The notes under the pieces were generated by a model. The model did no database searches and was not told the origin of the DNA. It saw only the letters and a program-made list of their open reading frames with translations. A DNA stretch of 64,000 nt from Nitrospirales bacterium (GTDB lineage: Bacteria; Nitrospirota; Nitrospiria; Nitrospirales; UBA8639): positions 372,001 through 436,000 of the forward strand of contig JAJDBP010000002.1 in assembly GCA_029261295.1 (NCBI GenBank), written 5' to 3'. Below are positions 1-64,000 of the stretch, piece after piece (the first letter of the stretch is position 1; each line of letters opens with the position of its first letter). Position numbers and translations under genes: made by a program.

Positions 1-346
1 CCTGCTGCGTGGGTGTTTTAGGGTTAACCGTTCCCTTGGTGGTAGAAAGATTATTCGTAGGAAAGGTGTAGGGCTTGAGAGGAACGTCCCGTTTTTCTTC
101 GGTCGCTCTGATCGCCCGGGAAATGTCTTCCGGTTTCAATTCATGGTGGATCTGAGTCCAGTCAGCGAGTTCCTGTAAAATATGTTCGGCTCGTTTGATG
201 GATTCAGGTTGACCCTCCAGAGTGATTTCATCGCCGCGTGCGGCCATGTTGACCTTCAGCTCCCCTTCAATCATTTTGAGGTGCAAGTCCTGTGGGCCGA
301 ATAGATTTGCTAAATCAACTCCTTCGCGTAGTTTAATTTTTCTCAC
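1..346 (-). CDS. PhoH-family ATPase, N-terminal part (runs off left edge)
   Basis: The minus strand reads GTG at 346 and stays open to base 1, giving about 115 residues that begin VRKIKLREGVDLANLFGP. The pattern LFGPxDxxLKxIE, a GDExxLEGxPE block near residue 40-55 and the ending PKTPTQQ match the N-terminal domain of PhoH/YbeZ proteins, which precedes the P-loop NTPase domain. The NTPase part lies outside the window. PhoH/YbeZ proteins are cytoplasmic ATPases linked to RNA metabolism with the endonuclease YbeY. The GTG start is uncertain: there is no ATG before the upstream stop, and a GGAAGG lies about 15 nt upstream. Confidence 0.8.
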   Translation of the reverse strand, partial: MRKIKLREGVDLANLFGPQDLHLKMIEGELKVNMAARGDEITLEGQPESIKRAEHILQELADWTQIHHELKPEDISRAIRATEEKRDVPLKPYTFPTNNLSTTKGTVNPKTPTQQ

Positions 347-450
347 AGAAGACGTGAATTACCTTCCTACCTGCATTTGTATCAGAAATTTGTAACCGTG
401 GTTGCATTCTAACAAAGGCCCTCACATGCCTCAAGAAAGAGATATCTATC

Positions 451-1281
451 TCAGCGTTTCTTTTGACAGGCCGGACAAAAGAATGAACTGCGTTCTTTCT
501 GAAGGCGTTTGATGACGGTTGGGCATCCATGCTGACAGGGCGTCCCATCCTTTTGATAGACCTGATGCGAATCCTGAAAGTGCCCTTGTGTTCCGTTGGG
601 AGTACGGAAGTCGCGAATAGAGGACCCTCCAGCAGTAATCGCTTCTCGCAAGACCTCTTGCATCGTTTGATAGAGGCGTTGGCATGAGGTTCGTCGAAGT
701 TGGTGTCCTTTGGCATCAGGGTGAATATTGGCACGATAGAGAATTTCATTGGCGTAAATATTTCCAATGCCAGCTAGCCGATGTTGGTTGAGGAGGAAGG
801 CTTTCAGTTGGCCATGCGTTGTTTGAATAAGCTGGCAAAACGCCTCTTTGGTAATAGTCAGAGCGTCAGGTCCAAATCGGCGCTTAATGAAAGCTTCCAA
901 CCCCGGGGGCTCAAACAGCCAGAGCCGTCCAAATCTTCGAGGATTCCAATAATGGAGCTCGTTTTTTTTGGTTCCAGACAATCTGATCTGGCAATGGATA
1001 TGTTGAGGGGATGTTGCGAAATGAGCCTTATAAAACCAAAGCCCCGTCATGCCGAGCTCGGAAAGGAGATACCGGCTTTCCTGTAAGCGTTGGCAGGTCA
1101 TCACCACGCATTTTCCCATTCGCTGAACATGGGTCAATGTTGCTCCGTGAAACCAGGGGATTAGGTCACGCCCTGTTCTGATGATATCCGACCGATGAAC
1201 CGTGACAGTTTGAATCGTAGACCCAACAACATGTTTTTTGAGGTGCTGGACGACCACTTCGACTTCGGGAAGTTCGGGCAT
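451..1281 (-). CDS. mutM: Formamidopyrimidine-DNA glycosylase (Fpg/MutM)
   Basis: This is a base-excision repair glycosylase/AP lyase of 276 residues that removes oxidised purines. It starts with MPELPEVE, so the catalytic Pro2 and Glu3 are in place, and Lys57 sits in RMGK as expected. A helix-two-turn-helix region with GIGNIYANEILY follows, and a zinc finger ends the protein at FFCPACQ. The start is set at 1281 because Pro must be residue 2 after Met removal; a longer frame upstream is not used. One oddity is the first zinc-ligand pair, which reads CQHGC (C-x3-C) where the family usually has C-x2-C. It follows the phosphatase gene on the same strand. Confidence 0.97.
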   Translation of the reverse strand: MPELPEVEVVVQHLKKHVVGSTIQTVTVHRSDIIRTGRDLIPWFHGATLTHVQRMGKCVVMTCQRLQESRYLLSELGMTGLWFYKAHFATSPQHIHCQIRLSGTKKNELHYWNPRRFGRLWLFEPPGLEAFIKRRFGPDALTITKEAFCQLIQTTHGQLKAFLLNQHRLAGIGNIYANEILYRANIHPDAKGHQLRRTSCQRLYQTMQEVLREAITAGGSSIRDFRTPNGTQGHFQDSHQVYQKDGTPCQHGCPTVIKRLQKERSSFFCPACQKKR

Positions 1282-1486
1282 GGAGACGAATCTTTGGGAA
1301 AGAAGTATTGTGAGAGAAGCGGCGTGAGTGAGAGCCACGACTATATGGTCTTGTTATGACCAATGACGAGTTGTACCAGATTCCCGGTCGAATCCGGAAA
1401 TGTTTCTAGTTCTGGATTATAAGATGATGGGCTAACCATCTGATCCCTGATGCGGAAGAGAAACAGACCAGGTGCATGAAATGATG

Positions 1487-1912
1487 TTATCGATCAGAGG
1501 AGCGGGCCAGAGTTTTTGTTTTCAATTTTTCGATTACCGAGGCCAAGCAAGGAAGGGGAGTGGTGCCAGGTCGTTTTTGTGTGACCAGGGCCTGGGCTTC
1601 TTCGAAGGAAAGCCCAAGTTTGCAGCAAAAATAGGCAATAATGAGTGAAGGTGAGCGCCCGAAACCTGCACGACAGGCTACTAAAATATGATGTTCTGGA
1701 AGATGCCGGGTGAGCCAGGTGATTCCCATGTCCAGATCGATGGGGTCGGGTTCCGTATATTCTTTGAGAGGGAGTCGGGCAAAGAGGATATCGGAGGCTT
1801 GAGCAAGGTGAATGTCTAATGCAGTCCAGAGGACTGCGGTAATAAAGGCTGGAGGAGATTCTGCATCTGCCTGTTCACCAATATAGAGCTGTTGGTCAAC
1901 ATAACTGATCAT
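1487..1912 (-). CDS. Small dual-specificity phosphatase-like protein
   Basis: This 141-residue cytoplasmic protein has the cysteine-phosphatase signature as CRAGFGRS (C-x5-R-S) around residue 97, preceded by ILVA rather than the usual VHC, so the His before the nucleophilic Cys is replaced by Ala. The general-acid region LPLKEYTEPDP and the opening YVDQQLYIGE resemble DSP/KAP-type phosphatases. The start at ATG 1912 is chosen because GGG lies a few bases upstream; a longer reading frame would run under the divergent gene at 2079. Substrate is unknown. It is divergent from the zinc-ribbon gene, with about 165 bp shared upstream region. Confidence 0.75.
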   Translation of the reverse strand: MISYVDQQLYIGEQADAESPPAFITAVLWTALDIHLAQASDILFARLPLKEYTEPDPIDLDMGITWLTRHLPEHHILVACRAGFGRSPSLIIAYFCCKLGLSFEEAQALVTQKRPGTTPLPCLASVIEKLKTKTLARSSDR

Positions 1913-2078
1913 TATCCCTTTCTTGTCGGCAAGGAGATGGACAAACACAAGCGGGATACAACCGACATATCGTGCCCGCCATGCCCTAAATCCTTGGTGG
2001 TAGTCTTGGTTGCGAGAACTTCTCCAGCAGCCTATACTGATGAGACTTACATATTTTGAGGAATAGCCGTTAATACTG

Positions 2079-2441
2079 ATGGTACAATTAAGCGTTAAGG
2101 AAGTCGAAGGCCGTTTAGGGGAAGTAAAGTGTGCGATTTGTAAAGGGAATCGCTTTGGCATTGATTCGAGGACTGTAACCGAAGGGGATGGGGATTGGAA
2201 AGCAATTTGTCTCGATTGCCATTATATCTTTCCCGTCTATACAGATATGGAGTTTTATCTTCAAACCCAACCAGATATTCCTTATATTCTTAAAGAAATT
2301 GCGTGTAAGTCCTGTCGCCATCGTGGAGTATCCTTAGATTTTAGGGCGGTGATTTCGGTTCGTGAGTCTGTCTATTTTGTGACTTGTTCAGAATGCCAAA
2401 CACAGTTTCCTGAACAGTCATTTTTGGAATCGTTTGAATAA
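2079..2441 (+). CDS. Conserved-looking protein with two zinc-ribbon modules
   Basis: I do not recognise this 120-residue protein. It has two similar halves, each with two CxxC pairs: CAIC...CLDC in residues about 18-48 and CKSC...CSEC in about 75-107, as in duplicated zinc ribbons. Hydrophobic and acidic residues alternate between the pairs and there is no signal peptide, so it is probably a small cytoplasmic metal-binding or nucleic-acid-binding protein. It opens a plus-strand run that leads into the GTPase cluster. Confidence 0.6.
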   Translation: MVQLSVKEVEGRLGEVKCAICKGNRFGIDSRTVTEGDGDWKAICLDCHYIFPVYTDMEFYLQTQPDIPYILKEIACKSCRHRGVSLDFRAVISVRESVYFVTCSECQTQFPEQSFLESFE

Positions 2442-2461
2442 CCAGCCTAGGAGAGATGAAC

Positions 2462-2671
2462 ATGGTGGATGACGCTAAAAAACGTGAAGATTCAGAAGAG
2501 GTGGAAGCTGGTGTCGACGAGTCCAAGCCCCAATCTCTAAAAATAAAAAAAGAATTGTCTGTCGTTTCACTTCCTCATGATAATGACGTTATGGCCCAAG
2601 AAATGGCTGATTTGTTTGACGAGGATCGAGTGACCCACCAGCATGGCGGTTCCGAGCCCGAAAAAGATTAG
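2462..2671 (+). CDS. Small acidic hypothetical protein
   Basis: This 69-residue protein is highly charged and rich in Glu and Asp, with no signal peptide or recognisable domain. It contains a central MAQEMADLF helix-like stretch. The ATG at 2462 is preferred over 2456 because AGGAG at 2449-2453 is then 8 nt upstream. It lies 20 bp after the zinc-ribbon gene, so the two are probably co-transcribed. Confidence 0.5.
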   Translation: MVDDAKKREDSEEVEAGVDESKPQSLKIKKELSVVSLPHDNDVMAQEMADLFDEDRVTHQHGGSEPEKD

Positions 2672-2978
2672 AGAATTTTCTCAGCTGACCTTATTTTTTC
2701 AACGTCATTTGCTTCGGAAGAAGGTCTTGGTCCCCCTCCCCATTCCAAATCCTTGGAATTCTTGGAAATTCAAAAATTAGCCATTTCCCAATAACCACGT
2801 GAGGTTCGGTCAACTAGTTCCTTCGTGGGATGGAGGCAATGTGGCTTGATCCAACATAATGCGAAGGAGCCGTGGAGAGAACTGGTATGGTCTTGTCCCG
2901 TTTTCTTGAGGGTGATAGGATGCTTTCACTATCGGTTATCGCCACTAGGTTATGACCGCTAAATTGGAGAGAAATCTT
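2672..2978. other. Intergenic stretch without a recognisable gene
   Basis: I see no coding signal, terminator-grade hairpin or repeat here. It should carry the promoter for the coiled-coil/OmpA/GTPase operon; no clear -35/-10 pair could be assigned by eye. Confidence 0.4.
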
Positions 2979-3602
2979 ATGAATCCAGTTGAATCTTCAA
3001 AACGATCCAAAAAAATTGCCTATGAAGTCTCCAGTCCTTCAGCAAATGAAGAAAAAAATGCCTCCTCGGTGGAACTCCCGTCTTCTGAAGACGGAAGCTT
3101 AGATAAAGTCCGTGATATTCTTTTTGGAGCACAAAGTCGAGAATTTGATCAACGTGTTCATGCTCTTGAACAACGTTTATTGCAAGAAAGTTCTAACTTA
3201 AGGGAAGAGTTAACCCGATCTTTAGAAAGCCTCAAGACTCATTTTACGGAGGAAGTTTCACAACTAACGCATCATATTCAACAAGAAGAAAAAGGCCGTA
3301 TAACGTCTTTGGAAGATATGGGACAAGTTATTAAAACCTTAGGCGTGAACTTAGAGGCCCAACTTTCGCAATTAGGCCAACAGGCCAATCAGCAGTCAGA
3401 TGTTCTCGAACAACAAATTGCTAAACAAAAAGCGGACTTAACAGAGCATCATACCCAACAAATGGCTGAATTACAGCAACAATTTCAGGAGGGTATCCAA
3501 CTCTTGAAAAACGAAAAAACTGACCGAGCGGCTTTAGCTGAAATGTTAATGGACTTAGCTTTGCGGTTAAAGGTGGGCCCTAGAAATGAAACCCCATCTT
3601 AA
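2979..3602 (+). CDS. Coiled-coil protein preceding OmpA/GTPase genes
   Basis: This protein of about 207 residues (from ATG 2979, GGAGAG about 8 nt upstream; a frame from 2952 is also open) has a disordered, Ser-rich N-terminus of about 50 residues. A long heptad-rich coiled coil follows, full of Gln, Glu and Leu, from about residue 60 to the end. No signal peptide or membrane span is visible. It is followed after 76 bp by the OmpA-domain gene and then the GTPase, so it is likely a scaffold or partner in that module. No family name is recognised. Confidence 0.65.
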   Translation: MNPVESSKRSKKIAYEVSSPSANEEKNASSVELPSSEDGSLDKVRDILFGAQSREFDQRVHALEQRLLQESSNLREELTRSLESLKTHFTEEVSQLTHHIQQEEKGRITSLEDMGQVIKTLGVNLEAQLSQLGQQANQQSDVLEQQIAKQKADLTEHHTQQMAELQQQFQEGIQLLKNEKTDRAALAEMLMDLALRLKVGPRNETPS

Positions 3603-3678
3603 TTGCGGCTACTGAAAATAGTTCGACCATTCATTTATTTTTGGAACTTAGTCCGACACAAGAATATTAAGGAACGAA

Positions 3679-5457
3679 ATGGCACTTCCGTCTCGTCCCT
3701 CCCTTCCTAAGTCTTCTTCAGAAATTTCACACGAAGATTCCAAAGGTTTTTCCTCCCTTCGGCGCTTGTTGCTTGCGCCAGAACAAACTGAACTTGAACG
3801 ACTCAAGGATCGATTAGAGGATTTCAGGCTTCAGCCTCAGGACGTTGGGCGTGTGTTGCCGGATGCGATCCGACTTCGTGCCCAACAAGACTCCCGGTTA
3901 CTGGCATCGATGATTCCTATCACGCAAGAGGCGCTCTCTCTTTCCATCAAGCAATCGCCTCAGCTGATCAGTGATTCCATTGCTCCTATTTTAGGCCCGG
4001 CGATTCGAAAAGCCATTACCCGTGCCATGAGAGGGATGGTCCAATCGCTGAATCAAACGCTTGAATATAGTATGTCTTTGAAGGGGCTTCAATGGCGATG
4101 GGAAGCCTTCAGAACGGGAAAATCCTTTGCCGAAGTCGTGTTGCTGCATACCCTACGATTTCGAGTGGAACAGGTATTTTTGATCCACAAAAAAACAGGA
4201 CTCTTGCTAAATCATGTGGTAGCTGAGGGGATTAGCGGTCAGGGGGAAGAAGTTATTTCGGGGATGTTAACCGCTATTCAAGATTTCGTCCGAGATTCCT
4301 TTGGACAAAAACAAGATGATGGGTTGGAGTCTCTCCGGATTGGTGATTTAACAGTGTGGATTGAACAGGGATCGGGGGCTATATTAGCCGGAGTTATTCG
4401 TGGTGCGCCGCCGATGGAGCTACGAGAGGTTTTTCAAGAAACTCTCGAGACTGTTCAGGCGCAATTTTCAGAATTATTGCAGTCCTTCAAAGGGGATGTG
4501 ACGGCATTTGAGGAAACACGTTTTCCATTAGAAGATTGTTTACAAGCCCAATTTGAGAAAAAATCGCAAGGCCTCCCCTTGGTTTTCTGGATCCTGTTGG
4601 GGCTGTTGCTACTTGGTATGGGGATTTGGGCGGTTCAGGCGCGTTCAGATCAACAACGATGGGCGCAATTGTTAGAGCGAGTAGGGCGGGAACCAGGACT
4701 AGTGGTGACCTCGGTCCAAGATCAAGGATCACAATCCGTTTTTTATGGATTGCGAGATCCTTTGGCGATTAATCCCAATGAAATCCTTTCCGAATTCGGC
4801 TATACCTCCAAACAGGCCATATTTCGTTTAAACCCCTTTATGGATCTCACCCCAGAATTTATACTTAAGCGAGCCATGCTTCAGTTGCGTCCTCCAAGTT
4901 CTGTTGCCATGAGTTGGGAAGGGACAAATTTGGTTTTAACCGGAGAAGCCCCTCATTCCTGGATTCAACAGGCTCAACTTATCGGACCAATTATTCCAGG
5001 GGTTACACATATTCAGATGAAGCAATTGGTTGATACAGATTTGAAACAGTTTGAGACATTAAAGGCCAAACTCGAAGGGGAAACCATTAGCTTTGAAGTA
5101 GGAAACTCCATACTTGGCGAAGAACAACGGTCTGCCCTACTGAGTATTTCTGAAACAATTAACGCGATTGACCAATTGGCACTGCTCTTAGGTATTGCGC
5201 CTCATGTCCAAGTTCAGGGATTTGCTAGTCCTGAGGGTAGGAAGGAGGTCAATCTCCACTTGAGCTTGCTGCGAGCGAGAGGGGTTTTGAATGAACTGGC
5301 TCTAGGATCTTTTCGAGCGGCCAGTATTGAGGCGGTAGGCATGGGGCCAGCATTTGTCGATGAAGCCCTGCCTCCCAACGGAATAGAGGATTCGCGAGGA
5401 CGTCAGGTTGGTTTTCGAGTTGTTGTTGGGGAAGATCGGGTATCTGAGAGGCTTTGA
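3679..5457 (+). CDS. OmpA-C domain protein with a single central membrane span
   Basis: This is a 592-residue protein. Residues 1-290 form a soluble, helix-rich domain with LRRLLLAPEQ near residue 30 and a long region of conserved-looking charge. A single hydrophobic span (LVFWILLGLLLLG) lies at about 300-318, followed by a probably periplasmic part. A BON-like or linker segment comes next, and an OmpA/MotB-type domain at about 470-585 contains VQGFASPEGRKEVN and a late SRGRQVGFRV block. Such domains bind peptidoglycan. The large domain before the membrane span would be cytoplasmic and could meet the small GTPase encoded immediately downstream with a one-base overlap (TGATG). Confidence 0.8.
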   Translation: MALPSRPSLPKSSSEISHEDSKGFSSLRRLLLAPEQTELERLKDRLEDFRLQPQDVGRVLPDAIRLRAQQDSRLLASMIPITQEALSLSIKQSPQLISDSIAPILGPAIRKAITRAMRGMVQSLNQTLEYSMSLKGLQWRWEAFRTGKSFAEVVLLHTLRFRVEQVFLIHKKTGLLLNHVVAEGISGQGEEVISGMLTAIQDFVRDSFGQKQDDGLESLRIGDLTVWIEQGSGAILAGVIRGAPPMELREVFQETLETVQAQFSELLQSFKGDVTAFEETRFPLEDCLQAQFEKKSQGLPLVFWILLGLLLLGMGIWAVQARSDQQRWAQLLERVGREPGLVVTSVQDQGSQSVFYGLRDPLAINPNEILSEFGYTSKQAIFRLNPFMDLTPEFILKRAMLQLRPPSSVAMSWEGTNLVLTGEAPHSWIQQAQLIGPIIPGVTHIQMKQLVDTDLKQFETLKAKLEGETISFEVGNSILGEEQRSALLSISETINAIDQLALLLGIAPHVQVQGFASPEGRKEVNLHLSLLRARGVLNELALGSFRAASIEAVGMGPAFVDEALPPNGIEDSRGRQVGFRVVVGEDRVSERL

Positions 5458-5969
5458 TGAAAGAGGGGGCGCTGATCCACAAAAAAATCTGCATGCTTGG
5501 AGGGTTTGCCGTTGGAAAAACGAGCCTCGTTAAACGCTTTGTCACGGGACAGTTTTCAGAAAAATACCAGACAACGATTGGTGTGAAAATTGATCAAAAA
5601 TCTCAGAAAGTCGATGAGACTGATATGGTCTTAGTTTTGTGGGATGTGTACGGGGAAGATGACTTTCAAAAAGTCCGGGCGTCATATTTGCAAGGGTCTG
5701 CAGGATACTTGTTGGTTGTTGATGGAACAAGAAAAGAAACGGTAGACGTTGCCGGTCAATTGAAGGCATTGGCCATACAAACTATGGGGTCGGTTCCCTA
5801 TGTTCTTTTGATTAACAAATCTGACCTTCGAGATTCATGGCAAGTTGAGTCTAAGTTGTATGAAGATTTGGCTCGCAACGCCTGTCTAGTGCTTGAGACT
5901 AGTGCGAAGACTGGTGAAGGGGTCGAATTAGCATTTGCCGAATTAGCCAAGCAAATGCTCAAGGCGTAA
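5457..5969 (+). CDS. Ras/Rab-like small GTPase
   Basis: This protein of about 170 residues has all GTPase motifs: P-loop GGFAVGKTS at 15-23, switch-I Thr in TTIGV near 39-43, DxxG as WDVYG at 62-66, NKSD near 118 and ETSAKTG near 144. The residue after DxxG is Glu67, where Ras-type proteins carry the catalytic Gln, so intrinsic hydrolysis may differ. The ATG at 5457 overlaps the stop of the OmpA-domain gene by one base, indicating translational coupling. Bacterial Ras-like GTPases of this kind often set polarity or switch membrane complexes; the actual target here is unknown. Confidence 0.9.
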   Translation: MKEGALIHKKICMLGGFAVGKTSLVKRFVTGQFSEKYQTTIGVKIDQKSQKVDETDMVLVLWDVYGEDDFQKVRASYLQGSAGYLLVVDGTRKETVDVAGQLKALAIQTMGSVPYVLLINKSDLRDSWQVESKLYEDLARNACLVLETSAKTGEGVELAFAELAKQMLKA

Positions 5970-6087
5970 ATAGGTATAGATGTCCTCGCTGTGTTCCCCA
6001 AGAGATGGTGGGAACGTCCCTCGACTAGAAAGAATCTTGCCCCCTTCCGACACAATTGAATTTGGAGATGATGGTTTTTGAAACCTC

Positions 6088-7902
6088 GTGTCAAAAAAAA
6101 TGGATGAATGTATGGGTGTGAAGACCCCTTATCCAGAAATTCTCAAAATTTTTGAGGCGCTGATTCTGCACGTTCAGTCAGCTTCACACTACCGAATCTT
6201 AGGCCTCGTTCCAAGTTGGTATCCCCTTGAAATCTCTACAGATGGGCGCTCAATAGATCCCGAAGAATTTATCAAAAAATCATTTTTCCTGCAGTGCTTT
6301 TTGAATGAAGCGGAGGAGTTTTGGCAAACCCATAATACGGGAATGTTGGCTTCCGGATTGTGGGTCGAGGCAGCCCTTATGAGAGATGGGAGTTACTTGG
6401 AAGCGACTGCGCTGATTCAGGAGGAGCAGCGTTTCATCATTGTTCAACGATACCAGCCGGAATTGGTCACGCTACAACCGGTGTTACAGAAGGCTCGAGA
6501 AGAACATTTAGCCCATGGCCAGGAACTTGAGGTTCGAAATCATGTAGAAGCGCAATTGGGGAGTCAATTAGCAGAGAGTGAACAAGTTCGAGACGATGTG
6601 CTAGCCGTTCTAGATCATTTGCAGTTAACCATAATCATGATCGATGAACACAATGTTGTGACTTACGTCAGTCCTGCCGCGTGCCATTTGTTCACCCTGG
6701 ATAAGCAAAATCTGGTTGGTGGGTTATGGCCGGATGTTTTGCCTTTGACGGCAGAACAGAGTCGTCAGATCCAGGAACAAAGAGCTCTGCCCGAGGGGAA
6801 TCGGATTGCCGTGGGCATTTCGTTGCAGAAAAAGCACCAGGCATTGTTAGAGATTGAGATTGAGGTTCATGATGATCCTCGGGATTACCAGCGAACCATT
6901 CTTTTCCTAAAAGATAGAACTGAAGTTGAAGATCTTCGGCGGCAATTGATTGGTCAGGCGCACTTTGAACAGCTCATTGGAAAAAGTCCTTCGATGCAAG
7001 TTATTTATAAAAAGATCAGAGAAATCTCTCCGGTCGATGTGCCTGTGCTCATTCAAGGCGAAACCGGGACAGGTAAGGAATTGGTCGCACAAGCTCTTCA
7101 CCGATTGAGTGCACGAAAAGGCAAGCCGTTTGTTGCAATCAATTGTGCTGGGTTAACGGATTCCTTATTGGGAAGCCAGTTGTTCGGTCACAAGCGTGGG
7201 GCATTTACTGGAGCGGTGAGTGATCATGAAGGATTTTTTGAGGCGGCAGAAGGCGGTATCTTATTTCTTGACGAAATTGGCGATATGCCACTGACCGTTC
7301 AGACGACATTGTTGCGGGTCCTACAGGAAAAGGAAATCATTCGTTTGGGTGAGTCACGTCCCAGAAAGGTGAATGTTCGAGTAATCGCTGCAACTCATCA
7401 AAACTTACAGGATTTGGTCGCTCAAGGGGCGTTTCGTTCAGATCTTCTGTATCGAATTCGTATTGCGAGGTTGGATCTTCCCCCGCTTCGTGAACGTCGA
7501 GAAGATATTCCTTTATTGAGTGAGGCCTTTTTTGGTCAGGCAAGGGCGGTCACATCCAAATATGACGTGCAGGAAATCTCGGCTGACGCTATGCAGACGT
7601 TACTTCGGTATCATTGGCCTGGAAATGTTCGAGAACTTAAAAGCACGTTTGAATATGCGTTGATCCATTGTCAGAAGAACCATATTCAGCCTTCGGACCT
7701 TCCGCCTGAATTACACGATTCAGCTACCCCAATACTTTCACTAAGATCGTCCCCTAGGGATGAGCGAGAAGAAATATTGGCAGCATTAGAGCAGGTAAAG
7801 GGAAAACGTGCGCAGGCAGCAAAACTTCTGGGGATGAGTCGGTCAACCTTCTATCGTCGACTCAGTGAACTAGGCATATCTCCAGAAGAATGTTCTCTAT
7901 AG
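6088..7902 (+). CDS. PAS-domain sigma-54-dependent transcriptional activator
   Basis: This is a 604-residue enhancer-binding protein. The N-terminal sensory part (1-160) contains a GAF-like stretch, followed by a PAS domain at about 165-285. An AAA+ domain runs about 295-530 with Walker A GETGTGKE (from residue 324), the sigma-54 contact loop GAFTGA (from 371) and Walker B GGILFLDEIGD. A Fis-type helix-turn-helix follows at about 560-600 (AAKLLGMSRSTFYRRL). No receiver domain is present, so it responds to a ligand, redox state or another protein. The start is uncertain (GTG 6088 or ATG 6100). It follows the GTPase gene by 118 bp and could regulate that cluster or the LCCL operons. Confidence 0.93.
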   Translation: MSKKMDECMGVKTPYPEILKIFEALILHVQSASHYRILGLVPSWYPLEISTDGRSIDPEEFIKKSFFLQCFLNEAEEFWQTHNTGMLASGLWVEAALMRDGSYLEATALIQEEQRFIIVQRYQPELVTLQPVLQKAREEHLAHGQELEVRNHVEAQLGSQLAESEQVRDDVLAVLDHLQLTIIMIDEHNVVTYVSPAACHLFTLDKQNLVGGLWPDVLPLTAEQSRQIQEQRALPEGNRIAVGISLQKKHQALLEIEIEVHDDPRDYQRTILFLKDRTEVEDLRRQLIGQAHFEQLIGKSPSMQVIYKKIREISPVDVPVLIQGETGTGKELVAQALHRLSARKGKPFVAINCAGLTDSLLGSQLFGHKRGAFTGAVSDHEGFFEAAEGGILFLDEIGDMPLTVQTTLLRVLQEKEIIRLGESRPRKVNVRVIAATHQNLQDLVAQGAFRSDLLYRIRIARLDLPPLRERREDIPLLSEAFFGQARAVTSKYDVQEISADAMQTLLRYHWPGNVRELKSTFEYALIHCQKNHIQPSDLPPELHDSATPILSLRSSPRDEREEILAALEQVKGKRAQAAKLLGMSRSTFYRRLSELGISPEECSL

Positions 7903-8191
7903 TTTGGAAAATTCTTTATAACTAATGCATCAGGTCAGGTTAAAAAATGGGAGAACAAAAATTTGCTTGGATAAGTACGAGTTTAGTACCATCGGAAAGT
8001 TTTTTTAAGAATTTCCCCTAAAAGGTATCGTCGAAAGTCAGAACAAACTTTTTAAATTCAGTAGTACAATATATTCCCAGCCTTTCCCCTCTCTCTAAGA
8101 TTATTCCACATGATCTTGGAGTTGGCGTATGGGAAAAACCCCTCACACCTTGACGAGTACCATGTTCACTCAATCCAAACACGGAGGTCCA

Positions 8192-9250
8192 ATGAGCAAG
8201 AAGCTAGTGGGATGGATGCTGTTCCTTTTTCTTTTCCTGATGCCTATTGGGGGCATGGCTGAACCTTTGGGGAAACTCTCTTTAAAAGATGGCAGCCAGA
8301 TCTATGTCGAAATTCTGGAAATGACCAATGGGTTTATCACGGTCAAAACCTTATTTCATGAGGGAGATCCAATTAAGATTAAATGGGCCGAAGTTGTTGG
8401 AATCACATCTGAGGACCCGGTTTCAGTGGTGTTGAATAGTGGGACCATTCTTCAAGGAAAGCCCACCATGCTAGGGCCAGGAACTCTCGGAATTCGAACA
8501 GATATGTTGGCCGAGCCCATTCCCGTGGCGGTGGAGTCGGTCATGGCTGTTAATCCACCAATCAAGAAAGCCGTCGTGTATACCGGCAATATTAATTTTG
8601 GGGCGTCGATTATCACTGGCAATACAAGGTTCAAGAATTATAGTTTTCTCGGAGAGCTCATTGCCAGGAGTGATCGCCTACGTCTGACAATTCTTGGGCG
8701 GTACTTGTATGGAGAAGCCGATGGTGATGTAAACGCTCGGAATGCCTTTGGCACGATCAAGTTAGATTTTTTTATTACGAAACGATTCTTTTGGAATGCG
8801 GGTGCCTTATTTGAACAAGATACCTTTCAAGATTTGAATCTGCGGACATCGCTCTTTACCGGTCCTGGATATCAATTTATTGACATCGGCGATTTTGCCA
8901 GCCCATATTTGGCCAAGATGCAGTTGAGCGCAGAAACCGGCTTGGGGTTTTTCAATGAAGATTTTAAACGGGCGTCAGATCGCAGTAATGTGACGGGTCG
9001 TTGGGCGGTCAATTTCAATTGGCCAGTTCTTCCGGTGCTGACGTTGTTTCATCAACACCAGGGGTACCCCTCGTTAGAAAAGAGAAAGGATTATTACATC
9101 ACATCCCAACAGGGACTACGTTGGACAATGTTGGAAAACTTTATTGCGACATTGCAGTTTAATTGGCGCTATGACAACACTCCGGCTCCTGGGAATAAGA
9201 AAAGTGATAAGCAGTATCTCCTCACCGTGGGTTATGCTTTTGAATCCTAA
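8192..9250 (+). CDS. DUF481-type outer-membrane protein
   Basis: This is a 352-residue exported protein. The start at 8192 is supported by GGAGG upstream and gives a signal peptide at about 1-23 ending GGMAEP. Residues 25-130 resemble a soluble beta-rich domain (LKDGSQIYVEI...), and 140-352 form alternating amphipathic beta-strands ending in Phe-Glu-Ser after a YLLTVGYAF strand, typical of DUF481/YdiY outer-membrane barrels. Its function is not established. A hairpin 18 bp after the stop probably ends transcription. Confidence 0.8.
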   Translation: MSKKLVGWMLFLFLFLMPIGGMAEPLGKLSLKDGSQIYVEILEMTNGFITVKTLFHEGDPIKIKWAEVVGITSEDPVSVVLNSGTILQGKPTMLGPGTLGIRTDMLAEPIPVAVESVMAVNPPIKKAVVYTGNINFGASIITGNTRFKNYSFLGELIARSDRLRLTILGRYLYGEADGDVNARNAFGTIKLDFFITKRFFWNAGALFEQDTFQDLNLRTSLFTGPGYQFIDIGDFASPYLAKMQLSAETGLGFFNEDFKRASDRSNVTGRWAVNFNWPVLPVLTLFHQHQGYPSLEKRKDYYITSQQGLRWTMLENFIATLQFNWRYDNTPAPGNKKSDKQYLLTVGYAFES

Positions 9251-9268
9251 TTTCCTCTCACTATCTTC

Positions 9269-9300
9269 GGAACCCGGTTCTTTATAAAGAACTGGGTTCC
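9269..9300 (+). terminator. Stem-loop after the DUF481 gene
   Basis: GGAACCCGGTTCTT and AAGAACTGGGTTCC pair with one G-U wobble around a TATA-like loop. It lacks a strong T run, so it may be a terminator or an mRNA 3' stabiliser. Confidence 0.6.
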
Positions 9301-9508
9301 GGGCAATTCCTGTTTTCCCCATTCTCTTCAGATTTTTGTTTGCTTCCTTTTAAGTGTTTCAGCTGTCCCAGCCTGAGACACTTTGAGACGCTGGGTTGTG
9401 TCTTCCAAATGATGTCCTCAAATTCAACGCGAAAATATGCAAGAAAAACAAAGCCTTAACTTTGGCTTCGTTCTTGATATAGAGCTCATAGTAGCAAAGG
9501 AGATAATC

Positions 9509-10234
9509 ATGAAAATAAATAAATTTCTAACATCATTTTATATAGGCCTCGTTGCCCTTGCTGTAACCAGCATAGTTGGTGAGGACCTGGCGGCGATTGG
9601 TCCAGAAGTTCTGGTTAGTACTTTTACAGAAGGGCACACTAGCCAATCTTCATACCCATTGCCGGAGGATTGGTCAGTCAGAGTATGGCGAGGGACTCCT
9701 GAAGTTGAAATCATTAAGGAACGCAATGGAACTGTTTTGAGATTGCGAAGTCATCAATCCAACGTAGCCTTGTACAAAACCCTCGACGTTGATTTGGCCC
9801 AGTACCCAAATTTGTCATGGAAATGGAAGGTCACTGAATTGCCGGTACACGGTGATGCCCGTGATGCTGAGCGGGATGATCAAGCAGCTGGGATTTATGT
9901 GATATTTCCAAAATTTCCAGGATTCTTGAATACCCGAATTATTGGGTATCTATGGGAATCGGATGCGCCGGAAGGCACCATTGTGAGAAGCCAAAATGAT
10001 TCAAGAATACACTATGTTGTGGTGAGGAGTGGAAAGTTGAAAATTGGGAAATGGGTTCAGGAAATGCGAAATGTGGGACAAGATTATGAACGCATATTTG
10101 GAGAAAAAGCCACTGCAGTTGGTGGAGTCTCCTTAATGATCGATTCTGATCATACGCGCTCGTCCTCAGAAAGTTTTTTTGGTGAAATTAATTTTTCTTC
10201 CATGCCAAGTCTCCGTATGGCGCAAACCAAGTGA
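9509..10234 (+). CDS. DUF3047 exported protein
   Basis: This 241-residue protein starts at ATG 9509 with AAAGGAGA upstream and has a signal peptide in the first 25 or so residues. The mature part matches the DUF3047 pattern: a phenylalanine-rich N-terminal strand, LSWKWKVTELPVHGDARD, RDDQAAGIYVIF and a late VGGVSLMIDSDHT. DUF3047 proteins are periplasmic, beta-sandwich-like and of unknown role. The next gene overlaps its stop (GTGA). Confidence 0.8.
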   Translation: MKINKFLTSFYIGLVALAVTSIVGEDLAAIGPEVLVSTFTEGHTSQSSYPLPEDWSVRVWRGTPEVEIIKERNGTVLRLRSHQSNVALYKTLDVDLAQYPNLSWKWKVTELPVHGDARDAERDDQAAGIYVIFPKFPGFLNTRIIGYLWESDAPEGTIVRSQNDSRIHYVVVRSGKLKIGKWVQEMRNVGQDYERIFGEKATAVGGVSLMIDSDHTRSSSESFFGEINFSSMPSLRMAQTK

Positions 10235-10737
10235 TTCGGGTCATGGAAGCAGTTGAGGATATTAGGATGCCCCCACTTAACAATTGGTTTCAATCTGCAG
10301 ATTTTAGTTTATCAGGGAATGAAACTTCCACAGAATGGGGGAAAGCAATTCTTGGATATAAACCATCGGAGAGCCAGCAGGTTCTCAAGGTTTCGATATT
10401 CTCAGCAGATCGATATGTTCGAGAATTTCTCCATGGAATATTGGCGTTTCAAGGGTACCGACATATCGATGCAAGGGACCTTCAGGGTTCTTGCTTTGAT
10501 CTGACCTCCGACTCGAATCAAGTCGTCATTGTTGATGGGGTGTATTTGATGGGGGTTGAATCAGAGGGGATTGGTGATCAAATCCAGCGGCTCATTCAGG
10601 AAGGGGCGCACCTCTTGGTTTTGGCTGATGGACAGTTGAAGTCAGATTTCATAGCCATACAAAGAACAAGAGGATGCCAGATTTTATGGAAACCCCTAGA
10701 TTATCGGCAAGTAGGTCAGGTCATGGCGCAAATATAA
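10231..10737 (+). CDS. Degenerate receiver-like (CheY-fold) protein
   Basis: This 168-residue protein has an unordered N-terminus of about 48 residues, then a receiver-like alpha/beta pattern: VLKVSIFSADRYVREFL, an Asp in VVIVDG (residue 102) and Lys-Pro in ILWKPLDY (Lys154). The usual acidic pair at the first strand is reduced to one Asp, so phosphorylation is doubtful. The GTG at 10231 overlaps the TGA of the DUF3047 gene; an ATG at 10243 is the alternative. No output domain is visible. Confidence 0.55.
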   Translation: MIRVMEAVEDIRMPPLNNWFQSADFSLSGNETSTEWGKAILGYKPSESQQVLKVSIFSADRYVREFLHGILAFQGYRHIDARDLQGSCFDLTSDSNQVVIVDGVYLMGVESEGIGDQIQRLIQEGAHLLVLADGQLKSDFIAIQRTRGCQILWKPLDYRQVGQVMAQI

Positions 10738-11168
10738 GGGCGATTGAGGAAAGATAAGAAAAAATAATTGATTGGGCGACTTAGTTCTTAACGAGGGTTT
10801 GGTGCAGCATTGCCCAGGACGATTTCCGACTCCGTGTTTTCGTTTTGAGAAAGGGACTTTAGAGGGGGTACCTTTTTCAGGCCGGAGATTAGGAAGATGG
10901 GGATCGTCCAGGGCTTTTTTTTGAACTCTTCATAATCCTGGTTCGATCATTTTGGTCTCTTAATGCAATTGAAAAGGTAATGGAAGAGGCTTGCATAAGA
11001 GGCTTTTTTAGGCGAGGATAGATCCGGACTGCAATTCAAAGGGAATAACAACCAAGTGGGTTGCTATGAAAGTATGGAGATTGAGTCTCATGGGTTATTT
11101 TATTTCAGCCAATTAATACTTGTATGGCGCCCTGAGCCTAATAATCCCACTATTTAAAGGAGGAGACG
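10738..11168. other. Intergenic region before mscL
   Basis: These 431 bp contain no plausible gene. The only clear signal is the strong ribosome-binding site AAGGAGG just before the mscL ATG. Promoter elements for the channel genes are expected here but could not be assigned by eye. Confidence 0.4.
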
Positions 11169-11594
11169 ATGCTCCAAGAATTTAAAGACTTTGCGATGCG
11201 AGGAAATGTGGTTGATATGGCAGTAGGTATTGTTATCGGTGGTGCTTTTGGAAAAATTATTGCTTCTTTTGTTGGTGATGTGTTGATGCCTCCCATCGGC
11301 TTGCTCATGGGAGGGGTTGATTTTAGCACGTTGGCTATGAAGTTAACCGAAGGTGGTCCTGATGTAGAGCCTGTGTTGCTCAAGTACGGTATGTTCATCC
11401 AGACCGTGGTCGATTTTCTGATTGTGGCCTTTGCTATTTTCATGGTGATCAAATGGATGAATTCCATGAAAAAAGAAGAGGAGGCGCCCCCGGCCGAACC
11501 AACAACCAAAGAATGCGGATTGTGCCAAATGACCATACCTATCAAAGCAACGAGATGTGGGCATTGTACGGCTGAGCTAAAAGCCTCCGCTTAG
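11169..11594 (+). CDS. mscL: Large-conductance mechanosensitive channel MscL with zinc-ribbon tail
   Basis: This is a 141-residue inner-membrane channel that releases solutes on hypo-osmotic shock. The first helix matches MscL ([26 protein letters not shown]), a periplasmic loop follows, then TM2 at about 75-98. The C-terminal helix is replaced after about residue 112 by a ribbon-like sequence CGLCQ...CGHC, a treble-clef/zinc-ribbon type tail that standard MscL lacks. It starts at ATG 11169 with AAGGAGG upstream. It is followed by two more mechanosensitive-type genes. Confidence 0.95.
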
Positions 11595-11649
11595 ATTTGA
11601 AACTCACTTTGATCAATTGCTGTGAATCTTTATGAAAGGGGAGTCATCA

Positions 11650-13113
11650 ATGGACATGACTAAATTAACTGAAACCCTGCAGGAGACCCTTGGTTCTTCC
11701 TTGCCAGGTATCCTTGGAGCATTAGGGATTCTCATCATTGGATGGATTGTCGCTATTGTCATTAGGGCTGGTGTTCGGAAAGGCCTTGGTCTTCTTCAAT
11801 TGAATAAACGTTTAGGGTCTACCACTGGCACTCAGATGGATGTGGAAGGTGGAACGGCGACCACATTGTATTATCTTGTCTTGCTGTTCGTGTTGGTTGG
11901 GTTTTTCAATGCCTTGAATTTGGAGTTGGTGTCAGGACCACTTCGTGGTTTGCTTGACCAGGTGTTGGCGTTTGCCCCAAAAATTGTGGCTGGTGGTGTC
12001 TTGCTTTTAGTCGCATGGGTGCTAGCTACCGTGGTTCGGACCCTGGTGAGTAAAGCCTTACAGGCAACAAGTATGGATGACAAACTCAGTTCCGAAGCTG
12101 GGATGAGTCCAATGAGCGACAACTTGGGGAACGTGTTGTTTTGGCTGATTATCTTGTTGTTTCTCCCGGGGATTCTTGGAACGTTAGAGCTTGATGGAAT
12201 TTTGGCTCCTGTTCAAGGAATGGTCAATGAAATGATGGGGATGCTCCCCAATGTGTTTGGTGCCTTGATCATTGGCGGAGTGGGGTGGTTTGTGGCCAAG
12301 ATTGTGCGAGATTTGGTGAGTAATCTCTTAGCTGCAGGTGGAGCTGATGGAATGGGGGAACAGGTAGGACTCCGAGGGACGATGTCCTTGTCAAAACTTG
12401 TTGGATTAATCACGTATATCCTCATTTTTGTGCCTGCCCTGATCGCAGCTCTCCAGGCCTTAAACATTGAGGTGATTACTGTTCCGGCGACCCAAATGTT
12501 GAATTCCATGATGAGTGCAATTCCCAACATCTTTGCGGCAGCCATTATTTTGGCTGTGGCCTTTTTTGTGTCAAAACTCATTTCGCATCTCATCAGCAAC
12601 TTGTTGGGAGGAATGGGATTTGATCAATTGCCAACGAAGGTTGGTGTAGGGCAAGTGTTTGAAGGTGGGATCACTCCTTCTCAATTAGTTGGTAAGGTTA
12701 TAGTCTTTTTTATCATGCTCTTTGCAACCGTAGAGGCAGCCAACCGATTGGGATTTGACCAACTGTCACAATTGGTGGCGATGTTTATCCAATTTGGTGG
12801 ACAAGTTTTATTAGGAGCCGCCATTATTGGAGTCGGCTTCTGGTTGTCGAATGTTGCCTGTGAGGCGATTCAAAGGGTTGGAGGAAGCAATGGGGGCATG
12901 TTAGCAGGTATTGCTAGGTTTGCTATTTTAGGTCTTGTCTTAGCCATGGGTCTCCGGGCCATGGGCTTAGCGGATGATATTGTCAATCTTGCTTTTGGGC
13001 TCACCTTGGGTGCGATTGCGGTGGCGTTTGCTCTCTCCTTTGGCCTTGGAGGGCGGGAGGCTGCAGGAAAACAAATGGAACATTGGTTAGGTCGTATGCG
13101 CGGGGAACGATAG
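11650..13113 (+). CDS. MscS-like multi-span membrane protein (TM-helix repeat family)
   Basis: This 487-residue protein has about ten hydrophobic segments arranged as repeated units, each with a GALIIGGVGWFVAKIVRDLVSNLL-like helix pair at about 20-60, 110-150, 205-235, 300-330 and 385-420, which is the conserved TM-helix repeat of the PF05552 group. A glycine-rich final block (LGAIAVAFALSFGLGGREAA) resembles the MscS pore helix, but no soluble MscS beta domain follows. It starts at ATG 11650 with GGGGAG upstream. Probably an osmotic or mechanosensitive membrane channel; gating is unproven. Confidence 0.8.
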   Translation: MDMTKLTETLQETLGSSLPGILGALGILIIGWIVAIVIRAGVRKGLGLLQLNKRLGSTTGTQMDVEGGTATTLYYLVLLFVLVGFFNALNLELVSGPLRGLLDQVLAFAPKIVAGGVLLLVAWVLATVVRTLVSKALQATSMDDKLSSEAGMSPMSDNLGNVLFWLIILLFLPGILGTLELDGILAPVQGMVNEMMGMLPNVFGALIIGGVGWFVAKIVRDLVSNLLAAGGADGMGEQVGLRGTMSLSKLVGLITYILIFVPALIAALQALNIEVITVPATQMLNSMMSAIPNIFAAAIILAVAFFVSKLISHLISNLLGGMGFDQLPTKVGVGQVFEGGITPSQLVGKVIVFFIMLFATVEAANRLGFDQLSQLVAMFIQFGGQVLLGAAIIGVGFWLSNVACEAIQRVGGSNGGMLAGIARFAILGLVLAMGLRAMGLADDIVNLAFGLTLGAIAVAFALSFGLGGREAAGKQMEHWLGRMRGER

Positions 13114-13132
13114 TCGTTCCTTTATATACTTT

Positions 13133-13165
13133 GGTGTCAGGGTCATCAGGGATGACTCTGACACC
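13133..13165 (+). terminator. Rho-independent-like stem after the TM-repeat channel gene
   Basis: GGTGTCAGGGTCATC and GATGACTCTGACACC form a 15-bp stem with one G-U wobble and a 3-nt loop, 20 bp after the stop. There is no strong T run on the plus strand. Confidence 0.65.
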
Positions 13166-13360
13166 ACATGAATTTGCTTTCTGAATAGTGTGCTTATCCG
13201 CCAATCTCTTTCCTCTCGTGTTCTCTTCTTTTTCTTTACATAAAACATACGATCAATTACTTTCTTGAAGTAGCCAACCTATCTATGCCAGAGGATATCA
13301 AATGCGGGATGTCCCGAAATCGTTAGACATTTCAGTTATTTCAGTAAAGGAGAATTGATC

Positions 13361-14176
13361 ATGGAAGATGCAATGCAGCAAGGAATTAGCTTGTTAACGA
13401 TATATGGATTGAAAATCATAGGCGCTATTCTTATCTTGATAGTCGGAAAAATGATTGCCAGTTTTGTCCAGAGGAAAGTTGAAAATTGGCTTGTGAAGTC
13501 AGGAAAAGTTGATGCGACGTTAACGGGGTTCTTGGCAAATTTGGCTCGGTATGTCGTTTTAATTGCCACAGTGTTGGCGGTTCTCGCACAATTTGGAATC
13601 GAGACCACCAGTTTGATTGCTGTGTTGGGTGCGGCCAGTTTAGCGATTGGATTGGCGTTGCAGGGGACGCTGAGCAATGTTGCAGCTGGGGTTATGCTCT
13701 TATTTTTTCGCCCATTTAAAACAGGAGATGTGGTTGAGACAGCGGGTATAAAAGGTTCGGTGAAGTCGATCACGTTATTTGTCACCGAATTAGCCACACC
13801 TGATAATGTGCAAATCCTTGTGCCCAATAGTCAGGTGTGGGGGACAGTGGTAAAAAATTATAGCCATCACGAAACTAGGCGGGTAGATTTGGTCATGGGG
13901 ATAGATTATGGGGATGATATTGATAAAGCGCAGTCTGTCGTTAAGCAGGTTGCGACAGGTGATCCGAGAGTTCTGGCGGATCCTGCTCCCATGGTGGTGG
14001 TGGGGAATCTTGGGGAGAGTTCAGTTGATCTGACAATCCGAGTGTGGTGTCAGGCTGGCGACTATTGGCCCGTGAAATTTGATCTTACTAAGACACTCAA
14101 ACAACGATTTGATGCAGAAAAATTGAACATACCCTTTCCTCAGCGAACGATACATATGGTCAAAGCAGAAGGGTAA
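13361..14176 (+). CDS. mscS: Small-conductance mechanosensitive channel MscS family
   Basis: This is a 271-residue inner-membrane channel. Three N-terminal hydrophobic segments end in the pore helix with the MscS signature (VLGAASLAIGLALQGTLSNVAAGVML at about residues 90-115). The beta domain follows (FRPFKTGDVVETAGIKGSV...ILVPNSQVWG) and then the alpha/beta C-terminal domain. The length is near that of E. coli MscS. ATG 13361 has AAAGGAG 8 nt upstream. It has its own upstream gap of 195 bp after a terminator. Confidence 0.95.
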   Translation: MEDAMQQGISLLTIYGLKIIGAILILIVGKMIASFVQRKVENWLVKSGKVDATLTGFLANLARYVVLIATVLAVLAQFGIETTSLIAVLGAASLAIGLALQGTLSNVAAGVMLLFFRPFKTGDVVETAGIKGSVKSITLFVTELATPDNVQILVPNSQVWGTVVKNYSHHETRRVDLVMGIDYGDDIDKAQSVVKQVATGDPRVLADPAPMVVVGNLGESSVDLTIRVWCQAGDYWPVKFDLTKTLKQRFDAEKLNIPFPQRTIHMVKAEG

Positions 14177-14202
14177 GTGAGACCTGGTGGTGATTGAAAG
14201 TC

Positions 14203-14769
14203 CTACCAGTAGCGGAGGAGACCAGTATCAAGGTGGATGAACCCCTGTCGTCGATAATACCCGACACCACCCCGTTTGAGATTGAATGCGGCCCGCCGTA
14301 CTTGAGAGAGCCTGACACCGGTAATAGAAAAATCTACCGCTTGACCGGTGGTGTGTAAACTATTGGGTGCGGCGCCTCGCCCTTGATGGATTAATAATTT
14401 ATTGTAAGAGGGTGACCGATACGCTGAATAAATACGGATTTCGTTCCCTCTTCCCACCAAATTCTCGATCTGATTCAAATCTTCTATGAGTTGGATATCC
14501 ATATCACAGGTTTGATTTGAGTGTGGGCAACGAAAAAAATAATTGAGGTCATGTAAGGCAGCTCGATCGTATTGCTCTGATCGATTCCGATATTTCACCA
14601 ACAGGCGTTCTTTTGTATTGACGTTATAGAGACGAAGCTTTCCTTCAGGGCGTGATTGTGCCGAAATTGAAGGAGGAAAGAGAAAACGACTGCTAAGCAG
14701 TATCATTCCAGCGAAGGAAGTTGTGAGAAAAGCCCGCCTAGACCAAAGTGCCTGTGCCTGTAGGGACAT
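14203..14769 (-). CDS. YcbK/DUF882-type peptidase M15-like protein with Tat-like signal
   Basis: This 188-residue protein starts at ATG 14769 with GGAGGG 7 nt upstream. The N-terminus has SRRAFL followed by a hydrophobic stretch, a Tat-type signal. The mature domain has YSAYRSPSYN, SLHTTGQAVDF and FIHLDTG, which carry the His/Asp metal-ligand pattern of the M15A/DUF882 family (SxHxxGxAxD and HxD). The family is linked to peptidoglycan cleavage or tailoring in the periplasm. It is convergent with mscS (26 bp apart). Confidence 0.85.
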   Translation of the reverse strand: MSLQAQALWSRRAFLTTSFAGMILLSSRFLFPPSISAQSRPEGKLRLYNVNTKERLLVKYRNRSEQYDRAALHDLNYFFRCPHSNQTCDMDIQLIEDLNQIENLVGRGNEIRIYSAYRSPSYNKLLIHQGRGAAPNSLHTTGQAVDFSITGVRLSQVRRAAFNLKRGGVGYYRRQGFIHLDTGLLRYW

Positions 14770-15689
14770 GATGAGGCCCTCCGAATATGATGAATTTGGG
14801 AAAAAAGGGAAGAGAAAAAACGGAAAGATTGACTCGTTTGTACCAAAAAAATGAGCCAAGAGCAATCGGTAACGTACGGGAGCAAATGATGAATCTGAAC
14901 CAAAGATCGTTTTGTCATGTGTATTGTTGATATGGAAAAAATGAATAGTTCTTTAGGAGTGACGGAATCAATAGTTAGGAGAGAGAACGTTTTCCATGAG
15001 TAGTTGGAAAAGATAACCCCAAAAATTTTGAGGAAGAAGGCAAGAGTTTTTTTCCTCATAATCATCAATCTTTTATTTTGATAGGAATTTCATCTTATCG
15101 ATCCCCTCTCAAGAATAAAAATATTTATGAATGACTTGCCTGTATTTTAAAAGTGATTTTGGGATTGATTCGGGTCAATTCCAATATATCTCTTCATTGG
15201 GCAACAATATTCTCTATTAATTCAGTGTTTTCATATCCGGCAAAATATAGACCAGATGAGAAAAATGTATTCCCCAAATTTTGTGGATAACATGGTGGTG
15301 GCTATGGTATTTGGCTTCAGATCATAAGGATTGAAAGATATTTGAGCTATTTGCCTAGTATTTGGGCATAGTATGAAAGTATTTTTTCAGCACTATATTT
15401 TGTGGTGTGAGATTTTTGGCATAGTCGTAAAGGTAGAAAATGACTTTTTCCTTGACTTTCTTTTTTGGATTTGTTCCAGACTGGCTCAATAATATGCTTG
15501 ATTGACTTTCCTGAAATATTTATCCACAGAAATCTATTACCTTTGTTGATAAGGGTAGATTGGCTGCCTGATTTTCGCCTCTATTGATAAGGGTTTTGAC
15601 GTTTCAGAAAAAAATAAGGTGAGGGAGCGGTTTCTTCAGGTCCTTGGAATCATTTCCCCAGACCTGAAGAACGGTACAAATCTAGAGAA
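14770..15689. other. AT-rich intergenic region with two perfect DnaA boxes
   Basis: About 920 bp are AT-rich and free of convincing genes. TTATCCACA, the consensus DnaA box, occurs on the minus strand at 15282-15290 and on the plus strand at 15520-15528. TTGATAAGGGT occurs twice, at 15546-15556 and 15584-15594. No replication gene lies next to it and flanking genes point towards it, which speaks against an origin. It may be a regulatory or DnaA-titration site. Confidence 0.45.
15632..15671 (-). terminator. Stem-loop after the M48 peptidase gene
   Basis: TTCTTCAGGTC at 15632-15642 pairs perfectly with GACCTGAAGAA at 15661-15671 around an 18-nt loop, 19 bp past the stop of the minus-strand operon. 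It has no T run, so its efficiency is uncertain. Confidence 0.55.
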
Positions 15690-16658
15690 TTAACTTGTTT
15701 GTAGAAACTGCTGGAAGCGCTTCGTAAGAAATGGGAGAGCTTGTAGATCAGAATAGCCGCCTAATAACATATTAATCTTTGAGATGCGCAAGGCAGTTGA
15801 GGGGTGGGTCGTGAAAAACCGGGATGATGTATGACCTTCTTCTTTCCCCAGTGACTTGAGGTAATCTCTCAGTCCTTGAGGATGATATCCTGCTCGGTAC
15901 GCATATTCGATTCCCACATCATCAGCTTCGAATTCTTTCTCCTTATCTAACCCTTTGGTAAATAACACTTCAGTCATTTCATCAATGACATTGGAAAACA
16001 TTTCGGGATTTTTTTTCATCGCCGAGAGGGTAAAGTCTGAAACACTACCAAGAATGGCTCCACGGCGAATAGTTTCCAGCATGTGCTGGTGGGTGACATG
16101 AGCAACTTCATGCGCGAGGACTCCAGCCAATTCGGCTTCGTTTTTTAGGGTGTTTAATAGCCCCACTGTAATAAAAATGTATCCCCCTGGTGCAGCAAAC
16201 GCATTTTGTTCCTGACTATTCAGGATGGAAAAATGATATTCAAGCGTGGGTCGATCAGAAAACTCAGCCACGGTTTTTCCGACTAAATTAATATAGCGAA
16301 TCCATTCTTGGTTCGGATATTCTCCTCCAAATCGGCTGAAGGCTTCGACCGCCACGGCTTCCCCCAGAGTGATTTCTTCTTCCTCGCCAATCGGTTGAAG
16401 CGATTCTACGACCCCCAGGCCTTTTTTAAATAGGTCGATCTTCTTGTTTTTGATACCAAATGCTTCACCTAAGCCTTGAATCAGGTCTGGAGATTCTTTA
16501 TTAGGCGATTTTTCAATTGATCCTTCTTGGGGAGGTGGCACTTGTTCTTTTTTCGGAGACGGAGCTTTCAGTAGGTCGTCTAGAAATCCGCTGATTCCGG
16601 TACTTGGAAGAACCAAGAATAGGAGGGTGAGACTGCTTAAGATTATGAGTCGTTTCAT
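15690..16658 (-). CDS. M48-family periplasmic metalloprotease
   Basis: This 322-residue protein has a signal peptide at 1-22, a Pro/Glu-rich linker to about residue 60, then a peptidase M48 domain with zinc motif HEVAH at 183-187 and a downstream EFEADD acid that supplies the third ligand near 240. The pattern AAPGGYIFITVGLL before the motif is typical of BepA/LoiP-like periplasmic proteases that act on outer-membrane assembly. Its ATG overlaps the stop of the SH3-protein gene (ATGA), so it is translationally coupled at the end of the CHAT operon. Confidence 0.93.
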   Translation of the reverse strand: MKRLIILSSLTLLFLVLPSTGISGFLDDLLKAPSPKKEQVPPPQEGSIEKSPNKESPDLIQGLGEAFGIKNKKIDLFKKGLGVVESLQPIGEEEEITLGEAVAVEAFSRFGGEYPNQEWIRYINLVGKTVAEFSDRPTLEYHFSILNSQEQNAFAAPGGYIFITVGLLNTLKNEAELAGVLAHEVAHVTHQHMLETIRRGAILGSVSDFTLSAMKKNPEMFSNVIDEMTEVLFTKGLDKEKEFEADDVGIEYAYRAGYHPQGLRDYLKSLGKEEGHTSSRFFTTHPSTALRISKINMLLGGYSDLQALPFLTKRFQQFLQTS

Positions 16659-17218
16659 TGGGCACCTCCGGAAAATTCACCTAAGTTTCCAGCTTTCTTG
16701 AATGTCATCAATTCATTGGAGGACACAGAAAATGCTTCCATGCGATCGACGGCATCGCGATGCTCCTGTTTGATCTGCTTGTCTTTGACATATTGTTCGG
16801 TGGATTCTTTAAGGCCGCGAATGCTTCCACCTGCTCGCGATTCGCGAGCCGCAATTTTTCGTCTTCCTGTTAATCCTGAAAGGCCGGAGCCACTTTTGCC
16901 CTTGGGTTTAGTAGAGGAGAGTCTAAATGTAAAGACCCAACCCGTTTTCCCTTTGGCTGTTTTAACCTTGGCCAGTCGGCCTGCCTTGCTGAGAACAGTG
17001 ACTCCTTCTCCAAGTTTTAGTTTAGTGACGACTGCGGAGGTGGGCGATTTTCCCGTCGTAACCTTCACGCCCTCTTGTTTGGCGTACAGTGTAGCGGACC
17101 AAGAGAGTGAGGGAAGGAAGAATATCCCTCCGCACATGATAATAATGGCCAAATACCTGTGCATGTTGGAAGAGGATCGAAGCGGAGTATCTTTTCTCGT
17201 TTGATCGAAAGGTGTCAT
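16655..17218 (-). CDS. Exported SH3-domain protein
   Basis: This 187-residue protein has a hydrophobic segment at about 20-40 followed by an SH3-type domain (ATLYAKQEGVKVTTGK...VLSKAGRLAKVKTAKGKTGWV) at about 42-100. A Lys/Gly/Ser-rich, probably disordered region and a helical tail follow. Bacterial SH3 domains usually bind peptidoglycan or proteins. The ATG at 17218 overlaps the TGA of the CHAT gene (ATGA); an ATG at 17164 directly before the signal peptide is an alternative. It sits between a protease-type CHAT gene and an M48 protease and may link the two. Confidence 0.75.
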   Translation of the reverse strand: MTPFDQTRKDTPLRSSSNMHRYLAIIIMCGGIFFLPSLSWSATLYAKQEGVKVTTGKSPTSAVVTKLKLGEGVTVLSKAGRLAKVKTAKGKTGWVFTFRLSSTKPKGKSGSGLSGLTGRRKIAARESRAGGSIRGLKESTEQYVKDKQIKQEHRDAVDRMEAFSVSSNELMTFKKAGNLGEFSGGAQ

Positions 17219-20200
17219 TGATAGTCTCCAATTAAACTGAATCCTGCCCAATAAGAGGGATGAGGGAAGTCTTTTTTCACAATCAACTGGGCCTGTCGTA
17301 AACTTTTGGCTTTATTGAGTGTCACGTAATTTCGGTAAAAATGTTTCATGAGGACCGAAGTTGAGAGGTCGTCCACCCGCCAAAGGGCTGATACCAAGGC
17401 ATGTGTGCCTGCATAAATAAAGGCCCGATTCAGTCCGATGAGTTCTCCGGCTTCCAATTTGCCCAATCCAGTTTGGCAGGCACTTAAGGTTACCAAATCG
17501 GCATTCAATTCTAAGCTAAATACTTCTTTCACGGTTAAACGGCGGTTTTCCGGATTGGGGGAAGACAGCCATAAACTGGAGAGCAGGGGATTAAATTCAT
17601 CAAACTCCCCATGTGCAGCTAAATGAATGATCCCATATTTTGAGATATTGTCTACCACCCATTCTTTTGTAGCTTTGGCTCCGGTCAAAATATCCATTTT
17701 AGGATAATTCCATTTGATGCTTTGGGCTTCTAATTCGGCTAAAGGAAGATTGTAGTTATAGTTGCCTAGATCTGGGTTGCCAATGGCCAGGACCTTGTCG
17801 TTCTTTTTGGCTTGACGTTTAGCAAAGGTAAATTGAAAGACAGAGGCCGATGGAGCATAGAACAAAGGGATGTCGTCGATCAGATACGTCGGTCCATGTT
17901 TCAAGGCGGCAAACGACAGGAAGTGGAGAGGGCCATCGGGAATAATGGCAAGCACGTCAAGCTTGGATATTTCTGTCTCGATGGGTTTGATGAGCCAGTC
18001 ATACAGTTTTTGCAATTCCTTATCAACAGGCTCCACATGTTGGACCAATTGGCGATACCGAGTAATGAGTGTCATGAGTTCTTGATCGCTGACCGGAACC
18101 TTTTTGAAAATGGTGCGTTGCTGAGTGATAAGCCAGAGGTAGACATGGTCGTGGGTGAGGAAGTAGGAAACCATCCCGACTTTAGGAGCCAAGAGTTTTT
18201 GAACCCCCTGAAGGTTGAGAGGATCAACCGTGATAAAGCTACTGAGACTGGGGTTCTGTTGTTTGACCTGAAGGATGGCTTCTTCATATTGGACTTTGTG
18301 TTGTTGATAACGTTCTTGGATGGCTGCTGGTGGCTGGTCATAAGAACCTAATTCTGAACGGAGAGAGTCCAATGTAGACCCAAGCCTATTGATCTGTGCC
18401 CAGGTTTCTTGGTCTGCCTCATTTTTGAACGACATTTTTTGATTGCCGAGCAAATCAATGAAGCTTCGTGACCTTGATCGTTCTAGATAGTTAAATGCAT
18501 CGTCCGTCCGATTCATATCAATCAATAAGGTGATAATGTCTCGATAGAGGTCCAATTTGTTGTTTTGAAAGCTGTTGCGCAATTCATCGATTTTCAAGGA
18601 GGCTCGCATGCTCTCGACGACTTCAACGGCCTTGGATAACCAGGCCAGGGATTCCGTGGTCTGGGTTTTTTCTCGTAACACGGTTCCCATCCCTGCAGCT
18701 GCCCTCCACTCCACTTCTTTAATGCCATGTTTTTGGGATAGATCGAATGTTCGCTGATAATACTCCAAGGCTTTCTCCGGCTGATGTAAGGCATGATTCA
18801 CATTTCCGAGTTCCAACAAGGCTTTTACCCAATTGGTGACATTATGGATGTCGGCACTAATTTGCTCGGCTTTTAAAAACTGCGATTCTGCTTCCTTCAG
18901 TTTGCCCAAGGCTAAAAGCGATATCCCGATATTGCGATGATCGTAACCCAGTCCCCAGAGGGATTTCAGTGACTCATCTAGCTCTTGTGCTCGGGTAAAT
19001 TTCTCCAAGGCCGTATGGTGGTCATTTTCCTGGCGGTAAATTAGACCCAAATTGTTCAAGGAGGAGGCCAGTTCTGTTTGAATGTTGGAGGCCTCACTGA
19101 GCTTCACGGCTTCATTCAAATGAAAGAGCCCTTTTTCGGGTTCATTGAGCGTCCAATACATGAGGCCGCGGGTATTCTTCACCATAATTCGGATTTGCGC
19201 GTCATTCGTGAGTGTCGCTTGCTGGTCAGCCTGGGTGAGTCGTTGAAAGGCCGTTTGGTAATCTCCTTGGAACCAAGCCAAGTTGGCCAGATATAAGTGG
19301 CCAGTCGCAATTAAAAATGCTTGGTTGAGCTCCTGTCCAATCGTCAACCCTTGTGTATAGTAGTTGGAGGCTTGATCAAATAAGGCAACTTTCTCAAATG
19401 TGAGCCCGATTTCAAATAAGACTTCCGCTTCCCCTTGTGGATCTTCCTGTTGACGGTATTGGTCTAACGCAGCTAAAAAGTGTTCACGAGCTTTTTCATA
19501 TCTTCCTAGGCGAAGATAATGAATACGGCCCATTCTTCGGTACTGAAAGGCTGTGTGGCCCATCTCTCCAATTTCTTCATACAGAGAAAACGACTCTTGG
19601 AATTTGTCCAAGGCTTCGGAATAGGCACCCATATTTTCACGAACCACCCCAAGCGTGGCCACACCTTCAGCCAATCGATCTAACTCTCCGCTTTCATTCC
19701 ACAAACGAGTAGCTTCTTCCAATTGCTGTACGGCTTCGTCAAACCGTTCTAATCGAGAGTAGAGAATACCCAATCGGTACAGGACAGCTGCACGATCAGC
19801 AGGGGTGGTATCCGGGGTGAAGGTGTTGAGTAATTTTTGTTGAAAGAAGAGGCCTTTTTCATAATTGCCAATCTCAAAGGCTGTTTCAACGGCGAGGGTG
19901 ATGAGGTCTTGGAATTCATTTTGCCGCCCGGCGTAAGTCATCAGGGCCAACGTGTGTTCGAGGTGGGTTAGAGATTCTGGGAAGCGTTGTTCCTCAAAAG
20001 CCTGTATGGCCTTAGCCTGCTCCTCGTCGTAGATGAGCGTGGCATATTCTTCGCGTTCATCCGCTGCCATGCCGGCAAATCCGTAATGATAAAAGGCCGT
20101 AAAACTAGCCTTTTCACCCCAGAGATCTTTTGATGCGGCTACGACGGCTTCATCTGGCGGGAGTTGGTGGAGATGAACGAGGTATCGATTTAACCATTGA

Positions 20201-23200
20201 GATGCTTCCGCCGATTTTACGGACCGTTGACTAATGATCACATGTGGAAAGCCTGCGCGAAGGAGCCCGGCGATTGCAATTTCTGGAGATGGTCCTTCTG
20301 GATCTAGGCCGCCAAACAAGATGAGGGAATGATGCTGAGCACCCGCAAAATCAATGATGGAAACCGATTCTCGTACGTGATGAGTTTGAGCAACATCAAA
20401 ACTGACGCCGTTAGGTGGATGAATAAATGCTGCAATATTTGTGGTCGAAGCCAAGGTACGGTCATGGTCCGGCCTACCGGTAAAGGGTTCCATGACAAAC
20501 GGGATTTCTCCACCCTCGTGCTGAATGCTGGGCTGAAAATTGAGTGTGGAGGTGAGTTGAGAGAAAAACAAACTGCGCAGATGAAAACCGGTCATGAAAT
20601 CGTAAGCACTGCTCACCCGTGTCAGGGGTTTTGTTCCCAATGGCAAAGAAGAAAGGGTGGGCTCCAGTTCTGGAGGAATCGATACGTATGCCGAGGCTGC
20701 CTGATTCACGCGCTGATGAAATTTTTGATCGCCAATGATCTTCCCATCCTTGAGGGTGATTGGGCTGTAATGGAGGCTTTCTCCGTTATGGACAAACCCA
20801 TGGTAACCATCTTGCCCTTGAAGGATTTTCACATAGGGATGACCACCATCGACTGCTAGAAAAATCAACTCATTCGTAAGGGGATAGGGCCAAAACGAAG
20901 CCGTGGCCCAAGGCTTCTCCTCCTGTAAGGCGTAGAGAATTTCTTCCAAGGCCGGGCTGAGTTCTTCGAGAGACTCTTTGTCACCTTTCAGTCTCGCCTG
21001 ACGGATTTCAGCGAAGAGTGCTTGGATTTCGGGACCGTAGTCTTCGAGACCTTTTAGAAAAAAATCTTCGCCAAACATCTCATAGACTGCATTGGTTTGT
21101 TGTCGAAGGTTCAATTGTTCGGCGATGAAAAAGGCTGCATCTGATTGTCCGTCTGCGACTAGCTGGTCTACCGATAGTTGAATGAGCCGGTCATAGGCTG
21201 GCCACAGACTAGACACTTCTGTTAGAGGATCGGTTTGAGCTGGGAATTCAAGTGCGACCTCCACGGCATTGGTCAAGTATTGCTGTCGGTGTGACGAATC
21301 AGAGCTATTTTCGGCCTGTAAGAGAAACCATAACCAGCCGTGAGAACTCTTCTGCTCTTGCACTATGGTGTTTAAAGTATTCTTGAGTTGCTCAACTTTC
21401 CTTGAAGGGGTAGCGTTGTTTGCCAACTCAGCTTGATTGAGATTCACCAAAAATTTGAGCGAGGCACGTTGGTCTTCAGAAAACAGGGAAGAGTTCTCAA
21501 GAAGTGATTCAGCTCGTGTATAGTAAGACCAGGGTAAGGTGTTCAAATGGAACTGGCGATGGATCCGTTTGACGGTGTCTTCCCATTTGGTTTTGTCATC
21601 TTGGATTTCATGTTCTCGCCGGGACAAGAGTAGAGCAGTATTCGTGAGCGTATAGAAAAGAGCAGGATCTTCATATCCTGTGGAATGCAGGTCATCGAGC
21701 CCCTCCACTACCAATTCAAGAACGCTCTCTTCAGGGTGTCGTCCTTTGCTGATTTCGTCAACGGCTAATTTTGAGAGATTGTAGAGATTGACACTTGTCC
21801 CAAATGGAATATTCAACATGCGGGTATAATTCAAGGATTGACGGAGAGATTCAGTGGCTTGCAGCGGTTGCCCGATCTGATGGGAGAGGACTCCAATGCG
21901 ATTGAGGACGATAGCTTTCTCCGTGAGTGCGGCAGCGGATGGCTGATCTGAAGCCATTTGATTGAGTAACGCAAGTTTTTTTTCAAAATACTCTCTGGCC
22001 TGACGGGGTTCGGCTAAACGCTCATAGGTATTCGCGATATAGCTAAACATCAGTTTTTCTTCGCCACTCTTGTCGAACCCGCTGGCGGCTTGCGAGGCAG
22101 TCTCGCTTATCCCTACTTCAAGATTGATAAGCCCTGCTCCTCCTGGTTCTTTTTTCTTTCCCCCCATTTGCTTGAGATGCTCAAGGCTGGTGAAGTAACT
22201 CTTGAGAGCTCTCTTCAGATCTGTTCGGCTTTCTTCTTGATCCTTGCTACTGAGGTTGAAAAGATTGACGCCAATGTTGCGTTGCAGAAGGGCAACATTT
22301 TGCGTGTTCCCCAATTCTCGATTCATATCTAAGGCTTGGGTATATGTTTCAATGGCCTGAGCATGCTCTCCCAAGTCTTGGTGTGCGAGACCTAAACGCT
22401 CCAATAATTGCGCTTTGAAGGCGGATTGCTCCAAAGAGACTCGTCGTAAAGCCAATTGATACTGTGCCACGGCTTCAGCACTTCTTCCGGATTTGAAACA
22501 GGCTTCTCCATAATTTTTTCGATAGAGCATTTCCGTTGCGCTATCACCACTGGGAGTGAATTGGTTTTCTCGTTGACGGTAATGCCGGTACGCTTCACGG
22601 AAATTCCCCAACGCTAAATAGGTGTTTCCGAGGTTGAGCAGCAGCTGTGATTCCACCTCTGGCAAACGAGCGGGGTCATTAAGGTCAAGAGCAAGACGGT
22701 ATTCTCGTTCAGCCTGTTCAAGATTGCCGGATTGCTTCGTGATTCGCTCCGTTTGTTCATACGCCCATCCCAGTGTTTGATGGATATAGGAAATGGAAGG
22801 ATCCAGGTGGGCTGCTTTTGTGAGGACCGTAAGGACAAAAGGAAGATCGGGTGGCGTAGCATAGGAATACGCGAGAGCTTGTCCATAGCGATAGACGGCA
22901 TTCTGAGGTTGTGTATTGACCAATTCGGAATACCATCGTTGAAGGTCAGGCGTATCGTTCAGCATAGCTTTGGTTTCAATATAAGCCCGATGAGCTTCTA
23001 CCGATTGAGGATAGCGGTCGATGAGGTGTTTTAATGATTTTGCGGCAATACGGGTCTCTCCAAATTTTCGATCCTTTAAGGACTTTTTCACGAGTTGCAG
23101 AACCAATAAATCTTGAGTGTCCTTAAGTTGACTTTGGCTTTCTCCGGTTAATTTCCCCAACGCAGCATACGTGTCGGCTGCTTCCTGAAATCGTTCGGCG

Positions 23201-25053
23201 CGGGAGAGGAGTGTGGCTTTTCGTTGATAGGCTTGAATGGGGAGGTCCCGAGGGAGATCGGTTGAGGTCAGGACGGAATTGAGCGATTCCAAGGCCGAAC
23301 CTTGTTCTCCCAACTCCTCATATAAAATCGCGACTCGTAGGCGTGCCGTGGCAGATAAAACAGGAAGGGTCGCATGTTGAGCCATGAAATGGTTCAAAGC
23401 CGAAATAGCACCTTGCGGCGTTTTGTCTTGCTGGGACAAATCAAGAGATCGGACAATAACGCGCCTCCCCCAAGTGGAATCCTCCCCGAATAGATGAATC
23501 ACATCAATAAAGACTTGTTGAACGTTGGTGGTATCTCCAAGGGCTTGGTAGGCCTCTGCTCGACTAAATAAGGCCTTGGCACGGACGTCTTTATTTTCTA
23601 GATCATCAACTTTGATCAGGAAATCCAAGGCTTTGAGCGGGTTATTGGCAAACAGGTGTAGACGGCCTGCCGCAATTAAGGCATTCCCATAGACACCCTC
23701 TTGTGCCTGATGCTGGTGGCCTAGTTGAAGCAGTTCTTGAGTCGCTGTGGCAACTAAACGGGCGCGCTCTGCTGAACTGACGGTCAGCGCCTCCCCCTGA
23801 ACTTGTAGGGTCAAATTAAAAATTGATGCGAGTGCGCCAATAGGCTCAGGTTGGGCGAGGTGAGGGGTAATGACCTGTTGAGCTGCGACAAAGTTGCGTT
23901 CCTGGACATACGCTTCGGCGAGCGAAAAATCAAATTCTGCTTGGGCCTGAGGGCTAAGGGTGCCTAAGAGATTGCGTGAAATGTTAGTGAGGATAAGGAT
24001 AGCCTCATGGGGGTGTCCTGTGTCCTGATAGGACGTCGCTAACAATCTGGCCTGATCCCAACTGGCATAGTCCTTTAAAAAGGCTGGGATATTGATTCGG
24101 AAAATGTCGCCTTTTTTCAGGTCGGCATAATAAATAAATGTTCCAGCCGCTGAGGGATAAGCATGGAACTGCTTGGCTGACGTGAGTCGAAAATTCTTAG
24201 AAGGATTGGTGGGTGCTATTGGCCAAGATTGCATCCAGATAGATGATTCATCGTCAGTATCAAGTTCCCCATCCGCGTTGGTGTCCTGTTCATAGCGGGA
24301 AAAAACCACAAACGCTTCAGGTGTGGCGGAAGATCCAGTTTTAGGAAGGAGGGTCGGCCACAGATGAAGGGCTGGTGAGGGAAGATCAACAATTTCAGTT
24401 TGTTTTGTCTGAATGTCCAAGGTCCTAATAAGAGAGCCATCGCTATACACAATGGTATTATTGGGTCCGACTGAAAAGCTGCTGGCATCAGGAATAATGC
24501 GTATTTCATGTTTGTCGGAGAATGGTTTCCTGTAAACGGCAGAAGTGCCTTTGATCGGATCAGTTTTGAGATAAAAGAAGGCATCCTCTCCAGGATCCCA
24601 TTGAGGGAACGCATCACCACTATTGAGGTCGGTGAGTCGCTGTTCCTCATGGGTTATGAGATCACGAAGATAGATATCCCCACGAGGGTCAGATTTGTGG
24701 GATACATACAGAAGCCGGGTACCATCGGAATTGACGGCTGGATTGTAATCGCTGGCCGGATGAGTGGTGATTTGACGGGGTAAGGACATGCCACTGTTTT
24801 CAAGGGATTGAAGCCAAATATCCTCGTTGCCCGAGCGAGTTGAGACATACGTGAGAAATTGGGAATTGGCTGAAACGGAGGGTTGATAATCAGCCGCAGG
24901 ATGAGAGGTGAGTTGTTGAGGAGATGCGCCAAAGGATGGTGCGGCACACAGAAGCGAGAGTAAAAGGCTTAGGAGGCCAAGACCCCATACTCTGGTCCAG
25001 GCGCTGCATAAGGTCTGACTTATAGCAAAGGATGGTGTGGTCTTCATGGGCAT
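17215..25053 (-). CDS. Giant exported beta-propeller/TPR protein with dead and active CHAT protease domains
   Basis: This is a protein of about 2612 residues. A hydrophobic export signal lies within the first 45 residues (ending PSFGAS). Residues about 45-330 carry TolB-like propeller repeats (TSHPAADYQPSVS, ITTHPASDYNPAVN). Two long arrays of TPR repeats follow. Between them, around residues 1450-1680, is a CHAT-like fold that has lost its catalytic residues (SLILFGGLDPEGP where active members have LVTLSACQTG, then AGLLRAGFPHVIIS). The C-terminus is an intact CHAT domain with His2481 in HLAAHGEF and Cys2526 in SACQTGLG, then YAGTHALVSALWRVDD and WAGFSLIGDYQ. CHAT domains are caspase/separase-like cysteine peptidases. 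The start is uncertain (ATG 25053 or 25047). Confidence 0.88.
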   Translation of the reverse strand: MPMKTTPSFAISQTLCSAWTRVWGLGLLSLLLSLLCAAPSFGASPQQLTSHPAADYQPSVSANSQFLTYVSTRSGNEDIWLQSLENSGMSLPRQITTHPASDYNPAVNSDGTRLLYVSHKSDPRGDIYLRDLITHEEQRLTDLNSGDAFPQWDPGEDAFFYLKTDPIKGTSAVYRKPFSDKHEIRIIPDASSFSVGPNNTIVYSDGSLIRTLDIQTKQTEIVDLPSPALHLWPTLLPKTGSSATPEAFVVFSRYEQDTNADGELDTDDESSIWMQSWPIAPTNPSKNFRLTSAKQFHAYPSAAGTFIYYADLKKGDIFRINIPAFLKDYASWDQARLLATSYQDTGHPHEAILILTNISRNLLGTLSPQAQAEFDFSLAEAYVQERNFVAAQQVITPHLAQPEPIGALASIFNLTLQVQGEALTVSSAERARLVATATQELLQLGHQHQAQEGVYGNALIAAGRLHLFANNPLKALDFLIKVDDLENKDVRAKALFSRAEAYQALGDTTNVQQVFIDVIHLFGEDSTWGRRVIVRSLDLSQQDKTPQGAISALNHFMAQHATLPVLSATARLRVAILYEELGEQGSALESLNSVLTSTDLPRDLPIQAYQRKATLLSRAERFQEAADTYAALGKLTGESQSQLKDTQDLLVLQLVKKSLKDRKFGETRIAAKSLKHLIDRYPQSVEAHRAYIETKAMLNDTPDLQRWYSELVNTQPQNAVYRYGQALAYSYATPPDLPFVLTVLTKAAHLDPSISYIHQTLGWAYEQTERITKQSGNLEQAEREYRLALDLNDPARLPEVESQLLLNLGNTYLALGNFREAYRHYRQRENQFTPSGDSATEMLYRKNYGEACFKSGRSAEAVAQYQLALRRVSLEQSAFKAQLLERLGLAHQDLGEHAQAIETYTQALDMNRELGNTQNVALLQRNIGVNLFNLSSKDQEESRTDLKRALKSYFTSLEHLKQMGGKKKEPGGAGLINLEVGISETASQAASGFDKSGEEKLMFSYIANTYERLAEPRQAREYFEKKLALLNQMASDQPSAAALTEKAIVLNRIGVLSHQIGQPLQATESLRQSLNYTRMLNIPFGTSVNLYNLSKLAVDEISKGRHPEESVLELVVEGLDDLHSTGYEDPALFYTLTNTALLLSRREHEIQDDKTKWEDTVKRIHRQFHLNTLPWSYYTRAESLLENSSLFSEDQRASLKFLVNLNQAELANNATPSRKVEQLKNTLNTIVQEQKSSHGWLWFLLQAENSSDSSHRQQYLTNAVEVALEFPAQTDPLTEVSSLWPAYDRLIQLSVDQLVADGQSDAAFFIAEQLNLRQQTNAVYEMFGEDFFLKGLEDYGPEIQALFAEIRQARLKGDKESLEELSPALEEILYALQEEKPWATASFWPYPLTNELIFLAVDGGHPYVKILQGQDGYHGFVHNGESLHYSPITLKDGKIIGDQKFHQRVNQAASAYVSIPPELEPTLSSLPLGTKPLTRVSSAYDFMTGFHLRSLFFSQLTSTLNFQPSIQHEGGEIPFVMEPFTGRPDHDRTLASTTNIAAFIHPPNGVSFDVAQTHHVRESVSIIDFAGAQHHSLILFGGLDPEGPSPEIAIAGLLRAGFPHVIISQRSVKSAEASQWLNRYLVHLHQLPPDEAVVAASKDLWGEKASFTAFYHYGFAGMAADEREEYATLIYDEEQAKAIQAFEEQRFPESLTHLEHTLALMTYAGRQNEFQDLITLAVETAFEIGNYEKGLFFQQKLLNTFTPDTTPADRAAVLYRLGILYSRLERFDEAVQQLEEATRLWNESGELDRLAEGVATLGVVRENMGAYSEALDKFQESFSLYEEIGEMGHTAFQYRRMGRIHYLRLGRYEKAREHFLAALDQYRQQEDPQGEAEVLFEIGLTFEKVALFDQASNYYTQGLTIGQELNQAFLIATGHLYLANLAWFQGDYQTAFQRLTQADQQATLTNDAQIRIMVKNTRGLMYWTLNEPEKGLFHLNEAVKLSEASNIQTELASSLNNLGLIYRQENDHHTALEKFTRAQELDESLKSLWGLGYDHRNIGISLLALGKLKEAESQFLKAEQISADIHNVTNWVKALLELGNVNHALHQPEKALEYYQRTFDLSQKHGIKEVEWRAAAGMGTVLREKTQTTESLAWLSKAVEVVESMRASLKIDELRNSFQNNKLDLYRDIITLLIDMNRTDDAFNYLERSRSRSFIDLLGNQKMSFKNEADQETWAQINRLGSTLDSLRSELGSYDQPPAAIQERYQQHKVQYEEAILQVKQQNPSLSSFITVDPLNLQGVQKLLAPKVGMVSYFLTHDHVYLWLITQQRTIFKKVPVSDQELMTLITRYRQLVQHVEPVDKELQKLYDWLIKPIETEISKLDVLAIIPDGPLHFLSFAALKHGPTYLIDDIPLFYAPSASVFQFTFAKRQAKKNDKVLAIGNPDLGNYNYNLPLAELEAQSIKWNYPKMDILTGAKATKEWVVDNISKYGIIHLAAHGEFDEFNPLLSSLWLSSPNPENRRLTVKEVFSLELNADLVTLSACQTGLGKLEAGELIGLNRAFIYAGTHALVSALWRVDDLSTSVLMKHFYRNYVTLNKAKSLRQAQLIVKKDFPHPSYWAGFSLIGDYQ

Positions 25054-25138
25054 GAGCAATGTGACCGGTCCTAATCTAAGAGGGTAGAGCAATGAAAAGG
25101 GAAAGGGCCTTTCGCCGAGTGAACGAACGTAGAGGTGG

Positions 25139-25753
25139 TTATTTGGTGCTTTCCTTTTGGACCCAACGTTGAGTTTCGAGTTGAATCCATTCACCCTTCG
25201 AAGCTTTATCTCGATTTAATGCGGCAAACATTTTGTGCACCTTTGGCAAATCTTGAGGGGTCAGGGTTTCATTGGTTTCCACGACCCGATTCATCACAAC
25301 GACGCGGTCCTCATTTTCTTCCTTGAGGAGATTATCGAGAAATGCCTTGTCTGAATCTACAACCTTTTCCGGAGACAAGGGGCTAACCCCTCCCTCCATA
25401 TTTTCACCGACTAACCCCAGGGCTTTAAAGCGATTGAGGTCGTCTTTGTTAAAGGAGATGCGTTGTAAGGCCCGTACGACTTCTTTTTTTCCAGGCGGCA
25501 GTTCGGCGGTTTGCTTGAGCTTGCCTTTGGGATCGATATATCGGACTGAGGCTACCAGCATGACTTCCTGGTTCAACTCTTGATAAGTCCCTAAGACTTG
25601 ATTCTCTAAGGCCGTGCGCTCGTCCACGACCGTGACTCCCACCAATGGCCCCCCGCATCCCATGAATATCGTCAGGGAGATACAGCTTGTGAGGGCTTTG
25701 GTAGCTTTTTCAAAAAAAGAATTTGCTGGTTGCAGGTGCATGATAGGCATCAT
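25139..25753 (-). CDS. YdbL/DUF1318-like lipoprotein
   Basis: This 204-residue protein has a hydrophobic segment ending IFMGCGG, a weak lipobox, so Cys is probably lipidated. The C-terminal half matches the YdbL/DUF1318 pattern: LGLVGENMEGG, a run of helices with an R-V-V-x-x-N-R-V block, and the end GEWIQLETQRWVQK. In E. coli ydbL lies in an operon with ydbH and ynbE, which support phospholipid transport to the outer membrane; here the upstream gene is also YdbH-like. I see no separate YnbE-type gene in the 57-bp gap. The CHAT gene follows 85 bp downstream. Confidence 0.7.
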   Translation of the reverse strand: MMPIMHLQPANSFFEKATKALTSCISLTIFMGCGGPLVGVTVVDERTALENQVLGTYQELNQEVMLVASVRYIDPKGKLKQTAELPPGKKEVVRALQRISFNKDDLNRFKALGLVGENMEGGVSPLSPEKVVDSDKAFLDNLLKEENEDRVVVMNRVVETNETLTPQDLPKVHKMFAALNRDKASKGEWIQLETQRWVQKESTK

Positions 25754-25810
25754 ATCAAATATTCCTGAGGTGTGAGAGAGAGATGATGAAATGATAAAGA
25801 ATTTTCGTAT

Positions 25811-28800
25811 TTACTGGAGTATGACCTTTCCTTCAGGCGAAAAAGAGTAGGTCTCCGCTCCAATCATATCCAATAAGGGAACGAGGGTCTTCCAAGTGGG
25901 AATGGCTGCGGTCAATTTTTCAATGTGTTTCATTTTGGCAATGGGAATTCGATTGAGTGTAAATGTGGGAATCAAACTGCCTTGAAATTCAATATGTAAA
26001 TTTAATTGTCCTCTCGCGATGTCAATGCGCACATGAGATGGATTCGCGAGTTGTAATTGGGCTCGAGCGTTGGAAAGGGTCGGATTGCTTCCTTCCGGGT
26101 CGAGAAAGACGAGGAGCCGATCTAGAGATTCTTTTCCAATGTGGGTAATGTTGATCTGGCAGGTCAAGCGGCTCAGATCGATGGCCCCGGTTTCATCCTG
26201 AAGCCTGGCATCCACTGCTAAGGTTGCAGCAATTTTGCTATCGCCGGAAATTCGTTCATTCTTTGTCATCAATTCATTAATGTCGAGATGAGCAATTTCT
26301 AAGTTTGTTGTTAAGCGTAAAGGATGTTCGACAGCAATGGCTATATTCCCGCCAATCCCTCCTCCCAAAAGATTCATGGCTAAATTTTGGATTCTGAAAA
26401 CATGTTCTTGAAAGGCGACATGAGTTGAAAGATTCTGAATGATGAGTGGTCCGAACGTGAATTCATCGATGGCAATTTGTTGTCCTTTCCCAGAATATGT
26501 TTTGAGTTGCGCGATACGGTCAGAGGGAAGAAAACTTTTTGGAGACGACGTATTGGCATTGCTTGGATTCCAGTGAAGGGATTTTCTAATGTGTAGGCCT
26601 CCGTTCATGTTTTTCAACTTGGTGCCCTCTTTGAGGATGGAGAGCTTTTCTCCATTAACATGTATCGAAGTTTTCAACGTTCCTTGTTCTTGCTTGTAGA
26701 GGTCCATTTCGACCAGAGCCTTTCCTCTTCCAGATAGGCCAAAGGTTTGTAATGCGTGTTGTAAGGGTTCCAGGTTTACTTCCAGTTGTGTGTTCATTTG
26801 TACATAAAGTTTGGCTAATTGAGTGCCAAGCGGAGTGGTTGAAGAAGCGAGGAACGCGCGTAAACCCACAAGTGCCGCTTTGGTAGAAAGATCAATGCCC
26901 TGAGAGGTCAAATGAAGCGAATCAAGGTGCACTTCATTGAGATCTGGTGATGTCATGGTGAATTGAAGTGCTGTGTCCGTGAGTTCTTTGAGAGGGAGCG
27001 TATCTGGTAACTGTATTCTGTTAATTTGCATGTTTGTGGTGAATTGAGTTTGTGGTGAGGCATTGGGGGAATATCCGACGGCAAGTGTTCCCTTCCCTCC
27101 CTGCAGCTGATACCCAGCAATGCCTCCTGCCAAGTCGTGCAGTCTCAACGTGCTTTTGAGCCCTACCGGCAACACTAATTTTTCGAGGTCAGACTTCTCA
27201 GGAATCCGACCGTCAGCTTGCATAGTGAATTCAACCCACCCTTTTGGGTTGATAGAATCCATCCCTTTCATGAGGGGACCGGAAAAAAAAGGAAGGGCGT
27301 TGCCAATATGAATGAGCGGGGCTTGCAGATTTATCTTGAATTGTTGTGTCGCCTGAGAGAAACGGCCCTGCATATTGAGGTCGAGGATATCTTTGCTTAT
27401 GACCTTGAGGCGTTCGACAATATAATCTTGTTTGATGAGATCTTCTTTGGTGTTGAGTACAAGTTTCAGTGAGGGCAGCATGGCCGTGAGGGATTGATCT
27501 ATAAATCCCACATTTTGAAGAGTCACCTGGAGTTGTTCTTGAGAGCGAACCTTAAGAGGTTGAAAGGTGGGCGACACATTTCCTTGAAAAGAAGATTTGA
27601 GTATAAGGTTCAAGGCATCAAGGGTCAGGTTCTTCTTGGCCTGTAGATCCGAAAGCTTAGTGGAAACCCCCATGGTTCCTTGAAACGCCCCGTTGAGTTT
27701 TTGATATTTCGAAGATAAAAGAAATGTCAGTTGATCTAAATCCCCGCTGACGGCAATCTTATTCCATGTCGCTTTGAGTGGCGAAAGCTTGAGTGCGGCG
27801 GTACCCGTAGCCCATTCCGGCTGAAAATCATCTCCCAATAGCGCTGTCGCTCGAAGAATTAAGGATTCAGGATTTGTCCCTGCATTGACAGCCAAGCCTT
27901 GGAGTTGATCTTGTGAGAGAAGAGAGAGAAAGGCTTGAAGGCGAGGACGAACCCGTAATTCTAGTGACGCATCCATTCCAGGAGTCTGAGAGATATGGGG
28001 TGTGATGTCTGCTTTGGCCTGGAGCGATCCGAAAGTGCCCATGTCGAGATCAAGGTTGCTCAGATGAAACTCTTGAGTTTGGTAATTGCCCTTGGTGTCG
28101 AGGGCCAGATCGAAGGGGAGTGAAAAAGCCGTACCAACGATTGTAGGGGGAAATATGGTTGATCCCTTAACGTTGACCGTTCCTGAGAAAGGACCAGAGA
28201 GGTGTGCATTGCTGGCCAGTACGACACGAAAGTTTTCAAGTCGATATGAGTGGAAATTGAAATCCTGCAGAGTCACGTTCGCTGATAAGGTTCCTTCGGT
28301 GGGCTGGTTGTTGTGAACACGAATGTCTTCAGCGCGGATATCGAGAGCAGTAGGCCCCAAATTAATTTTTAGCGATGGGAGATTCACCTGGAGCTCCTTG
28401 CTTTGAAGCCCGACTTGAATGGTTCCCTCAAACTGCTTATCAGGAAGGGAGCCGTTCAGAGAAAAGGTAGGGGAAAATGAGCCTTGTATCTTCGCAGAAG
28501 CCCATTCAGGCGGGACAAACGCTTGGGCTAGCTTCACAATAGATTCAAGATTGAACTGGGTATCGGTGAGAGAGAGCTGAATGTTGTCTTGTGTAAAAAA
28601 ATCGCTGACGGTTCCAGAAAGGGTCATATGCCAGGCTGGATCTGAGGTAATAGTTAACTCTTCAAGATTAAGATGTTGAGTGGAAAGATTAATCTGTGTG
28701 TCAAACCTGATGTCTAATGGCAATTGCACATGTTTGCCTTGGAAATCTAAGGCTAGTTGGTTCACAGAAAGTGTACCGTTCAAATTGGCTTCTTCCGGTG

Positions 28801-29392
28801 AAACGACCCCCGAACTTCGAAGATTGATCGTGGACAGGGCAACTTGAAGATCATGAGAGACAATCACTTGGAGTTGGCTGTCGATAATTGCTAGCGAGTT
28901 CAAGTCTATAGATAAGGGAAAGTTCGGAAGAGATGTGGGTTTGGTTGGAGGAGGAGAAACGGGTTTCTCGGAAGAGGGTATTTGAGTGAGTTCGGGAAGA
29001 TTGAGAGAGATATTGGCTTGTTCAACTGTGACTTCATTGATCCTGAATGTACCCGTCAGCAATCCCCAAAGTGAATAGTCTAATGCGAGTCGCTCTAATG
29101 TAAGGGGTGGTTGATCGGCTTTGCGAAAAGCGACGTCGGTGGCTTGTAGGCCAGTAAGGGCATTAAAGGAAAGAAAATGAATGGTGACGGTCCCTTCCAG
29201 AAGTTCTGATAGTCGAACTTCTAATTCTTGCCTGACCATGTTCGCAGGAAACCAATACGTCAATAAGAGGGCAATGACTAAAAGGAGACTTGCTAGGCCT
29301 AGAGTAAGCCACAGAAGCCACTTCATAATTGTGCGTGATGTCATCTTTTTGGGTTGAGAGGGAGATATCGCTGCCGAGTCATCAGGAGTCAT
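25811..29392 (-). CDS. YdbH-like AsmA-superfamily envelope protein
   Basis: This 1193-residue protein has one N-terminal membrane span (WLLWLTLGLASLLLVIALLLT, about 24-44) followed by a long periplasmic part made of alternating beta-strands and a C-terminal region with GGGIGGNIAIAVEHPLRLTTNLEIAHLDI. That layout is the AsmA-superfamily bridge type; the operon with a YdbL-like lipoprotein and the size point to YdbH. Members form hydrophobic grooves that carry phospholipids between membranes. AGGTG lies 6 nt before ATG 29392. It is the first gene of the CHAT operon. Confidence 0.82.
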   Translation of the reverse strand: MTPDDSAAISPSQPKKMTSRTIMKWLLWLTLGLASLLLVIALLLTYWFPANMVRQELEVRLSELLEGTVTIHFLSFNALTGLQATDVAFRKADQPPLTLERLALDYSLWGLLTGTFRINEVTVEQANISLNLPELTQIPSSEKPVSPPPTKPTSLPNFPLSIDLNSLAIIDSQLQVIVSHDLQVALSTINLRSSGVVSPEEANLNGTLSVNQLALDFQGKHVQLPLDIRFDTQINLSTQHLNLEELTITSDPAWHMTLSGTVSDFFTQDNIQLSLTDTQFNLESIVKLAQAFVPPEWASAKIQGSFSPTFSLNGSLPDKQFEGTIQVGLQSKELQVNLPSLKINLGPTALDIRAEDIRVHNNQPTEGTLSANVTLQDFNFHSYRLENFRVVLASNAHLSGPFSGTVNVKGSTIFPPTIVGTAFSLPFDLALDTKGNYQTQEFHLSNLDLDMGTFGSLQAKADITPHISQTPGMDASLELRVRPRLQAFLSLLSQDQLQGLAVNAGTNPESLILRATALLGDDFQPEWATGTAALKLSPLKATWNKIAVSGDLDQLTFLLSSKYQKLNGAFQGTMGVSTKLSDLQAKKNLTLDALNLILKSSFQGNVSPTFQPLKVRSQEQLQVTLQNVGFIDQSLTAMLPSLKLVLNTKEDLIKQDYIVERLKVISKDILDLNMQGRFSQATQQFKINLQAPLIHIGNALPFFSGPLMKGMDSINPKGWVEFTMQADGRIPEKSDLEKLVLPVGLKSTLRLHDLAGGIAGYQLQGGKGTLAVGYSPNASPQTQFTTNMQINRIQLPDTLPLKELTDTALQFTMTSPDLNEVHLDSLHLTSQGIDLSTKAALVGLRAFLASSTTPLGTQLAKLYVQMNTQLEVNLEPLQHALQTFGLSGRGKALVEMDLYKQEQGTLKTSIHVNGEKLSILKEGTKLKNMNGGLHIRKSLHWNPSNANTSSPKSFLPSDRIAQLKTYSGKGQQIAIDEFTFGPLIIQNLSTHVAFQEHVFRIQNLAMNLLGGGIGGNIAIAVEHPLRLTTNLEIAHLDINELMTKNERISGDSKIAATLAVDARLQDETGAIDLSRLTCQINITHIGKESLDRLLVFLDPEGSNPTLSNARAQLQLANPSHVRIDIARGQLNLHIEFQGSLIPTFTLNRIPIAKMKHIEKLTAAIPTWKTLVPLLDMIGAETYSFSPEGKVILQ

Positions 29393-29867
29393 TGCGCACC
29401 TGAACCCATCGTCATGTTAAGGAGCGAGCTATTGGTTGGGGTTGTTAAGAACAATCGGTCCATCTGCATGAAGAGTCTAGTAAACTTGAGGAGGGAGGTA
29501 AAGAAAGTTTGATTAGGATTCAGGAAAGAACCGGAAAAGAATGTTGGTGTGGGATGGACAAAACTGGAAGGAACCTTTGTCCTGAGAGGAATGGCTTTTC
29601 ATGATTTCAGATATTTCCAGCAATGCCATGAATTCTTTCAACCTAGAATAGCCGTTGTAATAATTCGCGCTGTTTCTAGCCGAGAAAAGGTTTTTTGGGG
29701 TCTCGTGGATTGGAGTTGTGCCGATCGGATGTCCGGCTAATAATTGAAAAGGGGAACGAGGAAGACGAGAAAAATCTCATTGAAGCCAACTTTTCATTCC
29801 TCAACATGTTCTCTGTTCGCGTTCCTGATCGTTTTGTACTTCCCTCATTATTTTTTGTAAGCGTGGG
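29393..29867. other. Intergenic region upstream of the YdbH-like gene
   Basis: These 475 bp hold no convincing gene; short open stretches on the plus strand (for example 29549-29740) lack a ribosome-binding site and protein-like composition. The operon promoter is expected here on the minus strand. Confidence 0.4.
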
Positions 29868-30290
29868 CTATTCTGGTTTCTTCGATTGAAGGTACAAGGA
29901 GAGAAAAAGCATAAATTTTTCGCGGTCGGAAAGAAGCCGAGGAGAAGGTTCTGTTCGATTCAGGAGGTCTGCCTGCGTTGAAATCTGACTTTCTTTGACG
30001 CCGTGAGAAGTTGGATGAGGCTCCATTTTTGAGACGTTCTTCGCATGCTCAATATCCTTTTCGCTGGTGCTGGCGTCTGTTACCCAATTGGCTTGGTTCG
30101 AGTCAGCAAGGCTCGGAATTTCTAGAACGTCCTTCGTTGTCTGACCTTCGATTGTAATTTTCTTGATGTGCTGGAAGGCACGGGGCAGAGTATTTTCTTT
30201 GGCCAAGCTCACAATGGTTGTCATACCCATGGTGAGGGCCACGCCAATGATCAGAGCAGCGGAGAATGTGAGGAGGAAGCGTGTGTTCAT
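29868..30290 (-). CDS. Hypothetical exported or membrane-anchored protein
   Basis: This 140-residue protein has a hydrophobic N-terminus (FLLTFSAALIIGVALTMGMTTIV) that is a signal peptide or anchor, then a hydrophilic region rich in Ser, Thr and Glu, and a short C-terminal helix (SDREKFMLFLSLYL). No family is recognised. No good ribosome-binding site precedes ATG 30290, so expression is uncertain. Confidence 0.45.
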   Translation of the reverse strand: MNTRFLLTFSAALIIGVALTMGMTTIVSLAKENTLPRAFQHIKKITIEGQTTKDVLEIPSLADSNQANWVTDASTSEKDIEHAKNVSKMEPHPTSHGVKESQISTQADLLNRTEPSPRLLSDREKFMLFLSLYLQSKKPE

Positions 30291-30329
30291 AATTTTTAAA
30301 AAAATCTATGATGGTCCTTCAGTCGATTG

Positions 30330-30362
30330 AAAAGGCTGTCTCGATCAAGAGACAGCCTTTTC
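30330..30362 (-). terminator. Strong bidirectional-type terminator
   Basis: AAAAGGCTGTCTC and GAGACAGCCTTTT pair perfectly with a 7-nt loop and leave A and T runs on both sides. It lies 33 bp past the stop of the minus-strand repeat protein gene. Confidence 0.85.
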
Positions 30363-30394
30363 GGGTTAATCTTAAATTTTGAGAGCTGTCGAAA

Positions 30395-31243
30395 TTAATA
30401 GTTGCCTTGTTCAGCTCTGACCAAATTTCCATTGTTAAACAATTCGTCATAATCCCAGAGAAAGAACCAATCTTTTTTGGCTTTGCCATGGTCCGAAAAG
30501 CTTGGTTGAGTGACGGAGCGTGACTGAGCATGAATGCTGTTGAATGCTGGTTTGTTGTTCACCAACTCAGGAGCGTTGGTTTCACAGAGAACTTCTTGCC
30601 AGACCATTTTCCCTTCGGACTCTTTCACCGTTTTTGTCACTGTCTGATATTCGGCAGGAATCGGAATTCGTTTTTCTGTGGCCGGCGCAATGACTTTATT
30701 GACCATCACGGTCTTATACTCAGCTGGGACCTGGACGAGTTTTTTTGTGGCCGGAGCCTTGATGATTTGCTTGGTGATGGTCTTATATTCGGCTGGCACC
30801 TCTTCTAAGCACATGATTTCACCAGTAAAATTATTCACCTGTTCTACTAATCCTCGACCTTTTTTCCATCTGGTGGTGGCGGGTTTGACCAGAATCCTTT
30901 CAGTGACTGCCTCGAATTGTGCAGGAATAATGTCTTCTCTTTCATACGCGGCACGAACCAGGACTTGTTGCTTCACCATTTCTGTCTGAGCCGGAATGAA
31001 TTCAATCCGTTCAGAAGCTTGCTTCTTAAGGACGTCTTCTGTCTCCGTCCGATATTTGGGGTCCTCAAACGCGCGTGCATAACATTTGCCGGCTTGAGCG
31101 TTAGCGGGAAGGGCCATGTCCCCAGCCGGGAGGAACACAGGTGGCGTGACGGGTGTTTGGGTAGGTGCTGCGAAGGAAGTGGTTCCCATCCAGGCCGTGA
31201 GTACTGCAATACTCAATGTTGTGAGAGTGATGTAAACCTTCAT
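30395..31243 (-). CDS. Secreted PAEY-repeat protein
   Basis: This 282-residue protein has a clear signal peptide (about 1-26, ending SFAAP). The mature part has about five imperfect repeats of about 23 residues with the core PAEYKTV...V..I.APATEK at about residues 85-235, and a C-terminal hydrophilic tail with KKDWFFLWDYDELF. Two isolated Cys flank the repeats. Start ATG 31243 has AGGAG 8 nt upstream; a longer frame from 31348 is not needed. The function is unknown; repeats of this kind suggest an elongated beta-rich surface or periplasmic protein. Confidence 0.75.
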   Translation of the reverse strand: MKVYITLTTLSIAVLTAWMGTTSFAAPTQTPVTPPVFLPAGDMALPANAQAGKCYARAFEDPKYRTETEDVLKKQASERIEFIPAQTEMVKQQVLVRAAYEREDIIPAQFEAVTERILVKPATTRWKKGRGLVEQVNNFTGEIMCLEEVPAEYKTITKQIIKAPATKKLVQVPAEYKTVMVNKVIAPATEKRIPIPAEYQTVTKTVKESEGKMVWQEVLCETNAPELVNNKPAFNSIHAQSRSVTQPSFSDHGKAKKDWFFLWDYDELFNNGNLVRAEQGNY

Positions 31244-31736
31244 AATAATTCTCCTATTGGTTGGACGAAGCATTTTTAACAACTTGGAAGAGAGATAACG
31301 CAAAGAAAATGCCAAGAATGAGCTTGGCGATTTCTTCTTTGTTTCCAATCACTTAGAAGAATTGCTTTGTTGCAACTGTTTCAGTTGGTGAAACACAATT
31401 CTGTCTTACTCTGTGTCAACGTATGTCAGAATGAGAATGGGTCTTCATGAAACGGAAATGGTAAGAGCCGCGTAGGAAAGTGATTGGCTTTTCCCTAAAA
31501 ATTTTGCCGGAACCTTAATGCGAGCAAGGATGGGAGGAAGGTGAAAGGAATTTTGGATAGACGTATTCATATCCTGCGTAAACAAAACAAGCCGGACCAT
31601 GTGGGTCTTGTGATGTGGAGGTTTGCAGGCGAGTCCTCAAGACTCGGTGAGTGTCGTGAGAATCCTACTAAATCAGATTTCGATACAAACGAAATGATCG
31701 GGAGAGCCGGCAGGTTCCGGAATAAGAGGGGATCAA
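31244..31736. other. Intergenic region between the PAEY-repeat gene and the GlsB-type gene
   Basis: These roughly 490 bp show no credible coding region on either strand. I see no repeat or strong hairpin in it. The promoter of the minus-strand PAEY-repeat gene should lie near 31260-31400. Confidence 0.4.
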
Positions 31737-31988
31737 TTACGCGCCTCGAATTTTTCGATAGCCAAAAAGAAGGATCAAGGCCCCCCCAATCGCCGTGGCG
31801 AAACTACGAAGATCAAACCCTTCGACATCTCCATACCCGAGCCAAGTGCTAATCCCTCCGCCAAGAACCCCACCAGCAATGCCAATAAGGCTGGTGATGA
31901 TCATCCCGCCTGGATCCTTCCCCGGCATGATGAGTTTGGCAATGACTCCAGCTATCAGACCGAACACAATCCAGGAAATGATGCCCAT
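31737..31988 (-). CDS. GlsB/YeaQ/YmgE-family membrane protein
   Basis: This 83-residue protein has three hydrophobic helices and the family's opening (MGIISWIVFGLIAGVIAKLIMPG) and GGxxxTxLxGIAGGVLGGxxxxxLG pattern. The family, often named transglycosylase-associated protein, is small, inner-membrane and stress-induced. AGGAG lies 8 nt before ATG 31988. It is the last of a minus-strand group with two other stress/envelope genes. Confidence 0.92.
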   Translation of the reverse strand: MGIISWIVFGLIAGVIAKLIMPGKDPGGMIITSLIGIAGGVLGGGISTWLGYGDVEGFDLRSFATAIGGALILLFGYRKIRGA

Positions 31989-32022
31989 GTGATATCTCCT
32001 CTCAATTTAAGGAAGGAAAGAT

Positions 32023-32715
32023 TTAGGCTTTGTCTTTATTCATAGATGAAATAAAGGAATCAGCTTGATTGATAGAGGTCTCCATTTCCTTAATGAGAAT
32101 GTTGATATTGCTTTCGATCGAGCCCAGTTCGCCTTTTAATGAGGCGATGGCTTGAGCATTGAGATTATGTTTAAGGAATAGAACTTGGTCTTTAAACTTA
32201 GCCAAGACGGGAGGCATCTTACTCTCAGCCCGCTTCATGGCCTTAATCAGCTTCACATATTGCGTTCGTGTTTGGGTCAATTTGCTTTGACTGTTCTTGC
32301 GCAAGCTGGCACTGGAATATTCCTTCAGTTCGGCCTCCCATTCGGTAAAGAGGGCTTTTGAGACATCCTCCACGGAAGCAATCCGATCACGAACGGCTTG
32401 GGATTTTGCCTCACTCCGTTCATATTCGGTATTCAACGTATCGTATTTCTCCTGAAGCTTCCCGCCTTTAAAATTCAGGGTTTTTGTAAAGCGATCCAAG
32501 GCTGATTTGAATTGTTCTTTGGCCTCCTGTTGAGCGTCACGGGCTTTTTCGACATCGCTGACCATTAAATCGCGTTTGTGGTAGCCCATTTTCTCCATGC
32601 CTGCGTAATACACAGTCTGACAGCCGAGAAAAGACATGGCCATGACCATCATCAGTCCAAAGAGCAGCCACGAATTGGGATTACCCTTTTGATATTGAGA
32701 AGTCAGAGAAATCAT
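32023..32715 (-). CDS. DUF2959 lipoprotein
   Basis: This 230-residue protein has a lipobox FLGC after a hydrophobic N-terminus and the DUF2959 pattern directly after it (QTVYYAGMEKMGYHKRDLMVSDVEKARD). Long helices predicted to form coiled coils fill the rest. DUF2959 proteins are envelope lipoproteins of unknown role. The ATG at 32715 has AAAGGA 8 nt upstream, so it is preferred over ATG 32724. Confidence 0.85.
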   Translation of the reverse strand: MISLTSQYQKGNPNSWLLFGLMMVMAMSFLGCQTVYYAGMEKMGYHKRDLMVSDVEKARDAQQEAKEQFKSALDRFTKTLNFKGGKLQEKYDTLNTEYERSEAKSQAVRDRIASVEDVSKALFTEWEAELKEYSSASLRKNSQSKLTQTRTQYVKLIKAMKRAESKMPPVLAKFKDQVLFLKHNLNAQAIASLKGELGSIESNINILIKEMETSINQADSFISSMNKDKA

Positions 32716-32778
32716 CCTAATCATCCTTTGTGTAGTCCGGTCGCCAATCAAAGTAAAAACTGTTGCCAATTCGGTTTA

Positions 32779-33207
32779 TTAGGCAGAAGGGTTGAGAACT
32801 TTCTCTAAAAGCCCTTTGACTCCATCACCGCCCTGGTTTTGGACAAAGGACAAAACAATAGGGGCAAATTTCCCAACCATATCTGAGCTGAGACCGAGTT
32901 GAGAAAACCCGCTGGCTAAACTAGCCAGATTGCCTAATCCACCCAATTTGTCTCCCAGGCCGCCTGCGCCTAGTGCAGCAGCTGCGCCACCTAAGGCTCC
33001 CATCACGCCCCCACCTGCAGAGGCCGCTGCCGAGGGAGCAGGTGCTGCCCCTAAAAGGTCACTAACTCCTGGAATCTTGTCAGCGATCTGTTGAAAGTCA
33101 CCGGCTCCTAATTTGTCTTTGGCTAAGTTAAAAAGGAGTCCTGCTCCGCCTTTGGCTTGATCTTCGTTGACCCCTAAGCTACTGACCAATTGTTGGATAA
33201 GTTCCAT
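32779..33207 (-). CDS. DUF2780-family protein
   Basis: This 142-residue protein starts MELIQQLVSSLGVNEDQAKGG, as in DUF2780 (VcgC/VcgE) proteins. A low-complexity Ala/Gly region lies in the middle (about 55-95), and LLEKVLNP ends the protein. No signal peptide is visible. GGAGG lies 7 nt before ATG 33207. It is probably co-transcribed with the DUF2959 lipoprotein gene 64 bp downstream. Function unknown. Confidence 0.8.
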   Translation of the reverse strand: MELIQQLVSSLGVNEDQAKGGAGLLFNLAKDKLGAGDFQQIADKIPGVSDLLGAAPAPSAAASAGGGVMGALGGAAAALGAGGLGDKLGGLGNLASLASGFSQLGLSSDMVGKFAPIVLSFVQNQGGDGVKGLLEKVLNPSA

Positions 33208-33430
33208 GGCGATACCTCCGAATTGAAGAAGAATATGGTCCGTCAAATAGAGAAGATAAATTCCTTATTGACGGAATGGAGAGGGGATAGATTAGCACTG
33301 CTTTGAAGCCTGTTCTACTCAGGCTATATAGGAGGATACGAGATTACAGTTCCGAAAGGAAAGTTTTCATAAATAATTATTGGCCCTTAAAAAAATGCGA
33401 CTATCACAGGAGGCCATTTTTTGGGGACTG

Positions 33431-35881
33431 CTATTCCCAAGCTGCTCTTCGCTTGCCTTCGGAATTTTGCCAATGTGGAACCCATCCCAATCCGAAAAGT
33501 TCAACCGTGATATTGGATTTTTTGGGCCGAATGGTGACAGTTTCCAAGTTTTCAGATTGGTTTTGTAAGGCAGATGCAAGTGTTTCGGTCTCTTGGGTAA
33601 ATTCAGACTCTAGGTCAGCCAGGTCTTGCTTGAGGGCTTCAACATTTTCTCCCGCCCGTTCAATGTCTTGATTTTCTTTTCGAGATCGACTCATCCCACG
33701 GATGGTTGTCGCTGCCTTGCCCATGGATGTCCGACTGATAGCCTTTCTTCCTAGAAAAGCAGAAAGAACCGTGGCGCCTAAGGAAATGACCGTTTGGAAT
33801 TTTTGTTGCTTCGCCTGCTCTTCCTCTCGCTCGACGGCCTGTTCTGCGCGGCGAATGCGATCTTCCAGACGAGCCATCTTTTTCGCATACTTTTTCCGCA
33901 AGATTTCGGTTTTCTCGTCACGTATTTCACGAGTGAGTTGCTGGACGCGTAGACGAAATTCTCGTTCTGATTCTCCAGATTCTGATGTGATTTTCATGGC
34001 CGGACTTTTCCAAATATCCAAAGTATGGTTCCGGTACACCCAGGTGACGAAGTCTTTTTGCCATTTCTTGTAATTTTTGACCTGATGAGCCGGAGCGAGC
34101 AATTCGCCAAAAACCCCTCCCTCCTCTTGAGTGTGTTCCAAGTCATCAGGGAGAAGATCCGTATTGGTCACGTCATCCCATTCGACTGGAGTGGCGTCAT
34201 CGCTTAAAGGAACAAGGACGGTGAATTCTCGAGATTCATCGATCTTTCTTCGTCCATCCAGAAAGTGGACGTTGGCTGATGCCAATAAACGGGGTTCATA
34301 GATCAGGTTCGAATCCTCAGGCTGCGAGCCGCGAATGGGCACGAAATGTTGAGGAATCTCGGGTGGAAGCACTGGGGGAGGATTGTTGGTGGTTGAAGTG
34401 CCTTTGGGAGCCTTTTGAGAGGAAGCGCCAGCTGGTGCAATCGGCGAAATTCCGAGAAGGCTTTTATTTTTAACCGGATCCATCAACGTCTTGATCTGGT
34501 TTCGCGTCAATGGTCCTCGCAAATAGGACAGGACCCACCGAGTTTCAAAAATTTCTGGCCCATCGTCATGCACGTTATTCATGAGAAAAACCCGGTTGCC
34601 AAGGCCTGAAATAATTTGTTCCATCTTCTGCCGATTGAAGCCCCCTTGACTCTGAGCGGCGGCTCCTTCCAATCCATCTAACACACGAGCCATATCCCGA
34701 TCGGTTTGCAATCGACCAATGAACCACGTTCCCGTGTTACCCAATCCTTTGTAATCCAAGTCCACAGGGTTTTGGGTGGCGAGTACCACTCCTAAGCCAT
34801 AGGCTCGGGCTTGTTTGAGCATGGTTAACATGGGAGTTTTAGATGGTGGATTTTTGGTAGGCGGAAAAAACCCAAAGACTTCGTCCATATAGAGGAGAGC
34901 CCGAAGACTGGTCGTGCCGGATTGCGTGCGCATCCAACTCACCATTTGGGTGAGGAGTAGGCTGACAAAAAACATGCGTTCGGTGTCATTTAAATGTGCG
35001 ATTGAAAAAATGGCGATACGAGGTTTCCCACTAGGAGAGTAGAGAATTTGATCGATGTCCAGCGGCTGTCCTTCTAGCCATGCAGAAAATCCTGGCGCAC
35101 CCAATAAATTGTTAAATCGCATAGCCAGGGCAAATCTATCTTTTGAGGAGAACACAGATTCCAAGTCCATCACGCCTAACTTAGAAAACGGTGGGGATTG
35201 AATGGATTGAATCAAGGAGGAAAGCGTCAGGTCTTGGCCCGCCTCCCAAGAGGTCTTCAGGATATTCGCTAATAAAATATGCTCAGGGCTTTGTAAAGGA
35301 TCGGCATCGACACCAATCAAATTAAGTAAGCTAGTTGCGGTGGTGCCGACACGCTCACCTAAGAGTTCTGCGTCTTCAAGAATTTTGGGAGAGGGCACAG
35401 AAAAGGATTGCAATATCGAAACTGGAAGCCCGGCAGTACTTCCTGGGGTATACACCAAAAAATCTGCGGCTTCCCGGAGCCGGCCGATTCTCTCGCCATC
35501 TTGTCCCCAAGATTCTATTCCCGCTTTCCATTTTGAAGCTTCTTTGTCCGCAAAGGCTTCCGGAGAAAGTTCCTTTTTCTTGGCATCATCAGGATTGACC
35601 CATGGCAGAAAATCCTTTCCTTCCAATTCTGGAAAGGTCAAAAGAAGATTGGCCATATCACCTTTGGGGTCAATGATGATTGCAGGGATATTGTCGATGG
35701 CCGCTTCTTCCAACAGCCCAATACACAAGCCGGTTTTTCCGCTCCCCGTCATACCTACGCACACAGCATGTGTAACCAGGTCTTTCGAATCATAGAGGAG
35801 CAACCCCGGCTTGGGAGTTTTCTTCTCCAAGTCATACGGTCGCCCAAGATAAAAAGTCCCCAACTTTTCAAAATCCGACAT
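33431..35881 (-). CDS. HerA/FtsK-like P-loop ATPase with C-terminal coiled coil
   Basis: This 816-residue ATPase starts MSDFEKLGTFYLGR (ATG 35881, AAAGGAG 9 nt upstream). Walker A is GMTGSGKTG near residue 47; AIIIDPKGDMANLL follows and Walker B is ALLYMDEVFGFFP near 330, with a VVLATQNPVDLDYKG sensor block near 375. This is the DUF87/HerA-like arrangement. After about residue 500 comes a linker, then a charged coiled coil (ARLEDRIRRAEQAVE...) and a hydrophobic stretch near 690. Such proteins are conserved stand-alone ATPases; some HerA types act in defence with nucleases, but no nuclease lies beside it here. Confidence 0.85.
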   Translation of the reverse strand: MSDFEKLGTFYLGRPYDLEKKTPKPGLLLYDSKDLVTHAVCVGMTGSGKTGLCIGLLEEAAIDNIPAIIIDPKGDMANLLLTFPELEGKDFLPWVNPDDAKKKELSPEAFADKEASKWKAGIESWGQDGERIGRLREAADFLVYTPGSTAGLPVSILQSFSVPSPKILEDAELLGERVGTTATSLLNLIGVDADPLQSPEHILLANILKTSWEAGQDLTLSSLIQSIQSPPFSKLGVMDLESVFSSKDRFALAMRFNNLLGAPGFSAWLEGQPLDIDQILYSPSGKPRIAIFSIAHLNDTERMFFVSLLLTQMVSWMRTQSGTTSLRALLYMDEVFGFFPPTKNPPSKTPMLTMLKQARAYGLGVVLATQNPVDLDYKGLGNTGTWFIGRLQTDRDMARVLDGLEGAAAQSQGGFNRQKMEQIISGLGNRVFLMNNVHDDGPEIFETRWVLSYLRGPLTRNQIKTLMDPVKNKSLLGISPIAPAGASSQKAPKGTSTTNNPPPVLPPEIPQHFVPIRGSQPEDSNLIYEPRLLASANVHFLDGRRKIDESREFTVLVPLSDDATPVEWDDVTNTDLLPDDLEHTQEEGGVFGELLAPAHQVKNYKKWQKDFVTWVYRNHTLDIWKSPAMKITSESGESEREFRLRVQQLTREIRDEKTEILRKKYAKKMARLEDRIRRAEQAVEREEEQAKQQKFQTVISLGATVLSAFLGRKAISRTSMGKAATTIRGMSRSRKENQDIERAGENVEALKQDLADLESEFTQETETLASALQNQSENLETVTIRPKKSNITVELFGLGWVPHWQNSEGKRRAAWE

Positions 35882-36107
35882 GGTCTGCGACTCCTTTAAG
35901 AGTCCCCTTGGCAAGAGGAGTGGGAGGGGGATTGTAATATTCGATTTCGGAAAGGAAAACGATACCAAATCGGCGGAGGTGGTCGCATCAAGAAACCTTT
36001 AAAAAATTCCGAAAATGACTGTGAATCAATAACTGCGCCTTGGGAAGAAATCCTTCAATTTGCGTTGTCTGGCGAGCTGAGGAGAAATTTTAAAGGAGGA
36101 AATATAA

Positions 36108-36467
36108 ATGATCGGCATACTAATGCTACTAGCCGTAATTTTGTCTGGGTGTGGAGATCTCGTCAAGAGTGTTGAAGAAGGACGAGCCTATGGCAAAGAC
36201 CATACCTTAGGGGAATGTGACAAGGAAGCTATGGCACGGCTCAATGCGTGTGAAGGGGAATCTTGTGCAATTTTAAATGTAGGATTTCCAAAAGGATGCG
36301 TAAAGACTGCGCGTTCTGACCCCAAGTTTTGCGCAACGAATCGAGCTGGACTCAAGGATGCTATTGTGAAGATTAAGCGGGAGTGTTCTGGCCATAGATT
36401 TGAAAAAGCCTGTTATAAATATAAGCAAGCTCCCATAGCCCGATGCTTGAATGAAGGTGCTTCCTAA
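36108..36467 (+). CDS. Small Cys-rich lipoprotein
   Basis: This 119-residue protein has a lipobox LSGC at about residues 12-15 after a short hydrophobic stretch. The mature part contains eight further Cys (for example GECD, NACEG, ESCA, KGCVK, KFCAT, RECS, KACY, ARCL), which suggests disulfides in the periplasm. AAAGGAGG lies upstream of ATG 36108. No family recognised. The next gene starts 12 bp downstream. Confidence 0.65.
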   Translation: MIGILMLLAVILSGCGDLVKSVEEGRAYGKDHTLGECDKEAMARLNACEGESCAILNVGFPKGCVKTARSDPKFCATNRAGLKDAIVKIKRECSGHRFEKACYKYKQAPIARCLNEGAS

Positions 36468-36478
36468 AAGTTGGCATA

Positions 36479-37021
36479 ATGAAAGAAGAAAGTACGACCT
36501 CCCCATCCGTATTGGGCGCCCTCAATCGAGCAAAGGCAGAAATTGAGAAAGGTCGTCTCTGGCGAGCTAAAGAGATCTTTCAAGGTTCCCTATCACAGGA
36601 ACGCCACGCCTTAGAGCCAGATTTTCTCGAGGCCTATGGTGTGCTGCTCAATGAAATTGGTGATCGATTTCAAGCAGGCAAATACCTGTTCCTATCAGGC
36701 AAGCGTCACGAGGAATACGCAGAGGCTATTTCCCTGTATCTTCATCGTACCCGTCGAACACACATCAATGACCTCATTCGCCAATTTCCCGCTACTATTC
36801 GACGCCAAGGCTTAGGGCATTTATCGGAAATTGTGCGAAAAGAGTTGGAGACACGTGGGGTCAATCCGAAGGATCTTCAGCATCGTGCTGAGATCAGCTC
36901 GCCCTCATCTTCAGCGAGTTGGGGGGACCGCTACGCCCTGTGGGTGTTAGCTGGGGTGTTGATACTTGTTGTGATTGCTGCCTCCGTGGGTTTTGTCACC
37001 ATTGTGCGTTGGTTCTTATAA
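36479..37021 (+). CDS. DUF6584-like protein with C-terminal membrane span
   Basis: This 180-residue protein has a TPR-like N-terminal half (RAKAEIEKGRLWRAKEIFQGSL...GDRFQAGKYLFLSG) that matches the DUF6584 pattern, and a single hydrophobic span at about 155-176. The soluble part would face the cytoplasm. Its role is unknown. It is likely co-transcribed with the Cys-rich lipoprotein. Confidence 0.65.
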   Translation: MKEESTTSPSVLGALNRAKAEIEKGRLWRAKEIFQGSLSQERHALEPDFLEAYGVLLNEIGDRFQAGKYLFLSGKRHEEYAEAISLYLHRTRRTHINDLIRQFPATIRRQGLGHLSEIVRKELETRGVNPKDLQHRAEISSPSSSASWGDRYALWVLAGVLILVVIAASVGFVTIVRWFL

Positions 37022-37215
37022 TGGCTGCTACTGCTGCTTCCTTGGTCGGGCCCTAGAAAATTTTACAACGTCCGTTTGAAATCTGGAATGCGTGAAGTTA
37101 AGTGGCTGAAGCTCTTGCTTTTGCAGTCAAGTGCATCTGATTATCTAACAATAGTAATTCCCATTTAATTTCATTCGCATCTTCCTGTGTTCACCTACCT
37201 GCGAGGTCTCTTTCA

Positions 37216-37701
37216 ATGAACGAATACCTCCCAATTCTCGTCGCTATGGCGATTACGGGTGCTGGAGTGGTGTCTGGATTATTGTTCGCCTTCTCGAATT
37301 TCGTGATGCGTGCGTTGGAAGACCTGCCGCCTGAACAGGGCATGTTCGCCATGCAACAGATAAATAAACGGATAATCAATCCCATATTTCTCATCTTCTT
37401 CATGGGGACCCCGGTGCTCTGCCTGATTATTGTTGTCGCTTCGGTATTAGATCTCAGCGCTCACGGTCACGTATATTTCTTTGCCGGTGCGCTGACCTAC
37501 CTGTTAGGCCCGTTTGGGATCACGATGGTATGCAATGTCCCGCTCAATAATACCTTGGCCGGAACGCCCCTGACCGAATCCAAAGAGGCTTGGCCTCGGT
37601 ACCAAAAAAAGTGGCAGTGGTGGAACCATATTCGGACCTACATGGGGATACTGTCGGTCTTTCTCCTTGCGTTGGGTCTTGCCAACGGCCTTGGGGTGTA
37701 G
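37216..37701 (+). CDS. DUF1772 membrane protein
   Basis: This 161-residue protein has four hydrophobic helices and the DUF1772 (anthrone-oxygenase-like) features: FSNFVMRALEDLPPEQGMFAMQQIN after TM1 and NVPLNN...W..YQKKWQWWNHIRT before TM4. A truncated, nonsense-bearing copy of its C-terminal two-thirds lies at 40154-40450, so this locus was duplicated or replaced by a related allele. Function unknown. Confidence 0.88.
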   Translation: MNEYLPILVAMAITGAGVVSGLLFAFSNFVMRALEDLPPEQGMFAMQQINKRIINPIFLIFFMGTPVLCLIIVVASVLDLSAHGHVYFFAGALTYLLGPFGITMVCNVPLNNTLAGTPLTESKEAWPRYQKKWQWWNHIRTYMGILSVFLLALGLANGLGV

Positions 37702-37756
37702 ACGCGCCCCAAAATGTTTGTAGGAAAAATGAGCCTCAGGTTGGCTCTCCACTTTC

Positions 37757-37975
37757 TTGACTTATTTCGTACCTTTATCAACAATCCTTATCAGCTTCTT
37801 AATTATTTTCTTCATACCCACTGGTGGAGCTGATCCTTTAAGAATACCAGAGCATTGGTGTTATCAACCCAAGAATGGTCTAGACCCATGTCTTCAAACA
37901 GGGTGGGCGACCGAACGTGTAGCTCGAACCAGCGGGTTTGCGGCCCCTCACAAGGTCACGGATTCCATTCGGTAA
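37757..37975 (+). CDS. Possible small secreted protein (weak)
   Basis: A 72-codon frame from TTG 37757 has a hydrophobic start (FVPLSTILISFLIIFFIPTGG) and a hydrophilic remainder with two Cys. No ribosome-binding site is visible and the start lies in sequence that is also found after the DUF1772 pseudogene, where the frame ends early. It may be an artefact. Confidence 0.25.
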   Translation: MTYFVPLSTILISFLIIFFIPTGGADPLRIPEHWCYQPKNGLDPCLQTGWATERVARTSGFAAPHKVTDSIR

Positions 37976-37991
37976 TCTATAAGGAGGAATT

Positions 37992-38354
37992 GTGAAAACA
38001 AGTAAACTGTTGCTACTGGGTCTTACTCTGATCGTTGGGGGGTGTATTTCTGGCGCGCCACGGCTTACGCCGGATCAACAATTGAAACTAGCAAAAATAA
38101 CCGTTCATAAAACTGGGGAAAATCCCACTAAAGAATATACGGTATTGGAAGGACTAAGTGCTGCAGATTGTTCCGGGGCACCTGGTGGAGGAAGAGTGTG
38201 GGGAAACTCCGAACGGGCAATTGAAACCTTAAGGAGAAAAGCGGCTGCGGTGAATGCAGATGCTGTTGTCGATGTTAGCTGCAGCCCGGTCCCTCTCCTC
38301 AATAATTGTTTTGCGGCACAGAGATGTAGTGGAGAAGCCGTGCGGTTTAAATAG
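37992..38354 (+). CDS. RcsF/DUF4156-like lipoprotein
   Basis: This 120-residue protein has a lipobox VGGC at residues 15-18. The mature part has the RcsF/DUF4156 pattern: LEGLSAADCSG, ALRRKAAAVNADAVVDVSC (here TLRRKAAA...), NNCFAAQRCSGEAVR, with four Cys placed like those that form disulfides in RcsF. RcsF is an outer-membrane envelope-stress sensor lipoprotein in enterobacteria; whether this one signals is unknown because no Rcs genes are seen here. AAGGAGG precedes the GTG/ATG region. Confidence 0.75.
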   Translation: MKTSKLLLLGLTLIVGGCISGAPRLTPDQQLKLAKITVHKTGENPTKEYTVLEGLSAADCSGAPGGGRVWGNSERAIETLRRKAAAVNADAVVDVSCSPVPLLNNCFAAQRCSGEAVRFK

Positions 38355-38386
38355 TTTGGGTGTTCTGAAGAGGGAATGAGGGCAAA

Positions 38387-38570
38387 GCTTTTGTTGAAAA
38401 CTTTGTCGCTTGGGGCAAGGAGGCTCGAATGACGCGTTTGGTGCAGGGCCAAAGTTTCTATGTCTTAGAAAAATGGTCCTGGGTTAATTCCCGCCAGGCG
38501 ATAGCGGATAGTCCTACAGTGGTATAGTTGAGTGAAGTCGAAAAAGAAATACGTGATTGCAAGACCTGAC
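38387..38570 (+). repeat. Diverged intergenic repeat, copy A
   Basis: This stretch aligns with 41887-42058 along its whole length, sharing blocks such as TAGAAAAA...GTCCTGGGTTAA and GAAAAAxA...GCAxGxCCTGAC. Its last 70 bp also match the MITE-like element at 41687-41786. It could be the relic of a mobile element or of a small gene. Confidence 0.6.
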
Positions 38571-38611
38571 TTCAGGCTCTTCGGTAAGTGTCATAAAATT
38601 TATGTCACCTA

Positions 38612-38977
38612 ATGAGTAAAAGAAATGTTTTTATAGTTTCCGTTATCGCAGGATTTTTATTTTGGGCGATATTTGCTTGGTTGAATATTGAGCCTTGGGA
38701 TTCGCTATATGGGTGGCTGACTGTGGGTCTGTTAGGTCTTGTTTTAGGATTTATTGGGAAAGAAAATCCATGGCTCTGGCCCTTAGGCATTTATCTTGGT
38801 GAAGTTCTTTTTGGCTTGGGTAATTTTATGAAAGGGTTATTGCTCTTGAGTGGCGGCGGCGCCAATATGTTTATCCCTTTAGGAATGATATTTCTTATAC
38901 CGTTTACAATTCCGGCATTCATTGGCTCTTTAGTTGGTTTTGAAATAAGGAAAGCTACAAAGCCGCATCACAATTAA
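38612..38977 (+). CDS. Small four-span membrane protein
   Basis: This 121-residue protein has four hydrophobic helices (about 5-25, 32-52, 58-80, 86-110) and a short basic tail. No family is recognised. No strong ribosome-binding site precedes ATG 38612. It lies between two copies of the diverged intergenic repeat, so it may be part of the accessory island. Confidence 0.55.
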   Translation: MSKRNVFIVSVIAGFLFWAIFAWLNIEPWDSLYGWLTVGLLGLVLGFIGKENPWLWPLGIYLGEVLFGLGNFMKGLLLLSGGGANMFIPLGMIFLIPFTIPAFIGSLVGFEIRKATKPHHN

Positions 38978-39118
38978 ATGACGGCGTGGCGCCCCAACCT
39001 GCCAGGCTTAGACAAGGTCCGCCTTTGATTTGAGCGTCAGCTCAGTTAGCCGATTTGGAGGGGGGGTAAGGGAATCCGATTGAGGATTGTAAGCGCGGCT
39101 AAAGATGAATGAAGGGAG

Positions 39119-39152
39119 AAAAGAATTGCGTGATTGCAAGACTTGACCCCAA
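39119..39152 (+). repeat. Partial copy of the MITE-like element end
   Basis: GAAAAGAATTGCGTGATTGC followed by AAGACTTGACCCCAA is almost identical to the right end of the element at 41687-41786. Only this end is present. Confidence 0.6.
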
Positions 39153-39238
39153 ATCGAATGACTTGTCAGGAGCTGTTTTTCATCTAATTGGTTTATGGCG
39201 ATGTTGATTGGAATTATCAATCCATTAAGGGGTAGACC

Positions 39239-40144
39239 ATGCCAAAGAAACCGGTTTATGAATCGACGGTTAGTGAGGCGGACAGGATTTGGCAAGCATG
39301 TGAGGTCACAGTGTCCTCCTTAGCTGACTTCGTTAAAGAAATTGACCCCTTGGTTTCGAAGTCACACACGGAGGAGGGAGGGAATTATTGGTTTCGAGGA
39401 CAGAGTAATCACGAATGGGATCTAGAGCCCTCATTCTTGCGGATCACTGGTCGATTTGGACTCAAGCCCAAAGAAGCTATTGATTTGGAGCGGGCTGGGC
39501 AAAGAGAATTTAGGTCAAAAGCACACTTATACGTAAATGGAAACCTCTTGGATAAGGTTAAGACGAATCCATGCTGGTGGGCAGTTATGCAGCATCACGG
39601 AGCACCATCCCGGCTTCTTGATTGGTCAACGTCACCCTATGTGGCGGCCTACTTCGCAGCTCAACAAGACGGGTCTGGTAAGGATGGGGCAGTGTGGTGC
39701 TTTTGTAGTGGTCAACTGAAAAAGACTTTTCAACAGAAGTATCAGTCTGGATTCCCAGATTTCACGAAGACCGACCAGGAAGACCAAAGTGTAAAGGAGC
39801 TTCATAAACGACTGCATGATCCTAAAGCGGTGCAAGCCGTCGCTCCACTCACCTTCCCCTTCGTTTCGAGTGAGCGAATAGCAAAACAACAGGGCACATT
39901 TACTATGTGTCTCTTGATTCATCAGAAACATAATTGTATCAGTAAGCAAGTTGGACCAAATAAGGTCAAGAGAATTCTGATTCCACATGACAGCAAACCT
40001 GGAATCTTGGCCCAACTTCGTCTGATGAACATAACGGCCTCGGCGATGTTTTCCGGCATTGATGGTTTGGGGCGCTCAGTGGCAGAGCTTGCGGCATTGG
40101 GAGCAAAACATAAAAGCGTTTGTGCCTCAGAGCCATGGGATTAG
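39239..40144 (+). CDS. FRG-domain protein 1
   Basis: This 301-residue soluble protein has the FRG domain: YWFRGQSNHEWDLEPSF at 50-66 and MQHHGAPSRLLDWSTSPYVAAYFA at 117-140. The domain is named after its Phe-Arg-Gly motif, and it is common in phage-defence islands and phage genomes; its activity is not established. AAGGGG lies 7 nt before ATG 39239. The gene is immediately followed by a truncated DUF1772 pseudogene, a sign that the stretch arrived by recombination. Confidence 0.88.
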   Translation: MPKKPVYESTVSEADRIWQACEVTVSSLADFVKEIDPLVSKSHTEEGGNYWFRGQSNHEWDLEPSFLRITGRFGLKPKEAIDLERAGQREFRSKAHLYVNGNLLDKVKTNPCWWAVMQHHGAPSRLLDWSTSPYVAAYFAAQQDGSGKDGAVWCFCSGQLKKTFQQKYQSGFPDFTKTDQEDQSVKELHKRLHDPKAVQAVAPLTFPFVSSERIAKQQGTFTMCLLIHQKHNCISKQVGPNKVKRILIPHDSKPGILAQLRLMNITASAMFSGIDGLGRSVAELAALGAKHKSVCASEPWD

Positions 40145-40153
40145 TGAATTCAA

Positions 40154-40450
40154 GGGACCCCGGTACTTTGCCTAATCATTGTTGTGGTCTCGGCATGGGA
40201 GCTCGTCGCTCTTGGACACGCGTATTTCTTCGCGGGCGCGGTGATCTACCTGTTGGAACCGTTTGGGATCACGATACTCTTCAATGTACCGCTCAATAAT
40301 ATATTAGCTGGAATCTCCCTCACCGAATCGGCAGAGGCTTGGCCCGTGTAGCGAAAAGAGTGGCAGTGGTGGAATCACATACGAACCTACATGGGGATTC
40401 TATCAGTCTTTCTCTTCGCGTTGGGGCTAGCAGGTGCCTCTGGGAATTAG
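40154..40450 (+). pseudogene. DUF1772 pseudogene (5'-truncated, one nonsense codon)
   Basis: Reading from 40154 in frame gives GTPVLCLIIVVVSAWEL, YFFAGAVIYLLEPFGITI, NVPLNNILAGISLTE and QWWNHIRTYMGILSVFL, a clear second copy of the DUF1772 protein at 37216-37701. The first roughly 60 codons are missing and codon 40349-40351 is TAG where the intact copy has Tyr after Pro-Arg. The remaining frame is intact to the final TAG. Homology continues into the 3' flank to about 40540. Confidence 0.93.
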
Positions 40451-40658
40451 ACCCAACCTCAAATATATTTAGAAGAAATGAGTCTTCTGGTTGACGCTCA
40501 ATTTTCTTGACTTATTTCGTGCCTTTATCAACAATCTTTCCCAATCATTGATCTTTCAGAAGTCGAAATGGAATGGCGTCTTTTTTAGAAAGAAAATGAA
40601 AACTCCGACTCTAATGCTGATCCGTCTAAACATTGTTAGGTCACAAGGAGGAATGTAG

Positions 40659-41429
40659 ATGGGGAAGTATGGACAACAAGACAAAGGACCAATTAGATGT
40701 TTCAAAGTGAAGACGTTTGAGCAGCTTAGAGATTTGATCGAAAATGAAATATCGAGAATTGACCGATATATTTTTCGCGGACAGTCTAACGAACAATGGA
40801 GTCTCAACCCAACCTTAAATCGTCTCATAGCCCATGCACGGAAAACGGGTGCTAAGTATGGACCTGTCAAAGAGTTCGTATCCGCTCACCTAGAAAGATT
40901 TAAATTAGAGATTCGTGGTCGGAGGGGAGATAACCCGCCGAAGCTCCCCGAAAACGAGCTTTGGGCGCTTGGACAACATTTTGGCTTGGCAACGCCTCTC
41001 CTGGATTGGTCTCTATCCCCCTATATTTCTGTTTTCTTCGCTTTAGGAAGCATTAATGAAGATGAGAACTATCGGGTTGTATGGTGCCTTAATCGAGATA
41101 AAGTAAAGGGTATCAATGAAGGGCTAATCGAAGAGGATAAGCTTCATGTCATTGTCCCAGATTCGGACGACAATAAACGATTGCTCGGACAATCAGGCAT
41201 GTTTACCAAGGGTCCTGTCTTGCAATCAGTCGATGATTGGGTAGAAAAGAAATCGAAAAAGTCCGCTCGGTCTGTGCTCATAAAGATCGACATACCTGGA
41301 GATAGAATGTTCAGAAAAGAAGCGTTGAAGAAATTGCAGCTCATGAATATCAATTTTTCGACGTTGTTTCCTGATCTTTTCGGTGCATCCCTCTTCTGTA
41401 ACATTGTCTCAGAAGACTATGAAATCTAA
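40659..41429 (+). CDS. FRG-domain protein 2
   Basis: This 256-residue soluble protein has the FRG domain as YIFRGQSNEQWSLNPTL (37-53) and GQHFGLATPLLDWSLSPYISVFFAL (105-129). It is diverged from FRG protein 1 and not a recent duplicate. AAGGAGG lies upstream of ATG 40659, and a GTTAGGT core (40635-40641) just before it looks like the start of an integron cassette. A hairpin at 41441-41478 follows the stop. Confidence 0.87.
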   Translation: MGKYGQQDKGPIRCFKVKTFEQLRDLIENEISRIDRYIFRGQSNEQWSLNPTLNRLIAHARKTGAKYGPVKEFVSAHLERFKLEIRGRRGDNPPKLPENELWALGQHFGLATPLLDWSLSPYISVFFALGSINEDENYRVVWCLNRDKVKGINEGLIEEDKLHVIVPDSDDNKRLLGQSGMFTKGPVLQSVDDWVEKKSKKSARSVLIKIDIPGDRMFRKEALKKLQLMNINFSTLFPDLFGASLFCNIVSEDYEI

Positions 41430-41440
41430 TTCGTGCCTAG

Positions 41441-41478
41441 GTCTGTTTGCGAGGGCCGAACGCCTGACTCGAACAGAC
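41441..41478 (+). terminator. Possible stem-loop after FRG gene 2
   Basis: GTCTGTT at 41441-41447 pairs with AACAGAC at 41472-41478, and GCGAG with CTCG inside it, leaving a bulge. No T run follows, so termination is not certain. Confidence 0.4.
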
Positions 41479-41686
41479 GGGCCTCCCTCCGCCAGTTCTG
41501 CCTAGGACTGCGCAAGGCAGCCTATATTTTCAGTTGAAAGTAGGGTGTCCCAGGTAAGGAATGGGCGATTTTCCAGCTGAGATAGAGCCTGAGGCCCATC
41601 GTATTGAGACATTATGCCTGTAAAGAACCTCCAAAATATCTTGGCCAAGGGGGTACATTGGGATGCTTAGAAATCCAAAGATCCTA

Positions 41687-41786
41687 CTTGGGGTCAGGTC
41701 TGGTTATACGACAGCGGATTGTCATGCGGTGGGATAGTTGAGTGAAGACGGAAAAGAATTGTGTGATTGCAAGACCTGACCCCAAG
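41687..41786. mobile_element. 100-bp MITE-like element with 15-bp perfect terminal inverted repeats
   Basis: CTTGGGGTCAGGTCT at 41687-41701 is the exact reverse complement of AGACCTGACCCCAAG at 41772-41786, giving an element of exactly 100 bp with no coding capacity. Its right-hand end recurs at 39119-39152 and, in diverged form, in repeats A and C. No transposase is visible in the window. Confidence 0.7.
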
Positions 41787-41800
41787 AACGCAAAAAGTGA

Positions 41801-41876
41801 CGCCAAACCCTTCCATCGAGAGGACAGCTCACGGGCTGCGCACTCCACCACCGGCCGCTTATGTCAAACGTTAGGA
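41801..41876 (+). other. Integron attC-like site
   Basis: The right end GGCCGCTTATGTCAAACG followed by TTAGG and the left end GCCAAACCCTTCCATCGAG are like the conserved ends of integron attC sites (R' core GTTAGG, here GTTAGGA at 41870-41876). An internal CAGCTC...GGGCTG palindrome fills the middle. The left R'' core is imperfect. Confidence 0.5.
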
Positions 41877-41886
41877 AAAGTTGTCA

Positions 41887-42058
41887 AATCTTTTGTTTAG
41901 AGTTTTGCCTCTCGGGGCAGGGTCGGCTGAAGGACGTGCGGGGGGCTCTATGCCATAGAAAAACGTCCTGGGTTAAGTCTTGCCATGCGACAGCGAATTG
42001 TTCCGCGGTGGTACATGTGAGTAAAGCCGAAAAAAAGGGCGTGGCTGCAGGGCCTGAC
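41887..42058 (+). repeat. Diverged intergenic repeat, copy C
   Basis: This copy aligns with 38387-38570 and shares its last 70 bp with the MITE-like element. Both copies are decayed and have no intact gene. Together they flank the FRG1/pseudogene/FRG2 segment. Confidence 0.6.
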
Positions 42059-42173
42059 CACTGAACTGTGGCCTGCTTAGCAATTAACCCCATGGAAACC
42101 AGAACACACAACCTACCGCTGAACTTGACCAAATGTTTCACACCGATCCCTCCAAGGAGGTAGCCATCCGATC

Positions 42174-43217
42174 ATGAAGCTAGAAACCTTTGATGATGTG
42201 TTGGGCTCTCTCGGAAAGAATCCGAATCGTGAATTTCACTTACTGCTCGGAAATGGATTCAGCATGGCTTACGATTCGGCGATTTTTTCTTATAACGCAC
42301 TGCACGACTTCATTAAGAATCTAGACGACGAGGACCTCTCAAAGATACTTGGCGTCATTGAAACTAGAAACTTTGAAGTCATCATGCAGCAACTTGACAA
42401 CTTCTCTGCACTGATCGCTGCCTTTGGTGGTGACCCAAAACTGAGGAAGAGGATTGTTGCCGCTAGCGCCAAGCTAAAGAAGAGTTTGTTAGGAGCTGTA
42501 AGGGCCCTCCATCCGGAACACGTCTTTAAGGTTCCAAAAAAACAAAGCCAGGCTTGTTCTCACTTTCTCAATGTCTTCCTAAATTCTGGCGGCAGCATCT
42601 ACTCCACAAACTATGACCTCTTGCTCTATTGGGTCCTCATGCGGAACAGCATCGTTAACCATGTCGATGGCTGTGGAAGAGAGCTAGAGAATCCAGATGA
42701 GTTTGTCCCGCCAGAAGAACAAATCTGGTCTGAACTTATATGGGGCAAGCATCGTGATGAGCAGAATGTATTCTATCTACACGGCGCATTGCCTTTTTTT
42801 GACAATGGTGTTGCAGTGATCAAAGAGGAATACAACGAATACAACTACCTATTGGAAAAGATTAGTGACCGAATGGAAGTAGGGGAATATCCGATCTTTG
42901 TTACTGCTGGTGATGGAAACCAGAAGCTAACGCACATTATGCACAACCATTACTTAACTTATTGCTATGACAGCTTTTGTAAAGTTGAAGGGTCTCTGGT
43001 GACGTTTGGCTTCAATTTTGGTCCTAATGATGAACACCTCATCGACGCCATTAACCGCGCTACGAAGCACGGAAGGAAAGTCCGTAACAAGCTCTGGAGC
43101 CTGTACATCGGCGTCTACTCAGAAGCGGACAGGAAGCACATTGAGCAGATTGTGAATAATTTCAAGTGTAAAGTACATCTCTTTGATGCAAAGACCGCGC
43201 AGGTTTGGGGGCATTGA
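42174..43217 (+). CDS. SIR2-like (DUF4917) protein, probable defence NADase
   Basis: This 347-residue protein has a Rossmann-type SIR2-like pattern: LLLGNGFS at 23-30, YSTNYDLLLYW at 143-153, YLHGAL at 201-206 (His203) and FGFNFGPNDEHL near 280. This combination is DUF4917/SIR2-like. SIR2-like proteins in defence systems cleave NAD+ to stop infected cells. AAGGAGG lies about 14 nt before ATG 42174. It is followed 101 bp later by an unknown gene that may be its partner. Confidence 0.8.
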   Translation: MKLETFDDVLGSLGKNPNREFHLLLGNGFSMAYDSAIFSYNALHDFIKNLDDEDLSKILGVIETRNFEVIMQQLDNFSALIAAFGGDPKLRKRIVAASAKLKKSLLGAVRALHPEHVFKVPKKQSQACSHFLNVFLNSGGSIYSTNYDLLLYWVLMRNSIVNHVDGCGRELENPDEFVPPEEQIWSELIWGKHRDEQNVFYLHGALPFFDNGVAVIKEEYNEYNYLLEKISDRMEVGEYPIFVTAGDGNQKLTHIMHNHYLTYCYDSFCKVEGSLVTFGFNFGPNDEHLIDAINRATKHGRKVRNKLWSLYIGVYSEADRKHIEQIVNNFKCKVHLFDAKTAQVWGH

Positions 43218-43318
43218 AGTGAAACATGAAAACCTTTTTCAGCCGATGCGCCGCCGAGGCTGAAGCGGAGCCTTAGCCTTTTCACCAATAATGTGCCCCC
43301 AAGCCATCACAGGTAAAA

Positions 43319-44065
43319 ATGGAAAATCCTGGATTTGAATTTCAAGAAGTGTCAGATTTTCTAATGAAAGGCATCGAACTTGAGGCCAAAACGCTAGAGG
43401 CCCGAACGAAAATTCGAGAGATTTCAAAATCAAAATACAGACAGGAGTGGCTCGATGCTCGCCTGGGATTGTTGTCTGTATCGGGACATTTATTAACATC
43501 AAAGGACGGCGTACCAGGAATTACATCACCTCAGATCAGCGAGCGGTTAACTCTGATAATGGTCTTTCTTCAAGGAGCATCTAATTCAGAAATCCTGATA
43601 TCAGAAGGTATGTATATAAAGGCGACAGCGGCACTTAAGCAAGATATAGAGATACTCGCAAGAATATCTGAAGTAAAACACCAGGTGGCAAAACCCGGGA
43701 AAACACCGAACGTTAAGCATGCTCCTGAAGGTTGCCAAAAAATTTATGGTCAGCTAAATGATGTTGCTCACCCATCCAATCTATATTTACTGGAAGCACT
43801 CCTTGACAGGCGGTCTGCGGGGGAAATCCATGGCATTTCGTACATCCCTGTCTTTGTTGAAGAGTCAGCTCTCGAACTCTATGAGCTGCATGTGTGGTTG
43901 ATTTTTGAGGCTGTGAGAGAACACTTAATACTTTTCATGGAGATGTACGGGGAGAAAGACCAAGCGATATTGGAAACAGAGAGGTGGATGGCAAACGCTG
44001 TCCATATGCTTGAACGCGTAGGCTTTCAGTTTCAATCTGGAGCCACAGAGCCTCAAAATTTCTAA
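43319..44065 (+). CDS. Helical hypothetical protein beside the SIR2-like gene
   Basis: This 248-residue soluble protein is mostly helical, with LIMVFLQGASNSEILISEGMYIKATAALKQ in the middle and YGQLNDVAHPSNLYLLEALL further on. The pattern resembles helical proteins often found next to defence genes, but I cannot name a family. No strong ribosome-binding site precedes ATG 43319. Its stop codon lies at the left edge of an attC-like site. Confidence 0.65.
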   Translation: MENPGFEFQEVSDFLMKGIELEAKTLEARTKIREISKSKYRQEWLDARLGLLSVSGHLLTSKDGVPGITSPQISERLTLIMVFLQGASNSEILISEGMYIKATAALKQDIEILARISEVKHQVAKPGKTPNVKHAPEGCQKIYGQLNDVAHPSNLYLLEALLDRRSAGEIHGISYIPVFVEESALELYELHVWLIFEAVREHLILFMEMYGEKDQAILETERWMANAVHMLERVGFQFQSGATEPQNF

Positions 44066-44124
44066 CCGGGCAATCAAACGGATCTGCTCGAAGATCTGCG
44101 CAGGCCGATTACTTTGAACGTTAG
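44062..44124 (+). other. Integron attC-like site
   Basis: CTAAC at 44062-44066 and GTTAG at 44120-44124 are inverted core sites; between them AATCxxACGG...GGCCGATT and GATCT...AGATC form an imperfect stem. The right core touches the uvrA stop codon. The spacing (63 bp) fits a short attC. Confidence 0.5.
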
Positions 44125-46946
44125 TTTGGGGCGACTAGAGTTTTCAGATATTTTCCCGTGATGGAATCTGGGTTGAGGCCTATTTCTTCTGGAGTTCCTT
44201 TGGCGACGATCTGTCCACCCGATTCGCCGCCGCCGGGGCCTAGGTCGATCACCCAATCTGCGCATTTGATGACGTCTAGGTGATGTTCTACCACCAAGAC
44301 TGTATTTCCTTCCTCGACCAGTTGATTCAAGACCGTTAACAGGCGTGTGATATCTTCCAAATGCAATCCTCGAGTAGGTTCGTCCAAAATATAGAGTGCG
44401 CCTTTGGGGGCTGTTGTTGTGGATGAACGTTTTGGAGTGTTGGTTAATTCTCGGGCGATTTTGAGTCGTTGCGTTTCGCCACCAGAAAGGGTGTTGGCTG
44501 GCTGCCCAAGGGTGAGGTAGCCCAAGCCTAGTTGTTTGAGTACTCGCAACCCTTTGACAGATGAAGGGCAGGAGGTTTCGAAGAAATCAATCGCTTGATC
44601 GACGGTGAGATTGAGCACGTCGTGAATGGAATGCCCTTTGATTTGGACTTGTAAAATCTTATCTTTGAATCGTTTGCCTTCGCATTCCGCGCAGGGGACA
44701 TACATATCTGCCAGAAAATACATTTCCAATTTTTCGTAGCCATTCCCCTGGCATTGGGTGCATCGGCCTTTTCCGGTATTAAAGGAAAAGTGCGCGGGTG
44801 TGAGTCGGTGTGCACGGGCTTCCCTGGAATTAGCAAATAACGTGCGAATGTCTTGATAGGCTTTCAGGTAGGTGATGGGGTTGGATCTGGGAGTTTTGCC
44901 GATAGGTTCTTGGTCGATGAGGCAGACGGTACGAAGATGTTCGGTTCCTGTCATGCCTTCAAGGTTCGGTTGCGGAGGGGTGCCAACTTTGAAAAAACGC
45001 GCGAGGGCGGCATAGATGGTGGATTCGACCAATGTGCTTTTTCCTGACCCTGAAGGACCGGTGACGCAGATCAATGTGCCGAGCGGAATATCAACCGTAA
45101 GGTTTTTGAGATTTTGTTCTCGAACTCCCGTGAACTGCAGGTTCTTTCCGTTCCCTGCACGACGTTTCGTAGGTAGAGAAATCGTTCGTTCCCCGCGCAA
45201 ATATTGTGCGGTCAGGGCCTGGGGATGTTTGAGGAAGGTTTTATAGGGGGCAGCGCACACCACTTGCCCGCCTTGCTCGCCTGATTGCGGACCCATCTCG
45301 ACGATGTAATTGGCTTGCTGAATGATCTGCGGATCATGTTCCACCACGATGACGGTGTTGCCTCGCTCCGCCAGTTCTCGCAGAATCAAACCCATGGCCT
45401 CGGTGTCTCGTGGATGGAGGCCGATGGTCGGTTCATCTAACACATATTGTGTGCCGACGAGCTGACTGCCTAATTGTGTCGCTAGATGAATGCGCTGGGC
45501 CTCCCCACCGGATAAGGTCCGCATTTCCCGATTCAAGGTGAGATAGTCTAAGCCTACACGTAGCAAAAATGAGAGCTTTGACTGCAAGGCCTTTAATAGA
45601 TCGTTGGCAATGGCATCTTCAAATTCTCTGAGCGGTAACGATTGTAGCCAGGTTTGCAGTTCTGAGAGCGGCCATCCGCATACTTCATGAATATGGCATT
45701 CATGGATTTTCACCAGGAGGGCTTCCGGGCGTAACCGGGTTCCTTGGCAGTTGGTGCATGGAGAAGGACTGCGATACCGGCTTAAGAAGACCCGGACATG
45801 CATCTTGTAGCGTTTGCCTTCTAGGTATTCAAAGAAATCATGAATGCCTTCGATTTTTCCCTCGCCTTTCCAAATGAGCTCCCGTTCGCCTTCCGTGAGT
45901 TGATTGTACGGTTTGGTTTCGTCGAGCCCTCTCTTCTTAAAGGCTTTGAGCATTTCTTTCTGCCACCACAGGTTAGAGGGCTTGGTCCAGGGTTCGACGA
46001 GGCCGTCGAGTAGAGATTTTTCAGGGTCTGGAATCAGTAAGCGTTCGTCGTAGCGCAAAATATTGCCAAACCCTTTGCATTCGGGACAGGCCCCCAGTGG
46101 ATGATTGAAGGAAAAGGATACGGGGCGGGGCGTGGGAAAGGTTCGATTGCATCCGGGGCAAGCAAGATGGGAACTATAGGCGAAGGGTGGGTCATTCCCA
46201 ATTATGAGGAATGCCCGGCCTTCACTTTCGCGATAGGCCGATTCTAGGGCTTCCACTAACCGACTCCGTGAATCGGGCTCTAAGGTTAGGCGATCAACCA
46301 CGACCAAGAGTTCTGATGGCAGAGGTGAGGGGAGGGTGGCCGTGGTGAGTTTTATCAATTGGTTGTTGATGACGACACGAATGAATCCTTGCTTGAGAAG
46401 GGACGTTTTCATGGCTTCCAGGGCATCGGGGTGAGGGGCAGGTTTGGGAAAGCAGACAAGGGCGCGTTGCTTAGGGAATCGTCCAAGTAAATCTTGGGCA
46501 ACCGTTGTGGGGTGATGAGCGACCGCTTCCAGCTTGCAATCCGGGCAGGTCAGTCGCCCAATTTTGGCGAAGAGTAATCGGAGATAGTCCGAAATTTCGC
46601 TGGTGGTCCCAACCGTTGAACGTGACGTCCGGATCGGATTTTTTTGTTCTAAGGCGATCGAGGGGCGGATATTGGTGAGTCGGTCCACATCGGGGCGCTT
46701 CACTCGATCCAGAAACATGCGGGTATAGGACGAGAGCGATTCCACATAGCGCCATTGGCCTTCCGCGAAGAGGGTGTCGAAAGCTAATGAAGATTTCCCT
46801 GAACCGGAGACCCCGGTGATAACTGTGACTGCATTGTGAGGAATATTGAGAGAAATGTTTTTGAGGTTATTTTGCCGAGCGCCTTCAATAATTAGTTCGG
46901 CATGTGGAGAAGTGGGTTTGGAGGCAGACTTCTTTTTCGGTGGCAT
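44121..46946 (-). CDS. uvrA: Excinuclease ABC subunit A (UvrA)
   Basis: This 941-residue DNA-damage recognition ATPase of nucleotide-excision repair has both ABC modules: Walker A GVSGSGKSS near residue 45 and GPSGSGKST near 630, two signature motifs (LSGGEAQR near 505, LSGGETQR near 840) and two Walker B sites (VLDEPTIGLHP, ILDEPTRGLH). Both zinc-binding regions are present (CPGC...CPEC and CTQC...CAEC). The length fits canonical UvrA; a UvrA-like paralogue cannot be excluded without a tree. It lies convergent with the defence-type genes. Confidence 0.93.
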   Translation of the reverse strand: MPPKKKSASKPTSPHAELIIEGARQNNLKNISLNIPHNAVTVITGVSGSGKSSLAFDTLFAEGQWRYVESLSSYTRMFLDRVKRPDVDRLTNIRPSIALEQKNPIRTSRSTVGTTSEISDYLRLLFAKIGRLTCPDCKLEAVAHHPTTVAQDLLGRFPKQRALVCFPKPAPHPDALEAMKTSLLKQGFIRVVINNQLIKLTTATLPSPLPSELLVVVDRLTLEPDSRSRLVEALESAYRESEGRAFLIIGNDPPFAYSSHLACPGCNRTFPTPRPVSFSFNHPLGACPECKGFGNILRYDERLLIPDPEKSLLDGLVEPWTKPSNLWWQKEMLKAFKKRGLDETKPYNQLTEGERELIWKGEGKIEGIHDFFEYLEGKRYKMHVRVFLSRYRSPSPCTNCQGTRLRPEALLVKIHECHIHEVCGWPLSELQTWLQSLPLREFEDAIANDLLKALQSKLSFLLRVGLDYLTLNREMRTLSGGEAQRIHLATQLGSQLVGTQYVLDEPTIGLHPRDTEAMGLILRELAERGNTVIVVEHDPQIIQQANYIVEMGPQSGEQGGQVVCAAPYKTFLKHPQALTAQYLRGERTISLPTKRRAGNGKNLQFTGVREQNLKNLTVDIPLGTLICVTGPSGSGKSTLVESTIYAALARFFKVGTPPQPNLEGMTGTEHLRTVCLIDQEPIGKTPRSNPITYLKAYQDIRTLFANSREARAHRLTPAHFSFNTGKGRCTQCQGNGYEKLEMYFLADMYVPCAECEGKRFKDKILQVQIKGHSIHDVLNLTVDQAIDFFETSCPSSVKGLRVLKQLGLGYLTLGQPANTLSGGETQRLKIARELTNTPKRSSTTTAPKGALYILDEPTRGLHLEDITRLLTVLNQLVEEGNTVLVVEHHLDVIKCADWVIDLGPGGGESGGQIVAKGTPEEIGLNPDSITGKYLKTLVAPN

Positions 46947-47024
46947 ACAGAGTGGGATGGAGCTTTCGATAATAACGTGAGGTGTTCCTTGGTTGTACCC
47001 TGTTCACCCTCTTTTCGCCAAGTA

Positions 47025-47180
47025 GGGACTGTTGAAAAAAGCCGCCAGCAGCGTTCCCTGCCTTCGCCGGAGCGGCTTCGCGCAGGCAGGTCGTCCTTGT
47101 GCTGTGCTCACGTACTGAGAGTAGGCTCCGCGCGCCAATAGGACTGCGGCCTTGCCGGACGGATTTTTTTGACCAGTCCC
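47025..47180. repeat. 156-bp imperfect palindromic intergenic element
   Basis: The ends GGGACTGTTGAAAAAA and TTTTTTTGACCAGTCCC are near-perfect inverted repeats, and the inner parts (GCCGCCAGCAGCG against CTGCGGCCTTGCCGGACGG) also pair roughly. I recall similar elements in Nitrospira genomes. It has no coding capacity and sits just upstream of the LCCL1 control region. Confidence 0.6.
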
Positions 47181-47212
47181 TCATCCTGATGCCAATCATC
47201 TTGCTGGTGCTA

Positions 47213-47240
47213 TGCCGCCGTTCTGGCCATATGTCGGCAG
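47213..47240 (+). promoter_or_regulatory. Putative upstream activator site, LCCL operon 1
   Basis: This conserved dyad reads TGCCGCC-N13-GTCGGCA with central TTCTGGCCATAT. Nearly the same 28 bp occurs at 55713-55740 and a weaker form at 51893-51920. It ends 87 bp before the sigma-54 promoter, as expected for an enhancer site. Confidence 0.7.
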
Positions 47241-47326
47241 TTCAGCCAGAAACCATTTGTTTTGCCTCATGGAGCAAATTCCTTAAAATTCTAATGAAAT
47301 TGAGGGGTTAGGGACTTTGCGCGAAT

Positions 47327-47342
47327 TGGCATTGTGCTTGCT
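47327..47342 (+). promoter_or_regulatory. Sigma-54 promoter, LCCL operon 1
   Basis: TGGCATTGTGCTTGCT matches the -24/-12 consensus TGGCAC-N5-TTGCW with one change (T for C at the last base of the -24 box). Transcription should start near 47353, about 65 bp before the LCCL1 start codon. Confidence 0.85.
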
Positions 47343-47418
47343 CAATGCCTCTACCATGAATGATTCGCAAACATGGTTTCCAAAAATTAATTATCACCAT
47401 CACAAAGGAGTTTCCCTT

Positions 47419-48180
47419 ATGACACGCAAACCTTTTTCTACAACCCTGACACTGGCGGCCCTCAGTCTTTCGTTCAGCACATTGGCTTTCACCCCCGTGA
47501 TGACGGAAGTCGATGGCCGGGCCATTCCCGAAATCGAATGGGACACCACCTTGAAAAAATTTGGATTGGATAAAGACAAATTTCTTGGCCAACGGTTTAC
47601 GGCCATGTGTCCGAAGACTTCGAAAAAGGCTGGAGAAGACAAGGTCGCCGTGTATTCGAGTACTCATTCCATTTGCGAAGCTGGCTTGCTAGCAGGAGCG
47701 ATTGATAGCAAGGGTGGTTTGGTGACGGTACAGGTTAATCCTGGTAGTGAGATACATACCGGCAATCCTAAGCTCACGACGGCTCGTACGCTGAGCGTGG
47801 TTGGGAAGGCGAACGCCGAGGCCGCTGATAAAGTGTATCGTGACCATATTCAACAGATTAAATGGAATTCGAAGTTTACCAGGTCGATCGGTGCGTCCAA
47901 GCATTTAATCGGCCAACAATTTACGTTTGACTGTCCAGCCGCTCCGTCCACTTTGCCTCCACGGCGAATAGTCGGCACCGATTTGTATGCATTTAATACG
48001 ATGACCTGTCTTGCAGCCCTGCATGCTGGGGTTCTGACAAAAGACGGGGGCCTCGTGACTGTCCAGATGAATCCTGGGAAGGCCAAGTTGGTTGGCAGTG
48101 TTCGTGATGGGTTGGAATCGCATGATGGGAATAGTGGCTTGAGCTCCCTCTCCTTTGTGGCCAACCCCGTCAATCCCTAG
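47419..48180 (+). CDS. Secreted double-LCCL-domain protein 1
   Basis: This 253-residue protein has a signal peptide (about 1-25, cut near LAFT). Two tandem LCCL-type domains follow: domain 1 at about 55-130 (GQRFTAMCP, STHSICEAGLLAGAI, GGLVTVQVNPG) and domain 2 at about 163-250 (GQQFTFDCPAAP, GTDLYAFNTMTCLAALHAGVL, GGLVTVQMNPG, SFVANP). Each has two Cys (64/86 and 172/197), probably one disulfide per domain. LCCL domains bind ligands in secreted eukaryotic proteins and are rare in bacteria. AAGGAG lies 8 nt before ATG 47419. Two paralogues lie at 52219 and 55931. Confidence 0.85.
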   Translation: MTRKPFSTTLTLAALSLSFSTLAFTPVMTEVDGRAIPEIEWDTTLKKFGLDKDKFLGQRFTAMCPKTSKKAGEDKVAVYSSTHSICEAGLLAGAIDSKGGLVTVQVNPGSEIHTGNPKLTTARTLSVVGKANAEAADKVYRDHIQQIKWNSKFTRSIGASKHLIGQQFTFDCPAAPSTLPPRRIVGTDLYAFNTMTCLAALHAGVLTKDGGLVTVQMNPGKAKLVGSVRDGLESHDGNSGLSSLSFVANPVNP

Positions 48181-48223
48181 CATTCCGTTGTTGAAGAATG
48201 AATGATCCTCTGACAGCAGATAA

Positions 48224-48259
48224 TGAATGTGGGCCCGGCATAATGGCCGGGCCCATTCA
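48224..48259 (+). promoter_or_regulatory. Strong intercistronic hairpin after LCCL1
   Basis: TGAATG-TGGGCCCGGC and GCCGGGCCCA-TTCA form a nearly perfect stem with a short ATAAT loop and no T run. It lies between LCCL1 and the next gene and may reduce read-through or protect the LCCL1 transcript. A related hairpin follows LCCL3. Confidence 0.65.
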
Positions 48260-48272
48260 GAAGGTGCCGGTT

Positions 48273-48719
48273 ATGCCTCATACTTTTCGAGAAACACACG
48301 GAGCCTCACTTCTGTTTCCTCTTACCTCATTAGTTATGGTGTTTGGAAGTTGGATTGTTCTCGCATTCTTTGAAACATGTATTTTGCAGGGGATTGGCCT
48401 CACCGTTGCTTGTGCTGAAGGCATTCTAGATTTTTCAATCATTGCTGGTATTGCTGCAGTCCTTGCAGCGCTTACTGCGTTTGTTGCCCAAGTCATTTAT
48501 CACCCCATACAACCTTTTCCAACTAAGGCTTCAGAGCTTTCCGTTGCCCTTCTGATAAGTTTCCTTTTGGGTGTGGTGTCCTATGGTTCCAGTCGTTGGG
48601 AATGGTATTTCCCGAATCTTGACATTCAATTTTTCGGCTGGGTTGGAGTCAGTCTTCTCGTTTGCGGCATTGCGCTGATTATTGTGAATTATTGCTCTCG
48701 AGGGAAAAGCCAATCATGA
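48273..48719 (+). CDS. Four-span membrane protein A of LCCL operon 1
   Basis: This protein of about 148 residues has four hydrophobic helices and is paralogous to the next large gene: FETCILQG, FVAQVIYHPIQPFPTKASE and FFGWVGVSLLV align with FETCLLQR, LLARVLLHPFLPFTSLKSE and LFGWIGTSFVV. ATG 48273 is preferred over 48198 because the strong hairpin would lie in the longer frame, and GAAGGTG stands before it. No family recognised. Its end overlaps the start of a 27-codon ORF. Confidence 0.7.
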   Translation: MPHTFRETHGASLLFPLTSLVMVFGSWIVLAFFETCILQGIGLTVACAEGILDFSIIAGIAAVLAALTAFVAQVIYHPIQPFPTKASELSVALLISFLLGVVSYGSSRWEWYFPNLDIQFFGWVGVSLLVCGIALIIVNYCSRGKSQS

Positions 48720-48799
48720 ATAGATTTGCTTGGGTATTTGTCGTGGGGAGCGGATTTTCCATTGTTTCTTTCGTCGCACCTCTTGAGGTTTTCAGGTGA
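48716..48799 (+). CDS. 27-residue coupled membrane peptide
   Basis: A 27-codon ORF begins MNRFAWVFVVGSG, continues as a hydrophobic helix with ISFV-like residues, and ends PLEVFR. Its ATG overlaps the stop of protein A (ATGA) and its own TGA overlaps the GTG of protein B (GTGA), so it bridges both genes with no free base. That double coupling suggests a real microprotein. GAGGG lies about 10 nt upstream of its ATG. Confidence 0.5.
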   Translation: MNRFAWVFVVGSGFSIVSFVAPLEVFR

Positions 48800-49215
48800 C
48801 ACCATTTCTCTTCCCTATTGCGGTGGCATTCGCTGTGTTTGGCGGCGGGATTATTCTGATGTCCTTTGAAACTTGTCTGCTACAACGACCCGATCCGAAA
48901 TTTGATTGTTTAAGTAGTGTTCAATTTGCTGCGATTTTTTCATGTATAGGAGCGGGGCTGACAGGTCTCATGGCGCTTCTGGCCCGCGTTCTCCTGCATC
49001 CATTCTTGCCGTTCACATCCTTAAAGTCAGAAGGGGCATCGGCGTTGCTCGCCAGTCTTTTGCTGATGCTGGTGTCTTATGTCGTCATTCGTTGGGATTT
49101 CACGGGCGGAAATATCGGTATGTATCTTTTTGGCTGGATTGGGACCAGTTTTGTCGTGAGTAGTGCCTCGCTGATGCTGGTGAAACATTTTTCGATGAGT
49201 AGGAGCAGGGCATGA
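48796..49215 (+). CDS. Four-span membrane protein B of LCCL operon 1
   Basis: This 139-residue protein has four hydrophobic helices and is a tandem paralogue of protein A. It starts at GTG 48796, inside the stop of the 27-residue peptide, with GAGG 7 nt upstream. Its ATGA end overlaps the next gene's ATG. No family recognised; the conserved FETC Cys and HPxxPF block between helices 2 and 3 may be functional. Confidence 0.7.
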   Translation: MTPFLFPIAVAFAVFGGGIILMSFETCLLQRPDPKFDCLSSVQFAAIFSCIGAGLTGLMALLARVLLHPFLPFTSLKSEGASALLASLLLMLVSYVVIRWDFTGGNIGMYLFGWIGTSFVVSSASLMLVKHFSMSRSRA

Positions 49216-50135
49216 AGCGGTCAACATGGATCATCGTTGTTGGACTCCTCGCTATTCTTATTGGGGCGAATGGAGTGCTCCAAGGATTGGTTTCTCTTGC
49301 CTCCACCGTCCATCAGGGCATGGAACAGTCAAAAATAACAAACGAGGGAGAGGACAATAATGGTGTGGCCTCTCGTGAGGACCCGTTGCCTCACAGCAAA
49401 GAGCAAGCGACACACGAAAACTCTCAGCAATACGATAAGCCTTTAGGTGATCAGGCATTTGAGCTCCTGGGACGATGGACTGCTGATAGTAACTCATGGG
49501 CCATCATTCGTACTGTTGTCTATCTTCTTGTGGCAGGAGCCTATTTGATTGCAGGTATTATCCTGCTCATGAAGCCTTATGGTCCTCGAGTATTTTTCTG
49601 GATTATGGGAGTCTCGATTTTCTGGTCTTTAATGCAAATAATCTTCTATTCCCATGCTGAGATGGAAATGCTTCTCGCTGTGGCACCGGTGTTTGGCCCC
49701 AGCGTGGTCATTGATGTGATGCTTGTCGCCATTGTTTGGGCCGCGACTCGCGTCCAACCGTTAGAGGAAGGCAGAAATGAGGGTCACACGTCATCGCCAG
49801 CCGAGGGATTCAGTCTGGCAACGACAATGAATGTATGGGTTCCAAAAATTACTGGTATTTTCGCAGCCTTGTTTGCGCTGATCTTTCCCTTCTGGATACT
49901 CGGTGTACCTGGGGTGGAAAACACGTATGCACAAGGATGGAGAATGGGTCTTGATGTCATCATGTACTACCCCATTGCGTGGGTCACAATTTTTGGTGTT
50001 TCTTGGTTTCTGAAAAAGGCTATTCCTCTTGACCGTCAGACAGCTTTGAATGTTGTGGTTTCTCTTTGTCTCTTCATATTTTTCAGCATGGCTCTTGTAC
50101 GGCTTGGCCAGGCATTTAGCCTTATTACGACCTGA
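49212..50135 (+). CDS. Multi-span membrane protein with conserved C-terminal half, LCCL operon 1
   Basis: This 307-residue protein has an N-terminal span (WIIVVGLLAILIG), a hydrophilic, acidic loop at about 30-90, then about six further hydrophobic segments. Its C-terminal half is closely related to the gene at 53224: both read GxPGVENxxAxGW, GLDVIMYYPI and GVSW, and end ALxRLGQAF. No known family comes to mind. ATG 49212 overlaps the stop of protein B (ATGA). Confidence 0.75.
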   Translation: MKRSTWIIVVGLLAILIGANGVLQGLVSLASTVHQGMEQSKITNEGEDNNGVASREDPLPHSKEQATHENSQQYDKPLGDQAFELLGRWTADSNSWAIIRTVVYLLVAGAYLIAGIILLMKPYGPRVFFWIMGVSIFWSLMQIIFYSHAEMEMLLAVAPVFGPSVVIDVMLVAIVWAATRVQPLEEGRNEGHTSSPAEGFSLATTMNVWVPKITGIFAALFALIFPFWILGVPGVENTYAQGWRMGLDVIMYYPIAWVTIFGVSWFLKKAIPLDRQTALNVVVSLCLFIFFSMALVRLGQAFSLITT

Positions 50136-50368
50136 TGACGGGTGGATGTGCAAATTATAGCCGTAGCGCATTACGGGAAGCCCCAAAAAATGCGCGGATC
50201 GCTGCAAATGAGCTTGCGGACAACGTGGAAGTAGAAGGCGGGAGCATTCGAAGCGCCAGACAGGGGAATTTCTATATCTGGGATGCTGGCGAGAGTTCCG
50301 GCGATTCTCGAAAAGTCGAAAAAGATGTTCGCGTGGTGACGACCATGACGTTTTATTTAACAGATTAA
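50135..50368 (+). CDS. Small hypothetical protein in LCCL operon 1
   Basis: A 77-codon ORF begins at ATG 50135, overlapping the TGA of the preceding gene by one base. It encodes a hydrophilic protein starting MTGGCANYS with no hydrophobic segment; TFYLTD ends it. The coupled start supports translation but nothing identifies a function. It may be a lipoprotein-like fragment that has lost its signal. Confidence 0.4.
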   Translation: MTGGCANYSRSALREAPKNARIAANELADNVEVEGGSIRSARQGNFYIWDAGESSGDSRKVEKDVRVVTTMTFYLTD

Positions 50369-50413
50369 ACAAGGAATTCGTGTGAGAAAATCTTACCGGG
50401 TAGGAGGTGGACG

Positions 50414-51193
50414 ATGGCTAAATGGATTATGTTGATTGTGGTCTGTTTGCTCATGAGTGGGCCGGCCCTGGCGAATACTGATAAGAAGGCTCAGTTATGG
50501 GAACTTTTCAAAGAAGGTAACCGGTTGAAATATGTTGAACTCGTCCTTACTGACCTGGAACAGTGGGACGCTATGACGTTATTGACTGCCGCAACTATGG
50601 CCGTGCAGGAGGCACATCTCAACGATGCCGAGCTTCTTTATCAGATGGGAACCCTTCGAGCCATAATCGACAGCAAATACTATGTTTCGACCGAGAAAGG
50701 CGGCAATGGGCCAGCCCCAGCCATTCAAAGTCTTATTTTTTCAATTCAAATGCCCCGGTCTAGACTTTCGCAGAGACAAATCAATAGTACTTATCAGGCC
50801 ATCGTACCGCGAATTGAGCAATGGAAGCCTCGTTATAGCCGCGCCTATGACCCTGGTTGGAAATACCAGACAGCACCTGATTTTCCGCAGGTGCAAAACG
50901 CGTTTGATGCCGCCAAGGTCAAGCGAATCCAGGTGGTGCAGGGTTGGTTGACTCTTTTCAGCGACAAGGCCTATGTCGATGCATATGATCTCGTCAAATC
51001 GTACGAATCTAATCAATCAACAGACCAACCGGCGGATGAAAAACTTCGTGCCGAGGAAACGATGCAGCGCATCGAGAACGACCTCGGTGTTGCCGGCTAT
51101 ATGGCTGAGGTCGCGAAAATACAAGAGATCATCGCAGCAACCAGATGTTTTAAAACGGCAGCAGACGGCTCCGAAAAGGAAGTTGAATGTTGA
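50414..51193 (+). CDS. Exported helical protein, LCCL operon 1
   Basis: This 259-residue protein has a signal peptide (about 1-21, ending ALANT). The mature part is helical with LTDLEQWDAMTLLTAATMAVQEAHLNDAELLYQMGTLRA, a TPR-like pattern, and YDPGWKYQ and RAEETMQRIENDLGVAGYM near the end. The C-terminal two-thirds of the 54189 protein is a paralogue (YDPGWKSE, KAEETMQRIETQLDIDGFM). Function unknown. GGAGGTGG lies before ATG 50414. Confidence 0.75.
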   Translation: MAKWIMLIVVCLLMSGPALANTDKKAQLWELFKEGNRLKYVELVLTDLEQWDAMTLLTAATMAVQEAHLNDAELLYQMGTLRAIIDSKYYVSTEKGGNGPAPAIQSLIFSIQMPRSRLSQRQINSTYQAIVPRIEQWKPRYSRAYDPGWKYQTAPDFPQVQNAFDAAKVKRIQVVQGWLTLFSDKAYVDAYDLVKSYESNQSTDQPADEKLRAEETMQRIENDLGVAGYMAEVAKIQEIIAATRCFKTAADGSEKEVEC

Positions 51194-51892
51194 ACGATTA
51201 TGACAACTCTACAAGCAGGAACTGATCTTCCACAGGTTACGCCCTCATGGCGTCCTGCATGATACGCATTGATCGATATCGCGTATAAAGTTTCAACTGA
51301 GACCTTGTCATGATCCCTCTCCCTTTGTGAGCGAGGGTGTGGGTGATGGAAAGATCTTCTTGGAAAGTTGGAACAATTAAATGTCGTCATGGAAAACATA
51401 TGCTGAACCGAAGCCTAGCCATATTGAAGGCCATCGTAGGTGTACATGGGAGTCCGGGTTGGGCGGGGGAGTCCACGCTCATCGAAAGCCGGGAGCTTGG
51501 CTTTGCCATCTAGAAACCAACCGACTGGTATTTTTTAAAAGAGCCTTCGGCTCGATTCGTTTGCTTAGACCGGAGAGGCCCACAGGGGAAAATTCCACAT
51601 GGGTGAAATTTGCGATGTTCACAACGAATGCGCAGAGTCTGGATCTGTAATTTTCTCTCTTTCTCATCCTTCCTCCAATTTCCCGAAGCATCGTGTGGTA
51701 GGAAACCCCGAACGCCCGAAGAATTTTTTCTTCTTCAGCCGCGCTATCCTGTCCGATTCTTCGACCTTCAATTAAAATTGCCCCTTTTGCTCTTTAGTCA
51801 TAGAGATGACTTCTTGTCTCAGCGTCATGGTGTAAACGAACTGTTGGTTGATTAACCTGCAGTCGAGGACGTTGAGGGGGTATTCAGCCGTT
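51194..51892. other. Gene-poor gap between LCCL operons 1 and 2
   Basis: Short reading frames here have no ribosome-binding sites and no protein-like pattern. A weak stem CCCTC-N13-GAGGG lies at 51315-51337 and may end operon 1. No repeat was recognised. Confidence 0.4.
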
Positions 51893-51920
51893 TTGGCTGT
51901 ATGTCGACAGTGGCACCGCA
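51893..51920 (+). promoter_or_regulatory. Putative upstream activator site, LCCL operon 2
   Basis: TTCAGCCGTTTTGGCTGTAT followed by GTCGACAG aligns base for base with the dyads at 47213 and 55713, although the left arm is changed. It ends 85 bp before the sigma-54 promoter. Confidence 0.6.
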
Positions 51921-52004
51921 CCTTCCTTGGTTTTCTTGCCGATTCCACATCACCGCGTCATGGAAATTTCATGAAAATAAAGGCGTGAGGCGTGTTTCAT
52001 GAAT

Positions 52005-52020
52005 TGGCACTGTGCTTGCT
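52005..52020 (+). promoter_or_regulatory. Sigma-54 promoter, LCCL operon 2
   Basis: TGGCACTGTGCTTGCT is a full match to the -24/-12 consensus TGGCAC-N5-TTGCW. The same 16-bp block occurs before LCCL3. A start near 52031 would give a leader of about 190 nt. Confidence 0.9.
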
Positions 52021-52218
52021 TTGTTATGGGAGCAAGGGGCGTATTCAAGGAGATGGCAGGAACAAAAGAATGGACAACTTATGGAAACCATAGATTTTTC
52101 CTATGCCTTACATCTGTTACTGAAGTGATGTTCCAAAGAAAAAGTATTTCGCACAAGAGATGGATAACACCAAAAAAATTTCTGCATTTCTACTCATCAT
52201 CTCAAAGGAATCTCTCTT

Positions 52219-52980
52219 ATGACACGCCCTGATTTCCCAACTACTCTGACGCTTCTGGCTCTTAGTTTTTCGTTGAGCACGTTGGCCTTTACCCCTGCCC
52301 CGACCGAAGTCGATGGTCGGGTTCTACCAGAAATCAAATGGAAGACAACCTTGGGAACGTTTCATCTAGATAAGGAGGCATTTTGGGGACAGCGGTTTAC
52401 GGCCATGTGTCCCTCGACTTCCCAGAAAGCCAGTGCTGATACAAGTGGGGTGTGCCCTAGCACGCATTCCATTTGCCAAGCCGGACTCCAGGCTGGAGCC
52501 ATTGATGGTAAGGGTGGTCTCGTGACCGTACAGTTGAATCCGGGTGTGGGGATTCCTGCCGGTGGTGCTGGTAAAGACATGGCGCGCAGTCTGAGTGTGG
52601 TGGGGAAGGGAAATTCTAAAGCTATCGACCAGATCTACCGTGACCATATTCAACGCATAACATGGGATACGAGATTTACGCTGACGGGTTTTGCCTATAA
52701 GCCTTTGCTTGGACAACGCTTTACGTTTGACTGTCCAGCGGCTCCCAAGAATGTACCCTCGCGACATTTGGTGGGCACCGATTCCTATGCCCTTGCCAGT
52801 ATGATCTGCCCAGCAGCGGTTCATGCGGGAGCGATGACATTGGCTGGGGGCTTGGTGACAGTCCAAATGAATCCGAGGAGGAAGAAGCTGGTTGGAAGTG
52901 TGCGGAATGGAATCGCAACGAAAGACGGGTCAAGTGGTCTGGGAGCAATCTCTTTTGTCGCGAATCCGGTTACACCTTAA
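52219..52980 (+). CDS. Secreted double-LCCL-domain protein 2
   Basis: This 253-residue paralogue of LCCL1 has a signal peptide (about 1-25), domain 1 (GQRFTAMCP, STHSICQAGLQAGAI, GGLVTVQLNPG) and domain 2 (GQRFTFDCPAAP, GTDSYALASMICPAAVHAGAM, GGLVTVQMNP, SFVANP). Domain 1 has one additional Cys (SGVCPST), so a free thiol or an intermolecular disulfide is possible. AAAGGAA lies before ATG 52219. It heads operon 2 and is separated from the next intact gene by a decayed fragment. Confidence 0.85.
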   Translation: MTRPDFPTTLTLLALSFSLSTLAFTPAPTEVDGRVLPEIKWKTTLGTFHLDKEAFWGQRFTAMCPSTSQKASADTSGVCPSTHSICQAGLQAGAIDGKGGLVTVQLNPGVGIPAGGAGKDMARSLSVVGKGNSKAIDQIYRDHIQRITWDTRFTLTGFAYKPLLGQRFTFDCPAAPKNVPSRHLVGTDSYALASMICPAAVHAGAMTLAGGLVTVQMNPRRKKLVGSVRNGIATKDGSSGLGAISFVANPVTP

Positions 52981-53108
52981 CGCGTTTGTCTTCACAGAGT
53001 AGTGATAGCGATGAATAGGAGTGAACATGCAGAGCTCAATACAATGACCGGGCTCATGAATCAGAGGCCGATTCTGGCTGATCATGTGAAAGGAACGAAC
53101 ATCACCCC

Positions 53109-53180
53109 ATGTTTTTTCCTTCAACTGTGACGATGTTGGTGCTTGGGAGTTGAGTCGAATTGGCAGTCCTTGAAATATGC
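53109..53180 (+). pseudogene. Remnant of a four-span membrane gene (operon 2)
   Basis: From ATG 53109 the frame reads MFFPSTVTMLVLGS, then TGA, then VELAVLEIC. This aligns with FPLTSLVMVFGSWIVLAFFETC of protein A in operon 1, with TGG changed to TGA at 53151-53153. The rest of the gene is gone. It shows that operon 2 derives from an operon-1-like arrangement. Confidence 0.65.
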
Positions 53181-53223
53181 ACAATACCAAAATGTATGTA
53201 TTTACTTTTCTGGAGATAGCGTG

Positions 53224-54141
53224 ATGAACCGACCAAAATGGATGATATTCATTGGTGTCCTTGCAATAATTTTTGGTGTATGGGGAGTTGTGAATCAACT
53301 AGTCACCATCGGGTCTTCTTCTTTCTATCTTGCCATGGAACCAGAAATGGAAGCTGAGAGTCAGGGGAGGGGCGAACACGCTCCTGCTGCGGGATCAACT
53401 TCACCCATTATCGAGGAAATTCACAACGGCGAAACAATTCAAGAAAGGGAAATAGCTCAAGCTGATGAGGACGTAGGGGATTTGCGTCATACGTATATCA
53501 AGCAAGTCTTTGCCCTTGGAATCATCTCTCTTCTCATTTCAGGAGCCTATGTACTGTCCGGCGTATTTCTCATGACGAAGACATATGGAATACGCACTTT
53601 TTACTATGCCATGGCTGTGTCCATTCTATGGTCGGTGGTGCAAACGATCGTCGTCTCCCAAGCTCAGCTTCATATGTTCCTGTTCTTCATTGTGATGAGG
53701 ATGCCAAGCATGCTCATTGATCTCATTCTTGCGACTATTGTTTTCATCGGCTTTCGTTATCAGGGGCCCGGACCAACCGTCACCACAAACCGAAAGTTAT
53801 TTGCAGATGCGGCCTCAATCTTTTTAAAGCCCATGGACGTAGGCGTTCCTGTTATTTCTGGCGCGCTCGCGGCCCTTTGTGCTTTGGTCATTCCGTTCTG
53901 GATCATAGGGATCCCTGGTGTCGAGAATGACTTTGCTCGTGGTTGGAAAATTGGACTCGATGTCATCATGTACTATCCCATCACTTGGGTCATCGTGTTT
54001 GGTGTTTCCTGGGGTCTGAGAAGGGTCATCCCTCTCAACGGCCAAAGATCCTTGACTGTTGTGGTCGCTTTTTGCTTTATGATTTTCTTCGCTGTTGCAC
54101 TGCTGCGGCTTGGCCAGGCCTTTCAGATAATGACGATGTGA
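53224..54141 (+). CDS. Multi-span membrane protein, LCCL operon 2
   Basis: This protein of about 305 residues is a paralogue of the 49212 protein with the same topology: N-terminal span (MIFIGVLAIIFGVWGVV), an acidic loop of about 60 residues, then six or so further spans and the conserved GIPGVEN, GLDVIMYYPI and ALLRLGQAF blocks. The ATG at 53224 has GGAG upstream. No family name is known to me. Confidence 0.75.
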   Translation: MNRPKWMIFIGVLAIIFGVWGVVNQLVTIGSSSFYLAMEPEMEAESQGRGEHAPAAGSTSPIIEEIHNGETIQEREIAQADEDVGDLRHTYIKQVFALGIISLLISGAYVLSGVFLMTKTYGIRTFYYAMAVSILWSVVQTIVVSQAQLHMFLFFIVMRMPSMLIDLILATIVFIGFRYQGPGPTVTTNRKLFADAASIFLKPMDVGVPVISGALAALCALVIPFWIIGIPGVENDFARGWKIGLDVIMYYPITWVIVFGVSWGLRRVIPLNGQRSLTVVVAFCFMIFFAVALLRLGQAFQIMTM

Positions 54142-54188
54142 CGATGGGGTTTAGACGTGGGAGCAAGTCATAAAAGAATGGGGAGAAG

Positions 54189-55409
54189 ATGATGCGACGA
54201 GTTCTGCTACTTGTGGGGCTATGGCTCTGTCTGACGGCAGGAAATTGTGTGCCGCAACAGGAAGTGGTGTTGTTTGAGAATCCCAGTGAACAGTATCTGA
54301 ATATGACTGGTGTCATCGACGAAGGTCTGGAATATGTCGTCAGAGTGATCTATGTCCAGAACGCTCGTGCCAGCGGCTGTCCTACCTACGGCAAAGACTC
54401 GGACCTTTGCCAAACAAAGCCGGAAGAGTTCACGTACATTCCGCAAATTGAGGGAAACACACATCGTGTCCATATCCCTCTCAAAGAACTTTCCCCGGGT
54501 GCCAATTCGTGGTGGGAGCCATGGGACATCGCTATCTGTGTTGGGCCCAGAGATCCCAACGCTGTGCCTCACCAATGTCAACGGCTATTCTATTTCACAG
54601 AGGATACACACGACGGCCATCAGACTATTGACCTCGTCTGCACACAACAATTTTGGTGTTTTGAAGGACTGCAGGTCGAGAATGTTAGTGAGGTGAATCA
54701 GGAGTACGTCGTGAATATTCGAAAAAAACAACAGTTGAAGTCTCAAAACACCACGACTATTGTGGAGTTAGATCAACTGCTGAGAGATGAAAATTGGGCG
54801 GCATTTATCGATCGGGTTCTCGCCGACTTTGAAGAAGAGGACACCATCACGCTCCTTATGGCAGCCAATATGGCTGTACATGAACAACGCCCCAATGATG
54901 CCATGTTGCTGTATCATGTTGGAACTATTCGGGCTCAAGTCGATGGAAAACATTACACCCCACTCAAGAAGGATGGTGAGAGTCCTGCCCTAGCGATACA
55001 AAACCTTATAGATTTGACTCAGTCGGAAATGCGTGCGTTTTTACCTGCCGAACTCCTTCAAATGTATCAGGCCGTGGTTCCGCACCTGAAGCAATGGAAT
55101 TCTCACTATACGAACATGTATGATCCTGGATGGAAATCTGAAGCCGTCCTCAATCTTCAGGACGTCCAAATGTATTTTGAGGAAGCGAAAACCAAGCGAA
55201 TTCACGATTTGCAAGGATTCATGACTCTTTTTGAGAATGAGACGTACGCAGAAGCGTATGAAGTCGCATGGATGTATGAATGGGATCCCACGCTGGATCA
55301 GCTGGCAGAAGCAAAGAGAAAAGCGGAGGAAACGATGCAGCGTATCGAGACACAACTCGATATTGATGGCTTTATGGCACCCATTTCCAAGCAGAGAAGA
55401 TTTGGTTGA
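54189..55409 (+). CDS. Exported two-domain protein, LCCL operon 2
   Basis: This 406-residue protein has a signal peptide (about 1-20, near LTAGNC, not a good lipobox). Residues 20-175 form an extra Cys-containing beta-rich domain (QEVVLFENPSEQYLN, CPTYGKDSDLC, CVGPRDP, CTQQFWC) that the operon-1 paralogue lacks. Residues about 190-406 are the helical TPR-like part shared with the 50414 protein (LLMAANMAVHEQRPNDAMLLYHVGTIRA, MYDPGWKSE, AEETMQRIETQL). Function unknown. Confidence 0.75.
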   Translation: MMRRVLLLVGLWLCLTAGNCVPQQEVVLFENPSEQYLNMTGVIDEGLEYVVRVIYVQNARASGCPTYGKDSDLCQTKPEEFTYIPQIEGNTHRVHIPLKELSPGANSWWEPWDIAICVGPRDPNAVPHQCQRLFYFTEDTHDGHQTIDLVCTQQFWCFEGLQVENVSEVNQEYVVNIRKKQQLKSQNTTTIVELDQLLRDENWAAFIDRVLADFEEEDTITLLMAANMAVHEQRPNDAMLLYHVGTIRAQVDGKHYTPLKKDGESPALAIQNLIDLTQSEMRAFLPAELLQMYQAVVPHLKQWNSHYTNMYDPGWKSEAVLNLQDVQMYFEEAKTKRIHDLQGFMTLFENETYAEAYEVAWMYEWDPTLDQLAEAKRKAEETMQRIETQLDIDGFMAPISKQRRFG

Positions 55410-55712
55410 GAGAATTCCATGATTCAGATACTCAGATGATGTGCCAGAGCACATTGACGGTGATACGAACGATACCGCTCTTTTAGGTCGAACGCCCTAA
55501 TTCTTATACCCGAGAAGAGGTGTCTGAATCTGAGGTTTCTTGTTCTTCAAACCCTTCCGTGATTTTCACGAAATATCCCCTCGAAGAAATCCCCCAACGC
55601 ATTCAGAATTTCTGGTTCGACTTCAATGTTCTATGGTTTCCCTCTTAGTCCTCCATCCAATATTTCCACAGAGATCTTTTAGCAAACGTCGTCAACCATG
55701 GTGCTGGTGTTA
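55410..55712. other. Intergenic stretch before LCCL operon 3
   Basis: No credible gene or strong hairpin is seen. The part from about 55697 begins the region conserved with the LCCL1 upstream sequence. Confidence 0.4.
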
Positions 55713-55740
55713 TGCCACCGTTCTGGCCATATGTCGGCAG
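55713..55740 (+). promoter_or_regulatory. Putative upstream activator site, LCCL operon 3
   Basis: TGCCACC-N13-GTCGGCA is identical to the operon-1 dyad except for one base in the left arm, and the flank GCTGGTG on the left is also shared. It ends 87 bp before the sigma-54 promoter. Confidence 0.7.
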
Positions 55741-55826
55741 TGTTCCTAAGTCCAAGTTGCTCTAACTGTAGATGTATATTTCTTGAAATCGTAAAGAAAT
55801 AAAGGAGTTATAGGTTTTCGAGAGAT

Positions 55827-55842
55827 TGGCACTGTGCTTGCT
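55827..55842 (+). promoter_or_regulatory. Sigma-54 promoter, LCCL operon 3
   Basis: TGGCACTGTGCTTGCT again matches TGGCAC-N5-TTGCW completely. Transcription should start near 55853, about 78 bp before the LCCL3 start codon. Confidence 0.9.
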
Positions 55843-55930
55843 GTAGTGATTAATCAATACACGATACAGGGCACTTCAATAAAGAAGTTCCCATATCCAA
55901 TTACTCTCATACTCACAAAGGAGCCCTCTC

Positions 55931-56656
55931 ATGGCACACACAACTTTTTCCACAACTCTGACACTTGCGGCCATCAGTCTTTCATTGAGTACTTTGGCAT
56001 TCACCCCCGCCATGACGGAAGTCGATGGCCGATCCATTCCGAAAATTGAATGGACCACGACCTTGGAAAAGTTCCAAATGAATAATGATAAATTTCTTGG
56101 ACAACGGTTTACCGCGATGTGTCCGAAGACTTCTCAAAAAACAAAGGTTGGCGATGACAAGACTGCTGTCTATCCACGTAAACATGCCATTTGCCAAGCT
56201 GGCTTACAATCAGGAGTCATTGATAGCAAAGGCGGTCTCGTAACCGTGCAGTTGATTCCTGACGGGATGAGTGTGGTTGGCAAGTCTGACGCGGATGTGA
56301 CAGACAAGATTTATCGAGAGCATGTACGCGGAATTAAATGGGATACGAAATTTACAAAGACCGGTTTTGGGTACAAGCAATTAATTGGACAACGTTTTAC
56401 TTTTGACTGTCCGGCGGCCCCAAGCAAGTTGCACTCCCGACGAGTGGTTGGCACCGATTCCTATGAGTTTAAGAGTATGATTTGCCGGGCAGCAGTGCAT
56501 GCCGGGAAGCTGACGATGGACGGCGGGCTCGTGACGGTCCAGATGAATCCTGGGACGAAAAAGTTGGTGGGCAGTACGCGGAATGGCATCGAAACAAAAA
56601 ATGGCAATAGCGGCTTGAGTGCCCTCACCTTTGTCGCGAATCCGGTTAACCCATAA
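55931..56656 (+). CDS. Secreted double-LCCL-domain protein 3
   Basis: This 241-residue protein has a signal peptide (about 1-25), domain 1 (GQRFTAMCP, KHAICQAGLQSGVI, GGLVTVQLIPDG) and domain 2 (GQRFTFDCPAAP, GTDSYEFKSMICRAAVHAGKL, GGLVTVQMNPG, TFVANP). The second domain is the clearest LCCL match of the three. Domain 1 ends about 12 residues earlier than in LCCL1/2. AAAGGAG lies upstream of ATG 55931. The genes behind it differ from those of operons 1 and 2. Confidence 0.86.
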   Translation: MAHTTFSTTLTLAAISLSLSTLAFTPAMTEVDGRSIPKIEWTTTLEKFQMNNDKFLGQRFTAMCPKTSQKTKVGDDKTAVYPRKHAICQAGLQSGVIDSKGGLVTVQLIPDGMSVVGKSDADVTDKIYREHVRGIKWDTKFTKTGFGYKQLIGQRFTFDCPAAPSKLHSRRVVGTDSYEFKSMICRAAVHAGKLTMDGGLVTVQMNPGTKKLVGSTRNGIETKNGNSGLSALTFVANPVNP

Positions 56657-56704
56657 CATTCAGATCTTTACGAAACGATGAGCCTGATCATGTCACGACA
56701 AAAA

Positions 56705-56734
56705 TCTGGGCCCGGTAATTTGGCTGGGTCCAGA
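56705..56734 (+). promoter_or_regulatory. Intercistronic hairpin after LCCL3
   Basis: TCTGGGCCCGG and GCTGGGTCCAGA pair imperfectly around TAATTTG. The sequence resembles the hairpin after LCCL1 (GGGCCCGGCATAATGGCCGGG) at a similar position behind the stop, which suggests shared mRNA processing or attenuation. Confidence 0.55.
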
Positions 56735-56778
56735 ATATTTCCGGTGCCAAGCACGATGAAACGTAGGAGGAGCCTTCA

Positions 56779-57075
56779 ATGATTGGGGTTGTGATAGCTC
56801 TCATATTCCTCGTCGGATCAATAGGCATCATGATTGGAATTATTATCATCAATCAGATCAATGGTACCTATAGCTCAGCATTGGCCGTGCCGATCTACAA
56901 TCTGCTTTGTCTCATTTTGGCTTTGGTGGGACTTGGTATTTCAGGCATTGCCCGTCAGAAAAATAAAGAGATGAAACTTGCTCGACGCACGTTCGTGTTC
57001 GGTCTTATCTGCGTGGTCATACTTGCAGTACTCTTTCCCATTTCTAATACAGGGTCACTGAGTGTGATGCATTAA
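56779..57075 (+). CDS. Small three-span membrane protein, LCCL operon 3
   Basis: This 98-residue protein has three hydrophobic helices (about 3-27, 33-57, 70-88) with a short basic loop KNKEMKLARR between helices 2 and 3. GGAGGAG precedes ATG 56779. No family recognised; it has no sequence relation that I can see to the operon-1 membrane proteins. Confidence 0.65.
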   Translation: MIGVVIALIFLVGSIGIMIGIIIINQINGTYSSALAVPIYNLLCLILALVGLGISGIARQKNKEMKLARRTFVFGLICVVILAVLFPISNTGSLSVMH

Positions 57076-57151
57076 GAGGTCTTTACTATAGTTCTCATGT
57101 GGAGAGTGGAAGTATTTCGAATCAATCTTACATACACAAGGAGGGCGCATC

Positions 57152-57505
57152 ATGTTACTTCAACTTTTTAGTCTTTTTAAGGGTGTCGGAATGCTCTTTT
57201 CAATAGGGTGTCTTGTGTATCTGTTCGTGGGGAAAAATGCCGTTTTAAAGCAAAGGCTTTTACTTCCGTTTTTTGTGGTCAGTAGCGCGCAAGTGGTGGG
57301 CACAGCCTACTTTACTCAAGGACTGATCGTGGCCTTGGTTATGGCCGCGATTGCGGCCTTCATCTCTCAGTTGTTTATGCGTACCCTGAAAATTTGTCAG
57401 CCATGTGGGCGAATTGTGAATGATTACCGTGGAAATGTTCCAGATGTCTGCCCATCTTGCCAGACTTCGGTCAATCGAGATGGCGTTGCATCCGTTAGCG
57501 TATGA
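57152..57505 (+). CDS. Small membrane protein with C-terminal zinc ribbon, LCCL operon 3
   Basis: This 117-residue protein has three hydrophobic helices in residues 5-82 and then CQPCGRIV...CPSC, a zinc-ribbon-like tail of about 30 residues, probably cytoplasmic. AAGGAGGG lies before ATG 57152. Unknown family. The tail type resembles the one on the MscL protein earlier in the window. Confidence 0.65.
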   Translation: MLLQLFSLFKGVGMLFSIGCLVYLFVGKNAVLKQRLLLPFFVVSSAQVVGTAYFTQGLIVALVMAAIAAFISQLFMRTLKICQPCGRIVNDYRGNVPDVCPSCQTSVNRDGVASVSV

Positions 57506-57543
57506 CCAGAGATGTGTGAAGAACGATATCTGGAGAGACATTC

Positions 57544-58188
57544 ATGAAACTCATGTTCTACTCATGTTGGTTGGTGTTGCTCTACATCTACTTCGGCATG
57601 ACGGAGTTGAGTGACATGAATGTCCTCCAGTCTGTGCTCGGGCCAATGGACATCTTCCTGGCAGTAGTGGTGCCCGTTGGGTTTTCACTATCAATCATAA
57701 GGTTTATGAATGAAGGGCAGTTCACTTTTAAAGGCGCACTCTATTCCTTGGGGTTTTTGTTGGTGTTTACATTAAGCCAACTGGTGCATGGTACCGTTGG
57801 CAGTGTGACGTCTGATGCAGTGGCCATGACAAAAGGACCTCCCATTGAAGAGATGATCGCACGCCTTGTCGATCGAGCACTAATCGCCCACGGTGCTGAC
57901 CAAGGCGCCCAAGCAGCAGCTTTATTGTATTTAGTGTCAGGAGTGAAGACGATGTATAAATCCGAGGATCATCAATACAAATTCTTTACTCCCACCCAAG
58001 AGCAACGCGAAGAGAGAATAAAGTGGAATAGTGCTAATACCAAAGTAGAGACAATGAAAGGTAAGTTGCTCGATCAGGCAAAAGCGATTTCACATCGAAC
58101 AATTTTCCACCTTTCATCCTTCTTTGTTCTTTTTTCCGCCACGTTCCTATATGAAATTCATCGTGCCAATAGTATGAGCAGGCCATGA
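57544..58188 (+). CDS. Membrane protein, LCCL operon 3
   Basis: This 214-residue protein has three N-terminal hydrophobic helices (to about residue 85), a hydrophilic helical region with GPPIEEMIARLVDRALIAHGADQGAQAA and VKTMYKSEDHQYKFF, and a final hydrophobic helix near 190-205. The Met codon at 57544 starts 38 bp after the zinc-ribbon gene. No family recognised. Its last bases overlap the next gene's ATG (ATGA). Confidence 0.65.
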   Translation: MKLMFYSCWLVLLYIYFGMTELSDMNVLQSVLGPMDIFLAVVVPVGFSLSIIRFMNEGQFTFKGALYSLGFLLVFTLSQLVHGTVGSVTSDAVAMTKGPPIEEMIARLVDRALIAHGADQGAQAAALLYLVSGVKTMYKSEDHQYKFFTPTQEQREERIKWNSANTKVETMKGKLLDQAKAISHRTIFHLSSFFVLFSATFLYEIHRANSMSRP

Positions 58189-58463
58189 CTAGCATTCAAG
58201 ATAAACTAAAACAGATATTTTTTAATAAACTGGCAGGTGTGATTTTTTGGATACTCAGTTGGCCTTTTGTGAGTATGCTGTTTGACTCAAATCCCCATTA
58301 TCCTACATTCATCAAGCCTATTGGCGTTTTTTCTAGATCTTCCCTTGCTCCTGAGGGGTATTACTGGAGTGCTTCATATTTTGAAACGATGGTTATTCCT
58401 GCAGCTGTTTTTTGGTTGGGTTTGATTGGTACCATGGTCTTTTTGCCAAGTAAGCAGAGATGA
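58185..58463 (+). CDS. Small two-span membrane protein, LCCL operon 3
   Basis: This 92-residue protein has hydrophobic helices at about 16-32 and 70-87, with an intervening, probably periplasmic loop containing SNPHYPTFIKPIGVF and PEGYYWSASYFE. ATG 58185 overlaps the previous stop (ATGA), so it is translationally coupled. No family recognised. Confidence 0.65.
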   Translation: MTSIQDKLKQIFFNKLAGVIFWILSWPFVSMLFDSNPHYPTFIKPIGVFSRSSLAPEGYYWSASYFETMVIPAAVFWLGLIGTMVFLPSKQR

Positions 58464-58603
58464 CTGCACGATTTGTTGATTAAACACTTTTTGACTACCA
58501 GGCTGCCCAAAGAGCGAAAGCAGTCATCTTATTTTTTTACTTTTGCTACTCTTTGAAGTCATACAAGCGAAGGGAAACCCATAGCAGGCATGGGGACGTC
58601 TTT

Positions 58604-59014
58604 ATGAAATCGTTGGAAAGATTTGAATTAGCCAAGCATCACGGACCATACGAGAGATGGCCCAAGGATACTGAATTGATAAAGGATGGGTTCCCGACCG
58701 GCAGGACGATTCCCGGATATCTTATCGAAGCACAATATGAACATATCCATGGATATCTTCTTGTGACATCCTGGGATTGCCCATTTGAAGAAATGCAAAC
58801 ATTTTTGTTGCTGTCTCCTGAGTTAGAAGTCATGTTTGAGGAAACGATAGGAGTAGCTTACGTTTCTGTTTGCATAGAGAGACACGAACCAGTCAATGAC
58901 CACACTGTCCTTTTTCACTGCAACGATAACCTAGACATTCGCGCAACCGTAGGTACAGTTAACACCCTCAGGTTGCAACAACTTCAACGACCAGTTGGGC
59001 AACTTGGGGCCTAA
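58604..59014 (+). CDS. Soluble hypothetical protein at the end of LCCL operon 3
   Basis: This 136-residue protein has no signal peptide or membrane span. A mixed alpha/beta pattern is visible: PGYLIEAQYEHIHGYLLVTSWDCPFEEMQTFLLLS and AYVSVCIERHEPVNDHTVLFHCND. ATG 58604 is preferred over the TTG at 58553 because GGGG lies just upstream. No family recognised. Confidence 0.55.
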   Translation: MKSLERFELAKHHGPYERWPKDTELIKDGFPTGRTIPGYLIEAQYEHIHGYLLVTSWDCPFEEMQTFLLLSPELEVMFEETIGVAYVSVCIERHEPVNDHTVLFHCNDNLDIRATVGTVNTLRLQQLQRPVGQLGA

Positions 59015-59045
59015 CCTTTTGAATCCATAAAGGAGACATGAAACA

Positions 59046-59618
59046 ATGAAAGCCATTCTGCTACTTCGAATAATGTTGGTCGTGATGGGCCTATTAATGG
59101 CCGCTACTGTCAGTTTTGCTGAAAAAGATAAAACGAATGTTTCTGAACTTCAGCAACTCGCCGAACAAGGGGATGCCAAGGCCCAAGTCAGTCTTGGCCT
59201 GGAGTATAGGCGGGGCCGTGACTTACCTCAGGACTATGGGCTGGCCAGAAATTGGTTTCTTAAAGCTGCAGAGCAAGGTAGTGCAGAAGGCCAAAATAAT
59301 CTAGGATTGATGTATGATCATGGTCGTGGAGTTGAAAAAGATTTCGTCCAAGCGCGGAAGTGGTATCTGCAGGCGGCGAAGCAGGGACATAGCAATGCGC
59401 AATATAATCTTGCACTCCTCTATACCAACGGACAGGGTGTCCCTCAAGATGATATTGAAGCCTATGTCTGGGCCAATATTGCCGCGGCTCAAGGGAATTC
59501 CGGTCTTGCCAAAGACCTGCGCAATAAACTCAGAAACATTCTTGGCCCAACCTGTATTTCGAAAGCTCAAGAACAATCGAAGGAATATTTCGAAAAGTAC
59601 GTCGCTCCCTTCCAGTAA
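59046..59618 (+). CDS. Exported Sel1-repeat protein
   Basis: This 190-residue protein has a signal peptide (about 1-25, ending SFAEK) and three Sel1-like repeats at about 40-150 (AQVSLGLEYRRGRDLPQDYGLARNWFLKAAEQG, LGLMYDHGRGVEKD, LALLYTNGQGVPQDD). Sel1 repeats bind proteins; exported ones often act in envelope complexes or signalling. AAGGAGAC lies before ATG 59046. A terminator 60 bp after the stop ends the operon. Confidence 0.9.
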   Translation: MKAILLLRIMLVVMGLLMAATVSFAEKDKTNVSELQQLAEQGDAKAQVSLGLEYRRGRDLPQDYGLARNWFLKAAEQGSAEGQNNLGLMYDHGRGVEKDFVQARKWYLQAAKQGHSNAQYNLALLYTNGQGVPQDDIEAYVWANIAAAQGNSGLAKDLRNKLRNILGPTCISKAQEQSKEYFEKYVAPFQ

Positions 59619-59678
59619 GCAACATTTGAATGATTGGTTGGCCAAGGCCGTTCCTCTTTTTTAACTTACCTATACGAG

Positions 59679-59700
59679 CCTCCCTATTTTTGTAGGGAGG
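59679..59700 (+). terminator. Terminator after the Sel1-repeat gene
   Basis: CCTCCCTA and TAGGGAGG form an 8-bp stem with a TTTTTG loop, followed by TTCACTTCTTCTG. Position and shape fit an intrinsic terminator. Confidence 0.75.
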
Positions 59701-60033
59701 TTCACTTCTTCTGCATTCTCCGCACGCCAGAAATTCATTCAACGTCAATGTGTATTTCCGTTAAATTTAGAAAACAAATCTGTTTATCTACCCTTTGTAA
59801 TTGAGCCACTCATCATTAATTCTACGTACTCTCATAATTGCGACTTTTGAAGCTTTGCGCTATAAATTTCAGGCGCAAAGAAGGGTGGCAATTACCTCTA
59901 TGTGGTTTTCCTTAGTAGTGTAGAGCTATTACATGAAAACGAGCTCTGGTAGTATCCATATCCCCAAAGAACTTAGCGGAAGCGATATTCTTTGGTCTGA
60001 TTAATTTGAGACTGGGAAAATTAAGGATTGTCA
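59701..60033. promoter_or_regulatory. Upstream region of the kinase/regulator operon
   Basis: This gap has no gene. A dyad CTTTGCGC-N12-GCGCAAAG lies at 59853-59880 and could be an operator or a stem-loop. I see no sigma-54 motif and no copy of the 28-bp upstream site here. Confidence 0.45.
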
Positions 60034-62586
60034 GTGCGCGAAAACAAAAAAGACCAAGCTTCTCTCCGTAATGAGTTTCAAGAGCTTTGCGCGGTCTCAG
60101 ATCCCTTTTCCATGTTCGTGGGGATGTGTGGAGTCCTTCGTATCTGTAATTTCCAGACAAACGCGATGATTTGGGAGTTGGGAGAATCGGGAGCTTTTGG
60201 TTACTCCAGGTCAGACTTTGGAGTGACGAATCATTGGTGGCAGGACCGTCTACATCCAGAAGATCAGGGAGGAGTCCTCGCAGCGCTTGAGAAAGCGCAG
60301 GACTCCGCGAATTCCATTTGGGCGGCTGATTACCGGTTTCGGGGTGCAGATGGAAGTTATGCCTATATTTGCGACCGTGGGCAATTCGTCGATCAGAATG
60401 GGGGCGGCTCATGTCGCCTTGTAGCATCTATGATTGATGTCACAAATTGTAAATGGATTGAAGAAGGGTACCGTGAAAGTGACGAAACGACACGATTGAT
60501 TGTTGATAATGCTCTTGATGCCGTGATTTCTATGGATGCAGAAGGCATCATTAGTGGGTGGAATCATCAAGCCGAAGTGATCTTTGGCTGGATGCGAGAG
60601 GAAGCGATTGGGCAGAGCTTAGAAACAACGATCGTTCCATCGCAATATCGCGCAGCTCATCGTGCCGGCTTGAGACGATTGGTTGAAACCGGGGAGGCAA
60701 AGCTCCTTAAACAACGAATCGAAATCACGGCCCTGCACAAGGATGGTCATGAGTTTCCTGTTGAACTCAGTATTACGCCTCTTCACTCCCATGGAAAGCT
60801 GGTTTTTAGTGGATTTCTTCGAGATATTACTGCGCGAAAAGCGGCGGAAAAAGCTGCACAAGGAAATACACGGTTTCCCGATGAAAACCCCTATCCTGTG
60901 CTTCGGCTCGCGTATGATGGGACGATCCTTTATGCCAATCCAGCGAGTGGCGATCTTTTGACTGCATGGGGTTCTCAGGTGGGGCAAGTTGCCCCGTCGG
61001 CTATTTGCCAAGTGATTGGAGATGTAAGTGTCACTCGTTCCAATTACTATCTTGAAGTTGAATACGAGCCGAATACGTATTCCTTGTTTTTCGTCCCCTT
61101 TCATGAAGAGGAATTTGTGACGGTCTACGGAAAAAATAGTACCAAGCGTATCCAGGCTGAGCGGGAAATGCATGCCGCAAAAGAAGCCGCAGAACTCGCG
61201 AATAGAGCCAAGAGTGAATTTTTGGCCACCATGAGTCATGAATTGCGAACGCCTCTGACCGGAATTCTTGGGTATGCCCAACTTCTCCAAAATGACAAAA
61301 GTGTTGCCACCACTCATCAGGCGGCCCTTACGGTTATTGAGCAGTCAGGCGAACATTTACTTGGCCTTATCAATGAAATTTTAGATCTTACTCGAATTGA
61401 GGCGGGAAGCCTTGAGGTGTACATCGAACCGTTTTCTCTAGAAACCATGCTCGACGCGTTAGTGAACATCATGCGGGCGCGAGCTGAAGACAAAGGGTTG
61501 ATGTTTACGTTTGAGCATCTATCAGAATTTCCTCGGACCGTGATGGGGGACATCAAACGATTGCGTCAAGTGTTGATCAATATGCTCGACAATGCCATCA
61601 AGTATACAAAAGAAGGAGGCATTGCGTTGAAGGTGGGCTTTCATGATGGTTCCATTCGGTTTTTAGTCGAGGATACCGGTCTTGGTATCAAAGAGGAGGA
61701 CCTCACTGCGATTTTTGAAGCCTTTCAGCAAGTACATCATTCCAACTTGATGCCAGAAGGGACGGGTCTTGGACTGACCATCAGCCAGAAATTGGTCTCG
61801 TTAATGGGTGGGACTCTGGAGGCTTCAAGTCACTATGGTCAGGGTAGTATGTTTTGGTTTGACCTCGACCTTCCTGAAGCCACAGTCAATGAACAAGATC
61901 TGGAACAGGAAGAACGAGTCATACTTGGAGTGGCCGGGCCGAAGCGAAAGATATTAGTGGTTGACGATAAGCCTGATAACCGGCAGTTTTTAGCGGATGC
62001 GTTACGGCCCCTCGGCTTTTCTGTGCAGCAAGCCAAAGACGGGCAAGAATGCCTCCAGCAAGTAGCCGAAAGTAAGCCCGATGCGATTTTGATGGACTTG
62101 CGTATGCCACGCTTGAATGGGCTAGAAGCTACGCGGCGCATTCGTGCCCTTCCTGAGGGAGGAAGCCTCATAATTTTGGGTGTCTCGGCGAGTTCTTTTG
62201 ATCACAATCGGACCGAATGCCTGGATGCAGGAGCTGACGGGTTCTTGTCAAAACCTTTTCGAGTGGGGAAATTGATACGAATGCTCTGCGAGCATCTTCG
62301 CCTCGAAGTCATTTATGAGCAACAAAAACCTGCAGCATCTAAGGAGTTTCCTGATGGAGTGATTTCATCGACAGGAATGACTTTACCTCCAGCGGAATGG
62401 GTGAAGGAGCTTCAAATGCTTGTGCTCTCGGGGGATATGGCACAAATACTCGATCGTCTTCAGGCGCTTGAGCAAACAGAGCCCACCTATCAGAACTTTG
62501 TTGAACGTGTGCGAACATTAGCTCAGCAGTTTCAAATAAAAAAACTGCGACTGTTTCTATCGAGTCTCAAAGGCCCAGACGCATGA
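60034..62586 (+). CDS. Hybrid PAS sensor histidine kinase
   Basis: This cytoplasmic kinase of about 850 residues starts at GTG 60034 (AAGGA 6 nt upstream; TTG 60028 is also in frame). Order: PAS_3-like domain (about 30-140), PAS domain (145-265), a third PAS-like part (280-370), HisKA with phosphoacceptor His402 in ATMSHELRTPL, HATPase_c with DNAIKYT, EDTGLGI and GTGLGL, and a C-terminal receiver with VVDDKPDN, Asp688 in LMDLRMP and KPF, then a helical tail. No membrane span is seen, so the signal is probably internal. The downstream regulator gene overlaps its stop (ATGA). Confidence 0.95.
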   Translation: MRENKKDQASLRNEFQELCAVSDPFSMFVGMCGVLRICNFQTNAMIWELGESGAFGYSRSDFGVTNHWWQDRLHPEDQGGVLAALEKAQDSANSIWAADYRFRGADGSYAYICDRGQFVDQNGGGSCRLVASMIDVTNCKWIEEGYRESDETTRLIVDNALDAVISMDAEGIISGWNHQAEVIFGWMREEAIGQSLETTIVPSQYRAAHRAGLRRLVETGEAKLLKQRIEITALHKDGHEFPVELSITPLHSHGKLVFSGFLRDITARKAAEKAAQGNTRFPDENPYPVLRLAYDGTILYANPASGDLLTAWGSQVGQVAPSAICQVIGDVSVTRSNYYLEVEYEPNTYSLFFVPFHEEEFVTVYGKNSTKRIQAEREMHAAKEAAELANRAKSEFLATMSHELRTPLTGILGYAQLLQNDKSVATTHQAALTVIEQSGEHLLGLINEILDLTRIEAGSLEVYIEPFSLETMLDALVNIMRARAEDKGLMFTFEHLSEFPRTVMGDIKRLRQVLINMLDNAIKYTKEGGIALKVGFHDGSIRFLVEDTGLGIKEEDLTAIFEAFQQVHHSNLMPEGTGLGLTISQKLVSLMGGTLEASSHYGQGSMFWFDLDLPEATVNEQDLEQEERVILGVAGPKRKILVVDDKPDNRQFLADALRPLGFSVQQAKDGQECLQQVAESKPDAILMDLRMPRLNGLEATRRIRALPEGGSLIILGVSASSFDHNRTECLDAGADGFLSKPFRVGKLIRMLCEHLRLEVIYEQQKPAASKEFPDGVISSTGMTLPPAEWVKELQMLVLSGDMAQILDRLQALEQTEPTYQNFVERVRTLAQQFQIKKLRLFLSSLKGPDA

Positions 62587-64000
62587 CCTCTACTGCTGAT
62601 TGCCATCGAACGATTTTAGTTGTTGATGATACTCCGACGAATCTTAGCGTGGTTTCGGCCTTTTTGGAGGAAGCTGGATTCAAAGTCCTTGTAGCGGAAA
62701 GTGGGGACGATGCTCGAGAGGTCATCCGCCAGATGCATCCGGACCTCATTTTGTTAGACGTGTTGATGCCCGCACCAAATGGGTTCGAGACATGTCGAGA
62801 ATTGAAATCTGATCATGAGACTCAAGACATTCCCATTATTTTTATGACAGCCCTCTCGGATACGGTGGAAAAGGTCAAGGGATTTGAAGTGGGGGGAGTT
62901 GATTACATCACCAAACCGTTTCACCAAGAAGAAGTCTTGGCTAGAGTTAAGACTCATCTAGCTCTACGTGAACTCCGCCGGGAGTTGGAAGTGCAGCAAG
63001 CAGGACTCCAAGAGCAAAATCGATTGTTGCAAGCGGAAATTGACGCCCATACCAGGACCAAAAGTACGGTGCAGTATCTCAAGGGTGAGCTAGAGTCAGA
63101 GCAAGTCGGTCGAGGGATGATTGGGCGTAGTCCCATTTTTCGGGAGACACTTGAACAAGTGGCACAGGCCGCAGAGACAGATTGTACAGTCTTGATCATT
63201 GGCGAAACTGGAACTGGAAAAGAGGTGCTCGCTCGGACGCTTCATGAACAAAGTCTGCGTGCCGCTATGCCGATGATTAAAGTTAATTGTGCCGCCATCC
63301 CCAAGGACTTGTTTGAGAGCGAATTTTTTGGACATGAAAAAGGTGCCTTTACTGGCGCTGTTGCGAAACGTGTGGGGCGGTTCGAACTGGCCGATGGGGG
63401 AACGCTCTTTCTGGATGAAATCGGAGAGCTTCCTCTCGATATCCAAGGCAAGCTTCTGCGTGTGCTTCAAGAGCAAGAATTCGAGCGGGTTGGGGGGCAG
63501 ATTACCCAAAAGGTTGATGTTCGAATCATTGCCGCCACAAATTGTGATCTTCAAGAGGACGTGACGCTTAAACGGTTTCGCGAAGATCTCTATTATCGGC
63601 TCAATGTCTTCCCTGTTCGCATTCCCTCCCTTCGTGAACGTCAAGACGATCTTCCCTTGCTTATCGAGTATTTCCTTAAGAAATTTTCGGAGAGGCATCG
63701 CAAGAATGTTGATGCTATGCACGAAGAGAGCATGAGTGATCTTCTGAATTATGGGTGGCCGGGGAATATTCGAGAATTGGAAAATGTGATTGAGCGAGCC
63801 GTGATAGTGAGCAAAGGGCCCATTATCCAGATCGGGAAATGGTTTGATAAGCAACCGACATCTTCGAGTGTTGCCCCCGTAGATGCCACTCCCCCTCGCC
63901 CTACTCCAGAGACCACTGGGTTTATGTCCCTAGAAGATGTGGAACGGCTCCATATACTTCGTGCGCTGGATTCTACGAAGTGGCGTATTTCTGGCGAAAA
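62583..64000 (+). CDS. Sigma-54-dependent response regulator (runs off right edge)
   Basis: At least 472 residues are visible. A receiver domain at about 8-125 has VVDDTPTN, Asp59 in LLDVLMP and TKPFH. A coiled coil links it to an AAA+ domain with Walker A GETGTGKE from residue 207, GAFTGA from 254 and GGTLFLDEIGE. The ending ...DVERLHILRALDSTKWRI is the start of a Fis-type DNA-binding domain, cut by the window edge. The ATG at 62583 overlaps the kinase TGA, so the pair is a two-component system. It is a strong candidate activator of the sigma-54 LCCL promoters just upstream. Confidence 0.95.
   Translation, partial: MTSTADCHRTILVVDDTPTNLSVVSAFLEEAGFKVLVAESGDDAREVIRQMHPDLILLDVLMPAPNGFETCRELKSDHETQDIPIIFMTALSDTVEKVKGFEVGGVDYITKPFHQEEVLARVKTHLALRELRRELEVQQAGLQEQNRLLQAEIDAHTRTKSTVQYLKGELESEQVGRGMIGRSPIFRETLEQVAQAAETDCTVLIIGETGTGKEVLARTLHEQSLRAAMPMIKVNCAAIPKDLFESEFFGHEKGAFTGAVAKRVGRFELADGGTLFLDEIGELPLDIQGKLLRVLQEQEFERVGGQITQKVDVRIIAATNCDLQEDVTLKRFREDLYYRLNVFPVRIPSLRERQDDLPLLIEYFLKKFSERHRKNVDAMHEESMSDLLNYGWPGNIRELENVIERAVIVSKGPIIQIGKWFDKQPTSSSVAPVDATPPRPTPETTGFMSLEDVERLHILRALDSTKWRISGE

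Follow-up and report, generated by a model that had tools for sequence, protein, structure and literature searches.

LCCL domains are known from studies of animals and malaria parasites, in which they attach to bacterial surfaces. In the PEP-CTERM system, the regulators PrsK and PrsR form a two-component pair that places exported envelope proteins under sigma-54 control. Animal LCCL proteins bind components of the bacterial wall, and Lgl1 binds lipid A (PMC10892792). Here we describe a Nitrospirales locus in which three operons, each headed by a gene for a double-LCCL protein, are accompanied by regulator genes; operons and regulators together are called the cassette below (Table 1). The locus lies in the window, the whole 64,000-nucleotide stretch of DNA that was analysed, and suggests a cell-envelope system that is so far undescribed and whose cargo can be exchanged. 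Paralogous double-LCCL operons under one private switch would offer a tractable place to ask what LCCL binds and what use bacteria make of it.

Table 1. Features of the LCCL locus in window coordinates. G030 is the second-genus genome that carries the same cassette.
Feature	Position	Strand	Description
Enhancer-like site 1	47221..47240	+	TTCTGGCCATATGTCGGCAG
Sigma-54 promoter 1	47326..47341	+	TTGGCATTGTGCTTGC; -24/-12 element TGGCATTGTGCTTGC at 47327
LCCL1	47419..48180	+	exported double-LCCL protein, 253 aa; PF03815 E 2.6e-24
mem1b	48198..48719	+	membrane protein, ~5 predicted spans (hydropathy); 37% to mem1c (48796); 49% to its homologue in G030
mem1c	48796..49215	+	mem1b paralogue, ~4 predicted spans (hydropathy)
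307-aa membrane protein, copy 1	49212..50135	+	~7 predicted spans; 41% to copy 2
Exported helical protein, 259 aa	50414..51193	+	corresponds to C-terminal part of 54189 protein; 43% over 215 aa
Enhancer-like site 2	51891..51910	+	TTTTGGCTGTATGTCGACAG
Sigma-54 promoter 2	52004..52019	+	TTGGCACTGTGCTTGC; -24/-12 element TGGCACTGTGCTTGC at 52005
LCCL2	52219..52980	+	exported double-LCCL protein, 253 aa; PF03815 E 5.5e-24
307-aa membrane protein, copy 2	53218..54141	+	63% to G030 homologue
Exported 406-aa protein	54189..55409	+	Cys-containing N-terminal part and helical C-terminal part; 56% to G030 homologue
Enhancer-like site 3	55721..55740	+	TTCTGGCCATATGTCGGCAG
Sigma-54 promoter 3	55826..55841	+	TTGGCACTGTGCTTGC; -24/-12 element TGGCACTGTGCTTGC at 55827
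LCCL3	55931..56656	+	exported double-LCCL protein, 241 aa; PF03815 E 2.9e-29; 74% to G030 copy
mem98	56779..57075	+	membrane protein, ~3 predicted spans; 63% to G030 homologue
zr117	57152..57505	+	membrane protein, Cys-rich C-terminal tail; 66% to G030 homologue
m214	57544..58188	+	membrane-associated protein; 50% to G030 homologue
m92	58185..58463	+	small membrane protein (hydropathy)
p153	58553..59014	+	soluble, without family, start uncertain; G030 relative broken by frame change
Sel1-repeat protein	59046..59618	+	exported; PF08238 E 1.2e-31; 76% to G030 homologue
Hybrid histidine kinase	60028..62586	+	PAS domains, HisKA, HATPase, receiver (Pfam); no predicted membrane span (hydropathy)
Sigma-54 activator	62583..64000 in window, to 64082 outside	+	receiver, Sigma54_activat with GAFTGA, Fis HTH
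Lone receiver gene	64403-64819		next after activator, beyond window

A sequence-only reading of this DNA had recognised the proteins encoded at 47419, 52219 and 55931 as duplicated LCCL proteins with export signals. A search with the Pfam family model PF03815 was strongly positive for all three (E 5e-24 to 3e-29) and thus bore out their identity; each protein matched in two stretches, with bit scores of 85.7 for LCCL1, 84.6 for LCCL2 and 101.6 for LCCL3 against a gathering score of 22.6 bits. Scored one by one, all six single domains (6/6) exceeded the gathering score, and the genome has no other LCCL domain. Duplication is upheld by the 64-69% identity of LCCL2 and LCCL3 to LCCL1, the order of the operon duplications not being resolved by full-length trees, and predicted export by a signal-peptide-like N-terminal segment with LAF at its end, read by eye in all three. 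A structure prediction for LCCL3, built from 4 sequences, reached pLDDT 43, too poor a model for interpretation; a fold search with it returned 1jbi at Z 2.9 over 67 residues with 27% identity, two chains in all reaching a Z of 2 or more and the top one being an unrelated polymerase with tied Z. One pair of conserved cysteines is kept per domain in LCCL1-3, and the animal LCCL ligand site may therefore not be conserved here.

The same reading had considered a bacterial system of duplicated LCCL domains unusual. The LCCL identity on which this relied holds; however, tandem-LCCL proteins themselves are not unique to this system. Such exported proteins are also encoded by solitary genes, both in further genomes of this order and in an alphaproteobacterial MAG (JANQGO010000010), the protein of the latter being 45-50% identical, and these lone genes come without partner families, regulators or a sigma-54 promoter. 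A scan of genome contigs, limited to two short peptide patterns, yielded one relative. Viral contigs and plasmids held no relative of the LCCL proteins, and a phage or plasmid carrier is therefore not supported.

Operons and regulators form one 18-kb block, inserted between uvrA and crcB. Five genomes of the same genus have an empty site, with a uvrA-crcB gap of 0.1-1 kb. The same cassette is present in a second genus (G030), with regulators 71-76% identical, the same promoters and most of the operon genes. The full cassette is known from only two genomes, which counts against the reading favoured below. A sixth genome of the original genus (G005) carries regulators 72-80% identical, beside uvrA.

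Each of the three LCCL genes is preceded by a promoter with -24 GG and -12 GC elements, and the sigma-54-type promoters proposed earlier for the three operons stand. The pattern TTGGCAYTGTGCTTGC has three exact matches in the 4.06-Mb genome, all at LCCL genes; when two mismatches were allowed, two further genome matches appeared, and the reversed-pattern control gave three. Best sigma-54 site scores were 19.6-20.8 for the cassette LCCL genes, at most 17.4 for 8 non-cassette LCCL genes and at most 17.8 for background. An enhancer-like pattern, TTYTGGCYRTATGTCGRCAG, also has three exact matches in the genome, each paired with an LCCL promoter and, judged from sequence only, located 106-114 bp upstream of it. 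Of six other promoter regions in the group, four scored above 99% of background with a matrix built from just these three sites of the window; the score was 10.8 at one G030 LCCL gene, below the 99% background value of 11.8, and 7.7 at the G005 receiver gene.

Directly downstream of the LCCL operons (60028-64819) lie genes for a kinase, an activator and a lone receiver. The unit had been taken to end at 59618; it continues instead through these regulator genes to about 64819, just beyond the end of the window. The sequence-only reading had not noticed the regulators, the enhancer-like sites, the vacant insertion site or the RTX cargo described below. The activator matches PF00158 (E 1.8e-72) and PF02954 (E 1.5e-8), and its GAFTGA motif is visible in the sequence. 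Among the matches listed, it falls below the cut-off of every named equivalog; assignment to the PEP-CTERM PrsR type (TIGR02915) was rejected at 343.6 bits against a cut-off of 502.6.

In G005, TGGCACTGCGCTTGC precedes two paralogous RTX proteins, not LCCL genes. That LCCL and RTX cargo replace each other behind the same type of promoter would also fit a role of both as alternative matrix or attachment proteins, switched on together with export and anchoring factors for adhesion or a biofilm matrix. Both domains are typical of extracellular proteins, and sigma-54 commonly controls the bacterial exterior (PMC3162934). Against this, neither an exporter nor a PEP-CTERM tail or surface anchor was recognised, and the LCCL proteins are small (241-253 aa); we consider the explanation unlikely. 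A regulon whose exported envelope proteins can be exchanged, as we prefer to read the locus, would make LCCL one cargo and RTX another. Where the regulator is constant and the exported cargo differs at one chromosomal slot, there is a handle on further such islands and on unknown membrane families.

The membrane proteins that accompany the LCCL proteins match no family, and their roles are therefore guesses. Those partner proteins that were compared with NCBIfam and PHROGs had no usable family there, the 406-aa protein has no Pfam family and its structure prediction reached pLDDT 50 from 2 sequences, again too poor for interpretation, zinc-ribbon matches of zr117 were sub-threshold only, and no homologue of m92 was found at the G030 locus. 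The two families earlier thought to be shared by operons 1 and 2 (49212/53218, 41%; 50414/54189, 43%) were confirmed; the gene called at 53224 can have its start at 53218 instead. The genes at 48198 and 48796 are paralogues too (37%), a pair absent from the earlier reading.

Because each paralogous exported protein is followed by divergent small membrane proteins, and the G005 cargo is likewise a pair of paralogous exported proteins, the LCCL proteins might be secreted antibacterials that bind and harm the surfaces of competitors, with the membrane proteins as immunity and the operon paralogues as an arms-race array. The LCCL domain of cochlin does limit bacterial spread in the ear (PMC10892792). 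The LCCL proteins, however, have no known killing domain, and their 64-69% identity extends along the whole length without a hypervariable toxin part. Moreover, the membrane families behind LCCL2 and LCCL3 are inconsistent, and operons 1 and 2 make large exported partners that simple immunity does not need. We regard such a role as quite improbable.

Operon 3 had been described as having its own gene set. Within the window this is so, no downstream family being common to it and operons 1 and 2; in the second genus, by contrast, families of operon 1 and operon 3 are mixed in one operon. Taken with the lone alphaproteobacterial LCCL gene, which lacks these neighbours, the separate gene set of operon 3 could mean that the genes do not work together: exported genes that had been duplicated would have gathered with unrelated membrane genes in an insertion hotspot, the promoters carried along by duplication. 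The mixed operons, which associate the same families with LCCL genes in another genus, argue against this, as does the retention of promoters at every one of the five cassette LCCL genes (5/5) although the surrounding DNA has diverged. The 307-aa family, with two copies in total in the genome, points the same way: full-length relatives were found in 2 of 395 genomes of the phylum, both carrying the LCCL cassette, and three distant profile matches cover its first half only. The earlier expectation that downstream families co-occur with LCCL genes is borne out by this family, and the absence of any joint function seems highly improbable.

We therefore favour an exchangeable 18-kb sigma-54 regulon that serves exported envelope proteins, LCCL being one of its cargoes; as a whole, regulation and envelope complex together, this explanation is about evenly balanced between right and wrong. 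Its regulatory part is very probably correct. The sequences themselves establish the LCCL domains, the promoters, the enhancer-like sites, the regulator genes, the persistence of the cassette in a second genus, the empty site and the different cargo of a third genome. The kinase, lacking a membrane span, would sense an internal cue and phosphorylate the neighbouring activator, directly or via its receiver domains. The activator may then bind the putative enhancer-like sites, which lie about 110 bp before the promoters, and switch on transcription by sigma-54 RNA polymerase, both from the three LCCL promoters and of its own lone receiver gene. Double-LCCL proteins made from the operons would be exported, either into the periplasm or out of the cell, accompanied by presumed inner-membrane partners (the mem1, 307-aa and mem98 families) and periplasmic partners. 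From the animal LCCL proteins we infer that the most likely ligand of the domains is LPS, peptidoglycan or a different surface glycan; the membrane partners might anchor, process or respond to the resulting complex. An LPS- or glycan-binding envelope complex of this kind is plausible, if slightly on the doubtful side. Only tentatively, and with rather more doubt, can we propose that this is an envelope system of a new type, a horizontally moving, sigma-54-controlled platform. Its regulatory core of kinase, activator and receiver would be constant while its exported cargo changes, between multiplied LCCL operons and RTX proteins, and bacterial LCCL proteins with dedicated membrane partners would act on LPS or glycan as receptors or effectors.

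Among known regulators, AtoC, NtrC and ZraR resemble the activator in their receiver, AAA+ domain with GAFTGA and Fis HTH, and in an enhancer-like site upstream of -24/-12 promoters; they differ in that the activator is here paired with a PAS hybrid kinase and a lone receiver, and the targets are exported LCCL or RTX proteins. The PrsK/PrsR regulon is similar in its two-component sigma-54 control of exported envelope proteins, whereas no PEP-CTERM tail was seen here on the LCCL or Sel1 proteins. Lone bacterial tandem-LCCL proteins are alike in export and in having two LCCL domains, but are encoded by single genes that lack the partner families, regulators and sigma-54 promoter. Cochlin, Limulus factor C, Lgl1/CRISPLD2 and the Plasmodium CCp/LAP proteins (PF03815) likewise are exported and carry LCCL domains above the family cut-off; Lgl1 has them in tandem, as do the window proteins, and the cochlin LCCL domain is the best PDB sequence match of the latter. 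Unlike these known LCCL proteins, those described here are bacterial, consist of a signal peptide and two LCCL domains only, and have genes that are grouped with those of membrane partners under sigma-54 control.

Each of the three exported proteins heading the window operons (LCCL1, LCCL2 and LCCL3, at 47419, 52219 and 55931) matched the Pfam LCCL family in two stretches (E 2.6e-24, 5.5e-24 and 2.9e-29, respectively), which bears out the sequence-only reading of these proteins as carriers of LCCL domains. LCCL2 and LCCL3 are 64 and 69% identical to LCCL1, and the three proteins hold the only LCCL domains of the 4.06-Mb genome. The best sequence match in the PDB was the LCCL domain of cochlin (E 0.0011). 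An AlphaFold model, built from four sequences, was poor (pLDDT 43); a fold search with this model nevertheless returned the cochlin LCCL structure 1jbi at Z 2.9, a weak support, as the only other chain to reach Z 2 was an unrelated polymerase.

The operons had also been read as sigma-54-type, and indeed -24/-12 elements precede all three LCCL genes: TGGCATTGTGCTTGC for LCCL1 (47327), TGGCACTGTGCTTGC for LCCL2 and LCCL3 (52005 and 55827). Exact matches to TTGGCAYTGTGCTTGC occur three times in the genome, all at these operons; allowing 2 mismatches added two further matches, against three for a reversed control. In a test chosen without reuse of the discovery data, a simple sigma-54 matrix scored 19.6-20.8 at all five cassette LCCL genes (those of the window and of a second genus), compared with a maximum of 17.8 among 3000 random 350-bp stretches and with at most 17.4 at eight non-cassette LCCL genes.

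Enhancers for sigma-54 activators are expected to show the position and partial dyad symmetry seen in TTYTGGCYRTATGTCGRCAG, an enhancer-like element that starts 106-114 bp ahead of each LCCL -24 element. Its exact matches genome-wide number three, and the next best carry 3 mismatches. A matrix made from the three window LCCL sites alone (99% background, 11.8) gave, outside its training set, 16.3 at the receiver gene and 13.3 at one LCCL gene of the second genus, 12.8 at the window genome's receiver gene and 12.1 at the RTX genes of a same-genus genome, G005. With 10.8 at the second LCCL gene of the other genus and 7.7 at the receiver gene of G005, two promoter regions stayed under the 99% background; thus, the enhancer-like site is not equally clear at every promoter.

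Regulator genes lie directly downstream of the Sel1 gene. The lone receiver gene has its own sigma-54 site, TGGCATTCAAGTTGC (L019:4292). Because no membrane span is predicted in the kinase, its cue is probably internal rather than the LCCL ligand.

Coordinates of the regulator genes and of the G005 RTX pair
Feature	Position	Remarks
Hybrid histidine kinase, PAS-containing	60028-62586	First of the regulator genes
Activator, receiver-AAA+-Fis with GAFTGA loop	62583-64082	End beyond window, taken from genome
Lone receiver gene	64403-64819	Outside window, taken from genome
G005 RTX pair	L067 (G005:C115) 7574-9403	PF00353; TGGCACTGCGCTTGC, promoter 9794

The cassette forms an island: the uvrA-crcB gap measures 102-989 bp in five same-genus genomes versus 17.9 kb here. 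A second genus from this family (G030, locus L016) also has the cassette, with two double-LCCL genes. Homologues there include the 307-aa membrane protein (63%), the 406-aa exported protein (56%), zr117 (66%), m214 (50%) and Sel1 (76%), along with mem1 and mem98; kinase, activator and receiver are 76, 76 and 71% identical, and the promoter is kept at both LCCL genes (TGGCACTATGCTTGC and TGGCATTCAGCTTGC). Most of the downstream families recur beside LCCL genes, the co-occurrence that the sequence-only reading had proposed to check. Operon 3 had been credited with a different gene set, which holds inside the window but not in G030, where the mem1c homologue, zr117, m214 and Sel1 share one operon and mem98-type genes occur in both. 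Because families split between window operons 1 and 3 mix there, the three appear to be components of a single system.

L016 also contains a p153 relative split over two reading frames (3288-3757; either the gene is disrupted or the assembly is faulty), a short open frame (8713-8901) that resembles the first 50 residues of the 50414 protein at 47% and may be a truncated version of its gene, and a SIMPL/DUF541 protein (8945-9670; PF04402, E 7.5e-13) with no window counterpart.

In G005, a sixth same-genus genome, the three regulators (kinase 80%, activator 80%, receiver 72%) follow uvrA in the same order. No LCCL domain was found in this genome; instead, alongside the regulators and uvrA, TGGCACTGCGCTTGC precedes a pair of paralogous exported RTX-repeat proteins, which we read as another cargo controlled by this switch. 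Remoter activator relatives (a 62% paralogue in G005 and a 51% relative in G031) are likewise close to exported proteins with sigma-54 sites. Activators of at least 75% identity occur in 3 of 48 family genomes, both LCCL genomes among them (Fisher p 0.0027, a guide only, as the genomes are related).

The paralogous G005 set (L068, G005:C130, 1310-11445) comprises a kinase with a membrane N-terminus, the 62% activator, a lone receiver and several sigma-54 sites; its exported 173-aa and 208-aa proteins resemble those adjoining the first regulator set. In G031 (L078, 8439-10704), an exported 125-aa protein directly behind the sigma-54 site TGGCATTGTGATTGC lies near the activator relative. In the window, the stretch just before uvrA (39239-44065) is possibly a defence island: it encodes two FRG-domain proteins together with a DUF4917/SIR2-like protein and a 248-aa protein that belongs to no family.

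Phylum-wide, LCCL domains occur in 11 of 395 genomes, and elsewhere in this order exported tandem-LCCL proteins are encoded by lone genes. Outside the cassette, the closest relative comes from an alphaproteobacterial MAG (L018, 5026-5832; 45-50% identity, full length). That it is closer to the cassette proteins than same-order LCCL proteins are suggests a likely transfer between phyla. Across the cassette proteins and the alphaproteobacterial protein, domain 1 and domain 2 fall into separate groups (support 91/82 and 98/98), and the tandem form is therefore older than the split between these proteins; trees of LCCL proteins and domains did not recover the order of the operon duplications.

With domains, promoters, enhancer-like sites, regulator genes, co-conservation and the empty site established by sequence, we propose that the kinase-activator pair would drive the LCCL operons and that signal peptides would export the LCCL proteins. 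In animals, LCCL proteins interact with components of the bacterial wall, and Lgl1 binds lipid A (PMC10892792); by analogy, the exported proteins may bind LPS or glycan, a role that competes with one as matrix or adhesion proteins. The membrane families and LCCL proteins might together form an inner-membrane/periplasmic complex, where a rival account sees an antibacterial-plus-immunity array and another sees unrelated genes in a hotspot.

A literature search, with most subscription journals outside its scope, found no paper linking LCCL with Nitrospira, and queries on LCCL in bacteria or prokaryotes led mostly to papers on parasites and animals. We regard the system itself as new, and it is built from a known domain and a known type of regulator.
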